A stretch of DNA of 52,957 nt from an uncultured Flavobacteriaceae bacterium (lineage in GTDB: Bacteria > Bacteroidota > Bacteroidia > Flavobacteriales > Flavobacteriaceae). Both the position numbers and the translations under genes were made by a program. Where the stretch lies: the NCBI GenBank assembly GCA_947500385.1, contig CANMSA010000026.1, positions 1 to 52,957 on the forward strand, read 5' to 3'. This document shows, piece after piece, positions 1 through 52,957 of the stretch. Numbering within the stretch: the stretch's first letter is position 1; every line of letters starts with the position of its first letter. The notes beneath the pieces were generated by a model. That model saw nothing but the letters and a program-made list of their open reading frames with translations, made no database searches and had not been told where the DNA came from.

Positions 1-180
1 CGCTGAGCCTGCGTGCAAGGTCACCGGTACGGTACATAAGTCCCCCGGCACCGAAGGGATCCGGAACGAAACGGTCGCAGGTCAGCTCAGGACGGTTCAA
101 ATATCCGCGGCTAAGACCAAAACCCGATATATATAGCTCCCCGGGGACGTTGTAAGGAACAAGACGCCCAACAGCATCTA
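1..180. other. GC-rich patch at left edge, within A domain of module F4
   Basis: GC is about 63%, 57% and 50% in the first three 60-bp rows, then falls to 38% at 181-240. The change falls in the A-domain core, just before the GELYISG segment in protein order. Only 180 bp are visible. Confidence 0.6.
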
Positions 181-2530
181 GTATATAAGCCTTTGTATTA
201 TCAATTGGATTACCTATGGACACATTCCCCCCCCTTGTTATAACCTTTTCCACACAATACTCCAACGAGGTTACGGTTGTTTCGGTAGGACCGTATTCAT
301 TATAAAACGTGACAAACGGACTCCAGGCATTTGCCAATGAAGGTGGACACACCTCTCCACCTGCTATTATTCTTTTCAACTTGTATTTTGAGGGTTTCAA
401 TAATTTTAGATAACTTGGCGTGGCATGTAAATGTGTTATATCCTCGGCCATAATATACTCCCCCAGCAGACTCGTATCATTCAATACATATTCGGGCATC
501 ATGACCAAAGTGCTACCGTTTAACAAGGCCAGGAATATCTGCTCGACCGAAGCATCAAAAGTATAATTAGAAAACTGAAGGATACGCTCTTCTTCCGTTA
601 TTTGGAAAGTACGCGTCTGGCTGGAAATTAGATTTACGACAGCGCTATGAGACGTAAATACACCCTTGGGCCGGCCAGTGGAACCTGAAGTATAGATTAC
701 ATAGGCCGAATAATCGGGCTGCATTGCACCAGTCGAGGGATTCTCTTTATCAAGTGTCGCGAAATGCTCTTCACCCTTTTCAAGCAATAACATCTCCACA
801 TCACCGTCCTGAGGTAGATTATGCTTGGCGTTGACCGAGGAAACAACCAATGGAACAGCGGCATCGTAGAGCATAAACGCAATCCAATCTTTAGGATATT
901 CAGGATCTATAGGAAGGTATGTCGCCCCTGCCTTTAAAATTCCCAAAATACCGATAATCCTATTCAAAGACCTCTCCAAACACAGCCCTATCAACGCTTC
1001 CGGACCAAAACCTTTCTGAATAAGACACCGTGCCAACTGGTTCGCTTTTTGATTTAATGCGCGATACGTCAATACCTCCTTTTCATATACCAGTGCTACA
1101 TGCTCGGGCGTAAGCCTCACTTGCTGTTCGAATAATTGGGTGATCGTCTTGTTTTCAAAGGGAACTACCTTTCGCCTATCCAATGTTAGGAGTTCCTCCT
1201 TCTCTGCTTGGTCCATTAATGAAATCGAATGGAGGTCTATTAGGGGGTTTTCAACGAGATTTGCAATCAAATTTTCGTAGTGAACCAACATTCGTCCTAT
1301 GGTAGCGGAACGATAGAGATCGGTACAATATTCGACCGCTATTCCAATTCCATTGCTATTTTCCGAGATATTGATGGTCATGTCAAATTGTGCAGTAGTC
1401 TGTTCATAACCAAAAGGACTTAAACGAATCCCTTCCATATCAATAGCATCGGCCTCCTCATTGTTTTGTAAAACCAACATCATCTGGAAAAGAGGACTCC
1501 TACCCATATCCCTCTCCACACCGACTTTATCCACTATTTTTTCAAAAGGTACTTCCTGATGATCGTACGCATCGAGTGTCGTTTTCTTAATTTCTTTGAG
1601 TACCGTCTTGAAGTTTGAATCTCCTTTTATCCTACTCCTCAATGCCAGCGTATTCACAAAAAAACCGATCAGCGGTTCTGTTTCTGTCCGTGTCCTATTG
1701 GCGACAGGTGTGCCAATGCAGATATCTTCCTGACCGCTATACCGGTATACCAACACCTTAAACGCGGCCACTAGTATCATAAACAATGTGGCCTCCTGCT
1801 CTTGGGCGAAAGTGACAATGCGATCTCTCAAGGGCTTGCCCAACGCTCTCCCTACCAATGCCCCTTTATTGCTTTGTACTCCTGGGCGTGGATAGTCGAT
1901 TACCAAATCGATAGGCTGTACTCCGTTTAACTGGTTCTCCCAATACGCCATCTTGGTTTCCAACAAATATTCTTGCTCTTCTGATCTTTGCCAAAGGGCA
2001 TAATCCGAATATTGTAAGGTAAGAGGCGAAAGATCCTGCATTGCCTTATTACTTACGGCCATATAAAGTTTGGTCAGCTCATTGATAAAGATCGATAAAG
2101 ACCAACCATCGCTCGCAATATGGTGCGTCACGATTACCAATATATGATCATTCACCGATTTCCGGATCAAGTGACACCTTAACATATGGTCCTGTTCGAG
2201 ACGAAATGGTTTCTGAAGTGTTTTTCGTACTAACTGGTTCTCATCAATGGCAGTATCTTGCTTGAAGGTATCCGTAAAATCCAACGACCACGTATTCTTG
2301 GCCAATACCTTTTGATAAGGTATTCCTTCGTGCTCTAAATATATCGTACGCAGAATCTCATGGCGATTTACGATTTCCTGAAATGCACCTATCAATGATG
2401 CCTTGTCGAGTTCCCCCTCTATTCGCAAAACCGTTGGTTGATGATATTGAAGGCTGCCTTGTAACTTATCAATAAACCAGATGCGTTCTTGACCAAAAGA
2501 GAGTGGGACTCTGACGGGTCGCTGTTTTGC
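1..2530 (-). other. Module F4 (partial): LCL C, A (possibly Lys-like)
   Basis: The C domain has HHIASDGWS near 2110. The A-domain pocket (FDASVEQIF, LHATPSY, IIAGGEVC, NEYGPTETTVT) gives DAEHIGEVTK. From memory this matches 7 of 10 positions of the Lys code DAESIGSVVK, so a basic residue is a weak guess. The A domain is cut off by the left edge just after YRTGDLARR, so A8, A10 and the carrier are missing. Confidence 0.65.
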
Positions 2531-5500
2531 CTCTATCGCTGGCAGTGTAGTTCCTTCTTCCGATATTTGAATCAATTGTGCTAGCTCCGCTACGGTAGGA
2601 TTGGCAAAAAGATCGGCAATGGAGAGTTCTATCGCAACGGCACTTCGAATGCCCGAAATGAGCCTGGTCGCTAAAAGCGAATGGCCGCCCAACTCAAAAA
2701 AGTTGTCGTTCACCCCGACTTTTTCAACTTTCAATAAACGTTTCCACAGCGCTACCAACTTTATTTCCAGTTCATCACGAGCTTCTACATAGGCAGTGGG
2801 ATTCAGTTGGGACACCGAACTGGGAACGGGTAAGGATGCTTTATCGATTTTTCCATTAATCGTTAGTGGCATTTGTTCCATTAGGATGATCATCGCAGGA
2901 ACCATATAATAGGGTAATTTGGCCTCGAGATACCTTATCAATATTTTTTTATCGAATAGATCTTCTGCGGTTACATAAGCGATAAGGTGATTTTCCCCAT
3001 CATCATATTCTTTAGCAAGAACCGCAGTTTCCAGTACCTGTTGAAACTGTTGAATCGTGTATTCAATTTCGCCCAACTCAATTCGATACCCCCTTACTTT
3101 TACCTGATTATCAGATCTTCCCAAATATTCAATTGTCCCATCCGACAACCAACGTCCCAGATCTCCCGTTCGATAGAGCCTGAGCTTATCGTTGAAAGGA
3201 CTTGTCACAAATTTTTCTTGGGTCAGCTCAGGTTTATTCATATATCCAACAGCCAGTCCATCTCCTCCGATACAGATTTCCCCAACAACATTGGTTGGTA
3301 CCAGTCCTAGGTTTTCGTCCAGAATAAACACTTGACTATTATCGATTGGGGATCCGATCTTGTTTCGGTCAAATGACCGGATATTTTTCAAAACCATGGA
3401 ATCAATGGTTGCCTCCGTGGCTCCATAGTAGTTATTGAGTTGCACTCCAGGGAACAACTTATTGATTCTATTGACCAACGCGGTGCTAAGTGAGCCTCCG
3501 CCAGAACAGATCTTATCCAGTACTAAATTCTCGATTTGCGCTTTGCTTGCATTATCAAATAGGTTGGCAATAAAACTTGGGGTCCCTTGAAGAATATTAA
3601 TTCCCTTAATGGACATCCACTCTAACAACCTTTCCGGATCCAAAACTTCCTTTTCATCGGGAATTGAGAGGGTCCCCCCGCAAAGTAAAGGCAGGAATAT
3701 TTCTACTATGGACGCATCAAAAACATAATTAGCCAACATGCAACCCCTTACCTTATGGTCCAATTCGAGGATATCGGACTCTGCTCGGAGCAAATTAAAT
3801 AAGCTGTCATGCCTAATCATAACGCCCTTGGGCAACCCTGTAGACCCAGAAGTGTAAATCACATAGGCCATATCATTTTCACATGGGAAGGAGCCGGTCT
3901 CATAATCTAATTCGTCTACTATCGCGTTCCAGTCCGAGTCGAGCAAGACCAACTTTTCGTGTTCTTTACGGTCGAACAAACCAACACAATTTTGCACGCT
4001 TACCACCGTGTTCAAATGTGCATCCTTCAGAATAAAACCAACTCTGTCTGTCGGGTATTTGGGGTCAATAGGAACGTACGCCGCCCCGGCTTTCAAAATT
4101 CCCAACATGCCCATAATCAAGAATGCCGACCGTTCCATGCAGATTCCCACCAAATCTTGTTTTTGAACACCTTTTTTTCGTAAAAACATAGCGATTTGAT
4201 TGGATTTTTTATCCAATTCCAAATAGGTAATTTCCCTTTTATCAAAGGTAAGTGCGATACCGTGGGGGTTTTGTCCCGTCACAACAGCAAATTGATCGAT
4301 AATCGTTTTTCTTTCATCAGCGACGCGGAACCTCTCGTTCGATCTCTCTAGAATCTCTTTTCTTTCCCCATCAACCACCAAATTGAGCGTAGCAATCGAT
4401 TCTTCGGGATTCTCCAAAATACTGTGCAGCAAGGTTTCATAGTTCCCGAGCAATATTTCCGCCGTGGCGGTATTGAATAGGTCGGTAGCATATTCCAACG
4501 AGAAAGAAAGTCCATTATTGGTTTCATGAACATGAAAAATGAGATCATGTTGAGCGATTGCTTCCCCGTAGTCGAAAACGCTCAACTTCACCTCATTCAG
4601 GTGGAAACCACTTACCTTCTCGTTATTTTGCAGAACAAACATCACCTGAAACAGTGGTGATCGATCCATATCCCTACCTGAAGCGACCTTTTCCACCACC
4701 TTTTCAAAAGGTACTTCCTGATGATCAAAGGCCTCCAGGGCAGTGTGCCTCACTTGCGCCAAGAGGGACACAAAATTGGTATCACGGGGAATTTCTGTGC
4801 GCAATGCCAAGGTGTTGACAAAGAAACCCACTAGTGGTTCGGTCTCAATTTGTTGTCGGTTGGCAACCGGTATTCCCACACAAATGTCATTTTGTCCGCT
4901 ATATCGGGATAACACTATTTTAAAAGCCGTCATCAGGGTCATAAACAGTGTCGCATCGTGCTTGTTTGCCAAATGTCGTATCTGTTCTGAAAAGTGGGGA
5001 TTCAAAACCCGGTTCACGAACCTTGCCTTATTCTTTTTCTTTTGACCTTTATATACATTGTCCGTAGGTAAGCCCAAGGGTTTTACCCCTTTTAACTTGG
5101 TTTCCCAGTAGGAAAGTTTTTTATCCAACACCTCATCTGTGAGATAAGCTCTCTGCCAAATGGCATAATCAGCGTATTGCAAGGGTAAGGATGGCAACTC
5201 GGATGCGCGTTGCTCAACTTGTGCTTGATAGTATTCCACCAGTTCCTTGACGAATATTGGAAAGGACCATCCATCACTGGCGATATGATGCGTTATAATA
5301 ACAAGCAACCACTCTTGTTTTTTTTGTTCCAACACATGGCAGCGCATCATATAATCGTTCTCAAGATCAAATGGTCGTGTAACCAGCTTGGTAATCTGTT
5401 CTCTTACCGCTGTTTCATTTTTATCCTGAATATTTTGCCGACCCAAAGTCCACGGCCCGGCATCCAAAACAAGCTGAAACGCTCCTTTATCGTCCTCGCG

Positions 5501-8500
5501 ATACACCGTTCTGAGCACTTCATGGCGTCTTAGGATCGCTTTAAAGGCCGATTCCAAACTATCGAAATCAATATTCCCCTTTACCCGCAGTGTTATTGGC
5601 AAGTGAAACTGAGCGCCGCCACGAAGTCGATCTATAAACCAAAGCCGTTCTTGGGCATAGGATAAGGGAACTCGTTCTGGACGCTCCATTGCTATTAGCG
5701 AAGGTAGATATACACTACCCGACCTATTTTCAATGATGTTGGAGAGTCCATGAACTGTAGGACTTTTAAAGAACTCCAAAATGGTGAGTTCAGCGTTAAA
5801 TGTGTTTCTAATTGAAGACAACACACGGGTAGCCAATAACGAATGCCCTCCCAATTCGAAGAAATTATCGTGAATGCCTATCTTTTCAACCCTAAGGAGC
5901 GACCTCCATATAACAGCCATCTTCTCGTCTACTTCCTTGGTAGGAGGTACAAAATCGGCATCTACCTTATATTCATACTCCGGTGAAGGGAGTGCTTTTT
6001 TGTCTATTTTTCCGTTGGGCGTCAGCGGGAACTTTTTCAACTTCACGAGTGCAGCGGGAATCATATATGAGGGCAACTCGGCCAAAAGGTAGTTCCTTGC
6101 CTCTTCCTTACTAAAGTCTTCGCCGGCGATAATGTACCCTACAAGTTGGCCACCTCCATAATAATCCAGTTTCTTTACTACCACACACTCCCTAACAGTA
6201 GTATAAGCGAGAAGGGCCCTCTCTATTTCACCCGGTTCTATACGGTGGCCCCTTATCTTGATTTGATCATCCATTCTCCCCAAAAATTCTAGCTCACCGG
6301 TAGCTAACCAACGGGCCAAATCTCCAGTTCGGTAAAGTCGCCCCCCTTCTTTCCCTACAGCGTTAGCAACAAATTTTTCCTTGGTCAGGACGGGCCTATT
6401 CAGGTAACCTTTCGACAGACCGATACCGCCAATACATAATTCTCCCGGGATACCTATCGGTGCAGGGCGGCCATTCTTATCCAGAATGTAAACTTGGGTA
6501 TTTCCGATAGGAGCTCCTATCGTCGTTTTCCTGCTGCTCTGCAATGATGCCATGGTAGACCAAATCGTTGTCTCAGTGGGGCCATACATGTTCCACACCG
6601 ATCGATCGCCCAAACTTGTAAGCCTTTCTTTCAATGTTTCGCTAATTGCCTCTCCACCACATAAAACAACCATGTCTTCCACATTGGTCCAATCGCTATC
6701 CAACAACATTTGCCAGGTAGATGGCGTGGCTTGCATAAAGTTAGGGGTAGTTTTACGAATCAATTTTTTCAATTGGTGTCCGTCCACCGCCGTGGCGCGG
6801 TCTGCCATGATTATACTACCTCCTGTCAACAAGGGCAGATACAACTCCATGTATGCAATATCAAAACTGTATGTGGTAACCGCCAATAATGTGTTGGAAG
6901 AGGTGAAATTCAGCCTTTGTCCCATGGACGCTAGAAAATTCAATAAGGCTTTATGCTCAATCATAACTCCCTTTGGCTTGCCGGTCGAACCTGAAGTATA
7001 AATTACATAGGCCAGCGCATTGAAACCAGGTAATGTATCAGGTTTTTCCACTGATTCTTTGCTGATCTTATTTGATTCCTTATCGAGCAAGATCAGATGA
7101 TGATCAGTAGCAAACAATTCTTTGTAAGACTCATGTGTAACAATGACTTCCAAGGATGCATCATCGCACATATAAGCAATTCTATCTTTGGGATAGGTAG
7201 GATCAATAGGAATATATGCCGATCCCGATTTTAGAATACCCAATAATCCGATCAACATGTCAAATGACCTATTTACGCATAATCCCACTATGTCTTCATT
7301 TCCGATTCCATTTGCGGTCAGGTATCGCGCCAATTGGTTAGATTTTTGATCCAACTCCCTGTATGAGTGTGATTTATCATGAAAATGAAGAACTGGGCTA
7401 TCCGGTTTTTGGTTTGCGTGGCCCATAAAAAACTCGAGAAATGTACCGTTGGATGGGATAATACTTTCTGTATCGTTAAACGTTTCCTCCAATTGTTTTT
7501 TTTCCCCGGGAGCTAGAAAATCCAGATCAAGTATCGCTGCATCGGGGATTTCTACAATGGATTGAAGTAAACGGCCATAATGTTGCAATAATCGCGCTAT
7601 TGTTCCTTCATCAAAAAGTTCACTACAATATTCTGCACTTATGTGCAATTCCTTTTTAAACTGTGTGACGCTAACCGTGATATCGTATTGTGAAGTGATT
7701 CGCCCCTGGCCATGGAGGCTCAAGTCAACATCGCCCAAATCAAATGTTTTGACACCCTCATTGTTTTGTAAAATGAACATGACCTGAAACAAAGGAGATC
7801 TGCTCATATCACGATCATTCACCACACCATCCACTACTTTTTCAAATGGAACATCTTGATGGTCAAATGCCTGTAACGTAGTTGTTTTTACCTGATTTAA
7901 CAGCTCATTAAACCCTAGATTATCATTCAGCTTAGAACGCAAGGCGAGCGTATTGATAAAAGCTCCAATGAGCGGCTCTATTTCTGTAGATGTACGATTG
8001 GCTACCGGTGTTCCTACGCAAATATCGTTTTGACCGCTATAGCGATACAGAAGAACTTTAAAAGCGCTAAGCAGGGTCATAAATAGGGTAACTTCTTCCC
8101 TTGCCGAAAGCGACTCCAAAGCTTTGGTTGTAGTTTCATCAATTATCGAGGAAGTAGTGTTCCCCTTGACGCTTTGGATTTTCGGACGTGGATGATCCGT
8201 AGGTAATTGAAGAGGTAAAACTCCCTGCAGACGTGTAGTCCAATAACTTAATTTTTCTTCCAGTAAAGTTCCCGCGATTACCCTTCTTTGCCAAATGGCA
8301 TAATCGGCATACTGCACGGGAAGGTCCGAAAGACCAATGGGTCGATCAGCTTTTAATGATCGATAAATCGTTATGAGTTCATTGATGAATATGGGAAAAG
8401 ACCAACCGTCACTGGCAATATGATGGGTCATAACAATGAGAACGTGAGCATCGGTATTGGATTTGATCAAATGACATTTCAACATATAATCAATGCCCAG

Positions 8501-11500
8501 ATCAAAGGGGGAAGAAGTGATATCTGCAATCAAATCTTCCAAATTTAGATTCTTTTTTCTTATGTCACTATACTCCAATGACCAGCCGTCGGAAGCGACT
8601 ATCTCCTGATAAGGCACGCCGTCCTTGTTTTTGTAAACGGTCCTCAGTATCTCATGACGGTCTACGATACTTCTAAATGTACGTTCCAACAATGAGGGAT
8701 CTATTGCCCCTTTCACTTGTAATACCATAGGTTGGTGGTATTGCAAACTTCCCTGCAGCTGATCAATAAACCATAGGCGTTCCTGTGCGTAGGACAAGGG
8801 TATACTATCCGGCCTGTCGGTTACTTCAATCTTTGGTAAAAGCGCTCCCTTGCGCACTTTGGCCAACACCTTGGCCAACTCCGAAACCGTTGGGTTGGCG
8901 AAAAGGTCCATGATCGACAGTTCAATTTCCATTTCTTTTCGAATGGCTGATATGACCCTTGTGGCCAATAGGGATTGCCCCCCTAATTCAAAAAAATTGT
9001 CATCGGCACCTATCTGTTCTACAGCAAGTATATGCTGCCATATTGAAGCAACTTTTTTTTCTATTTCATTTTCTGGTTTTCGATATGTGGAAATGTTATA
9101 TAGGCTCATATCGGGTTTCGGCAGTGCATCCCTATCTACCTTGCCATTGGCCGTCAGGGGCATCTCATTTATTTGCAGAAACATCGCGGGAACCATATAA
9201 TTGGGTAATTTTTGCTGTAGTACCCGTTTTTCTTCATCCCAACTAAAATTATCATTAACGACCGCGTAAACTACCAAGTAATCCATCCCGTTTTCATCAT
9301 GATGAACGGTCACCCTAGCTTGCTCTATTTGGGAAGATTGTTGTAGTACATGTTCTATTTCCCCCAATTCAATTCTATATCCATTGATCTTTACCTGATC
9401 ATCCTTTCGCCCTACATACGCCAATTCTCCGTTAGGCAACCAATAGGCAATATCGCCCGTTTTATAAATTTTATCGTCTTTTCCATTTGAAAAGGGATGG
9501 TCTACAAATTTTTCCTTCGAAAGTTCTGGCTGGTTTAGGTATCCCATGGCAATCCCCTTACCTCCGATGCAAAGCTCTCCTTTGATGCCTATTGGAGCCA
9601 TATCGCCTTCAGGGGTACATACGTAGGCCTGCATGTTGGGTATGGGTTTTCCTATGTGGATGATCAACTCATCTGCGCCGCTCAATTGATGTACCGTACA
9701 ACCAATGGTAGCTTCCGTGGGCCCATATTCATTGTAAATGATAATATTTGGATTGACCGAACGCATGAATTGCACGTGCATCTCTTCAAGTGCTTCCCCC
9801 CCAACAATTATTCTATTAAGGCGTTTACTTTTCAGATGGTTCAAAAAGTAGGTGTGTGATGGTGTTAGCTTCAGGTGGGTTATTCCATCATTCCCTAGAA
9901 TCGCTTGAATTGTTCCCTGTACGTCCTCTCCCGACTCAACGTAAATGCATCCTCCGGTAAGTAAGGGTAAAAAAACACTTGTTTGTGTCAAGTCGAAAGC
10001 TGGGGAAGTAAATAGAGGAAAACTCATCGCTTGGTCTTTTTCCCTGTATTCCGAGAGCCCAAATGCCGTGTAGTTCACCAAATTTGCTCGACTTATCATA
10101 ACTCCCTTTGGTACTCCTGTAGATCCGGAAGTATAGATAACGTATGCCAGGTTTTCCGTCGGCGAATTGCTGCCAAGTATATCACCGGACAATTGATGGG
10201 CTTTGACCTCCTCAAACTGGAGTTCCGGACAAAATAGCGGAACGTCGTAACTTGAAGCTTGCCACAATTCGTTCGAATCCAGAAGCAATACCTTCAATTT
10301 TGTGTCGGAAATAATAAAAGACTTACGATTATCAGGGTACCGAATATCGATTGGAACGTAAGCCGCCCCCGCATATAAGGTGCCCAGCATTGCAATTATG
10401 GTATAATGGGAATTCTCCATCATAATTCCAACCAGATCGTTTTCATGTAGATGATAGGTCGCCTTTAAGTAACCCGCCAAAGAGGTTGCCCGCTCATGAA
10501 GTGTTTGGTATGTAAGCCCGGTGCCATTGCTTGATACGGCCAGTCGATCCGGGCTTTTAATCGCTTGTTCCCTTAAAAGGTCTGTAATCGAAGGGCTTGC
10601 CGATATTCCAATTTCCTTATTGAAAACATGAAGTATTTTATACTTTTCACTGGGCGTTAGCAGATTCAGTTGATTGATTGGGGTTTTTGGATTTTCTCCA
10701 ATCGACCTTAGCAATAATTCGTAATGTTCAAGCATCTGGTCGATCCTTGATGATTCGAACAGGTCGGAACAATATTCTACCGATATGTATAATTCGTCAT
10801 TAATTTCTTTAATATTGACGGTAAGGTCGTACTGCGCCGTAACGTGATCATATTTACGATAGGAAAGTCTAAGGTCTCCGAAATCAGCCTCCATTGAGGT
10901 TCCCTCGTTATTTTGCATAGAGAAGAGAACTTGAAAGAGTGGCGAATGACTTGTGCTGCGATCTGGAGCGATACGATCTACGATTTTTTCAAAAGGCACT
11001 TCCTGGTATTCATAGGCTTTCAAAGTAGTTTGCTTTACCTGGTTCAGCAAGGCAATAAAGGAGGGGTTTCCTGAAAGATCTGACCGTATGGCCAACATAT
11101 TGACAAAAAAGCCGATTAAACCTTCCACATCCTGCTGTGTTCTGTTCGCTACTGGCGTACCTACACAAATGTCATTTTGTCCGGTATACCTGTGTAACAG
11201 CACCTTGAAAGTACTAAGCAGGGTCATGAAAAGGGTAGCTTCATATTGATGGGACACATCCTTTATTCGTCGTGTGAGTGCGCCATCTAAATGGTAAAAG
11301 GTGATTTTACCGCGTGTACTCTGCACAACAGGTCGGGTATAGTCCGTTGGTAAATTAAGTACCTCAACCCCTTTCAATTTTTCTTCCCAATAACGCAAGC
11401 GTTTTTTCATCAGACTTCTTTGCGCTTTGGACTTTTGCCAAATCGAGTAATCCGCATATTGTATGGGCAATGGCCCTAGAGTTGGACTTTTTTTTTCTCT

Positions 11501-12193
11501 TTCAGCATCGAACAAAGCTATCAGTTCATTTATGAATATTGGAAAAGACCAACCGTCACTTGCGATGTGATGCATGATAACGCCCAGTACATAGGTATTG
11601 GGCGATTTCTTAATGAGATGGCAACGCAGCATATAGTCATTCGCGAGGTCAAATGGCTCCTTCAATAGAGTAACAATAAGCGGATCGATAGCTTCATTGT
11701 TTTCACTCAAATCTGTATAAGACAATGCCCAATTCTTCTTGGCGAGCAATTCCTGATACACCTCCCCATCTTCTTCCCGGTATACCGTTCTCAGAACAGT
11801 ATGGCGATCTACTATTTGTCTGAATATTTTTTCTAATGTTTCTTTTTGAAGATTCCCGTGAATGTCTAATACCATGGGTTGATGGTATTGCGTGCTTCCT
11901 TGTAATCGATCAATGAACCATAGTCTTTCCTGCGCATACGAAAGTGGAATCTTTTTAGCGATCTGGTTTCTATCGCTCTTAGCGTACTTGGAGTTGTTGC
12001 GGTCTTTCAAAAAAGAAGTGATCTCTTCTTTTTTTAACCGCAATAGCCCCATAAACTCTTTATCGACGGTGTTCTTTTTTTGGATCTTTACCCTGAGCAC
12101 ATCATCATCAAGAAACAGATGGATTCCCTGTTCTTTTGCTTGCTTTAAAAGTAGTAGTGGTTCTGTGTTAAGCGTAAGGTCACCCATAGTCAT
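1..12193 (-). CDS. NRPS synthetase F, 3'-partial: (C-A-PCP)x3-C-A...
   Basis: The frame is open from 12193 to the left edge, about 4064 codons with no stop, so the 3' end lies outside. An in-frame TAA just upstream restricts the start to ATG at 12193 or 12187. An AAGG lies 2 nt before the first and 8 nt before the second, so 12187 is a real alternative. A docking region (about residues 1-70) leads into four modules: Asn (DLTKIGEIGK), Gly-like (DIMQLGMIWK), unassigned (DAVQISYIDK) and a Lys-like fourth (DAEHIGEVTK). All C domains are LCL-like with HHIASDGWS. The three complete carriers read GGQSL, GGHSL and GGHSL. No E, methyltransferase or thioesterase is seen before the edge, where the fourth A domain stops just after YRTGDLARR. 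It is separated from synthetase E by 469 bp, unlike the tight spacing of the other genes. The last 170 bp at the left edge turn GC-rich. Confidence 0.93.
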   Translation of the reverse strand, partial: MTMGDLTLNTEPLLLLKQAKEQGIHLFLDDDVLRVKIQKKNTVDKEFMGLLRLKKEEITSFLKDRNNSKYAKSDRNQIAKKIPLSYAQERLWFIDRLQGSTQYHQPMVLDIHGNLQKETLEKIFRQIVDRHTVLRTVYREEDGEVYQELLAKKNWALSYTDLSENNEAIDPLIVTLLKEPFDLANDYMLRCHLIKKSPNTYVLGVIMHHIASDGWSFPIFINELIALFDAEREKKSPTLGPLPIQYADYSIWQKSKAQRSLMKKRLRYWEEKLKGVEVLNLPTDYTRPVVQSTRGKITFYHLDGALTRRIKDVSHQYEATLFMTLLSTFKVLLHRYTGQNDICVGTPVANRTQQDVEGLIGFFVNMLAIRSDLSGNPSFIALLNQVKQTTLKAYEYQEVPFEKIVDRIAPDRSTSHSPLFQVLFSMQNNEGTSMEADFGDLRLSYRKYDHVTAQYDLTVNIKEINDELYISVEYCSDLFESSRIDQMLEHYELLLRSIGENPKTPINQLNLLTPSEKYKILHVFNKEIGISASPSITDLLREQAIKSPDRLAVSSNGTGLTYQTLHERATSLAGYLKATYHLHENDLVGIMMENSHYTIIAMLGTLYAGAAYVPIDIRYPDNRKSFIISDTKLKVLLLDSNELWQASSYDVPLFCPELQFEEVKAHQLSGDILGSNSPTENLAYVIYTSGSTGVPKGVMISRANLVNYTAFGLSEYREKDQAMSFPLFTSPAFDLTQTSVFLPLLTGGCIYVESGEDVQGTIQAILGNDGITHLKLTPSHTYFLNHLKSKRLNRIIVGGEALEEMHVQFMRSVNPNIIIYNEYGPTEATIGCTVHQLSGADELIIHIGKPIPNMQAYVCTPEGDMAPIGIKGELCIGGKGIAMGYLNQPELSKEKFVDHPFSNGKDDKIYKTGDIAYWLPNGELAYVGRKDDQVKINGYRIELGEIEHVLQQSSQIEQARVTVHHDENGMDYLVVYAVVNDNFSWDEEKRVLQQKLPNYMVPAMFLQINEMPLTANGKVDRDALPKPDMSLYNISTYRKPENEIEKKVASIWQHILAVEQIGADDNFFELGGQSLLATRVISAIRKEMEIELSIMDLFANPTVSELAKVLAKVRKGALLPKIEVTDRPDSIPLSYAQERLWFIDQLQGSLQYHQPMVLQVKGAIDPSLLERTFRSIVDRHEILRTVYKNKDGVPYQEIVASDGWSLEYSDIRKKNLNLEDLIADITSSPFDLGIDYMLKCHLIKSNTDAHVLIVMTHHIASDGWSFPIFINELITIYRSLKADRPIGLSDLPVQYADYAIWQRRVIAGTLLEEKLSYWTTRLQGVLPLQLPTDHPRPKIQSVKGNTTSSIIDETTTKALESLSAREEVTLFMTLLSAFKVLLYRYSGQNDICVGTPVANRTSTEIEPLIGAFINTLALRSKLNDNLGFNELLNQVKTTTLQAFDHQDVPFEKVVDGVVNDRDMSRSPLFQVMFILQNNEGVKTFDLGDVDLSLHGQGRITSQYDITVSVTQFKKELHISAEYCSELFDEGTIARLLQHYGRLLQSIVEIPDAAILDLDFLAPGEKKQLEETFNDTESIIPSNGTFLEFFMGHANQKPDSPVLHFHDKSHSYRELDQKSNQLARYLTANGIGNEDIVGLCVNRSFDMLIGLLGILKSGSAYIPIDPTYPKDRIAYMCDDASLEVIVTHESYKELFATDHHLILLDKESNKISKESVEKPDTLPGFNALAYVIYTSGSTGKPKGVMIEHKALLNFLASMGQRLNFTSSNTLLAVTTYSFDIAYMELYLPLLTGGSIIMADRATAVDGHQLKKLIRKTTPNFMQATPSTWQMLLDSDWTNVEDMVVLCGGEAISETLKERLTSLGDRSVWNMYGPTETTIWSTMASLQSSRKTTIGAPIGNTQVYILDKNGRPAPIGIPGELCIGGIGLSKGYLNRPVLTKEKFVANAVGKEGGRLYRTGDLARWLATGELEFLGRMDDQIKIRGHRIEPGEIERALLAYTTVRECVVVKKLDYYGGGQLVGYIIAGEDFSKEEARNYLLAELPSYMIPAALVKLKKFPLTPNGKIDKKALPSPEYEYKVDADFVPPTKEVDEKMAVIWRSLLRVEKIGIHDNFFELGGHSLLATRVLSSIRNTFNAELTILEFFKSPTVHGLSNIIENRSGSVYLPSLIAMERPERVPLSYAQERLWFIDRLRGGAQFHLPITLRVKGNIDFDSLESAFKAILRRHEVLRTVYREDDKGAFQLVLDAGPWTLGRQNIQDKNETAVREQITKLVTRPFDLENDYMMRCHVLEQKKQEWLLVIITHHIASDGWSFPIFVKELVEYYQAQVEQRASELPSLPLQYADYAIWQRAYLTDEVLDKKLSYWETKLKGVKPLGLPTDNVYKGQKKKNKARFVNRVLNPHFSEQIRHLANKHDATLFMTLMTAFKIVLSRYSGQNDICVGIPVANRQQIETEPLVGFFVNTLALRTEIPRDTNFVSLLAQVRHTALEAFDHQEVPFEKVVEKVASGRDMDRSPLFQVMFVLQNNEKVSGFHLNEVKLSVFDYGEAIAQHDLIFHVHETNNGLSFSLEYATDLFNTATAEILLGNYETLLHSILENPEESIATLNLVVDGERKEILERSNERFRVADERKTIIDQFAVVTGQNPHGIALTFDKREITYLELDKKSNQIAMFLRKKGVQKQDLVGICMERSAFLIMGMLGILKAGAAYVPIDPKYPTDRVGFILKDAHLNTVVSVQNCVGLFDRKEHEKLVLLDSDWNAIVDELDYETGSFPCENDMAYVIYTSGSTGLPKGVMIRHDSLFNLLRAESDILELDHKVRGCMLANYVFDASIVEIFLPLLCGGTLSIPDEKEVLDPERLLEWMSIKGINILQGTPSFIANLFDNASKAQIENLVLDKICSGGGSLSTALVNRINKLFPGVQLNNYYGATEATIDSMVLKNIRSFDRNKIGSPIDNSQVFILDENLGLVPTNVVGEICIGGDGLAVGYMNKPELTQEKFVTSPFNDKLRLYRTGDLGRWLSDGTIEYLGRSDNQVKVRGYRIELGEIEYTIQQFQQVLETAVLAKEYDDGENHLIAYVTAEDLFDKKILIRYLEAKLPYYMVPAMIILMEQMPLTINGKIDKASLPVPSSVSQLNPTAYVEARDELEIKLVALWKRLLKVEKVGVNDNFFELGGHSLLATRLISGIRSAVAIELSIADLFANPTVAELAQLIQISEEGTTLPAIEAKQRPVRVPLSFGQERIWFIDKLQGSLQYHQPTVLRIEGELDKASLIGAFQEIVNRHEILRTIYLEHEGIPYQKVLAKNTWSLDFTDTFKQDTAIDENQLVRKTLQKPFRLEQDHMLRCHLIRKSVNDHILVIVTHHIASDGWSLSIFINELTKLYMAVSNKAMQDLSPLTLQYSDYALWQRSEEQEYLLETKMAYWENQLNGVQPIDLVIDYPRPGVQSNKGALVGRALGKPLRDRIVTFAQEQEATLFMILVAAFKVLVYRYSGQEDICIGTPVANRTRTETEPLIGFFVNTLALRSRIKGDSNFKTVLKEIKKTTLDAYDHQEVPFEKIVDKVGVERDMGRSPLFQMMLVLQNNEEADAIDMEGIRLSPFGYEQTTAQFDMTINISENSNGIGIAVEYCTDLYRSATIGRMLVHYENLIANLVENPLIDLHSISLMDQAEKEELLTLDRRKVVPFENKTITQLFEQQVRLTPEHVALVYEKEVLTYRALNQKANQLARCLIQKGFGPEALIGLCLERSLNRIIGILGILKAGATYLPIDPEYPKDWIAFMLYDAAVPLVVSSVNAKHNLPQDGDVEMLLLEKGEEHFATLDKENPSTGAMQPDYSAYVIYTSGSTGRPKGVFTSHSAVVNLISSQTRTFQITEEERILQFSNYTFDASVEQIFLALLNGSTLVMMPEYVLNDTSLLGEYIMAEDITHLHATPSYLKLLKPSKYKLKRIIAGGEVCPPSLANAWSPFVTFYNEYGPTETTVTSLEYCVEKVITRGGNVSIGNPIDNTKAYILDAVGRLVPYNVPGELYISGFGLSRGYLNRPELTCDRFVPDPFGAGGLMYRTGDLARRLS
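2580..5690 (-). other. Module F3: LCL C, A (unassigned), PCP
   Basis: The C domain has HHIASDGWS near 5280. The pocket residues (FDASIVE, LQGTPS, ICSGGGSL, NYYGATEATID) give DAVQISYIDK, which I cannot match confidently to a known code. Note GATE in place of GPTE and SGGG in place of GGE. The carrier reads LGGHSLLATRL. Confidence 0.7.
5740..8820 (-). other. Module F2: LCL C, A (Gly-like), PCP
   Basis: The C domain has HHIASDGWS near 8410. The pocket residues come from FDIAYMELY, MQATPST, VLCGGEAI and NMYGPTETTIW and give DIMQLGMIWK, very close to the Gly code DILQLGLIWK. The carrier reads LGGHSLLATRV. Confidence 0.72.
8870..11960 (-). other. Module F1: LCL C, A (Asn-like), PCP
   Basis: The C domain has HHIASDGWS near 11560. 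The A domain (FDLTQTS, KLTPSH, IIVGGEAL, NEYGPTEATIG) gives DLTKIGEIGK. The carrier reads LGGQSLLATRV near 8975. It would receive the chain from synthetase E. Confidence 0.75.
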
Positions 12194-12662
12194 AGCCTTA
12201 TAACATTAGTAAAGAAATGTAACCAACAATCACCCCTACTTTCTATAAGTGCTTACCCTTAAAATGTAACAAGGAATTGGTCCAAGCATTTGTAATGCGA
12301 TTTCCCCAACCTAAAAAATTGAAAGCAGTTCGATCATCTTAAACGATTTGCCCAATCCTATCGGTTTACGGTACGATCCATTGCCCAGGATTCCAAATGG
12401 CAGGGGAAAAATTAAAAAAGCAAACAAACAGTAGGAAAATAGTATTGGCCTATCCTGTTCCAAACATCCTCAAGGCCTACTTTTTATCCCTTAGGCTAAA
12501 TGGACTATAAGGAATCATCTCATTTAATAGCGCAGCATCCAGAACCGTCGACCAAAGTTTAATGCACAATCATCCGTTATGTTTGTTTCGGATATAAGTG
12601 TCAAATACATCTTTACTCCACTACCGTACTATTGATTCCCTTGTTCATTTAAGCAGGAAAAT
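12194..12662. other. 469-bp non-coding gap between synthetases E and F
   Basis: No plausible protein-coding frame lies in this gap, while all other gene junctions here are 21 bp or less. On the minus strand a TTTG (12461-12464) and a TATTTTCC (12434-12441) are 19 nt apart. This resembles the Bacteroidota promoter pattern TTTG-N19-21-TAnnTTTG, but the second box is imperfect. An 8-bp imperfect inverted repeat (12486-12493 with 12508-12515) is followed by A, not T, residues on the transcribed strand, so it is not a convincing terminator. The gap may hold an internal promoter for synthetase F. Confidence 0.5.
12434..12464 (-). promoter_or_regulatory. Possible Bacteroidota-type promoter for synthetase F
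   Basis: The TTTG at 12461-12464 and TATTTTCC at 12434-12441 have the right 19-nt spacing, but the -7 box matches only 6 of 8 consensus positions. It would leave a leader of about 240 nt before the ATG at 12193. This rests on pattern alone. Confidence 0.25.
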
Positions 12663-15600
12663 CTATAAGTCCATAATAAGGAACTCTTGTTCATCGTCCA
12701 TTTCAATTGAAGCAGTCATGATGGCGATGTATTTGGCAAGGCTATGTATCGTAGGGTTGTCCATAAAATGCTTTACCGGAACATTTAAATGAAATTCTTT
12801 TTCAATAACTCTGATGTATTCGAGCACTTGAACCGAAGTTCCTAATTGAAAAAAATGATCATGGATACCAATTTCCTGCGCTTGGACTATATTCCGCCAA
12901 AACTGTAGCAGTTTTGTTTCCAACGGATTGTCCGGACAATGGCTTTCCAAGATAACTTGGGTCTTATTTCCTATAAATGAATTCCTTTCAAGACTAACTG
13001 TCTTATTTGTACTATTTATTTTCATGATTTGGGACAAATCTTGTACGGCGGTATCAGGTGCCCGAAGCATCTCCTCCATACAAGACTTAAACTGACCTAA
13101 TAACCGCTCTAAATCTTTTTCTGCAAACAGGCTATTTAAGGCCTTAAACGCTATTTCCAACTCCGATTTATCCAGGTCAGTTACCTCCAAAGCAAAACCA
13201 GATATCCGATTTTTGTCATCAATTGGATAATCCTGAATACTTGTATCCTTATGATGTACTGTTTGAAACAACCGGCCATCCTGCCATTCGAAACAAATTT
13301 CCGACATCGGGCCATTTCCTTTCGGATTGTCCTTTCCTATCGCTTCGATCGTTTTTATATGAGGAGGAGCCATCATCCCATTGGTTTTCACAATTTCTCT
13401 AGTGGTACCGATGATTTCATAAAATGTATTTGCCAAATCTATGGTATTGGGAACCAAAAAGGTATCGCCGTACGGCCCGATGGCTCCTCGCAGATCTGTG
13501 TGCGCCGTTTCTTTTTTTATTCGAAGATATACAGGGCTAAAAATAAGGCTAAGAAATACACGGTACATAGACAAAATGATTGTTGGCAGGGGTGTATTTG
13601 TCTTACGTCCCAATTCCACAAGTTGTCCATAAACTGACTTCCCGATAGTACTTTTTGAACACACGGTTGTCGTATGCTCATCGCCGTATGGTATTCCAAG
13701 TGCAATATCCGATAAATCCGAAGCGGGGACATTTACAGCAAGCTCACTTTTTATATTCCCGATTTCTGTCGCCAATCTGTCATTAGACCAATACTCTCGC
13801 TCCCATAGAACAAAATCGGCATGTTGTACCGTAGGCGGCTCACCATACACATAATCCGGATCCGCTGTAAGCTTCATATACGTCGAAATTACTTCCTTTA
13901 AAAACAACCTTACCGCGAACTTATCAAACGCAATGCTGTGAAAAACCAATACAAAAATATGCCGCGTATCGTTTAACGAAAGTAATTTACTTCTAACGGG
14001 AACATCACATTGTAAATCAAAAGGTTCATTTATCTCTTCATTTATGGCTGCTTCAAGTAACGTATCGGAACTTCCTTTCTTCAGTCCATGAACCTTAAAA
14101 ACCAATTTGTTGGAAGAGAAAAGCACTTGACAAGGCATGCCATTTTGAGTAGTATATACCGTTCGTAAAATTTCATGCCTGCCCAATACCGTTTCGAACG
14201 ATTTTTTTAAGTGGTCGGGATTTAGAGTACCTTCAAAATTTAAGGCGGCAGGAATGTGCTGATGTTGACTTCCCATCCATTGATGCATAAACCAGACCTT
14301 TTCCTGATAAAATGACAAGGGTATCTTGGCCGGGCGTATCCTTGAAACAATAGGTGGATATTTTCTTGTGGTCAGTAATTTCGATATCAATACGGATAAC
14401 GTTTCCACCGTGGTGTACTCAAACAGTTGTTTGAGTTCTACACTTATCTGAAGCTCCTTTTGGATAGCGGAAGCCAAACGGGTCGCCAGTAAGGAGTGGC
14501 CTCCTAAAAGGAAAAAATCATCGTGTATTCCAATATCTTGAACATGCAGTAAATGCTCCCATATCTTGATAATGACACGCTCTATCCCATTTCTTGGTGC
14601 CACGTAGGCCTCGCGGACCTTATGATGTTTTGTATGATGGGCCTTTGTACGATCAAACAGTGCCGTAAGCGTTGGGTAGTGGGTCACCATATTCTCCAAC
14701 ACACTTTCTTGTAACCGATATCTTAACCATAGTTCGGATGCCGTGGAAGGTGTTTTTGCCTTTTTTTCAACAGCCCTTGCGTTTTCTTTTGAATATGCCA
14801 AACTCTCTTCCAACAACAATGGGATATCAACTAAAGGGACCGGCCTGTTTCCCTCTGGACCAATACTTCCCAAAGTTTCCAAAAATCGTCTCGCCGGAGC
14901 ATTTCGATTGGTTGGGTGAAAAGCAAAAAGGAGGTTTTGCGCACCGGCTTCCTCTGCAAAACGGGTCAAATGTTCCAACAGTCTATATTCAATATTTCTT
15001 CCCAAAACCCTGCAACTCATTAAGAAATGGTCTACCAAGACACGCTGTTTTTCCTTTTTATAAATGAGGACCGCAACGGTACCATAATCTCCAAACTTAT
15101 CCGAGACCGAAACCACCTCAACCCTATGATCCGGTTGAGCGGCATAGGATTCCAAGGCATCCGTTGAATAAGGTACCTTGTTGGTATTGAATTGATTGGT
15201 CCGTTTTGTTAGCTGGGAGGCTCTCTCGACCGAATGAGTGGAAAGGGCATTAACTTTGATATTGATGTCGAGATTTGCCAGAAAAGAGGCATAGTTGTCA
15301 CTACTGGATTCTTCCGACTTGCGTAACCTTTCCTCTTGGTACATTTGGGTTCTACGATGATCTTCCGCTGTAACCCCACCTTTTTTAAAGCACCAAACAG
15401 TATCGATAAAACTACCTACCAGTGCTGCGCTTGCGGGTAGCTGTAAGGTAAATACCTCTGGGCAATGCTCTCGTACCTCCCTACATTCCAAGGCGCTGTC
15501 ATCGATAAACACAAAGCTTTCCAAACCCAAATTCAGGGAATCGGCCAAGGCCATTATATTTTTGGATTTGGGTTCCCAGTTGATTTCCCAACCCACGAAA

Positions 15601-18600
15601 TCTTGTAAAGAAAGTAAATCTGAAGAGGCAATACCGCGTTGCTTTTTGATTTCATCGAGCCTCGAAAATAAGTCCAGTACTTCCTCTTCGTTGTTTTTGC
15701 TAGACATGGCCAATAAAATGCCTTCTGATTTTAATCGTTTTAACGACCGATGGAAATTGACCCTGTGGTCATCAAAATGAATTCCTTCCATGCCATCTTC
15801 ACCCAAGATACCCTGCCAAAGTGTATTATCGCAGTCAAGGACAATTACTTTTGGCAACCTGTTCAAGGAATGTTGAAAATATGTCCTGCCCACCAATACT
15901 CCCAACCCTCCATACATTTCTTCGGTATATGGTATGTGACCAAGCTTGTCCTGAACATGATCATATTTCTCCAACAAACCACCTATTGGCCCATAATCTT
16001 CGGCAAAAGTAACCTCACTATCCATTAGCTCGCTTATCCTATGGGCAAAATCGGTATTTACTTCCGCTAGGAACGTTTTCATGGCTAAGGCATCCTCAAC
16101 TTCTTCATTGGCGACAGGGCATATGATGAAGTGGATTTTCCCATTTAGCCTATTTCGATTTGATTGTACTCCTTTTAAAAGGTCATCGCGAAACTGATGT
16201 ACTTTTTCCTGCTTTGAAGCAATTGTGGTCTTTGCGCCATCTTCCTCATAACGATAACTGTCCCTCCATCTAAGGAATATATAATTGACCTGATCGGGAT
16301 AAGCATACAGCGCACTTCGGGGATTATTCAATTCCTGTAATACTTGGTTGTATTCCCCATAACTTATCAATGGACGGTCTGGCATCGGCCCCATCAATTC
16401 TGTCAGATAAGGTCGGATGGGATCTATTGTAAATGTGGCATTTAAACGAATACGGTCCCTGCCGGCCAATAGTGAGAGGTCTGATATGCGTTTTTTTCTT
16501 TCCAATACCAACTCTTTCAATACAGAATGAAAATCGGTCTTGATCATTTCGATATACCGTGCCGAGAGCGATTCTTGATTATAGGTAAATTGAATGTTGA
16601 GCCGATCGGCCATCAAAAAATCAATATTGAGCGGATACTCACTGGGCACCCTTCTTGTACCGCTCATCTGTAAATTGGTCTGGCCCCTACCAATTGTCTC
16701 TCCCTTAGGTGCGTTTTGAAAAATCAAAACACTTTCGAACAAATCGCCTTGAAACCCCAATAATTGCCTTAATTTGCCAACACTGGTATATTGATATTCG
16801 CGGGCAAGTACATGTTCTTGCTGTAACGATACCAACCACGATAAAATATTATGGCCCGGAACTATAGCGGTGTGCAAAGGAATCATGTTGATGTAGAGCC
16901 CGACACGTTTTTCAATATTTTCCAAACCAGCTGGCCGTCCGGACACCGTTACACCAAAGGTAACGGTAGCACTGTTTTTGTACTTATACAGTAAAAGTGC
17001 CCAAATTCCCTGCATGAGCGTATTCACCGTAATGCTACCGGACCTTGCATAGGAAGTAATTTCCTTTGTGAATTCCTCGTCGATAGACAAATGGGTATGT
17101 TGATAATCTCCATCTCCACGACTTGTTTTTTGTCCATAATCCAAAAAAGGGATGTTGGCCCGTTGATCGATATCTTTTAGGTAAGCCTTCCAGAAGGACC
17201 ACTCTTTGTACTTATCTCCTTGATCCAAGAAGTGAATAAAATCTGTGTAATGATCTGTTTCAGAGGTTATTTTCATCTGACCAGATTCAAAAGACCGATA
17301 GTGCTCCAAGAATTCATCGATCAATAAGCCCATTGACCACCCATCTAACAAAATATGATGACTGGTCAGTACCAATTTATATGCGCTTTCGTTCACCTTT
17401 ACAAGTAAAATACGGAGTAGTGGGGGCTTGCTTAATTCAAAACCTTTTTCTTTCTCGGACCGGACCAAAGCCCTTATTTCCTGTTTCAGTTCCGCGGTTA
17501 AAAAGTGAGAAAAATCTATTTTTTGAACAAGGGGCACAATAGACTTGTAAACAGCCTGTACCGGAATACTAAAGCGATCATGAAAAAAACAAGTTCTCAA
17601 AATACTATGGTGCTCAAACAAACGACGCCAGCAATATTCCACTGCGTCTAAATTGATATCCAGCGGAAAATCGACCACCATTTGCTCTACATAGATCGTA
17701 CCGCCATATAGGCTTTGAAAGAGCATTCCTTCCTGCAGGGGGCTAAGTTTGCTCAAATGGGATATTTCATCCTTATTCGCCCCATTGGCATAAAAATGAT
17801 CTAGTTCTTGAAAAGTAACCTCTTGTTCTAAACCAAAATCCGATGGGGTAGGGAATTCTCCGTCACTGGATACACAATGTTGCGCAAGCTTCTGTAGATT
17901 TTTCTTGTACAGACTTGCCAAACTTCTAATGGATTTGGAATAGTACTGGTCGGAATCATACTCAATGGTAAGTTGCAAACAGTCATTCTTGCGAAGTAAA
18001 TTCAACACTATTTTCTCTTCCGGAACCTTTAGTCCTTTTTTCGCATCAAAAGAACTTACTGCACTCCTTGCTACCCGTTCTGTTTCATGTTCCCTATAAT
18101 TGTAAACAATATCATAGTTCCCGACTGTTAATTCGTTTCTGACTTCTTCCGATGGATGCGAAATGCGTAGGGCTTGATGACCGATTCCTTTGTACGGCAC
18201 CCTACTCAACTGCTCTTTGATCCTTTTGATTGTTTGCGCAATTGGCTCCGAAGGATCTATTGACACCAAAACCGGATAAACGAAAGAAAAACATCCGACC
18301 GTGTTGTTAAATTTCAGCTCTTCATCAATCTGTCTTACCTTGTCCATTTTTACTCCGAACAGCAGCTGCACTTCCCCGAACCATTCCCCAAGTGCCATGG
18401 CCATTGCGCTAAGTAGCAAATCTTCGGTTCGCGTATGATACATCAAGTTAAGGTTTTGAGTAAACGCATCCGAGAACGAATCCATAAGGGAGATGGAGTG
18501 ACATTTACTAGCGTTGATTTTATTTGCCCTCTTTTTTTCCCTAGGAATGCCATGCTCTGCCTGAACGATAGAACGCCAATAATCGATTTGAGAAGTTACT

Positions 18601-21600
18601 ATATCCCTTTCTGCATAAGTGGACAGGGCATCATACCAGTCATGGAAGGCATAGGTCTTTGAAGGTAGCCGTATGTTTTTTCCCTTTGATAAAGAAAATA
18701 TGATATCTTCTAGATCTTTTTTAACAATGACCAATGAGATGTTATCTACAATGGCACTATGGATAAGAACAAAAAGTTCATTGTGGTCCTCATCCCCTTC
18801 CTCTTCCAGCAAAACAAATCCGACCAATTGATCCTCATTTGCCAAATTAGTTGTATGCAATCGAAGAATTTCTTTTGCGGTAGTCGTAGCCCGCGCATAT
18901 TGTTCGACTACGACACCTTTTACTTCTTTCCCATAAAACTGAACCAAGTCACCATCCTCATAGGTGAATTCCATCCTCAAGGTATCATGGTGCCGACATA
19001 ATACCCCAACCGATTCATCAATTATATCCCTTCGTATTGACTTCACCGTTTTCAATGAAACCACATGGTACTCTGCAACTCCTTTATTCGCAACCGATGC
19101 CATTGCTCGTTTCTGGATGGGCAATAAGGGAAAGTTCCCTTTTTTTATTTTCTGTTTTGCCATTTTCCGGTACCGCTCCTCTACTATCCGATCACTTAGT
19201 TCTTTAATGGTTTGGTATCTGAAAAGGTCTTTTGGATGTATTGGGTAGCCAAGTTTCTTTACACGGCTTACTACCTGGATAGCGGTAATGGAATCTCCGC
19301 CCAACTCAAAAAAATTATCATTTATACCGATATCTTGCAAATTTAAAAGCTCTTCGTATATCAAGGTCATTTCCTTTTCAAAGGATGTGGATGGTGCTTC
19401 ATAAACTTTTTTTTGTGATTCGTAATTCCCGAGAAGCATTAAGGCCTTTTTATTTACCTTACCATTTTCCGTAAGGGGGATTTGAGGTAATTCACAAACA
19501 AAGTCGGGAATGGCATATACAGGCAGTTTCTTTTTTAAGAAAGCTTTCATGTCGTTCTTATCCAGAGGTTTTTCTGTTTCAAGATAAGCGGCCAAAACCT
19601 TTATACCCTTCTCTCTTTCCATAACAACAACCGAAGAATTCCGTACATTCGGGTGTTTGCCCAAAGCGTATTCAATCTCACCCAATTCAATCCTGTGGCC
19701 TCTTAATTTTATTTGATCATCCCTTCTGCCCAGATACTCTATATTGCCATCGGGAAGCCAGCGTGCCAAATCGCCGGTACCATAGTATCTCTTGCGATCA
19801 TGCCCTGCTGACAGGAGATATTTGAATTTATCTGCCGTCATCACCGGTTGGTTCAAGTAGCCTCTAGCCAAGCCCATCCCAGCGATATGCAATTCCCCGA
19901 CCATCCCGATTGGGATTTCTTTGTCGTGCGCGTCCAAAATTGATAATTGGGCATTCCAAATGGGCCTTCCAATGGGTATGGCAATGCCCTCTTCTTGCTC
20001 CAGTTCAAATACGCAACATCCAATAGTAGCTTCAGTGGGGCCATATTCATTGAATATCCTCATTTCGGGATTTACAGCATACAAACGTTCTATATGATTT
20101 GATTTGAGTGCCTCCCCTCCAACTATGGCCGCAGTCAATCGTATGCTTTGTACTCCGTCCAGAAGCCGCGTATGTGAGGGCGTTAGTTTAATATGTGTTA
20201 CAAGCCCTGCGGAAATAGTGGCATGAAGGGCATCCATTAAATTCTCTTCGCCGGAAACATGTATCGTTCCTCCGGTTAGCAAGGGGAGCAAAACAGAGGT
20301 CTGGGTCAAATCGAATGCGATGGAAGTGAACAATGGAAAGTGCATGGCTTCCCCATTTACCTGGTATGTATTCAGACAATATTGCACATAATTTAACAAG
20401 GCTTCATGTTCTATCATAACACCCTTGGGCGAACCGGTTGAACCAGAAGTATAGATAACGTATGCCAACTGATCTGCTTTCAAGGTCGGAAATTCGACTT
20501 TTGGGATGGGAAATTCAGATTCCACTTCCTTCAAACGATTCTGGACATCGATAAACTCGATATTACTGCCAAATCCATCATCCATAAAATTCGGATCCGT
20601 CAGTACAATCCTAAGCCTTGCATCTTTGATCATGTAATTCACCCGGTCCTTTGGATACCTAATATCAATTGGTAAATAGGCTAGTCCCAATTTCATTATT
20701 GAGAGTAAGGAAACAATGGTCCATCGTGAGTTCTTCATCATTAGACCGATCAACTCTTCCTCTTTTAACATGTAGTTACTAGTAAGATAAAGAGAAAGGG
20801 CATTGACCTTACCAAAGAGTTCTTCGTAGCTCATTTCCCCATACTCATCGTAAACAGCAGCTAAATTGGATTGCCATTGCAATTGTCGATCGATATAAGG
20901 GATAATGCTTTGCGATTCTAGTTTTTTGTTTACGCAATCGCTTAAGTTCCGGACAAGGTCCGCTTCTTTTTGGTTCAAAAGATCAAGGCGGTCGATTCTT
21001 TGGGAGGGTTCATTGGCTATAGATTGCAATAAAATGCCGTAGTGACGAAGTAGCCTTTTGATAGTTGAGGGGGTATACAAATCACTGCAATACTCAACAG
21101 AAACATGGATACCGCGAGAAACCTGGGAAACATTGAAAGTTAGATCGTACAAGGTAGTTGTATGTCTTACGGGATAGGTCTTTATGCTGATCTTGTCCAG
21201 GGAAATATTCGTTGTTTTCTCATTGTTTTGAAAGGAAAACAGGATTTGGAACAAGGGGCTTCTACCGAGGTCTCTATTTTGCCCCATCTTATTGACCACT
21301 TTTTCAAAAGGAACGTCTTGGTGCTTATGCGCATCCAGCACAGTTTTTCTCACTTGTTGCAAGGTGGTCAAGAATGAGGCGGCGTTGTCGAGTTCGTCCC
21401 TCAGTGCCAACGAATTGACAAAAAAACCTATCAAATGCTCCAATTCAGGGAGCGTCCGATTGGCCACCGATGTTCCTACACATATATCTTCCTCCCCCGT
21501 ATACCTAAACAAGAGTATCTTAAAGGCCGCGAGCAAAGTCATATAGAGCGTTACCCCTTCTTGTTTTGAAATAGTTGTTAATTTATCCAATAGCTGTACG

Positions 21601-22523
21601 GGATAAGTACTACCTTCCATGGTGCCACGTGTGCTTTGTATAGGAGGGCGTGGAAAATCACCGCTTAATTCAAAGGGCTCGACCGCCTTTAACTTATTCT
21701 CCCAATACCGCATTTTATCGGCCAATACTTCCTTGTCCAGGTTTCCCCGTAACCAAACGGCGTAATCTGCATATTGTATCGGAAGTAAAGGAAGGGTAGA
21801 AGGGACTCCCGAGGTTTCTGCCTTATATTGTTCTACTAGTTCCTTGACCAATATTGGGAAAGACCAACCGTCGCTTGCGATATGATGTATTACAATTGTG
21901 AGTATATAGTTACTATTCCCAAATCGAACCAATTCGGCACGCATCATATAGTCACTTGCGAGATCAAACGGTTCCCGTACGATTTTTGCAATATATGCCT
22001 CCTCTGGCCGCCCCTTTTCCCGCGTTTTTAGACTTGTTACTTTTAGATTCCAATTTTCTACCGACTGCACTTTTTGATACGGTTTCCCCGAATTTTCGTG
22101 GTAGATCGTACGCAGAACGGTATGACGGGTTAATAGCATCTTAAAAGAAGCTTCGAGTGCTCTTTCGTCTAAAAATCCGGTTAACTGTAATACAATGGGT
22201 TGGTGATACTGTGTACTCCCTCCCAATTGGTCTATAAACCAGAGTCGCTCTTGGGAATACGATAAAGGAATCGTATCAGGTTTAGGATAATTGGCTAAAA
22301 ACGCTGAAATACTTTTTTTATCAATTCCCTTTTCAAAATGGGTTTGAAAATACTCCTTTAAAGCGATTTTATTAGCCTTTATTTTGTCGATTATACCCTG
22401 CTCTACCCTTTTTCCCTTTGGAATATTCAGGGCCAGTTGATTTTTATCAAAAGCTATCTTTACGCCTTTGCGATTGGCCTCTTTAATCAAGGCCATCATT
22501 GCTGTCATTGTGTCTTCCAACAT
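12663..22523 (-). CDS. NRPS synthetase E: C-A-PCP-E*-C-FkbH-PCP-C*-PCP*
   Basis: 3286 residues with an unusual layout. An N-terminal docking region is followed by an LCL C domain (HHIASDGWS near 216), an A domain with Asn-like code DLTKIGEIGK (YTSGSTGSPKG near 694), a PCP with GGDSI (near 1074) and an epimerization fold whose motif reads HSAIVDN instead of HHxxxDG (near 1256). A DCL-like C domain follows (LSPLQEGMLFQSL; HHILLDGWS near 1724). In place of an A domain there is an FkbH-like region (residues about 2028-2600; VLDCDNTLWQGILGEDG near 2231), the family that loads glyceryl from 1,3-bisphosphoglycerate onto a carrier protein. A normal PCP follows (GGHSLLATRL near 2676). The protein ends with a C-like domain with HSIAFDK near 2864 and a carrier reading FFQLGTSV near 3229, with no A domain between them. 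The tail MDDEQEFLIMDL fits a docking motif for synthetase F. The gap from synthetase D is 21 bp. Confidence 0.95.
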   Translation of the reverse strand: MLEDTMTAMMALIKEANRKGVKIAFDKNQLALNIPKGKRVEQGIIDKIKANKIALKEYFQTHFEKGIDKKSISAFLANYPKPDTIPLSYSQERLWFIDQLGGSTQYHQPIVLQLTGFLDERALEASFKMLLTRHTVLRTIYHENSGKPYQKVQSVENWNLKVTSLKTREKGRPEEAYIAKIVREPFDLASDYMMRAELVRFGNSNYILTIVIHHIASDGWSFPILVKELVEQYKAETSGVPSTLPLLPIQYADYAVWLRGNLDKEVLADKMRYWENKLKAVEPFELSGDFPRPPIQSTRGTMEGSTYPVQLLDKLTTISKQEGVTLYMTLLAAFKILLFRYTGEEDICVGTSVANRTLPELEHLIGFFVNSLALRDELDNAASFLTTLQQVRKTVLDAHKHQDVPFEKVVNKMGQNRDLGRSPLFQILFSFQNNEKTTNISLDKISIKTYPVRHTTTLYDLTFNVSQVSRGIHVSVEYCSDLYTPSTIKRLLRHYGILLQSIANEPSQRIDRLDLLNQKEADLVRNLSDCVNKKLESQSIIPYIDRQLQWQSNLAAVYDEYGEMSYEELFGKVNALSLYLTSNYMLKEEELIGLMMKNSRWTIVSLLSIMKLGLAYLPIDIRYPKDRVNYMIKDARLRIVLTDPNFMDDGFGSNIEFIDVQNRLKEVESEFPIPKVEFPTLKADQLAYVIYTSGSTGSPKGVMIEHEALLNYVQYCLNTYQVNGEAMHFPLFTSIAFDLTQTSVLLPLLTGGTIHVSGEENLMDALHATISAGLVTHIKLTPSHTRLLDGVQSIRLTAAIVGGEALKSNHIERLYAVNPEMRIFNEYGPTEATIGCCVFELEQEEGIAIPIGRPIWNAQLSILDAHDKEIPIGMVGELHIAGMGLARGYLNQPVMTADKFKYLLSAGHDRKRYYGTGDLARWLPDGNIEYLGRRDDQIKLRGHRIELGEIEYALGKHPNVRNSSVVVMEREKGIKVLAAYLETEKPLDKNDMKAFLKKKLPVYAIPDFVCELPQIPLTENGKVNKKALMLLGNYESQKKVYEAPSTSFEKEMTLIYEELLNLQDIGINDNFFELGGDSITAIQVVSRVKKLGYPIHPKDLFRYQTIKELSDRIVEERYRKMAKQKIKKGNFPLLPIQKRAMASVANKGVAEYHVVSLKTVKSIRRDIIDESVGVLCRHHDTLRMEFTYEDGDLVQFYGKEVKGVVVEQYARATTTAKEILRLHTTNLANEDQLVGFVLLEEEGDEDHNELFVLIHSAIVDNISLVIVKKDLEDIIFSLSKGKNIRLPSKTYAFHDWYDALSTYAERDIVTSQIDYWRSIVQAEHGIPREKKRANKINASKCHSISLMDSFSDAFTQNLNLMYHTRTEDLLLSAMAMALGEWFGEVQLLFGVKMDKVRQIDEELKFNNTVGCFSFVYPVLVSIDPSEPIAQTIKRIKEQLSRVPYKGIGHQALRISHPSEEVRNELTVGNYDIVYNYREHETERVARSAVSSFDAKKGLKVPEEKIVLNLLRKNDCLQLTIEYDSDQYYSKSIRSLASLYKKNLQKLAQHCVSSDGEFPTPSDFGLEQEVTFQELDHFYANGANKDEISHLSKLSPLQEGMLFQSLYGGTIYVEQMVVDFPLDINLDAVEYCWRRLFEHHSILRTCFFHDRFSIPVQAVYKSIVPLVQKIDFSHFLTAELKQEIRALVRSEKEKGFELSKPPLLRILLVKVNESAYKLVLTSHHILLDGWSMGLLIDEFLEHYRSFESGQMKITSETDHYTDFIHFLDQGDKYKEWSFWKAYLKDIDQRANIPFLDYGQKTSRGDGDYQHTHLSIDEEFTKEITSYARSGSITVNTLMQGIWALLLYKYKNSATVTFGVTVSGRPAGLENIEKRVGLYINMIPLHTAIVPGHNILSWLVSLQQEHVLAREYQYTSVGKLRQLLGFQGDLFESVLIFQNAPKGETIGRGQTNLQMSGTRRVPSEYPLNIDFLMADRLNIQFTYNQESLSARYIEMIKTDFHSVLKELVLERKKRISDLSLLAGRDRIRLNATFTIDPIRPYLTELMGPMPDRPLISYGEYNQVLQELNNPRSALYAYPDQVNYIFLRWRDSYRYEEDGAKTTIASKQEKVHQFRDDLLKGVQSNRNRLNGKIHFIICPVANEEVEDALAMKTFLAEVNTDFAHRISELMDSEVTFAEDYGPIGGLLEKYDHVQDKLGHIPYTEEMYGGLGVLVGRTYFQHSLNRLPKVIVLDCDNTLWQGILGEDGMEGIHFDDHRVNFHRSLKRLKSEGILLAMSSKNNEEEVLDLFSRLDEIKKQRGIASSDLLSLQDFVGWEINWEPKSKNIMALADSLNLGLESFVFIDDSALECREVREHCPEVFTLQLPASAALVGSFIDTVWCFKKGGVTAEDHRRTQMYQEERLRKSEESSSDNYASFLANLDINIKVNALSTHSVERASQLTKRTNQFNTNKVPYSTDALESYAAQPDHRVEVVSVSDKFGDYGTVAVLIYKKEKQRVLVDHFLMSCRVLGRNIEYRLLEHLTRFAEEAGAQNLLFAFHPTNRNAPARRFLETLGSIGPEGNRPVPLVDIPLLLEESLAYSKENARAVEKKAKTPSTASELWLRYRLQESVLENMVTHYPTLTALFDRTKAHHTKHHKVREAYVAPRNGIERVIIKIWEHLLHVQDIGIHDDFFLLGGHSLLATRLASAIQKELQISVELKQLFEYTTVETLSVLISKLLTTRKYPPIVSRIRPAKIPLSFYQEKVWFMHQWMGSQHQHIPAALNFEGTLNPDHLKKSFETVLGRHEILRTVYTTQNGMPCQVLFSSNKLVFKVHGLKKGSSDTLLEAAINEEINEPFDLQCDVPVRSKLLSLNDTRHIFVLVFHSIAFDKFAVRLFLKEVISTYMKLTADPDYVYGEPPTVQHADFVLWEREYWSNDRLATEIGNIKSELAVNVPASDLSDIALGIPYGDEHTTTVCSKSTIGKSVYGQLVELGRKTNTPLPTIILSMYRVFLSLIFSPVYLRIKKETAHTDLRGAIGPYGDTFLVPNTIDLANTFYEIIGTTREIVKTNGMMAPPHIKTIEAIGKDNPKGNGPMSEICFEWQDGRLFQTVHHKDTSIQDYPIDDKNRISGFALEVTDLDKSELEIAFKALNSLFAEKDLERLLGQFKSCMEEMLRAPDTAVQDLSQIMKINSTNKTVSLERNSFIGNKTQVILESHCPDNPLETKLLQFWRNIVQAQEIGIHDHFFQLGTSVQVLEYIRVIEKEFHLNVPVKHFMDNPTIHSLAKYIAIMTASIEMDDEQEFLIMDL
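12680..14340 (-). other. Remnant module E3: degenerate C* and atypical PCP*, no A domain
   Basis: The C-like domain begins IPLSFYQEKVWFM, but its active-site motif is HSIAFDK (second His to Ser, Gly to Lys) near 13930. C motifs further on are also weakened. It runs straight into a carrier-like fold (EIGIHDHFFQLGTSVQVLEY), where the usual LGGHS/LGGDS is shortened to LGTS. The Ser may still accept phosphopantetheine, but the motif has lost one residue. This could be an inactive leftover of a full module or a protein-recruiting platform like the X domain of glycopeptide synthetases. Confidence 0.75.
14390..17760 (-). other. Module E2: C-FkbH-PCP, glyceryl (glycerate) incorporating module
   Basis: The C domain is DCL-like (LSPLQEGMLFQSL) with an intact HHILLDGWS. 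No A-domain motifs occur before the next carrier; the FkbH-like region takes their place. The carrier (DDFFLLGGHSLLATRL) is normal. Expected chemistry: glycerate is loaded from 1,3-bisphosphoglycerate and the C domain joins the peptide to one of its hydroxyls, giving an ester. Confidence 0.75.
14720..16470 (-). other. FkbH-like glyceryl transferase/phosphatase region
   Basis: The N-terminal part (NATFTIDPIRPYL, then YNQVLQELNNPRSALY) is typical of long FkbH proteins. The HAD-like core has VLDCDNTLWQGILGEDG near 15830, MSSKNNEEEV, and FVFIDDSALECREVRE near 15500, which are the HAD motifs of the family. The C-terminal part (RTNQFNTNKVPYS, DKFGDYGTVAVLIY, RVLGRNIEYRLLEHL) is the usual GNAT-like tail. 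Family members dephosphorylate a phosphoglyceryl unit and load glyceryl onto a carrier thiol. I see no frameshift or lost motif, so it is probably active. Confidence 0.88.
17850..19160 (-). other. Degenerate epimerization domain, predicted inactive
   Basis: The domain aligns along its length with the intact E domain of synthetase B (shared TVGxF, DxLLSA and PSDFGLxxE segments), but the catalytic positions are gone. HHLVIDG is HSAIVDN (second His to Ser, Gly to Asn) near 18755. EGHGREEID is KMDKVRQID (Glu to Lys) near 18355. FNYLGQ is YNYREH. An active domain needs the second His and the Glu, so no epimerization is expected. It might persist as a structural spacer or interaction surface. Confidence 0.85.
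19190..22290 (-). other. Module E1: LCL C, A (Asn-like), PCP (GGDSI)
   Basis: The C domain has HHIASDGWS. The A domain (FDLTQTS, KLTPSH, IVGGEAL, NEYGPTEATIG) gives DLTKIGEIGK. The carrier (GGDSITAIQVVSRVKKLG) closely resembles the synthetase B carrier, which precedes an active E domain. This suggests the PCP-E unit was inherited as a block. Confidence 0.78.
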
Positions 22524-22544
22524 TATCCGGTCGTTTGACTTATG

Positions 22545-25500
22545 TTATAACTCTATGCGTTCATATTCCTGCATCATATCCAGCTCATTGTTAAGCTTTA
22601 TTTCGATATGGTGCGAAATAGCTTCAATGGTCGGCGAATCAAATAAGGCCTTCAATTCCAAATCAAAATCCCATTTCCTTTTAATGGCCATCATCATTCG
22701 TACTGCCAAGAGGGAATGCCCTCCCAGTTCGAAAAAGTCATCATTTACCCCAATGCGGTCTACTTTTAACAACGTCTCCCATAGCCCTACCAAAAATTCC
22801 TCTATGTCGTTTCCAGGAGCCACATAGGCATTTCTAGAAGGGTGGGAAGTTTTTTCAAGTAGTTTTGATTTATCGATTTTCCCATGTGCGGTCAACGGTA
22901 TTGCATCGATTTCCATATATGTTAAAGGAACCATGTACTCCGGGAGTCGACCCAACAGATACTGTCTTAATTTTTCCTTGACCCCTCCATCCAGCGAATA
23001 GTTCCCCAAATCATCCAACCGTAATGAGGGTTTCGCTCTATTTTGATACTCCCTATATTCCTGGGAGATTGCATATACATCGTATAGCCGGGTATTTGAA
23101 ACATCTTTATTTTGTTCCACAAATACCTCATATCCTCTTCTCTTTAGCATTTCACAAACATATTGTAATCGGTTTTGCTCATCATCATGAACCTCCATTA
23201 CAATTTGTTTTACTCTTGCCCAATCTTCTTCCTTGATACCATCTAGTACGTCTTGCTCTGATTTCTCCGCATCAATCTTTAACAAATCAATGGTTTCGAT
23301 TTTTTCTTCCGCTATAACCTGTGATAAGGTTTTAAGGTCGCATTCATACTCTTCGGTCAACAGCATTTCTTCCAACAACTCCTCAACACTATCCTGGTCC
23401 AAGGAATTGCCTTCTTTATTAACGATTACTTGCCGCACGGTATCAAATGCTTCCTCCCTCTCCACATAGCGGCTTGATAATACGGAGGCATTGGGATAGT
23501 GTGTAAAGGTTACCGATTCCGGTTGGTTGGATAGACCGCAATTGAAAATATGAAACCCGGCTTCTTTTTCATAAAGTTTTGTATTCATACGAAGTGCCGC
23601 GAAGGTGGGAGGCAAAGGTTCAAAAGAATATATTTCAATCTGCTCGCTCATTAAAGCTGCATAAACTGAAAAAGTCCCAATGTTGGCGCCTACATCTACC
23701 ACGCATCCTCCTTTAGGGATGTGGATACCATTTTTTAGATACGAATGTTCGGTGAATATCTCTTTATATACATAATCCAATTCCGACTTATTTAGTGCAT
23801 GCAAACTCAGTCCGTTTGGCAATTCGTATTTCATGATCTGTTTCTGATAAGGGCCTTCGCAAAAAGCTTCCTCTTCTTCTCGAACGTAACAACCTATCAA
23901 CGATGTTCCTTTTTCGTCCTCTTTTACAAGTACCGCGCTCTTCTTTATTCCAGGAAAAGATAGTATTGCATTTTCGACCTCTCCCAATTCTATACGATAC
24001 CCTCTTAGTTTTATTTGGTCATCTAACCGCCCACCATATTCCAATGTACCATCGGAGAGCCATCGTACCCTATCTCCCGTTCTATACATTTTAGCTGAAA
24101 AGGCAGGATCAAAAGGGTTGTTCACAAACCTTTTATCGGTTAGTTCGTTCCTATTCAGATACCCTCTGGCAATGCTAGATCCGGTAACACACAATTCTCC
24201 CCATACGCCCACAGGGACCAACTGTAGTTCGCTATCCAAAATGTGTATCTCGGTGTTGCGAATGGGTTGCCCTATCGAAACATTATCTTTTTTAAGTATC
24301 GTTTTTTCGGTAATTTCAAATACGGAACAACCAATAGTAGCCTCTGTAGGACCATACTCGTTGTAAATTGTAATATGGGGATGTACAGCACGTAATTGCT
24401 CCACATGGGAAGAGGTAAGGGCCTCGCCCCCTACAATTACCCCTGACAACGTACTGTTTTCCATTCCTTCCAATAAGCCAATATGAGAAGGTGTAATTTT
24501 TACATGTGAAATCGTTTCATCCGAGAAAATTTGTTCAAGTGAAGCCCCAATATCCGAAGTTGTCATTATGGACAACTCCCCTCCCGTAAGTAGACTCAAA
24601 AAAATACTGGTTTGCGTGAGGTCAAAAGAAATGGACGTAAACAAAGGAAAATTGAAACAGCTATTGCCCTTCAGGTACCGTTCACAACTTGCGTTGTAGT
24701 AATTCACTAGACTGCCGTGGTTCACCATAACACCTTTTGGTTTGCCGGTACTACCGGAAGTATAGATTATATAGGCAAGGTCATTTGCCTTAGGCTTTCT
24801 CACTTCCATGGCGAGGTCGGTATTGGGCAAAGTACTAAGTTGTACGTCGATACAAAAAACCGGAGCCTTTAAATCGGCTACTGCGAACAAATATTCAGAT
24901 TGCGTTATCAATACCCGAATATCAGCATCGGCTACCAAAAACTGTTGCCTAGAAACGGGATAATTTACATCGATAGGCACATACGCCAGTCCCGATTTCA
25001 AGATTCCTAAAATAGATATGATCGTCCATGGTGAATTGTCCAATAGCAACCCTACCCTATCATCCGAGTTTAGCGAATAAGTGCTAACCAAATAATCCCG
25101 CAAGACATTGACTTTTGTATCCAAGGCTCCGTAAGTAATTGATTCGTCACCATATCGTATGGCTACAGCATCAGGCGTTTCACTTACGCGTAATTCGAAC
25201 AAATCCACCAACGTATTCGCTTTTGGCTCAAGTTTCCGAGAAGCTTTTGGCTTTAGTATTTTGTTTTTACCTACAGAAGATAAAATATGTTCGCGGCTTA
25301 CGGGTACATCCTTTTTATGAAGGTAGCATTGTAGTATTTCGTCAATATATTGATGAAATTCCGTTAAAGAAACCTCAGATTTTAAACTTCGGTTGAGTAC
25401 ATATTGGAAATAGGCTCCTTCTCCTCCTGTAAGGTCGATATTCAGTTCAAAATTACTATTGGTCCTTACATAGGAATTTATGTTGGATTGGGACGAATCC

Positions 25501-28500
25501 TGTATCGCCGTATTCCTTTGTTGCGTATCTCTTTGCTCCTTTCGTGTTCCTAATAAATCATAAATATGAAAATCCAAAAACCCGAACAAAGTATTGAATA
25601 TAGGTTGTTCAGCTTCGGCATTCGCATGTTTGTTTATTTCTACCAGAGTAAGCTGGTCATGCAATTGTACCTCTTCCAACTTTGCCTGAATATTTTTAAA
25701 ATAAGAAAGCCAGCTAGCTTCCGCATGATGAAATTTTTTGCGCACCGGCACGGAATTGAGAAAACAGCCTAAAAGTTTGTCACCATCCTCAATCGGAGGA
25801 CGCATATGAGATACCAACCCCATTACCAGATCATTATCATAACTTAACATGTTTAAGCCGTACATAAATGTACCCATGAGTAATGCCTTTAGGGTAATTC
25901 CATCATTTTTGCAATGTGATTTCAACTGCCTTAAAAAATCACTTTCATAAAAGTGGCTATGTCTCAATGTTACCGACTCAGAAGTAAAAATATCCAGTTC
26001 TTTCAACCCTGAAAGTTCTTGTTTCCAAAACGTTATATTGGCGTCATTTTCTTTCTGCGCAAGTTCCCTTATGATATAGTCACGCTGTGTACATTGGATT
26101 CTTGCAGGAGCAGCCTCAGGATCTGATTGCAAACGTTTATACAAATCGTATAATTCGGTATTGAATGACGCCAAACTCCATCCATCCAGGATAGCATGGT
26201 GAAATTGAAACGTACAAACGTATGAAACTTCCCCTACCTTGAATAAATCACATCTAAATAAAGGGCCTTTTGCAAAATCAAAGGACTTTTCACGGTCCGA
26301 GTCCAGGTGCGATGTTATCCGATATTTTTGAGAATGCTTATCAATTCCGCTAATATCATGATATTTAAATGAGGGTGACGATGACTTATACACCAGCTGT
26401 AATGGCTCTTCCCTATGGAGATCAAAACGCGTCCTGAAAATTGAATGCTTTGCCATAAGCATGCGCAAAGCCTGTTCAAATACTTCGACATCGAATACGG
26501 GAATGTCAAGGGGATACACAATCTGGTCATGATAAACACCCAGTTCCGGGAATTTTAGGGATTCAAAAATCATCCCTTTTTGGATATCACTCATGGGGTA
26601 GATATCCTCCACTTCCGAAGCATCGGGTAAGGTATCCAATACTTCCGTACGCAATACATCAAGGCGGGTCGCTATCTTTTCGTACGGATCTGATACCCGC
26701 CTATCCGCAAAGTCCGTTGTTGATATAAACGTTGAGAAGTTGCGTACGGTACTGTGCGCGAACAAGTCCCTTATTTTTACTTCAAAACCAAATACCTCCC
26801 CAATTCTTGAAGCCAAACGGATGGACTTGATCGAATCCCCTCCTAGTTCAAAAAAATCATCATTGACCCCTACTCTTTGAACTTCCAATAACTCTTCCCA
26901 TATTTCGACCAATTTCCGTTCATTGTTGTTTACGGGTGCCTGATACGTTGCACTGATCAAACGGGTATCCCCTGGTTTCGGAAGCTTCTCTTTGTCGATT
27001 TTTCCATTATGAGTTAATGGAAAAACATCGATCCCAACATAAAGAGAGGGAATCATGTGGGACGGTAAGTGCTTACTTAAATACCCGTTTAATAGCTCCT
27101 TGTCCCATTTTGCATTAGACACGATATACGCAACCAATTGCTTGCTGTAGTCTTCAGTGATGTTAACTATTACTACACTTTGTTCCACTAAAACATGTTG
27201 GTTCAAAGCATAGGCGATTTCGCCTAATTCCACACGGTAGCCGCGTAGTTTGATCTGATCATCGTTACGTCCCAAATATTCCAAAGAGCCATTAGGTAGC
27301 CATCGGGCCCTATCCCCTGTTCTGTAAAGTTTTTCATGAGTATGACCATTAAATAGGTGATTATTAAAACTGCAAGATGTTAATGACGGATTGTTGAGGT
27401 ACCCTATGCTTACACCATCTCCCCCTATACATAATTCTCCTGGCATCCCCTCTGGCATCAAATTATTGGCATTATCCAATACGTAGGCGGTGGTATTATC
27501 TATTGGCTTACCAATAATGTTCTTCTTTAGGTCTACTTCGGTTTCAGTGTTGATTCTGTTTACCACTGAGAAGGTAGTACACTCCGTAGGCCCATATCCA
27601 TTGATAAATGTTAATTTCGGATAGGTGGCTAAAAGCTTCTTTACACATCCAGGGTCGATACTATCGCCTCCTGCCAATAGAAAGGACAATCCTTTGAACA
27701 AATCCAAATTATCGGTTACCCCGGCATGAAACAACCCGGCAGTAAGCCATAAGGTATTTACACGATGTAGTTGCACCGATTCTGCAAGGCTATCTAGATT
27801 TTGGGTAGGAGGGCCAATTACCAGCCGCCCTCCACTCAGCAACGCTCCCCATATCTCAAAAGTTGAAGCGTCGAAAGACAAAGGTGCATAATGATATAAA
27901 ACCGTCTCCTCATTTAAAAAATCAAAATGGGAATTAAAGATGAGTCGCAGAATATTACGGTGATTGACTATCACTCCTTTTGGTGTTCCCGTAGAACCTG
28001 AGGTATACATTACATAGGCGGGATGTGTTCCGCTCAACACAGCTACGTCATCAAACTCTTGTATTGCTATTGAATCCAGTTGAATATCTATACAACACAC
28101 TTTTGGTCCCAATTCCGAAGCATCAATAAGGTTATCCGAGAGTGTGACCATTGCTTTCATGCGAGTATCCCCACATATAAAAGCTTTTCTTTTATGTGGA
28201 TAGTTTTCGTCCATGGGCACATAACACCCTCCCGCCTTTAAAATTCCTAAAATCGAAACAATAGCCCAATGAGATCTACTTATCATCATACCTATAAGAT
28301 CCCCATTCTTGATATCATATTGTGTTTTCAAAAGATATGCTAAACGATCGGATCGCGAATCCAATTGGTCATAGGTATATTTTTCCTTGCCATCTATCAA
28401 GGCAATCCGGTCAGGTGTCTTCGCAACTTGTTGCTTGAAGAGATCAACTGTTGATTTCTCACGCGGATACGTGGTAGATGCAGTATTGAGGCCGGTCAAC

Positions 28501-30050
28501 AATTTCTCTCGTTCCGCTGCAGATAATATGGTAAGGTTATTTATACTCTTGAGCGGGTCGGCAACTATTTCGGTCAATAAATGCTCATAATGTTCCAGCA
28601 TTTTATTCATTCTCGCTTCGGAATACAGGTCACTGCTATATTCCAAATTAACTACAAGACTTGATGAACGCTCCGTTACCATGAAGTTCAGATCAAATTG
28701 CGCTGTAATATGTTTGCGATAGTGTGGCTTCAAGGAAATTTCTTCCAGTTCAAAACGCTCTGTTTGCTCGTTATTTTGAAGTGTGAAAATTACATCAAAC
28801 AAGGGGTTTCGACCGGTGTCCCTCTTATTCAATACACGATTTACGATATGCTCGAAAGGCACGTCCTGGTGGTCGTATGCGGCTAGGGTAGACTCTTTGA
28901 CCTGTTCCAACAGGTCAAGAAAACCGGTATTCCCGTTCAGCTTGCTCCTAAACGGTAGTGTATTCACAAAGAATCCTATAAGAGACTCCACCTCCGAGGA
29001 AGTTCTATTTGCTACGGAACTTCCGACACAGATATCCGATTGTCCGGAGTAACGATACAGTAAAACCTTAAAACAAGCGAGTAGCGCCATAAAAAGGGTC
29101 GCCTCGTTTTCATGGCATAGATCCCTGATTCCCTGTACTATTTCCTTGTTAATCTCTCGAGAACACAATGCACCCTTTACACTTGAAATCGGTGGTCGTT
29201 GATAGTCCGTTGGAAGCTGTAGTGTTTCTAAGCCATCAAGCGTATCTTCCCAATAATCTAACTTTTGCCTTAATACTTCTTCATTCAGATGTTTTCTTTG
29301 CCAAACTGCATAATCTGCATACTGAACAGGTAGTTGGGGCAAGGGTTGAGGAACTCCGGATACCTTTTCCTTGAATACGGTAACAAGCTCCTTAACAAAA
29401 ATGGGAAAGGACCAGCCATCGTTCGCGATATGATGCGTAACGATTACCAGTAAATGCTGATCATCCCGCAAGCTAATTAGGTGGCATCTCAGCATATGAT
29501 CGCTGGTTAGATCAAAAGGAACTTTTATGAGCTGCTCTACATACTGATCCAGGTCTTTTTTAGGTGAATCGGTATGAGAAAGATGAAGTGTATTTTTAGG
29601 AAGTACGTGTTGATACGCTTGCCCTTTTTCTTCTTTATAAACCGTTCTTAGAATTTCATGCCTGTTGGCTATTTCCCGAAAAGAAGTCTCCAAAAACTCC
29701 TTTTTAAATTGCCCATCAATTCTCAAAACCAAGGGCTGATGATACTGAACACTGCCATGTAGTTTATGTATGAACCATAAACGTTCCTGGGCGTAGGATA
29801 GTGGTATCCTTTCTTTTTTGCCCATTTGCCGTTTAGGAATCGACACCTTCTTTTGCACCGGCAATGACCTTTCGGAATATTTCTTGAGGTACTGAATGAT
29901 ATCCTCCTTATGTTCCTTAATATCAGCTAGTAATTCCGGGACAATTGATTTGCTATTGGATTTGAGAAGTAGTGAACCCTGCTTATCTATTTCCAATTTT
30001 ATTTTTTCGGCGCGAACCCTGCGAATAATTTCAATTACAATACTCTTCAT
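22545..30050 (-). CDS. NRPS synthetase D: C-A-PCP-C-A-FkbM methyltransferase-PCP
   Basis: 2501 residues. After a docking region (residues 1-65) come an LCL C domain (HHIANDGWS near 208), an A domain with Val code DAFWLGGTFK (YTSGSTGTPKG near 685) and a PCP with GGDSI (near 1070). Module 2 has a C domain of the VYPMSD-like type (IYPMSDIQKGM; HHAILDGWS near 1287), an A domain with code DLTKIGEIGK (Asn-like) and a PCP with GGHSL near 2443. Its A domain is interrupted by a Rossmann methyltransferase of FkbM type (VVDVGANIGTFSVY near 2120, IDLLKIDAEKSEQDVLDGI, VMEVHD). This is not the nMT family found in synthetases A and C. FkbM enzymes are typically O-methyltransferases, so this module may O-methylate, or side-chain N-methylate, an Asn/Asp-type residue. 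It starts 4 bp after synthetase C stops. The C-terminus ends MMQEYERIEL, an acidic docking-type tail. Confidence 0.95.
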   Translation of the reverse strand: MKSIVIEIIRRVRAEKIKLEIDKQGSLLLKSNSKSIVPELLADIKEHKEDIIQYLKKYSERSLPVQKKVSIPKRQMGKKERIPLSYAQERLWFIHKLHGSVQYHQPLVLRIDGQFKKEFLETSFREIANRHEILRTVYKEEKGQAYQHVLPKNTLHLSHTDSPKKDLDQYVEQLIKVPFDLTSDHMLRCHLISLRDDQHLLVIVTHHIANDGWSFPIFVKELVTVFKEKVSGVPQPLPQLPVQYADYAVWQRKHLNEEVLRQKLDYWEDTLDGLETLQLPTDYQRPPISSVKGALCSREINKEIVQGIRDLCHENEATLFMALLACFKVLLYRYSGQSDICVGSSVANRTSSEVESLIGFFVNTLPFRSKLNGNTGFLDLLEQVKESTLAAYDHQDVPFEHIVNRVLNKRDTGRNPLFDVIFTLQNNEQTERFELEEISLKPHYRKHITAQFDLNFMVTERSSSLVVNLEYSSDLYSEARMNKMLEHYEHLLTEIVADPLKSINNLTILSAAEREKLLTGLNTASTTYPREKSTVDLFKQQVAKTPDRIALIDGKEKYTYDQLDSRSDRLAYLLKTQYDIKNGDLIGMMISRSHWAIVSILGILKAGGCYVPMDENYPHKRKAFICGDTRMKAMVTLSDNLIDASELGPKVCCIDIQLDSIAIQEFDDVAVLSGTHPAYVMYTSGSTGTPKGVIVNHRNILRLIFNSHFDFLNEETVLYHYAPLSFDASTFEIWGALLSGGRLVIGPPTQNLDSLAESVQLHRVNTLWLTAGLFHAGVTDNLDLFKGLSFLLAGGDSIDPGCVKKLLATYPKLTFINGYGPTECTTFSVVNRINTETEVDLKKNIIGKPIDNTTAYVLDNANNLMPEGMPGELCIGGDGVSIGYLNNPSLTSCSFNNHLFNGHTHEKLYRTGDRARWLPNGSLEYLGRNDDQIKLRGYRVELGEIAYALNQHVLVEQSVVIVNITEDYSKQLVAYIVSNAKWDKELLNGYLSKHLPSHMIPSLYVGIDVFPLTHNGKIDKEKLPKPGDTRLISATYQAPVNNNERKLVEIWEELLEVQRVGVNDDFFELGGDSIKSIRLASRIGEVFGFEVKIRDLFAHSTVRNFSTFISTTDFADRRVSDPYEKIATRLDVLRTEVLDTLPDASEVEDIYPMSDIQKGMIFESLKFPELGVYHDQIVYPLDIPVFDVEVFEQALRMLMAKHSIFRTRFDLHREEPLQLVYKSSSPSFKYHDISGIDKHSQKYRITSHLDSDREKSFDFAKGPLFRCDLFKVGEVSYVCTFQFHHAILDGWSLASFNTELYDLYKRLQSDPEAAPARIQCTQRDYIIRELAQKENDANITFWKQELSGLKELDIFTSESVTLRHSHFYESDFLRQLKSHCKNDGITLKALLMGTFMYGLNMLSYDNDLVMGLVSHMRPPIEDGDKLLGCFLNSVPVRKKFHHAEASWLSYFKNIQAKLEEVQLHDQLTLVEINKHANAEAEQPIFNTLFGFLDFHIYDLLGTRKEQRDTQQRNTAIQDSSQSNINSYVRTNSNFELNIDLTGGEGAYFQYVLNRSLKSEVSLTEFHQYIDEILQCYLHKKDVPVSREHILSSVGKNKILKPKASRKLEPKANTLVDLFELRVSETPDAVAIRYGDESITYGALDTKVNVLRDYLVSTYSLNSDDRVGLLLDNSPWTIISILGILKSGLAYVPIDVNYPVSRQQFLVADADIRVLITQSEYLFAVADLKAPVFCIDVQLSTLPNTDLAMEVRKPKANDLAYIIYTSGSTGKPKGVMVNHGSLVNYYNASCERYLKGNSCFNFPLFTSISFDLTQTSIFLSLLTGGELSIMTTSDIGASLEQIFSDETISHVKITPSHIGLLEGMENSTLSGVIVGGEALTSSHVEQLRAVHPHITIYNEYGPTEATIGCSVFEITEKTILKKDNVSIGQPIRNTEIHILDSELQLVPVGVWGELCVTGSSIARGYLNRNELTDKRFVNNPFDPAFSAKMYRTGDRVRWLSDGTLEYGGRLDDQIKLRGYRIELGEVENAILSFPGIKKSAVLVKEDEKGTSLIGCYVREEEEAFCEGPYQKQIMKYELPNGLSLHALNKSELDYVYKEIFTEHSYLKNGIHIPKGGCVVDVGANIGTFSVYAALMSEQIEIYSFEPLPPTFAALRMNTKLYEKEAGFHIFNCGLSNQPESVTFTHYPNASVLSSRYVEREEAFDTVRQVIVNKEGNSLDQDSVEELLEEMLLTEEYECDLKTLSQVIAEEKIETIDLLKIDAEKSEQDVLDGIKEEDWARVKQIVMEVHDDEQNRLQYVCEMLKRRGYEVFVEQNKDVSNTRLYDVYAISQEYREYQNRAKPSLRLDDLGNYSLDGGVKEKLRQYLLGRLPEYMVPLTYMEIDAIPLTAHGKIDKSKLLEKTSHPSRNAYVAPGNDIEEFLVGLWETLLKVDRIGVNDDFFELGGHSLLAVRMMMAIKRKWDFDLELKALFDSPTIEAISHHIEIKLNNELDMMQEYERIEL
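22600..26620 (-). other. Module D2: PMSD-type C, A (Asn-like) with FkbM, PCP
   Basis: The C domain begins VEDIYPMSDIQKGM and has HHAILDGWS. The A domain (FDLTQTS, KITPSH, IVGGEAL, NEYGPTEATIG) gives DLTKIGEIGK. Its C-terminal subdomain is interrupted by an FkbM-type methyltransferase. The carrier reads GGHSLLAVRM. Predicted unit is Asn, or Asp, carrying an extra methyl group. Confidence 0.75.
23040..23850 (-). other. FkbM-family methyltransferase domain inserted in A domain
   Basis: The SAM-binding motif VVDVGANIGTFSVYAAL lies near 23690, followed by the acidic EPLPPTFAAL strand, then IDLLKIDAEKSEQDVLDGI near 23265 and VMEVHDDEQ near 23195. These are the hallmark motifs of the FkbM/Methyltransf_21 family, except that the usual DxEGxE reads DAEKSE. 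The domain lies between A8 (KLRGYRIELGEVE) and A10 (HGKIDKSKL). FkbM itself O-methylates a hydroxyl. The acceptor here (a hydroxyl, side-chain amide or carboxyl of an Asn/Asp-type residue) cannot be told from sequence alone. Confidence 0.85.
26720..29810 (-). other. Module D1: LCL C, A (Val), PCP (GGDSI)
   Basis: The C domain starts IPLSYAQERLWFIHK with HHIANDGWS. The pocket residues (FDASTFE, TLWLTAG, LAGGDSI, NGYGPTECTTF) again give the Val code DAFWLGGTFK. The carrier reads GGDSIKSIRL. Like module C1, it is followed by a PMSDIQKGM-type C domain and no E domain. Confidence 0.8.
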
Positions 30051-30054
30051 CGTA

Positions 30055-33000
30055 TCATATTTTAAGGACTACTTCATAGTCGTTTGTTTTTTCCGTACCC
30101 TCTAAGTGGTCAATGTACAAGGCCAACTCTGCTATGGTATTGAATTCGAATATATCTTTTATGGATATTTCCACTTCCAGCTCTTTCCTTACGGCAGATT
30201 GCAATCTAGTAGCCAATAAAGAATGTCCCCCAATTTCAAAGAAGTTGTCATGGATACCTATTGGACTTACCTTTAACAAGTCTTGCCAAACCAGCACAAG
30301 CGTATGTTCCGTTTCGTTTTTAGGGGCAACGTATGAACTACTGCCCTTTCTGGAAACAACATCATATCCCTCTAGTGAACTTTTATCAAGTTTCCCATTT
30401 GCGGTAAGTGGCAATGACCTCAGCCCTATAAAACTGTCGGGAATCATGTAAGCGGGCAACTTGTTCACAAGAAAGGACTTCAGTTCAGACTCTAAATGAA
30501 GACTGATCTTTTCGAAAAGAGGAAAATTGGTATACTGTGGCAATGTGGCGGATAAAGGTTTTTTAAAACCATTTTGGATAATTATTGCCGATTGATCAGC
30601 ACGTTCTAATACAATATCCACTTTTAACGGATCTTGATTCAGTAATCTCCTGATCGAATAGCCCTTCTCTTTTGCATGGGCCAGGACGTTTTCAAACTGC
30701 TCTTTTAGCGCTCTTTTTTCCCTTGTGAAGTGATGTATATCGGAGACCTTTTTTACTTTAGGATCGCCCACCGCACTTGAGATTCCCATTTCTTTCCATA
30801 ATCTTGTATTCGGCACATTCTTGATGGCAATCAATGGGGCGTTATCATTCATTTTAGTGGTTATGGAATTTATTCGTTCATGGTTATCCCAATGATCCCA
30901 TTCGGGATCGACCACGTTTTCCGTTGGCCCAACATGAACCACCACATTATAACGGTAACACATCATTTCATTCTCCCCCTCACCTTTTTTCCATTCAAGT
31001 GAAACACAATTGATTTCCTCATGTTTGTTTTTGAGATCTAAGAAAAAGGTTGGGGAGACACATAACTCAGTGTCGGCTATTTCAGCTTGTTCAGCGCGTT
31101 TTATGAACGAATCGATGTTTAATTTGTCCGAAGCCCTGCTCAGTAAAAGGCTTTTATGAAAAAGAGGTAATAACTCCAACATCCGAACATCACCAAAAAT
31201 TATCTTACCGGATCCCTGTAATGTCATGATGGTTTTTTCAATCACCTTTTCCAAATAGCGCATCCCAGGAAAATATTGTATGATGGAATTTAAAATTATC
31301 GTATCAATTTGATGATCGAAAGAAGCGTGGATTTTATCGGCCCTGGCAAGGAAGATATCCGTTCGAGGATACTTTTTTTCTCTCCTTGCAATCTTTTTAT
31401 TGATTTGATTTACGACCGTTTCAGAAAAATCGTATCCGGTATAGCTATCGATATATTTGGAAAGTGGAAAATAGATCAACCCCGTTCCTGTTCCGATTTC
31501 CAAAACATTTTTAGGATTATTATTTAAGATGGTCGCTAAAATATCGGCCTGCCATTCTCTCATATCAGCCTTAGAGATGGGTTCTCTTGTAAAACTGTCC
31601 ATCCAACCCGTAATGTCGAACTCACGGTTTTCTTCCGAAATTTCGTTGTTATCAAATTCTTCGTCATAAATGTCATTCCAATCCCTTACCTGGCCCTCAT
31701 AAAACTGTAGCTCATTACTGTTTAGGTAATCATTCTCAAGAGCAAAATAGCATACTAACCTTTTCTCACCCATCCCGTTCGTCTTAACTAAAACGCAATT
31801 AGACAAAACTCCCTCGCAATCTCCAACGACAGATTCTATTTCTCCAAGTTCAATTCTATACCCCCTTAGTTTTATCTGATTATCAAAACGCCCTTTAAAC
31901 TCAATATTCCCATCTTTAAGCCATCTTGCCTTATCTCCTGTCAGATACATTCTTCTGTTCTTGGCAGTAGGATGGGCGACAAATTTTTTGTTTGTAAGTT
32001 CAGGTCGGTTTAAATAACCTCTGGCCAGTCCTTCCCCACCAACGCTTAGTTCACCCACTGCTCCGATAGGCTGCAGTTCATTTGAACAAGTACTCGGATC
32101 AATGATATAAGCTTCGCGATTTGGGAGAGGTTTTCCTATTGGAAGTTCTCCAAGACAGTACCGAGTATGACTATAGGTAGTAGAAAACGTGGTGTTTTCG
32201 GTAGGCCCATAGCAGTGAATGAAAGAAAGATCGGGAAATGTTTCCAATACTTTATTGGAAAGCTCGGTATTTATTCTGTCGCCACCAACCAGAAGATATT
32301 TCAGGCCCTTAAAAGCATCTATTTCTTCGTCTACGATTTGATGGAACCAAGACGTTGTAATAAATATTGTATTTATACGATGGTCATTCACTATTTGCTT
32401 CAGCTTATTCGTATTTAAAAGAGACAAGGTATCGGTTAATATTAATTCTCCTCCATTCAATAAAGTGCCCCAATACTCTATTGTAGTCGCATCAAAAGAT
32501 ATAGATCCGGTTGCCAGCCATTTAGTTGCCGAATTCAAAGACACATAATTACATTGTTTGGACAAATTTACTACGCTCCCGTGTTCGACCATAACGCCCT
32601 TGGGCCTTCCTGTGGATCCGGAAGTATACATCACATAAGCCAAATCATTGACCAAAACTTCCGAGTGTACATTTTTCGTTGATTCATTTTGAATCACACT
32701 ATTTTCTACATCCAAGAAGATAATTTTTCCACTTCCATAGTTCTCCGGAAAGTTTTCCCTGGATTTCGGGTTTGTTACAATTAATTTCAAAGCACTGTCT
32801 TCGGTTATAAAGCACAGCCTATCCTTTGGATAATCGGGATCTAGAGGTACGTATGCACACCCCGCTTTAAGAATAGCAACTATAGATATTATTAACTCGG
32901 GGGAACGATTTATACAAATCCCTATCAAATCACCTTTTGACACACCTTTTTTGATTAAATGGTGCGCCAGCCTATTGGATTTTTCATTTAAACTTTTATA

Positions 33001-36000
33001 AGTTAATGTTTCATAACCAGCAGATATTGCCATGCTATTTGGCGACTTCAAAACTTGTTCTTCAAACAAGCTATTTATAGACCTGTTAATTGTTTCAGCC
33101 TGAGCGTTATCGCCAAAATCCAAAACTAAATTTCTTTCATTCCCATCCATCATCTCCAAACCTGCGATTGATTTTAGTCTATTGTCAACTACCGATTTTA
33201 ATAGTTTTTCATAGTGGTTCAGCAAAAGCTGTATAGTAGAGGTATTGAACAGGTCGGTTCGGTACTCAAGTCTTAAACTTAATCCATCATTGGTTTCATA
33301 AATGTTAAAGGTGATATCAAAAATGGATGTTGTATGACCATATTGTTCCGGTGTCAATTTCACATTTTCCAGACCTATATCCACATCTTCTATACTCTGG
33401 TTATTCTGCAAGGCAAACATTACTTGGAAAATAGGATTTCGTTTAAATACCCGGTCATTGGAAATCTTCTCCACAACATCTTCAAAGGGAACTTCCTGAT
33501 GATCATAAGCTTCAAGTACTGTTTTCCTTAACGAACCAAGGAATTCACGAAACGATTCATTTGCCTTTAAATTACTTCGTATGGCCAGGGAGTTGACAAA
33601 AAAACCAATAAGGTTTTCTGTTTCTGTTTGCGTGCGATTCGCCAAAGCCGTTCCTATACAAATATCTTCCTGACCACTGTATTTATGCAGTAATACTTTG
33701 AATACCGCCAACAAAAGCATAAAAAGTGTCACATTCTCCTCCCTAGCCAGTTTTTTTAGCTGGTTCCGTAATTCTCCTTGAATTTGATAATGTCCTACAG
33801 CACCCCTATTTCTACCTTCCTCCCTGTGATTGGGATAGTCTACCGGTAGCATCAATTTTGCCACCCCTTTCAATTTATCTTCCCAATAATCCAGTTTGTT
33901 TTTAAGAAATACATTATTTACATAATTCCTCTGCCAAATCGCATAATCAGCATATTGAATGGATAATGCATCAATATTTGGGGTTTTTCCGCTAGCGTAC
34001 ATATGATAAAACTCGGCCAACTCTTTTACCAAAATGGGCAATGACCATCCATCATTGGCAATATGATGAGTGACTAAGACCATGGTAAATGTACCGTCAG
34101 GTCTACCGATAAGTTTGCATCGCAACATATAATCCGTACTAAGATTGAATGGACTAAGTATAGTACGGTCAATAATTTTCTGGATTTGATCTTCGGTCCT
34201 ATCATCAGCTATTTTTTCCAATCCCATACGCCAACCTTCTGCGGGCAATACTTTTTGATAGGGAACACCATCATATTCATAGTAAACAGATCTTAGAATC
34301 TCGTGGCGTTGAATAATCTTCCTGAACGCGAGTTCAATGGCGCTAATTTCGATGGAGCCACTAATACCATAAACCAAACGCTGATTGTATTGCTCACTTC
34401 CTTGTGATTTATCAATAAACCATAATCGCTCCTGAGCATAGGATAAGGGCACTCTTTCGGGCCGTTCACCGACAGAAGAAATCAAAGGCAAAAAAGTTCC
34501 TCGTTTTTTATTCTTTATTAGATGGGCCAGTTCCCGGATGGTCGGATTTTCAAACAATTCCGTAAGCGCCAACTCGATTTCCATATTTTTTCGAACGGCA
34601 GAAACCAGACGCGTTGCAGAAAGGGAATGCCCTCCCATTTCAAAGAAATCATCATTAATACCAATTGGATTAACTTTTAGAATATCTTGCCAAATATTCG
34701 CCATTTTTATTTCTACCGTACTGACCGGAGCATCATAAGGTCTTTTTATCTGACTCAAATGTTCATAAGGACTTGGCAGATCCTTAGTATTCAATTTTCC
34801 GCTTGAGGTGAGCGAAAACGAATCAACTTCAACGTACAAATCGGGTACCATGTAAGATGGAAGCTTTTTCTTCAAAAAGGATTTAATGTATTGCCGATCC
34901 ACTTTTTCCTTCAGTTGCACATAGGCCGCCAGTTGTCTGTTACCCTTTTGTTCCTCCAAAGCCATAACGGTACATCTCTGTACTTCATCCATCTGCCGTA
35001 ATGTGTGCTCTATCTCTCCAAGTTCTATTCTAAAGCCCCTAATCTTTACTTGTTTGTCAACTCTTCCCAAGTATTCAAAATTATCGTCGGGTAACCACCG
35101 AACCAAATCTCCAGTCCTGTATAATTTTTGATGTGAAGTACCCCATGGGTTTTTGACAAAGCGCTCTGCGGTAAGCTCGGGTCTATTTAAGTATCCCCTT
35201 GCAACTCCGGCCCCGCTAATGTAAAGTTCGCCCACCACACCCTTGGGCAATAAGCTCCCAAAACTGTCCAGCACATAAAAACTTAAAGTAGGAAGGGGCG
35301 TCCCAACGTTACTTGTTTTATTCAAAATTTCTTTTTCCGTAATTTTCTTGTACGTTGCATGTACCGTAGTCTCCGTTGTACCGTACATATTGATCAATGA
35401 ACAAGACTCGTAAAAACCATACCATTCTTGCAATGAAGGTGGATCCAGGGGCTCTCCGGCAAAAATTATATATCTTAATGAAAGCTTGGGTTTGATTTCA
35501 AGTATTTGTTTGCCCAAGACTTGGAACGCCGAAGGTGTTTGGTTTAAAACTGTAATTTTTTCATCTACAATTATTTTTGCCATCAAGGAGGGGTCCTTAA
35601 TCTGGTTTTCTTTAATTATTACTAACCGCGATCCATGAAACAGCGATCCAAACAATTCCCAAACCGAGACATCAAAACAATACGAATGTGCTAATAGCCA
35701 GGTGTCGTTTTGATTAAACTCAAAAAGACTCCTATCATTTTTAAAAAGTCGGACTACGTTTTCATGGCTAACCAAAACCCCTTTTGGAATCCCGGTCGTA
35801 CCTGAAGTATAAATTACGTAAGCTAGGTCCTTACCCGAAAGACTCAACTGTAAATCCTCGTCTTTTGCCTTCGAAATTTGCTGTTCGCAGCTATCCAAAT
35901 GTAAAATCTTTAAATCGTCATTGCCCGCCGATAACAATTCATTTAGAGAAGAGTGGGAAATCACAATATGGAGATTTGCATCATTAATGATAAAATCGAT

Positions 36001-39000
36001 CCGCTCCCGAGGATATTTAGGGTCTATAGGTACATAGGCGGCACCCGATTTTAAAATAGCCAAAATACTCACGATCATTTCTACCGAACGATCCAAAATA
36101 ATTCCTACAAAAGAATTATGGGTGACCCCATTTTCAATCAGAAATCTTGCGAGTTGATTTATTCTTTTGTTAATATCGGCATAGGATATCTGTTCATTCC
36201 CAAATGTGATAGCAATTGCATCAGGTGTTTGACCTACCTGCCGATTAAATATATTAACGATAGTCTCATTTTTAGGAAATGGAATCTGCTCATTGAAATG
36301 AGCGTCACCCAACAACCGATTTTTTATGGAAACGGGCAAAACGGTATCTAAAACAACATTGTTTTCAGGTTTTGACACAATTCGGTCAAGTACTTCCTTG
36401 AAACATTTTAGCAATGTTGCCAAAGAAAGCTCATGCTTAAATTCTTTTCTTAAAATTGAAGCAATACAAATTCTATCTCCCGTAACATCCACTGAAAGAT
36501 CAAGAAACGTGTTGGTCAAACCAAAAAAGGGTATATCCAATTCATCAGACCCGCTATTCGAACCAGAACTACGCTTAACGTCTTTTGAAGAAATCAATTC
36601 GCCATAGGCCCGGAAGTCCACATAGTTGAAAATCACATCAAAAAAAGGATTCCGGTGTTTTATCGTCTCTCCACAAATTTTAGCGATTTCATGTAACGTA
36701 ATCGATTGCATTTGCAATATCCGGAGCGTTTTATTATATACCCGATCAACGTAATCCGCCCAAGTTATTCGGTTTACATCGTCAAAGGTCGCTCTGAACG
36801 GTAATGTGTTCAAGAAGCACCCTAGCACTTTATGCCCATCGTCGTTCAATGGTCTTTGATGAGAAACTAGACCCAATGTCAGTTCCCTATCATAGGTAAG
36901 CATTTTTAAGACTATACTAAACGCGCTTATGAAGATTGCCCGGGATGAAATATCATGTTTTAGGGCGTATTTTTTTATTTTTTCATTATACTTTTCGTCT
37001 AAATAGATCTTTTGGCTATAATACGTCTCTTCATCTTTAAAAATGTCCAACCTTTTGTAATCGCTCATTTGGTTTTTCCAAAACTCGGTTACTTGGCCAT
37101 CGCACCTTGAAAGGTATTGTTGAACGGCAAACTCGGCATAAGTATGCTTAAGTGGTTTAGGAACAAAAAGTGGATTTTTTATCAATTCTCCATAAGTATG
37201 GTACAGTTCGGCATCTAGTAAAGAAACACTCCATCCATCCAATATGGCATGGTGGATTTGTAGGATATATAACATTTCCTTTTCACTAATCTTAAATACC
37301 TTAATTCTCCACAGTGGTGCTATTTTTACATTAAAGGGCTGCTTTCTTTGTTCCACCAAGAATTTTTCGATGTACGACTGTTGCTCTACTACTGTAAGTG
37401 CGGACATATCTTCGTAATCGATATTCGCCGGAACGTTTTTTCTGACAATTGCTACCTCCTCTTCAAAATCTTCTACATTAAACCGAGTTCTTAGAATAGC
37501 ATGTTTATCTACCAACAACGAAAGTGCTTTTTCTAAAATTGGTATCTCTACCATAGGAATCCTCCTTGGTAATTGATCATGGTATACGCCAACCTCTAAA
37601 TTATATAGCGAAGTAAATACCATCCCCTTTTGAATATCGCTCATGGGATAAACATCTTCAATTTCAAGGGTATCGGATAGTTGTGAAAGCACTGATTTCT
37701 TAAGATTCAAAATCTGCCCGTTGGGTTCAAAGCCCCGATCATTATCCACGGTATTTATGGATTTCGCTTCATTTAAGCAGCTCACCATACCCAATACGGT
37801 AGGATTTTCATAAAATTTGCTAATAGACAAATCTTTTTTTAGTTCTTTCTTGACCCGGCTTACAAGTCGAATTAGTAGTATTGAGTCTCCTCCAACAGAA
37901 AAAAAGCTATCTTTCACTCCCAAATGATCTTTTCCTAGTAATGCCATCCATATGGATACCAAATGTTTTTCTTCCGCTGTTGTCGGCGCTACATATCCGT
38001 TGTCCGGTCTAGATAATTCCTCTGGAAGAGGCAATGCCTCCTTATCTATTTTTTGATTCGCAGTCAAAGGAAAGCTATCCATGGTAACAAATGAAGAAGG
38101 CAACATGTACCGGGGCAACGATTCTTCAAGGTATTTTACAATTTCATCCTCCTTGTATTCACTATTCGGTATCAGGTAGGCAACTAGTGTTTTCTCGCCA
38201 GATTTTGATGGTACACACTGTACTATACATCGGTTTACGGAAGGGTGGTTTTGAAGAGCCCCATCAATTTCACCTAGTTCTACCCTAAAGCCTCTGAGCT
38301 TAACTTGATTATCCTCCCTTCCCAGAAATTCCAGTTTACCGTTTAGTCCCCATCTGGCCATATCTCCGGTCTGATACAATCGTTTTACATCTCCGGTTTT
38401 AAAGCTTATATTGTTAAATTTCTGATGGGTTAGCGTTGGATCGTTCAAGTAGCCTATTGCCAATCCTTCCCCGCCGATATATAATTCTCCTGGAACGCCA
38501 GAAGGTAATAAACAACCTTCTGCATCCAACACATATGCCTGGGTATTATCAATCGGTTTACCCACCACATCGGCATCCTTGCTTAACTCCGAAAGATTAC
38601 TTATTCTATTCACTACCGAAAAAGTAGTACCTTCCGTAGGACCATAACCGTTATAAAAAACTAAATTGCTATTATACGCCAATAGTTTTTCTATGCTTTC
38701 CGGCCTTATACTATCGCCGCCCGCCAAGGCGTATTTGATTGTTTGGAATAATTCGATGTGGTTATCTACCGCAGTATGAAAAAGCCCAGAAGTCAACCAT
38801 AACGTATTCACTGCATTCGCCTTTATCGTTTGGGCCATACCTTCCAACGTAACATCTTCCTGGTTGGATACGACTATGGTTCCCCCATGGAGCAAAGGCG
38901 CCCAAATTTCAAAAGTAGAAGCATCAAAAGAAAGGGGGGCGTATTGATATAAAACGGTACTGGAACCTAAAAAATCAAAACTAGAATTATATATTAGGCG

Positions 39001-41088
39001 TACTATATTTTGATGATGTACGGTGACTCCTTTGGGATTACCGGTAGATCCGGAGGTATACATAATATACACCGGGTCAAACGGCGATATTGTAACATTT
39101 GGCCGTGGGGTTTTTCTTTGATTTATTTCGGCTACCTGTATATCGATGCACACCACGTCCAATTTTAATGAGGTTACCTCAAATAGATAATCCGATAGTG
39201 TAATCAGTACTTTTAAACCAGTATCCTGTGCGATATAAGATTTGCGTTCCATGGGATAATCAGGCGCAATAGGGACATAGCACGCTCCAGTTTTCAGTAT
39301 TCCAATTATGGAAACTATCGCCCACTCGCACCGATTCATCAACACTCCTACAGTATCACCGGTACGAATGTTATATTTCTCTATTATATAGTGTGCAAGT
39401 CCATTCGAGTATTCTTCCAACTCGCGGTAAGTCAATTGGGAGTCATGAAACTGAACGGCAATCCGATCAGGATTTTGGTTCACCTGATTCCGAAACAGGT
39501 CAAGTATGGTAGATGTTCTAGGAAATGGTTTCGTGGTATCGTTCCATTTAAAAAGTAATCTGTGATATTCTTCATCGGTGATCAGCTGTACTTCCTTTAG
39601 GGTAAGAGTCTTTTTGTTTTGATTCACCATCTGCCATAACACCTGGTCAAAATGTTTCTTTATCATTTCTACATATTCCACGTCCAACAAAACCGAGTCG
39701 AAACGAAAATCCAGACATATGAACCTTCCGGCACTAGCTGTAAGACTGAGAATATAATTGTTTTGCTCAGAAACGTTAATATCTTTTACTTTAAGACCGC
39801 TTTCCTGTTTTGACATCGCCTCCGCAACGGGGTAATTTTCAAACGCCAAGATGCTATCGAACCAATTTTCTTTAACGTTGCTCCATTTCTGAATTTGATT
39901 AAGAGCTGTGTATTGGTATTCACGTAATTGTAAATTAAAACTTTGAAGCTCTTTTAACCAATCTGTCACACCCCTCGAATAAGCCAGTTTTATCCGTAAG
40001 GGCAAGGTGTTAATGTACAGCCCCACCTTCTCTTCGATCTGTGGTAAGTCGTCCGGTCTACCAGATACTACAGCTCCGAATACCACATCGTTGCTGTTTG
40101 TATATTTAGATAACAAAAAAGCCCAAACTCCTTGAAAAAGTGTATTGATGGTGATTCTATTGCTGCTAACATACTCCCGTATTTTGGATACTTGCTCTTC
40201 GTCATAGTTGAGGCTTAGTATTCCCAATTTACCGGCACCTTTGTTATGAAGTCGCGTTAACTTGGAAAAAGGGAGTAAAGTTGGCCTATCAATGTTTGAA
40301 ACATAATTTTTCCAAAATAACTCTTCCTTGTGTTTATCCCTGGAATCAATATAATTTATGTAGGCCTTGTATTCATCATTGTTATACTTAGGTAAATCAC
40401 CGTTATTTATCAAAATTTCGTATAAGTTCATGAACTCGGCCATCAAAATTGAAACGGACCACCCATCCAGTATAATGTGATGATGCGTCCAAACCATTTT
40501 GTAAGAATCATCACCCGTTTTGATCATCGTAATTCGCATTAATGGCGCTGTACTTAAATCGAAACCCGTATGCCGATCTTTAGTTAAGAAGTCTTGTGTT
40601 TTTGCTTTAATCTCCTCACTTGGGAAGTCACTGAAATCGAATTCCTGATACGGCATGTTAACATTGTCAAAAACACATTGTACGGGTGTTTTTATTTCAT
40701 CGTAGATAAAACCGGTTCTTAAAGTACTGTGTTTATCCATTAAATGACCCCAGCAATATTTTAAAACCGCAATGTCGACCCCTGCTGGAAAATCACACGT
40801 AAATTGTTCTATATAGGTATTGGAATTCCCATCGTAGATACCATGAAACAATAGCCCTGTCTGTAAAGGACTTAATTTATAAATGGACTGTAAAGTAGGT
40901 TTGGAATTTAGGTACTCAATTAATTCTACCTTATGTTGTTTTATAAAATTAATTATGGCCCCATCCTTTTTAATCTTCTCCTTTTCGTTATCACTCAACA
41001 TACCCTCTCTCCCCTTTAGAACCAGGTTATTATTTTTGACAACCAGAAACAGGTTTAATTTTTTTAACTTATCTATGAATTCTTTCAT
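30055..41088 (-). CDS. NRPS synthetase C: C-A-PCP-C-A-PCP-C-A-nMT-PCP
   Basis: 3677 residues in three modules after an N-terminal docking region of about 60 residues. Module 1: a DCL-like C domain (KLSPLQTGLLFHG; HHHIILDGWS near residue 204), an A domain with code DAFWLGGTFK (Val) and a PCP with GGDSI near 1068. Module 2: a C domain beginning VYPMSDIQKGM (HHAILDGWS near 1281), an A domain with code DVWNIAMVHK (Thr-like; note YTSGTTG and YGTTE in place of YTSGSTG and YGPTE) and a PCP with GGHSL near 2153. Module 3: an LCL C domain (HHIANDGWS near 2345), an A domain with code DAIFLGCTFK (branched aliphatic, Ile-like), an inserted N-methyltransferase (VLEIGTGTGL near 3199) and a PCP near 3619. 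Predicted order is Val, Thr, N-Me-Ile or similar. It starts 11 bp after synthetase B, with no strong Shine-Dalgarno site, as is common in Bacteroidota. The tail ends NDYEVVLKI. Confidence 0.96.
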   Translation of the reverse strand: MKEFIDKLKKLNLFLVVKNNNLVLKGREGMLSDNEKEKIKKDGAIINFIKQHKVELIEYLNSKPTLQSIYKLSPLQTGLLFHGIYDGNSNTYIEQFTCDFPAGVDIAVLKYCWGHLMDKHSTLRTGFIYDEIKTPVQCVFDNVNMPYQEFDFSDFPSEEIKAKTQDFLTKDRHTGFDLSTAPLMRITMIKTGDDSYKMVWTHHHIILDGWSVSILMAEFMNLYEILINNGDLPKYNNDEYKAYINYIDSRDKHKEELFWKNYVSNIDRPTLLPFSKLTRLHNKGAGKLGILSLNYDEEQVSKIREYVSSNRITINTLFQGVWAFLLSKYTNSNDVVFGAVVSGRPDDLPQIEEKVGLYINTLPLRIKLAYSRGVTDWLKELQSFNLQLREYQYTALNQIQKWSNVKENWFDSILAFENYPVAEAMSKQESGLKVKDINVSEQNNYILSLTASAGRFICLDFRFDSVLLDVEYVEMIKKHFDQVLWQMVNQNKKTLTLKEVQLITDEEYHRLLFKWNDTTKPFPRTSTILDLFRNQVNQNPDRIAVQFHDSQLTYRELEEYSNGLAHYIIEKYNIRTGDTVGVLMNRCEWAIVSIIGILKTGACYVPIAPDYPMERKSYIAQDTGLKVLITLSDYLFEVTSLKLDVVCIDIQVAEINQRKTPRPNVTISPFDPVYIMYTSGSTGNPKGVTVHHQNIVRLIYNSSFDFLGSSTVLYQYAPLSFDASTFEIWAPLLHGGTIVVSNQEDVTLEGMAQTIKANAVNTLWLTSGLFHTAVDNHIELFQTIKYALAGGDSIRPESIEKLLAYNSNLVFYNGYGPTEGTTFSVVNRISNLSELSKDADVVGKPIDNTQAYVLDAEGCLLPSGVPGELYIGGEGLAIGYLNDPTLTHQKFNNISFKTGDVKRLYQTGDMARWGLNGKLEFLGREDNQVKLRGFRVELGEIDGALQNHPSVNRCIVQCVPSKSGEKTLVAYLIPNSEYKEDEIVKYLEESLPRYMLPSSFVTMDSFPLTANQKIDKEALPLPEELSRPDNGYVAPTTAEEKHLVSIWMALLGKDHLGVKDSFFSVGGDSILLIRLVSRVKKELKKDLSISKFYENPTVLGMVSCLNEAKSINTVDNDRGFEPNGQILNLKKSVLSQLSDTLEIEDVYPMSDIQKGMVFTSLYNLEVGVYHDQLPRRIPMVEIPILEKALSLLVDKHAILRTRFNVEDFEEEVAIVRKNVPANIDYEDMSALTVVEQQSYIEKFLVEQRKQPFNVKIAPLWRIKVFKISEKEMLYILQIHHAILDGWSVSLLDAELYHTYGELIKNPLFVPKPLKHTYAEFAVQQYLSRCDGQVTEFWKNQMSDYKRLDIFKDEETYYSQKIYLDEKYNEKIKKYALKHDISSRAIFISAFSIVLKMLTYDRELTLGLVSHQRPLNDDGHKVLGCFLNTLPFRATFDDVNRITWADYVDRVYNKTLRILQMQSITLHEIAKICGETIKHRNPFFDVIFNYVDFRAYGELISSKDVKRSSGSNSGSDELDIPFFGLTNTFLDLSVDVTGDRICIASILRKEFKHELSLATLLKCFKEVLDRIVSKPENNVVLDTVLPVSIKNRLLGDAHFNEQIPFPKNETIVNIFNRQVGQTPDAIAITFGNEQISYADINKRINQLARFLIENGVTHNSFVGIILDRSVEMIVSILAILKSGAAYVPIDPKYPRERIDFIINDANLHIVISHSSLNELLSAGNDDLKILHLDSCEQQISKAKDEDLQLSLSGKDLAYVIYTSGTTGIPKGVLVSHENVVRLFKNDRSLFEFNQNDTWLLAHSYCFDVSVWELFGSLFHGSRLVIIKENQIKDPSLMAKIIVDEKITVLNQTPSAFQVLGKQILEIKPKLSLRYIIFAGEPLDPPSLQEWYGFYESCSLINMYGTTETTVHATYKKITEKEILNKTSNVGTPLPTLSFYVLDSFGSLLPKGVVGELYISGAGVARGYLNRPELTAERFVKNPWGTSHQKLYRTGDLVRWLPDDNFEYLGRVDKQVKIRGFRIELGEIEHTLRQMDEVQRCTVMALEEQKGNRQLAAYVQLKEKVDRQYIKSFLKKKLPSYMVPDLYVEVDSFSLTSSGKLNTKDLPSPYEHLSQIKRPYDAPVSTVEIKMANIWQDILKVNPIGINDDFFEMGGHSLSATRLVSAVRKNMEIELALTELFENPTIRELAHLIKNKKRGTFLPLISSVGERPERVPLSYAQERLWFIDKSQGSEQYNQRLVYGISGSIEISAIELAFRKIIQRHEILRSVYYEYDGVPYQKVLPAEGWRMGLEKIADDRTEDQIQKIIDRTILSPFNLSTDYMLRCKLIGRPDGTFTMVLVTHHIANDGWSLPILVKELAEFYHMYASGKTPNIDALSIQYADYAIWQRNYVNNVFLKNKLDYWEDKLKGVAKLMLPVDYPNHREEGRNRGAVGHYQIQGELRNQLKKLAREENVTLFMLLLAVFKVLLHKYSGQEDICIGTALANRTQTETENLIGFFVNSLAIRSNLKANESFREFLGSLRKTVLEAYDHQEVPFEDVVEKISNDRVFKRNPIFQVMFALQNNQSIEDVDIGLENVKLTPEQYGHTTSIFDITFNIYETNDGLSLRLEYRTDLFNTSTIQLLLNHYEKLLKSVVDNRLKSIAGLEMMDGNERNLVLDFGDNAQAETINRSINSLFEEQVLKSPNSMAISAGYETLTYKSLNEKSNRLAHHLIKKGVSKGDLIGICINRSPELIISIVAILKAGCAYVPLDPDYPKDRLCFITEDSALKLIVTNPKSRENFPENYGSGKIIFLDVENSVIQNESTKNVHSEVLVNDLAYVMYTSGSTGRPKGVMVEHGSVVNLSKQCNYVSLNSATKWLATGSISFDATTIEYWGTLLNGGELILTDTLSLLNTNKLKQIVNDHRINTIFITTSWFHQIVDEEIDAFKGLKYLLVGGDRINTELSNKVLETFPDLSFIHCYGPTENTTFSTTYSHTRYCLGELPIGKPLPNREAYIIDPSTCSNELQPIGAVGELSVGGEGLARGYLNRPELTNKKFVAHPTAKNRRMYLTGDKARWLKDGNIEFKGRFDNQIKLRGYRIELGEIESVVGDCEGVLSNCVLVKTNGMGEKRLVCYFALENDYLNSNELQFYEGQVRDWNDIYDEEFDNNEISEENREFDITGWMDSFTREPISKADMREWQADILATILNNNPKNVLEIGTGTGLIYFPLSKYIDSYTGYDFSETVVNQINKKIARREKKYPRTDIFLARADKIHASFDHQIDTIILNSIIQYFPGMRYLEKVIEKTIMTLQGSGKIIFGDVRMLELLPLFHKSLLLSRASDKLNIDSFIKRAEQAEIADTELCVSPTFFLDLKNKHEEINCVSLEWKKGEGENEMMCYRYNVVVHVGPTENVVDPEWDHWDNHERINSITTKMNDNAPLIAIKNVPNTRLWKEMGISSAVGDPKVKKVSDIHHFTREKRALKEQFENVLAHAKEKGYSIRRLLNQDPLKVDIVLERADQSAIIIQNGFKKPLSATLPQYTNFPLFEKISLHLESELKSFLVNKLPAYMIPDSFIGLRSLPLTANGKLDKSSLEGYDVVSRKGSSSYVAPKNETEHTLVLVWQDLLKVSPIGIHDNFFEIGGHSLLATRLQSAVRKELEVEISIKDIFEFNTIAELALYIDHLEGTEKTNDYEVVLKI
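30110..34480 (-). other. Module C3: LCL C, A (Ile/Val-like), nMT, PCP
   Basis: The C domain has HHIANDGWS. The A domain gives DAIFLGCTFK, close to Ile/Val-type codes such as DAFFLGVTFK. It contains an N-methyltransferase and is followed by a carrier with GGHSLLATRL near 30230. Predicted unit is an N-methylated branched aliphatic residue. Confidence 0.7.
30570..31720 (-). other. N-methyltransferase domain inserted in A domain (synthetase C)
   Basis: The motif VLEIGTGTGLIYFPL lies near 31490, with GWMDSFTREPI before it and IIQYFPGMRYL and IIFGDVRMLELL after it. It matches the synthetase A nMT motif by motif and sits at the same A8-A10 site. It acts on the alpha-amine of the aliphatic residue loaded by the same module. 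Confidence 0.85.
34500..37670 (-). other. Module C2: VYPMSD-type C, A (Thr-like), PCP
   Basis: The C domain begins EDVYPMSDIQKGM and has an intact HHAILDGWS. The A domain gives DVWNIAMVHK, near the Thr code DFWNIGMVHK. Its core motifs are slightly divergent (YTSGTTG, YGTTETTVH). The carrier has GGHSLSATRL. A Thr here could serve later as a cyclization nucleophile, which is inference only. Confidence 0.7.
37780..40890 (-). other. Module C1: DCL-type C, A (Val), PCP (GGDSI)
   Basis: The C domain (40890-39530) starts LSPLQTGLLFHG, a DCL-like beginning that fits its place after the E domain of synthetase B. The pocket residues come from FDASTFE, TLWLTSG, LAGGDSI and YNGYGPTEGTTF and give DAFWLGGTFK, essentially the Val code. 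The carrier has GGDSI, although no E domain follows. Confidence 0.8.
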
Positions 41089-41099
41089 ATTATGGTCTT

Positions 41100-44000
41100 T
41101 TAAAATTTAAGGATATCTTCACCATCCTCAGCTTCGGCCAATTCCCTTTGAATATTATCTAAGTCTTTGTAGTCCAACTCATGTGCAAGCCCAAAATCAG
41201 AAGGGGTAAAAGAAGTTTTCTCTTTTGTTGAACAATGCATGATCAGCGCAACTAACTTGACCAGGTAATTGTTGGCTAGTGCCTGAATTGTTTCTGCCTT
41301 GTACTTGTAGGCTGAATAGCTCCAGCTAACTTCCAGACGTTGGTTTATGACAATACAATTCACTTCTAATTTGCTTTTGAAAACTATTTCTTCGCCAATC
41401 GTATTACCAACGGATTCTTTAGCAGGTTTAAACCATTCGCTTTTATTGATTATATTATCCGCCTGTCCCAAGTAATTAAAATTCACGTCACCAACACTTT
41501 TTGATAACCTTTCTCGCAATGATTCGGAGGAATTCAAATGGCGCAATGTTAAATACCCCATGCCTTTATCCGGTACAACTCTCAATTGTTCCTTTACAGA
41601 TTTAATTAAGTCGCCGGAATCCATATTAGGTGTATACGAAAATGCTATTGGATAAAAATTGGTAAACCAACCTACTGTACGACTGACATCTACCGCTGTA
41701 TCGATTTCCTCTCGCCCATGTCCCTCTAAGTTTACGACCAATTGATCGTTTCCCGACCATGAGTTCAGCACGCTTACCAAGGCACTAAGGAGTATATCAT
41801 TGATTTCGGTATGATACCCTTGGTTGGCTTCTTTCAGCAAAATCCGCGTCATCTTTTTATCCAAATACGATTTGATTTTTTTAACAGATTTGTAAGTTGA
41901 TTTTTCATGGGATATGTAATCAACAGGAAGTGTCTGAGGGTTGTTAACTATTGGGTCATAAATATTTATCTGTCTAACCGCCCTATTGTTGTTTGCATAT
42001 CTTGATAATGCCGCAACCCAATCTCTGAAGGAACTTGTTTTTATCCCTAAATCAATTTCCTTCCCTTTCAACAAATCTCCCAATACATCTTCGAAATCGT
42101 CCGTTAATATTCTCCATGAGACACCATCGATTACCAAATGGTGTGCAACAAACAGTATTCGGTTGTACTGTAACGACGTTTTAATGAACACCACCTTTAG
42201 AACCTGTCCCTCAAGGGGATTTAAACTTTTCTGATATTTTTCACACGTTTCCGTAATTTTCTCGTGAATCGACTGTTTACGTTCCCCTGTAAGATCAACC
42301 ACTTCTATACCTCCTAGTTGCTCTCCAAAATATTGCTTCCAAACTCCATTGTACATTTCATAAACGAACCTTAAAGCATCGTGATGCCATATGATTGCCT
42401 GAACTGCTTTTTGCAACGTTATTTCGTCGACCCGTTTCGAAATTGACATCAAAAGTGATTGGTTATAATGCGACCGATCGCTATCCTGACGCTGTAGAAA
42501 CCATTTTTGAATGGGCGATAGTTCGCAGTAACCCGATAATTTGCCCTGCTCCGCAACCAAACTCCCTCTCTCTAGGGTAACCACTAAACTTAATTCGGAT
42601 ATCGTTTGACATTCGAACAAATCCTTTGGTTGAAAATAGAATCCAAGTTTTCGGGCACGACTCACTACTTGGATAGAAATAATGGAATCTCCTCCTAGCT
42701 CAAAGAAATTATCGTGTATGCCGACCCGCTCCAATTTTAATAGGTCTTTCCATAATTCCGCCAGATGTTCCTGAACCTCATTCTGAGGGGGAGTGTATTC
42801 CCGGGTGGACTGAATTTCAGATTTATGAAGTGCGAGTGCTTTTTTATCTATCTTGCCACTAGTAGTTAAGGGAAAAGAAGGAACTTGTATAAAAATACCC
42901 GGGACCATATATCCGGGTAATCTATTTTTTAAATAGGTTCTAAGTGAATCCTCGTTAAAATCAGCAGATGGGACTATATAGGCAACAAGGCGTTTACTTC
43001 CTCTTTCTTCATCTTCCGCCAATACCACACATTGTTCAACTATATTGGATTTTGGGATTGTAATCTCGATTTCTTCTAATTCAATCCTATGCCCTCGTAT
43101 CTTCACTTGCTCATCTTTTCTTCCCAGGTAGATAAGATTGCCGTCATAGGACCACTTGGCTATATCACCTGTTTGGTAAAGCCGTTCAGCTTGGTAATCT
43201 GCAAAAGGATTACTAATAAAGTTTTCTCTAGTAAGTTCCGGTCGGTTCAAATATCCTCTTCCCACCCCTACTCCAGCTACACATAGCTCTCCAGGCACAC
43301 CTATTGGGACCAATTGCTGTTGCTCATCAAGAATGTAACAGTGCAAATTGGATACGGGTTTACCAATGGGGATGGGTCGGCCCTGCGGCAATGATGGCCC
43401 TACTTTGTGAGTAGATACACAGACCGCACACTCGGTTGGTCCATAGGCATTGTAATAATCACAAAAATTGGCACACTGCAATGCATTTTCAATGATTGGT
43501 GCCTCACCTGCTGTAATCATTACCCTTATAAATGAAAGGTCGCTTATGGTCAGTGCATTGAGGTAGGTTGGAGGCAAAGTAGCGATACTAACTGATTTCT
43601 CCTTGATATAGGAGATAAACCGCTCTTTACTTTCTATGACCGAGTTATCGGCTATTATCAGTGATGCTCCACTGCATAATGCCATAAATATTTCGTAGAT
43701 TGACGCATCAAAGGATAATGAGGCAAACTGCAATACATTGTCTTCCTCCGTTATTCCAAATCTATTTATCTGATCCAATGACATATTTACATTACTTCCA
43801 TGTTCGATCAATACGCCTTTTGGATTGCCCGTAGAGCCGGAAGTATAGATTACATAGGCCAAATCATGGTTTGTAATAGCTTTGTCAATTTTTTTGATTT
43901 TTTCATCGGGAAGGATATCCAATTGAATATCAGCGCAAAAAATCTTACCATCCGAATACGCAAGATCAAGGAAGAAATCAGAATTTGTAATAAGCACTTT

Positions 44001-45929
44001 CGGCCTTGCATCTTGCAAGATAAACCCTATCCTTTCTAACGGATAATCCGGGTCAATTGGCATGTAAGCTCCTCCTGCCTTCAAAATTCCCAGTAGCGAT
44101 ATGATTGTCCATTTCGAACGTTCTAGTATAACCCCAACTATATCTCCCTTCCTTACATCATAGTCGGTATGCAAAAGACTGGCAAGTTTGTCCGACCATC
44201 TGTCCAAGTCATGATACGTTAAAACCTGATCGTGATGTACTACCGCAATCTTATCGGGAAACGCCGCCACCTTCTGTTGAAAAACCTCAATAATGGACAG
44301 TGATGATGGGTACGTTCTTTTGGTATCGTTAAAGGTTTTTAACAGGTATTTTTTTTCCTCTTCACCTAATATGTCAAGTTCACTGAGGGGAGCATAAGGA
44401 TTTTTGTTTATTTCACGTAATAGATTATTGTAATGCGTTAAAAGAGCCGTCATTTTGGCTTCAGAAAACAAATCACCATTGTAGGTGAGCAATACTTCTA
44501 ATTGACCTTCATTTTCAGTCACGTTAAAGTGAATGTCATAAGCTACTTTTAATTCTCCTAGCGGATAGTTTTCAAAATGTACCTCCCCTATATCCACGTT
44601 ATCAATGCTGTTCGTTTTCACATTGTTCATCATAAAAACAATGTCATGCCCTAAGTTGGTGTGATCCGTACTTCGCTGGTCGCCAATTGCATTGATTACC
44701 TTTTCATAGGAAACGTCCTGATGATCATATGCTTGAAGTGTAGTTGTTCTAACTTGCGAAAGAAAATCAATAAAGTGAGCAGCTTTGCTTTGATCACTGC
44801 GTATGACCAACGTATTGATAAAGAAACCGATCAAACACTCCGTTTCTTTCCTTATTCTATTGGCAATAGGAGTTCCAATACTTATATCTGATTGTCCCGA
44901 ATACTTGTTCAACAACACCTTAAATGCTGTCAGTAATGTCATAAATAGCGTAACTCCTTGTTCCTTTGACAACTTATAAACTTCCTTTGTAATTTCCCTG
45001 TTGATACAACCGTATGTGACCTTACCGTTGTTGGAGTTTCGTAATCGGTTGGGATAGTCGGTAGCCAAATGAAGCTTTTCGGCGCCACTAAGTTTCGTTT
45101 TCCAATACCTTAGTTTTTTTTCAATGACATCGTGTGTCATGTTTTCCCTTATCCATATGGCGTAATCCGAATATTGGATAGGTAACTCTGGAAGGTTGGG
45201 AGTTCGATCACCATTTAGTGCATGGTAACATGAAAAGAGTTCCTTTATTAAAATTGGAAATGACCAACCATCAACCGCTATGTGATGTGTTATAAGTAGT
45301 AAGACAAAATGCGCATCATCTATCTGATATAGGTGGCAACGGAGCATATAGTCTTTACTCAAATCGAATGGTCTTTTCACCTCCTGCCTTATGCATTCCT
45401 TGGTCTCTTTTTCATCACATCCCTGCCTGTTGACCAAATTAAGGTTCCACTGATTTGCGGGAATTATTTCCTGAAAAGCGACCCCTTCCCTTTCAAGATA
45501 TACTGTTCGAAAAATCTCATGTCTGTCAATGATACGCTTCAACGATTTTTCTAGTATCCCTACCTCAAGATTTCCTTTAATACGCATCGCAACAGGCTGA
45601 TGAAACGGTAAACTCCCTTGAATTTTATCGGTAAGCCACAAGCGTTCTTGGGAAAATGACAATGGAATTTGTTGTATTTCTTTGCGATTAAACGGTATGA
45701 TGGGAAGATTAGAAGCAGTAATAGCTACCTGCCCGTTTTTCTTAGTGAGAAATTCAATGATCTCATCTTTTCTGAATTTTAGCAAATCAAGAAAATCTTT
45801 ATCCAGATTGTCCTGTTCCTTTAATTTCAATCTCAACTTTTCCCCGTCTAGGAACAAACTAACTCCTTTGTTGGCTGCATTGTTAAGTAATTCAAGTACA
45901 CCACCCCCTCTTTTCACCGGATTGCTCAT
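41100..45929 (-). CDS. NRPS synthetase B: C-A-PCP-E, single D-aromatic module
   Basis: 1609 residues. Residues 1-65 resemble a TubC_N docking domain. The C domain follows (QERLWLT; HHIAVDGWS near residue 218), then A (YTSGSTGNPKG near 698), PCP with GGDSI (near 1080) and an epimerization domain. The E domain looks intact: HHLVIDGVS near 1266, EGHGRE near 1403 and NFNYLGQ near 1485 carry the catalytic His and Glu of the family. The pocket code read by hand is DAYTIAAVCK, close to the Phe code DAWTIAAICK, so the module should supply a D-aromatic residue, most likely D-Phe. Tyr-like substrates are possible. The GGDSI carrier motif is the form usually found before E domains. The start overlaps the upstream stop by 4 bp. 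The C-terminal tail (AEAEDGEDILKF) is a plausible linear docking motif for synthetase C, whose first C domain is of the D-accepting type. Confidence 0.96.
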   Translation of the reverse strand: MSNPVKRGGGVLELLNNAANKGVSLFLDGEKLRLKLKEQDNLDKDFLDLLKFRKDEIIEFLTKKNGQVAITASNLPIIPFNRKEIQQIPLSFSQERLWLTDKIQGSLPFHQPVAMRIKGNLEVGILEKSLKRIIDRHEIFRTVYLEREGVAFQEIIPANQWNLNLVNRQGCDEKETKECIRQEVKRPFDLSKDYMLRCHLYQIDDAHFVLLLITHHIAVDGWSFPILIKELFSCYHALNGDRTPNLPELPIQYSDYAIWIRENMTHDVIEKKLRYWKTKLSGAEKLHLATDYPNRLRNSNNGKVTYGCINREITKEVYKLSKEQGVTLFMTLLTAFKVLLNKYSGQSDISIGTPIANRIRKETECLIGFFINTLVIRSDQSKAAHFIDFLSQVRTTTLQAYDHQDVSYEKVINAIGDQRSTDHTNLGHDIVFMMNNVKTNSIDNVDIGEVHFENYPLGELKVAYDIHFNVTENEGQLEVLLTYNGDLFSEAKMTALLTHYNNLLREINKNPYAPLSELDILGEEEKKYLLKTFNDTKRTYPSSLSIIEVFQQKVAAFPDKIAVVHHDQVLTYHDLDRWSDKLASLLHTDYDVRKGDIVGVILERSKWTIISLLGILKAGGAYMPIDPDYPLERIGFILQDARPKVLITNSDFFLDLAYSDGKIFCADIQLDILPDEKIKKIDKAITNHDLAYVIYTSGSTGNPKGVLIEHGSNVNMSLDQINRFGITEEDNVLQFASLSFDASIYEIFMALCSGASLIIADNSVIESKERFISYIKEKSVSIATLPPTYLNALTISDLSFIRVMITAGEAPIIENALQCANFCDYYNAYGPTECAVCVSTHKVGPSLPQGRPIPIGKPVSNLHCYILDEQQQLVPIGVPGELCVAGVGVGRGYLNRPELTRENFISNPFADYQAERLYQTGDIAKWSYDGNLIYLGRKDEQVKIRGHRIELEEIEITIPKSNIVEQCVVLAEDEERGSKRLVAYIVPSADFNEDSLRTYLKNRLPGYMVPGIFIQVPSFPLTTSGKIDKKALALHKSEIQSTREYTPPQNEVQEHLAELWKDLLKLERVGIHDNFFELGGDSIISIQVVSRARKLGFYFQPKDLFECQTISELSLVVTLERGSLVAEQGKLSGYCELSPIQKWFLQRQDSDRSHYNQSLLMSISKRVDEITLQKAVQAIIWHHDALRFVYEMYNGVWKQYFGEQLGGIEVVDLTGERKQSIHEKITETCEKYQKSLNPLEGQVLKVVFIKTSLQYNRILFVAHHLVIDGVSWRILTDDFEDVLGDLLKGKEIDLGIKTSSFRDWVAALSRYANNNRAVRQINIYDPIVNNPQTLPVDYISHEKSTYKSVKKIKSYLDKKMTRILLKEANQGYHTEINDILLSALVSVLNSWSGNDQLVVNLEGHGREEIDTAVDVSRTVGWFTNFYPIAFSYTPNMDSGDLIKSVKEQLRVVPDKGMGYLTLRHLNSSESLRERLSKSVGDVNFNYLGQADNIINKSEWFKPAKESVGNTIGEEIVFKSKLEVNCIVINQRLEVSWSYSAYKYKAETIQALANNYLVKLVALIMHCSTKEKTSFTPSDFGLAHELDYKDLDNIQRELAEAEDGEDILKF
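41230..42540 (-). other. Epimerization domain (intact) of synthetase B
   Basis: The C-like fold begins ELSPIQKWFL and carries HHLVIDGVSWR near 42132, EGHGREEID near 41720, VGWFTNFYP and FNYLGQ, the motifs of active E domains. It should convert the carrier-bound aromatic residue to a D/L mixture, from which the next DCL-type C domain of synthetase C takes the D form. It is the reference for judging the degenerate E domain in synthetase E. Confidence 0.9.
45735..45929 (-). other. TubC_N-like N-terminal docking region (synthetase B)
   Basis: Residues 1-65 contain LLNNAANKGVSLFLDGEKL followed by a helix with LLKFRKDEIIEFL, the helix-strand-strand-helix pattern of TubC_N docking domains. These bind a short linear tail of the preceding subunit. 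The same pattern opens synthetases C (40905-41088), D (29865-30050), E (22335-22523) and F (11985-12193). Confidence 0.75.
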
Positions 45930-48900
45930 AGGTCGATTACTTTTAATTTCTCATCTGTTTCATTCATACGCTTCTCCAACTCAATAATCTCTAGGTACTT
46001 GCTCAGTTCCGCTATATTCGAAAACTCAAATAATGTACTTATAGGGACGCTCAGTGATAGTTTTTTCTCAATGGATGAAACGACCTGAGTAGCCAATAGG
46101 GAATGGCCGCCGAGTTCAAAAAAGTCATCATTGATACCGACTTGCTTCACATCTAAAAGCTCCTCCCAAACGCTAGCTAGGTAGTTTTCCAAGTTGTTGC
46201 GTGGAGGTACATATGTGCGTTTTGCCAAGGATGTTTCGTAACAGGTCAATAAGGCTTTCTTGTCAAGTTTTCCGTTTGACGTCAATGGAAAAGCATCAAC
46301 AGGTAGGAATCCCTGAGGAATCATGTATTCAGGTAGTCTCTCCTGCAGGAAAGCCTTCATACGATGGTTGTATGCCGACATATGTTGTTGTTCTTTACCT
46401 ACTTCCCCTGTGCCCTTCAAAAGCGGAACATAAGAATCCAAAATAGTGTAAAACCCAATCAAGGTATTTGTCGCTGTCCCGCCATCTCCCCTTGTTAGTA
46501 CAATACTTTCCTTTATCGCTGGAAGTTCGCACATAACCCTTGCTATTTCCGTAGGCTCTATTCGATATCCACGAATCTTGAGTTGATCATCTGAACGACC
46601 TAGATATTCTAGATTACCGTCTGAATGCCACCTGGCCAAATCGCCTGTTTTGTATATGAAATCATTGGGCTCATCGCTGAAGGGGTTTTTTATAAAGCGA
46701 CTGGCCGTTAATTCAGGCTGGTTTAAATAACCATTGGAAATACCCGTACCAGAAACATATAGTTCCCCAATATTTCCAATAGGAACCAATTGTAACGCAT
46801 TATCTAGTAGATAAATACGTGTATTGGCTATTGGTTTACCGATCAGGACGGGCACTGAAAGGTCTTGGGTGGATGTGATATCATAAACGGTGCAACCTAT
46901 AGTAGCTTCTGTAGGGCCATACTCATTATAGATCCGAATAGAACTGTTCATAGCTCTCAGCTGTTGTATATGATCGTATTCTAAAACCTCTCCTCCCACA
47001 ATTGCGACCTTAATATGATCACTTCTCCAATTTTCATTCAGTAACCGAACATGGGAAGGAGTCAATTTGACACTGTTGATTTTGTCGTTCCCCACAATCC
47101 GCTTGAGCAATACATCGGGGGATTTGTTATTTTCTATCCATAACGTCCCTCCCGTTAAAAGACTTAGAAAAATACTTGTTTGCGTAAGGTCGAACGATAA
47201 CGAAGTGAACAAAGGAAAGCTGAACCGTGGTAAATCACCTTGATAGTGATCTATACTATAATCGATGTAATTCTTAAGATTATTATGCGTAATGATTACT
47301 CCCTTTGGCCTACCTGTACTTCCCGAAGTGTAAATAACGTACGCCGGATTTTGGTCATTATCATTCGTACGAACAAATGATAATTTTTTAGTATCCACTT
47401 CCACGGTTTCCAATTGAATATCAACACAAAAGATAGTGGCATTCGTTTCTGACAGCTCAAAAAGTTTTTCAGAAGTGGTTACTAGTACTTTTAATGCTGT
47501 ATCCTTAAAAATGTATGACTTTCTCTCCATTGGATAATCACTATCAATGGGTACATATGCCGCACCGGACTTTAAAATACCCATGATTGAAACCACGCTC
47601 CAAAACGAATTGTCCATCAGGATTCCAACAAAATCGCCTGATTCAATTTTGTAATTAGACTTAAGAACATAAGCCAGTTTATCGGAAAGAATATCCAGTT
47701 CTTCGTAGCGGAGTGTTGCTTCCTCAAATGCAAGCGCAATGGCCTTGGGAGAATGCCTAACTACCTCTTTAAATTGAGAAACAAGGTCTTTTCCTTGACT
47801 TTTATCGTATGTATTATTAAACTCATCTAATAATTTGCGTTTTTCATTTTTAGATATGAAACGCAAATCATCGATTAGCACATCCGGATTGTTGACTACT
47901 GCATTTAGTATTCGTTTGTATTGCTCCAGCAATTTCCAGATTGTTTCTTTTTTATATAAATCTGTATTGTAGTTTGTAGAAACAGTAATTCCTTCATTAG
48001 TTTCTTTTAGGTTAACTACTAAATCGAATTGACTTTTAATTTCACCCGTATCACACTGGGCAATAGCAATATCACTCATATGGATGCGCTGTATCTCTCC
48101 GGGATTATTCTGCATTGAAAAGAGCACCTGAAATAGCGGATTTCCTTGGGTACTCCTGTTATCCACTACTCGTTCCACAATACTTTCAAAAGGAACTTCC
48201 TGGTGTTCATAAGCATCCAGGGTAGTTTTCTTTACTTTTAATAATAATGAAGTAAAACTCGGATTATCTTCCAATGAACTTCTGAATACCAGTGTATTAA
48301 TAAAAAATCCTATTAGAGGTTCCAATTCTTTTCGGGTCCTGTTGGCTATTGGACTGCCCACACTCACATCTGGATTGTTACTATACTTGTATAACAAGAC
48401 CTTGAAAGCTGTTAATAGTGTCATAAACAGAGTGGCCGTGTGCTTCTGTGATAAAGAGGTGAGTTTATCTGTTAAGGGTTTATCCAATATGAAGGGTAAG
48501 ATATCACCCCGAGTACTCTGTTCCCTGGGACGGACATAGTCCGTGGGAAGCTGGAGCCGCGAAACACCCGATAACTTCCCCTCCCAGTACGCAAGACCGC
48601 CCTCCAGATAGGATGCCGTATAATGCTCGCGTTGCCAGAGCGCATAGTCCGCATACTGGATGGGCAACACCGGTAAACCGCTCGGCCTCCCCTCCTTCTT
48701 CGATTCGTACAAGGCCACCAATTCCTTTACGAAGATCGGAAACGACCAACCGTCGCTCGCTATATGGTGGGTCACCAATACAAGGATATGTTCCCGTACC
48801 CCCGTATCGATCAAACGGCAGCGGAGCATATGGTCCGCGCCAAGGTCGAACGGCTCGTCGATCGTCGAACGGATCAAAGAAGAGACATCCTCACCTTCGC

Positions 48901-51900
48901 TCGACTCGCTATAACCCAACGTCCAACCGCCCTTGTCCATCACCTCCTGGTAGGCAGACCCGCCCTCCTCGCGGTACACCGTACGGAGCACCTCGTGGCG
49001 GTCGACGATGCCTTGGAAGGTAGACTCCAAAAGCACACGGTCCAGATCTCCCTCAAGCCTCAGCACCATCGGTTGATGGTACTGTACGCTCCCTTGTAGC
49101 CTATCGATGAACCAAAGACGTTCTTGGGCATAAGACAGGGGTATCCTCGAAGGACGGGGAATTACCGCTTCGATATTGGGGAGTAACGCACCTATTTCCC
49201 TTTCCGACAACAAGGACGCTAACGATCCTACCGTCGAATGACCGAATACATCGGCGATGGTTAACTCTACTCCTAGTACATCACGGATCATGGATACCAT
49301 TCGCGTGGCAAGCAACGAATGGCCTCCCAAGGAAAAGAAATCGTCGTCTATGCCAACCTTGTCCAGGTTTAGCAACTCCTCCCACATCGCCGCTAACCGG
49401 TGTTCCAACTCCGTGGTCGGTGCCTCATACGTCTGTGGCGCCGACGATATATCCTGTAGCGATAACCTGATCTTATCCAACTTACCGTTGGGCGTCAAGG
49501 GAAAGGAAAGGAAACCTATATACCGACTCGGAAGCATATATGAGGGCAAACGGGACGACAGGTATTCCTTCACCGAATCCTGTAACCGGATACTCAACTG
49601 CTCGAAAAGCGGAATATTGGTCGGCGGTACCCCTCCCCCTACCGTGGATACGGTATACCTGGAAGTGAGTAACCGATGGTCACCGGTACGCTCGAACACC
49701 ACATCTACCTTCAGCGCATCAACATTCAACAAAAACCGGCAACGATGACCGTGGGACTCCGCCATCAAAGCATATTCCCGTAAATCGTCCCGCCCGGGAA
49801 CTCCCGATACCAGATCGCACAAGCCCTCTATGGTGGAAACCTTCCCATCGGACAGGCCATGGGACAACCGAAGCTCTCGCCATAAGCGACCGTTGGGAAC
49901 ATCCTTTATACCGAACAAGGTCTCGGAGGACGACAACCTCGAGGAAAGCAGCTCGTCCGTTACAGATGGATAGGACAACCATTCCGGGGATACCGGATCG
50001 GACTCCGGTTCCCCTACGTGCAAGACCACATTGTAACGGTACAAGAGCATCTCGTGTTCCTCGATACCCGACTTCCATTCTATCGAAACGTGACTGATTT
50101 GAGGGTAAGTAGACCGTAGACCATAAAAATAGGACGGTGCGATACATAGCTCCCCATCACGCAATACGTTACGATCTCGGTGTGCCCGGTAAACATCCAG
50201 GGAGGTAGAACCTGGCAAACGGTCCAATTGAAGGCGGCCATGGTACAGGTCCAGTAAACGGTGGTCGCGAACGTCGCCGATGATGATACGCCCCTCTCCT
50301 TGAAGATGACCGATACAGTCCGATATCACCTGGTCTAAATAGCCCTTGCCCGGAAAGTATTGAACGACCGAGTTCATAATCACCGTATCGACCTCCGTGT
50401 CCGGGGACAAAACTACCTGGTCCGCCGAACCTACCCGTAGATCGGTCGCCGGATATGAACCTTGCGAAGAGGATAGGTAAGAGGACAGGCGGCCGACCGC
50501 CGATGAGGAAATATCATAACCTATGTACCGGTCGATCTGTGAGGACAAGGGAAAGTAGATCAACCCACTGCCCATTCCGATCTCCAATACCTTCGCGGGG
50601 GAAGTCGACAGGATCGTGGAGAGAATGTCAGACTGCCATTCCCGCATACCCGATGTAGAAATCAGCTCCCCGGTAAAACTGTCCATCCAACCGCGGATGT
50701 CGAAGGTAATCTCGGAAAGATCGGTCTCCGCTTCGTATTCCTGCTGATAAACGTTCTCCCAATCACGTAACTGATCGACATATAACGAGGACTCCAAACT
50801 CAGTAAATATTCATGATCGGGTATATAGTAACTTACCAATTGTGCAGAAAGGGTCCCCGCATCACGGATCAATGCGCAGTTCCGCGATACACCCGGATGA
50901 TCCTGCATCACTTCTTCCATCTCGCCCAATTCTATCCGGTAGCCACGCAACTTCACCTGGTCGTCGGACCTGCCCAGATATTCGACCTCTCCGGATGGCG
51001 TCCACCTGCATATGTCGCCCGTACTATAGCGCAGGGCGCCCGGAACGGAAGAATATGGGTCCGATATAAAACGGCCGGCCGTCAAAACCGGATTGTTCAA
51101 ATATCCCGAGGACAAGCAACTGCCCGAAATATACAGTTCCCCTAACTCGCCCATCGCACATAAACCTCCGGAAGCGTTCACAATCTGCAAACCTACCCCT
51201 TGGATAGGGCGCCCTACCGTAATCACCGGCAACGGGGAACCTGCAAAGACCGGAGGCACTTCATATACCGAACAGCCGACCGTAGCCTCGGTGGGACCGT
51301 ATTCATTGTAAATACGTACGGACGGGTTCAAGGAACGTAGCTGCGCCACATGGCCATGGTCCAATGCCTCCCCCCCCACGATCACAAGGGACAGTGAACC
51401 ACTCTGCAATCCCGACAACAAATGGGTATGGGAAGGGGTTAGCTTGATACTGGTAATGTGAGGGTTCGCCATGATACGACGAAGCGATTCGTCTACCGGA
51501 AGGCTCTCCTCGATCCATAACGTACCGCCCGTTAACAAGCTCAAAAAGATGCTCGTCTGGGTAAGGTCGAAAGATAGGGTCGTGAACAAGGGAAAATCAA
51601 AACACGATAGCGCTCCCCGGTAACGGGCGATACTATCATCCAAATAATTCAGAAGACTCCCGTGCGTGACCATCACCCCTTTGGGGCGGCCAGTCGAGCC
51701 CGAGGTATACAGGACATAGGCCGTATCGGATGGTGAGACCATCGGAAGTGTACCCGAAGATAAAGGCGGGGACGAAAGAAGGTCCGCCATCTGAAAATCT
51801 ATACAAAAGGGCGTCACACCCAAACCGGATATCGAAAACAAATGGTCCGACGAGGTGATCAGCACATCCATACCGGTGTCCTGGATAATGTACGACTGAC

Positions 51901-52957
51901 GATCCTCGGGATAGTGAACGTCGATCGGAACATAGGCCGCCCCGCTTTTCAAAACCCCCAAGATCGAGACAATGCTCCAGAAAGAACCTTCCAACATCAG
52001 CCCTACATAATCACCCTTGCCCACTTGATAATGGTTCCGGAGGTACCGTGCCAATACATCGGATCGATGCCATAACTCGCCGTAACTCAGCGTATCCCCA
52101 TGATGGGACAACGCCCGCCGGGGGCCGTGTTCCGAACAGACCCTTGCCAGGGACCCGAGCAAGGTATCGACGGGCAGTGGATCCATTCCCGAGAAAACCT
52201 GAAGTTCCTTTAAGGACGGTTCGCGCATCAACGGAAAGGAACCTATACGGGTATCCGCACTCGATAGTATGCCCTCCAGTAAGTGTTCATATTGCGTGAG
52301 CAACGTCGTGATACGATCGGGTGTATAAAGATCGCTACAATATTCCAGTTCCAATAAAAGCCCTTCTACATGCTCGTGGATACGAAGGGTCATATCATAG
52401 GGAGAGGTCAGATGCTCCCTGTCATAGCCCTTCATGGTCAGGTCCCCGAAACGGACCTCGCCGGTGGCCTCGTTGTTCAACAATACGAACATCACCTGGA
52501 ACAAAGGACTGTGGCCCGTATCACGGGACTTTACAACACGTTCCACTACTTGCCCGAAGGGAACCTCCTGATGGTCGTAGGCCTCCAGACAGGTCCGCTT
52601 CACCTGTGACAAAAAGTCCCTAAATCCAGGGGTTCCCCCCAAATCGCTGCGCAACGCCAGACTGTTCACGAAAAAACCGATCAACGGCTCCATCTCCGAC
52701 TGTGTCCTGTTGGCCACCGTACTGCCGATGCAGATATCGTCCTGGCCGCTATACCGATATAAAAGCACTTTAAAGGCCGATAACATGAACATGAACAGCG
52801 TCACATCTTCCTGGAGGCAGAAGGCTCCTATACGGTCCTTTAACGATACACTAAGGGAATGGTAACGGTTTCCGCCCCGGGTACTCTGTTCCCTGGGACG
52901 GACATAGTCCGTGGGAAGCTGGAGCCGCGAAACACCCGATAACTTCCCCTCCCAGTA
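45926..52957 (-). CDS. NRPS synthetase A, 5'-partial: (C)-A-nMT-PCP-C-A-PCP
   Basis: The reading frame is open to the right edge, so the true start lies outside; 2343 codons are visible. The first visible residues (YWEGKLSGVSRLQLPTDY) are the middle of a condensation domain. Next come an adenylation domain (YTSGSTGRPKG near 51700) interrupted by an N-methyltransferase (VLEIGMGSGL near 50560), A10 (NGKLDK), a carrier domain (LGGHSLLATRM near 49325), a complete C domain (HHIASDGWS near 48760), a second A domain (near 47320) and a second carrier (LGGHSLLATQV near 46105). The hand-read pocket codes are DLTKIGEVGK and DLTKIGEIGK, both close to the Asn code DLTKLGEVGK. Predicted output is N-methyl-Asn then Asn, passed to synthetase B through an acidic C-terminal tail ending KLKVIDL. 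The stop overlaps the next start by 4 bp (ATGA), which suggests translational coupling. Right of about 48540 the gene is much richer in GC than its 3' part. Confidence 0.95.
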   Translation of the reverse strand, partial: YWEGKLSGVSRLQLPTDYVRPREQSTRGGNRYHSLSVSLKDRIGAFCLQEDVTLFMFMLSAFKVLLYRYSGQDDICIGSTVANRTQSEMEPLIGFFVNSLALRSDLGGTPGFRDFLSQVKRTCLEAYDHQEVPFGQVVERVVKSRDTGHSPLFQVMFVLLNNEATGEVRFGDLTMKGYDREHLTSPYDMTLRIHEHVEGLLLELEYCSDLYTPDRITTLLTQYEHLLEGILSSADTRIGSFPLMREPSLKELQVFSGMDPLPVDTLLGSLARVCSEHGPRRALSHHGDTLSYGELWHRSDVLARYLRNHYQVGKGDYVGLMLEGSFWSIVSILGVLKSGAAYVPIDVHYPEDRQSYIIQDTGMDVLITSSDHLFSISGLGVTPFCIDFQMADLLSSPPLSSGTLPMVSPSDTAYVLYTSGSTGRPKGVMVTHGSLLNYLDDSIARYRGALSCFDFPLFTTLSFDLTQTSIFLSLLTGGTLWIEESLPVDESLRRIMANPHITSIKLTPSHTHLLSGLQSGSLSLVIVGGEALDHGHVAQLRSLNPSVRIYNEYGPTEATVGCSVYEVPPVFAGSPLPVITVGRPIQGVGLQIVNASGGLCAMGELGELYISGSCLSSGYLNNPVLTAGRFISDPYSSVPGALRYSTGDICRWTPSGEVEYLGRSDDQVKLRGYRIELGEMEEVMQDHPGVSRNCALIRDAGTLSAQLVSYYIPDHEYLLSLESSLYVDQLRDWENVYQQEYEAETDLSEITFDIRGWMDSFTGELISTSGMREWQSDILSTILSTSPAKVLEIGMGSGLIYFPLSSQIDRYIGYDISSSAVGRLSSYLSSSQGSYPATDLRVGSADQVVLSPDTEVDTVIMNSVVQYFPGKGYLDQVISDCIGHLQGEGRIIIGDVRDHRLLDLYHGRLQLDRLPGSTSLDVYRAHRDRNVLRDGELCIAPSYFYGLRSTYPQISHVSIEWKSGIEEHEMLLYRYNVVLHVGEPESDPVSPEWLSYPSVTDELLSSRLSSSETLFGIKDVPNGRLWRELRLSHGLSDGKVSTIEGLCDLVSGVPGRDDLREYALMAESHGHRCRFLLNVDALKVDVVFERTGDHRLLTSRYTVSTVGGGVPPTNIPLFEQLSIRLQDSVKEYLSSRLPSYMLPSRYIGFLSFPLTPNGKLDKIRLSLQDISSAPQTYEAPTTELEHRLAAMWEELLNLDKVGIDDDFFSLGGHSLLATRMVSMIRDVLGVELTIADVFGHSTVGSLASLLSEREIGALLPNIEAVIPRPSRIPLSYAQERLWFIDRLQGSVQYHQPMVLRLEGDLDRVLLESTFQGIVDRHEVLRTVYREEGGSAYQEVMDKGGWTLGYSESSEGEDVSSLIRSTIDEPFDLGADHMLRCRLIDTGVREHILVLVTHHIASDGWSFPIFVKELVALYESKKEGRPSGLPVLPIQYADYALWQREHYTASYLEGGLAYWEGKLSGVSRLQLPTDYVRPREQSTRGDILPFILDKPLTDKLTSLSQKHTATLFMTLLTAFKVLLYKYSNNPDVSVGSPIANRTRKELEPLIGFFINTLVFRSSLEDNPSFTSLLLKVKKTTLDAYEHQEVPFESIVERVVDNRSTQGNPLFQVLFSMQNNPGEIQRIHMSDIAIAQCDTGEIKSQFDLVVNLKETNEGITVSTNYNTDLYKKETIWKLLEQYKRILNAVVNNPDVLIDDLRFISKNEKRKLLDEFNNTYDKSQGKDLVSQFKEVVRHSPKAIALAFEEATLRYEELDILSDKLAYVLKSNYKIESGDFVGILMDNSFWSVVSIMGILKSGAAYVPIDSDYPMERKSYIFKDTALKVLVTTSEKLFELSETNATIFCVDIQLETVEVDTKKLSFVRTNDNDQNPAYVIYTSGSTGRPKGVIITHNNLKNYIDYSIDHYQGDLPRFSFPLFTSLSFDLTQTSIFLSLLTGGTLWIENNKSPDVLLKRIVGNDKINSVKLTPSHVRLLNENWRSDHIKVAIVGGEVLEYDHIQQLRAMNSSIRIYNEYGPTEATIGCTVYDITSTQDLSVPVLIGKPIANTRIYLLDNALQLVPIGNIGELYVSGTGISNGYLNQPELTASRFIKNPFSDEPNDFIYKTGDLARWHSDGNLEYLGRSDDQLKIRGYRIEPTEIARVMCELPAIKESIVLTRGDGGTATNTLIGFYTILDSYVPLLKGTGEVGKEQQHMSAYNHRMKAFLQERLPEYMIPQGFLPVDAFPLTSNGKLDKKALLTCYETSLAKRTYVPPRNNLENYLASVWEELLDVKQVGINDDFFELGGHSLLATQVVSSIEKKLSLSVPISTLFEFSNIAELSKYLEIIELEKRMNETDEKLKVIDL
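45990..49170 (-). other. Module A2: C (hybrid composition), A (Asn-like), PCP
   Basis: The C domain runs from about 49170 to 47800 and has an intact HHIASDGWS. Its N-lobe is GC-rich and its C-lobe AT-rich. The A domain (about 47770-46240) gives DLTKIGEIGK, Asn-like. Between A8 (KIRGYRIEPTE) and A10 there is a small extra stretch (about 46440-46340) where other A domains here carry methyltransferases. The carrier has GGHSLLATQV. Confidence 0.8.
48513..48589. repeat. 77-bp perfect direct repeat, left copy (inside C domain of module A2)
   Basis: This stretch is identical over 77 bp to 52881-52957. One mismatch (48512 versus 52880) separates it from a further 5 matching bases. It encodes the link between the C-domain lobes (YWEGKLSGVSRLQLPTDY, then VRPREQSTRG). 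The offset is 4368 bp, exactly 1456 codons, so exchange between the copies preserves frame. It coincides with a sharp GC change. Confidence 0.95.
49650..50800 (-). other. N-methyltransferase domain inserted in A domain (synthetase A)
   Basis: The SAM-binding motif VLEIGMGSGLIYFPL lies near 50560, preceded by GWMDSFTGELI and followed by VVQYFPGKGYL and IIIGDVRDHRLL, the pattern of integrated NRPS N-methyltransferases. It sits between the A8 region (KLRGYRIELGE) and A10, so the A-domain C-terminal subdomain is split. It should methylate the alpha-amino group of the carrier-bound Asn-type residue before condensation. Its closest relative in the window is the domain at about 30570-31720. Confidence 0.85.
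52881..52957. repeat. 77-bp perfect direct repeat, right copy (at window edge)
   Basis: This is the second copy of the repeat at 48513-48589, at the same place in the previous C domain. The window ends inside it, so the repeat may well extend further. The left copy continues into GC-rich C-domain sequence. Confidence 0.95.

Follow-up and report, generated by a model that had tools for sequence, protein, structure and literature searches.

A probable glycerate module, C-FkbH-T, among degenerate domains in a nonribosomal peptide synthetase line of an uncultured Flavobacteriaceae bacterium

Organization of the locus

The window analysed here is a 52,957-nt stretch of contig CANMSA010000026.1 (assembly GCA_947500385.1), nearly the whole of which is covered by six large frames, genes A to F, of a nonribosomal peptide synthetase (NRPS) line (Table 1). 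TubC_N matches are found at the starts of genes B to F, two of the five lying below the cut-off of 26 bits (that of gene F, at 25.3 bits, only slightly), and gene F opens with an intact C domain. The gap between genes E and F measures 469 bases, as against 4, 11 and 21 bases for the other gaps, and genes A and B overlap. The piece at 48507-52957 is GC-rich. The genome holds three matches to TauD (PF02668), none of them on this contig; for aspartyl hydroxylase (PF05118), no match was found in the genome or in the control genomes.

Gene E encodes the domain order docking-C-A-T-E'-C-FkbH-T-C'-T', in which the prime marks the three of nine domains that are degenerate. At an E value of 0.001, all the domain families that Pfam identifies in the protein are C, A or T; neither a reductase nor a dehydratase is thus seen. 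The only AMP-binding stretch (amino acids 547-890) belongs to the upstream module; its specificity residues, two of which were moved by eye relative to the regex output, are presumably Asn/Asp-like according to known specificity codes. The GGDSI-type carrier that follows resembles, among the carriers compared, those directly preceding E domains. The next module has no A domain, and FkbH stands between C and T instead, as had been claimed in a preliminary description of this DNA, which also placed the module correctly at 14390-17760.

Table 1. Features of gene E and its neighbours in the window
Feature	Position	Strand	Basis
Gene F, next protein, C-A-T-C-A-T-C-A-T-C-A, runs off contig	2..12193	-	frame list, domain profiles
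Gene E, 3286 aa	12663..22523	-	single open frame; domains via Pfam, NCBIfam and own profiles
T', altered carrier, one residue absent before Ser (LGT-S)	12726..12938	-	PF00550 34.8 bits, alignment
C', condensation domain, second His of HHxxxDG lost (FHSIAFDKF)	13026..14327	-	profile, tree, motif
T, carrier of glycerate module, LGGHSL	about 14382..14609	-	profile and motif alignment
FkbH region: N-terminal part, HAD core with DCDNTLW, GNAT-like part	14856..16403	-	TIGR01686, alignment A2, model
C domain of glycerate module, C3 motif SHHILLDGWS intact	about 16455..17750	-	profile, phylogeny, motif
E', epimerization domain with HSAIVDNISL and KMDKVR	17835..19136	-	tree, motifs, TIGR01720
T before E', GGDSI type	19185..19406	-	motif
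A domain of gene E	19686..20840	-	specificity residues DLTK-I-G-E-I-G
First C domain of gene E, intact HHIASDG	20961..22277	-	profile and motif alignment
TubC_N-like N-terminal docking domain (weak)	22350..22490	-	PF18563 E 0.004, 17.7 bits; cut-off 26
Gene D, preceding protein, C-A-T-C-A(FkbM-like insert)-T	22545..30050	-	domain profiles; insert by eye

The FkbH region

The FkbH region of gene E belongs to the FkbH family, as family score, conserved columns and predicted fold agree. Within the gene E protein, the region matches TIGR01686 with 278.6 bits (E 6.1e-83), well above the curated cut-off of 146.65, and the core at 14868-15854 scores 284.6 bits (E 1.7e-84); this is the sole match in the 6.03-Mb genome and is well beyond chance. 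The 14 control genomes and nine other genomes of the genus contain no match, and Pfam FkbH_N hits gene E below its own cut-off (E 0.18). Both motifs named in the preliminary description, DCDNTLW and IDDSALE, are present, and the family search supports its assignment. In alignment A2, which holds the gene E region and 46 others chosen from 75 listed, 25 columns are invariant across the 46 other rows, and gene E retains 24 of them, together with 50 of the 58 nearly invariant ones; the exception among the former is position 445, at which an otherwise invariant Gly is replaced by Ala. The HAD residues are D191, C192, D193, K237 (the lysine of SKN), D302 and D303 in A2 numbering. The Cys of DCD is the glyceryl carrier residue of FkbH; its column contains Cys in 42 of the 47 rows and Ala in five. 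The model of the region has a pLDDT of 88.3, and its best Foldseek match is a solved relative, BF1531 (3slr; E 1.3e-16, TM 0.48 by query and 0.69 by target), while the C-terminal part matches GNAT folds.

The C domain and carrier of the glycerate module

The domains on either side of FkbH retain their motifs (HHxxxDG in C and GGHS in T), in line with the active-looking C domain and normal carrier described previously. Taken alone, the C domain scores 231.9 bits against PF00668. In a FastTree phylogeny of C and E domains at least 360 aa long, it groups with the post-E (DCL-like) clade. No special ester-forming C clade appears in this tree: the 25 C domains preceding FkbH need 14 changes, of which at least nine are forced by starred branches, in a tree that contains long branches.

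Degenerate domains around the module

The preliminary description was silent on the domains that frame the module. Upstream, E' falls inside the E clade on a branch of 1.98 and matches the E-type profile TIGR01720 with 65.9 bits, below the cut-off of 74.2. HHxxxDG has become HSAIVDN and EGHGR has become KMDKVR, so that the motifs of an active epimerization domain are absent; the sharing of EGHGR among the E rows compared is partly circular because most were labelled E through this motif. Downstream, a degenerate C-T unit (12726-14327) directly follows the module; the C domain found there, C', lacks the catalytic His and lies on a branch of 2.33. Aligned with their best matches, E' and C' carry other residues at over 70% of the positions, and no stop codon has arisen. 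The model of C'-T' has a mean pLDDT of 70.4, higher in the C' core, and does not resolve T', as its alignment used 19 rows without other carriers.

That E' might be an interface or X-domain was considered; its placement in the E clade and its TIGR01720 match argue otherwise, in a comparison made up of sequences other than interface or X-domains. Nor is there support for explaining the dead E' by an achiral residue upstream, since the upstream A domain reads as Asn/Asp-like (two positions by eye).

FkbH modules in other genomes

The genome search for C-FkbH-PCP modules proposed earlier recovered a C domain directly before FkbH in 22 of the best 80 loci, and C-FkbH-T modules occur in several phyla on C domains of several lineages. 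In 54 of the 91 FkbH stretches surveyed, FkbH comes first in its frame and is followed by T. The domain survey dropped loci L001-L043 as well as L131, which was regarded as a duplicate of L046, and replaced L054 with L147-L149; the FkbH tree holds pieces of at least 420 aa, including Legionella L105 and L115, which are absent from A2 (L115 is also in the C/E tree). A C domain between two carriers was seen three times among the C stretches surveyed (gene E, Saprospiraceae and genome G219); nearly all lines surveyed had been picked for FkbH, so a link between FkbH and such A-less C-T units has no fair control. In the myxobacterial phylum, that of Polyangium genome G820, 44 of 282 genomes have FkbH matches, and none of six FkbH loci picked there for long frames contains C-FkbH-T; cystomanamide-like or vioprolide-like sequences were not among them.

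The closest relative found is the Saprospiraceae FkbH (L054, L147-L149), which is 40% identical in its best segment and is sister to that of gene E with a support of 96. Its line, known from sequence alone, has the similar order C-A-T-E-C-FkbH-T-C-A-T; unlike in gene E, the E motifs are intact, no dead C-T unit follows, and there is a second C-FkbH-T.

Comparison with known systems

The preliminary description knew of no characterized NRPS with this arrangement; such a precedent exists. The cystomanamide line of Cystobacter fuscus is tabulated as (C-A-PCP-E)3-(C-fkbH-PCP)4-(C-A-PCP-E-TE)5 in the consulted part of PMC9581180, with glyceric acid in the peptide; its module 4 thus likewise lies mid-line, directly behind C-A-PCP-E. 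Compared by domain order, the two differ in that C-A-PCP-E-TE comes next in cystomanamide, whereas gene E continues with C' and T' and has a preceding E domain that looks dead. Module 2 of vioprolide is also C-FkbH-PCP, in which an ester-forming C domain joins glycerate, according to the consulted sections of a review (PMC8949500); with this the earlier ester prediction agrees. In contrast to gene E, the vioprolide unit is acylated by a fatty acid in the second module and is not mid-peptide. Module 2 of corramycin (FAAL-ACP-C-HAD-T) is similar as well, but it lies near the start of its line, and C-methylation of its glycerate unit by a separate enzyme has been proposed (consulted part of PMC10099666). 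Cyanobacterial starters, such as AerB of suomilide and varlaxin, share FkbH-T within an NRPS, with glycerate reported for suomilide and varlaxin in the source portions consulted and the start FkbH-T-C-A in Planktothrix L126 known by domain build only; unlike gene E, they stand at the start of the line with no preceding C domain. The gene E module is a new member of a kind already known from several other bacteria, set in an unexplained frame of silent-looking domains, E', C' and T'.

Proposed mechanism and alternatives

Gene E probably encodes a working glycerate module within a long NRPS line. FkbH would take glycerate from D-1,3-bisphosphoglycerate and strip the phosphates, and the LGGHSL carrier would end up bearing glyceryl (+88.016 Da). 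At the intact C domain, the glyceryl hydroxyl would accept the peptide from the Asn/Asp-type upstream module, which would place an ester in the backbone. As E' looks dead, the upstream residue is expected to remain in the L form despite the post-E ancestry of the C domain. C' and T' would be bypassed and the chain passed to the first C domain of gene F. The FkbH family score, conserved columns and predicted fold, the lack of a second A domain, the intact C and T motifs, the same E-C-FkbH-T-C-A-T order in the Saprospiraceae relative and the glycerate modules of vioprolide and cystomanamide favour this mechanism; the dead-looking epimerase before a post-E-clade C domain, the Gly-to-Ala change in A2 and the long E-F gap count against it.

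With three of nine domains degenerate, the protein may be partly decayed, and one alternative is that decay is under way, having struck E', C' and T' first, and that the glycerate module is dead or the line makes nothing. Three such domains in a single protein, the long branches of two of them and the lack of an FkbH match in the nine other genomes of the genus searched would fit; however, the 9.9-kb frame stays open amid frames that nearly fill the contig, E' and C' have diverged so far with no stop, even though C' and T' lie at the protein end, where a stop costs least, and the C and FkbH motifs are kept. Decay to this extent is considered unlikely. Less likely again is that FkbH loads another unit, such as lactyl or unprocessed phosphoglyceryl, or that glyceryl is altered later in trans. 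FkbH systems of polyketide lines do supply several C3 units, and the methylation proposed for corramycin would be a case of later change, but the C-FkbH-PCP relatives covered in the consulted part of the review load glyceryl (PMC8949500) and Pfam finds no reductase or dehydratase in gene E at E 0.001. The frequency of FkbH-T at frame starts, together with the near-start positions in vioprolide and corramycin (consulted parts of PMC8949500 and PMC10099666), might suggest that the module starts a new chain, gene E lying between two separate products; this is highly improbable, as a C domain with intact motifs, itself behind C-A-T, precedes FkbH in the same protein and the TubC_N series from B to F fits one line.

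As to why a working module should be framed in this way, a purposeful arrangement of retained silent domains, E' leaving the residue L ahead of a post-E-type C domain and C'-T' serving as a bypass and docking piece by which an ester-linked chain skips an empty module and reaches the next protein, is a speculative and rather doubtful reading. If real, this would be a novel design for accommodating an ester-forming module, one absent from the consulted passages on C-FkbH-PCP lines.

Implications

The line is predicted to make a Bacteroidota depsipeptide with glycerate within its backbone. Since C-FkbH-T modules occur in several phyla and on several C lineages, replacing an A domain with FkbH may be a general means of introducing ester bonds into peptides. 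Moreover, a dead E domain before a post-E-type C domain allows a direct test of which donors such C domains select.

A probable glycerate module in gene E

Gene E encodes a protein with the domain order C-A-T-E*-C-FkbH-T-C*-T*, in which E* is a degenerate epimerization domain, C* a condensation domain without the catalytic His, and T* an altered carrier. The preliminary description had noticed an FkbH region instead of an A domain, and this observation is correct: profile TIGR01686 matches amino acids 2224-2552 at 278.6 bits (cut-off, 146.65), which places the region inside the FkbH family, and FkbH occupies the A place because Pfam finds only one A domain in the protein, at amino acids 547-890. 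This is the sole TIGR01686 match found across the window's genome; Pfam FkbH_N remains below its cut-off (E 0.18). Of the 25 columns that never vary across 46 other chosen FkbH regions in an alignment, the window region retains 24, and of the 58 nearly invariant ones, 50. The Cys position of the DCDNTLW motif holds Cys in 42 of all 47 rows and Ala in five. The solved structure that best fits an AlphaFold2 model of the region (pLDDT 88.3, pTM 0.80) is that of the phosphatase-domain part of BF1531, 3slr (E 1.3e-16; TM 0.48 by query and 0.69 by target), and GNAT folds appear among the next matches; a sequence search of the PDB at E 0.01 returned 3slr alone. Reading C-FkbH-T of gene E as a glycerate module is very likely right.

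The module belongs to an already known kind, and the earlier supposition that it lacked precedent was mistaken. According to PMC8949500, FkbH replaces A and loads glyceryl in NRPS modules, with cystomanamide and vioprolide as named cases, and the vioprolide C domain forms an ester bond; the vioprolide case is repeated in a passage of PMC12397197. The cystomanamide line is given in part of PMC9581180 as (C-A-PCP-E)3-(C-fkbH-PCP)4-(C-A-PCP-E-TE)5, with the peptide Asn-Asn-Phe-GA-Tyr. For corramycin and vioprolide, PMC10099666 lists FAAL-ACP-C-HAD-T; it also states that D-3-phosphoglycerate activation was shown for the vioprolide FkbH. Suomilide and varlaxin have FkbH starters, as described in a section of PMC10143770. 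Among the titles listed by literature searches that covered a minority of subscription journals, none was on this gene cluster.

Gene line and contig

The window genome comprises 6.03 Mb in 123 contigs, of which contig 26 (1-52957) is the window. Its phylum is probably Bacteroidota: the match in G200, a genome from the same-phylum set, agrees in contig number, place, and score with that in the genome behind L131, a Balneolia MAG. The window's minus strand carries six large frames, transcribed in the order A to F, and NRPS domains are present in all six. A TubC_N docking domain lies at the start of B, C, and D above the Pfam cut-off, just below it in F (25.3 bits; cut-off, 26), and weakly in E (17.7 bits, E 0.004). 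A scan of the E-F gap detected nothing terminator-like and, on the minus strand, a single promoter-like site, which falls barely within gene E, at its end, and does not exceed what shuffles yield.

Features of the window
Feature	Position	Strand	Remark
Gene A	45926-52957	minus	start cut off
Gene D	22545-30050	minus	
Gene E	12663-22523	minus	
Gene F	2-12193	minus	end cut off
E-F gap	12194-12662		469 bases
C domain behind GGDS-type carrier	25254-26612		
C domain behind GGDS-type carrier	36355-37659		
83-base repeat, first copy	48507-48589		98.8% between copies
83-base repeat, second copy	52875-52957		contig right end

By eye, the translations show an FkbM-like methyltransferase insert in the second A domain of gene D and N-methyltransferase-like inserts in A domains of genes A and C. 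The contig edges are NRPS repeats: contig C42 begins with a match to window 1-185 (98.9%), and contig C38 with one to window 48986-49147 (93.8%). Beside the 83-base repeat, GC rises from 0.376 (48001-48500) to 0.578 (48501-49000); a misjoin or recent acquisition could account for the piece 48507-52957.

Distribution of FkbH modules

Genomes near the window's seldom contain an FkbH match. The nine other searched genomes of its genus have none, and with the window's own genome counted in each set, they were found in 5 of 99 relatives, 13 of 397 family genomes, and 33 of 395 phylum genomes; in two other matching genomes of these sets, G219 (locus L044) and G513 (L045), FkbH lies in an NRPS frame behind C. 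In a wider scan of genome contigs, at least 501 relatives were confirmed and the best 80 analysed; 22 of the 80 have FkbH immediately preceded by C within one frame. Five of the 22 (L054, L066, L077, L090, and L124) also show a clear amino-acid module upstream in frame, and another, L114, has weak A matches. The Saprospiraceae line containing L054 shares E-C-FkbH-T with the window, but its E motifs are intact and it has two C-FkbH-T modules. At L147-L149 in this line, an A-less C-T unit with an intact C domain (HHSIIDG) lies between the two glycerate modules.

In a quick FkbH tree of 88 rows, some with long branches, the window groups with both modules of that line (96, starred). The tree holds 23 further C-FkbH rows: 14 make up a clade (97, starred), eight are interspersed with other FkbH rows, and L044 is separate. 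The L044 C-FkbH-T module reads DADNTLW, with Ala where Cys is usual, and DAD also replaces DCD at L084, L087, L089, and L097. The NRPS frame of L044 seems, by eye, to end in E plus a thioesterase region.

The condensation domain and its silent neighbours

In the FkbH module, the C domain carries an intact SHHILLDGWS motif. Its clade (100, starred) consists of 10 rows, each from the window genome, and seven of them come immediately after an E domain within one frame; the dead-looking E* therefore precedes a C domain of post-E (DCL) type. The 25 C domains that precede FkbH do not form one clade: 14 changes are needed, compared with a shuffled mean of 23.8, and at least nine are forced by starred branches. 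PMC10212144 states that, except in the heterocyclization subtype, the C3 motif is almost always HHxxxD, SHxxxD being found in an atypical fungal kind. The two C domains behind GGDS-type carriers fall in a distinct starred clade of nine rows, which also holds Saprospiraceae and Paenibacillus/Cohnella C domains.

The neighbours E*, C*, and T* were absent from the preliminary description. At the positions of the intact E motifs HHLVIDGVSW and EGHGRE, E* reads HSAIVDNISL and KMDKVR, respectively. It falls inside the E clade on an end branch of 1.98, scores 65.9 bits against TIGR01720 (below the cut-off of 74.2), and shares 29% identity with its best match, compared with 43% for the gene B E domain. 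C*, with the motif FHSIAFDKF, reaches 26% identity to its best match, compared with 43-55% for 10 of the 12 ordinary full-length window C domains in the same table, and its end branch measures 2.33 inside a starred group made up of 19 rows, C domains from this genome. In T*, one residue is missing ahead of the serine. The C*-T* model has a mean pLDDT of 70.4, with the C* core better and T* not resolved. The frame stays open through both domains despite this heavy change, which suggests that they are retained for structure or docking. No close relative that would allow a selection test was found.

Proposed course of synthesis

By analogy with its relatives, for which this has been reported, FkbH would transfer glyceryl from 1,3-bisphosphoglycerate to the carrier, and the C domain of the module would form an ester, with vioprolide as the precedent. 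The donor residue, presumably Asn/Asp-like by the A-domain specificity codes, would probably stay L because E* looks dead. The chain would then bypass C*-T* and pass on to gene F. The silent frame around the glycerate module is the part that specialists might still want explained.
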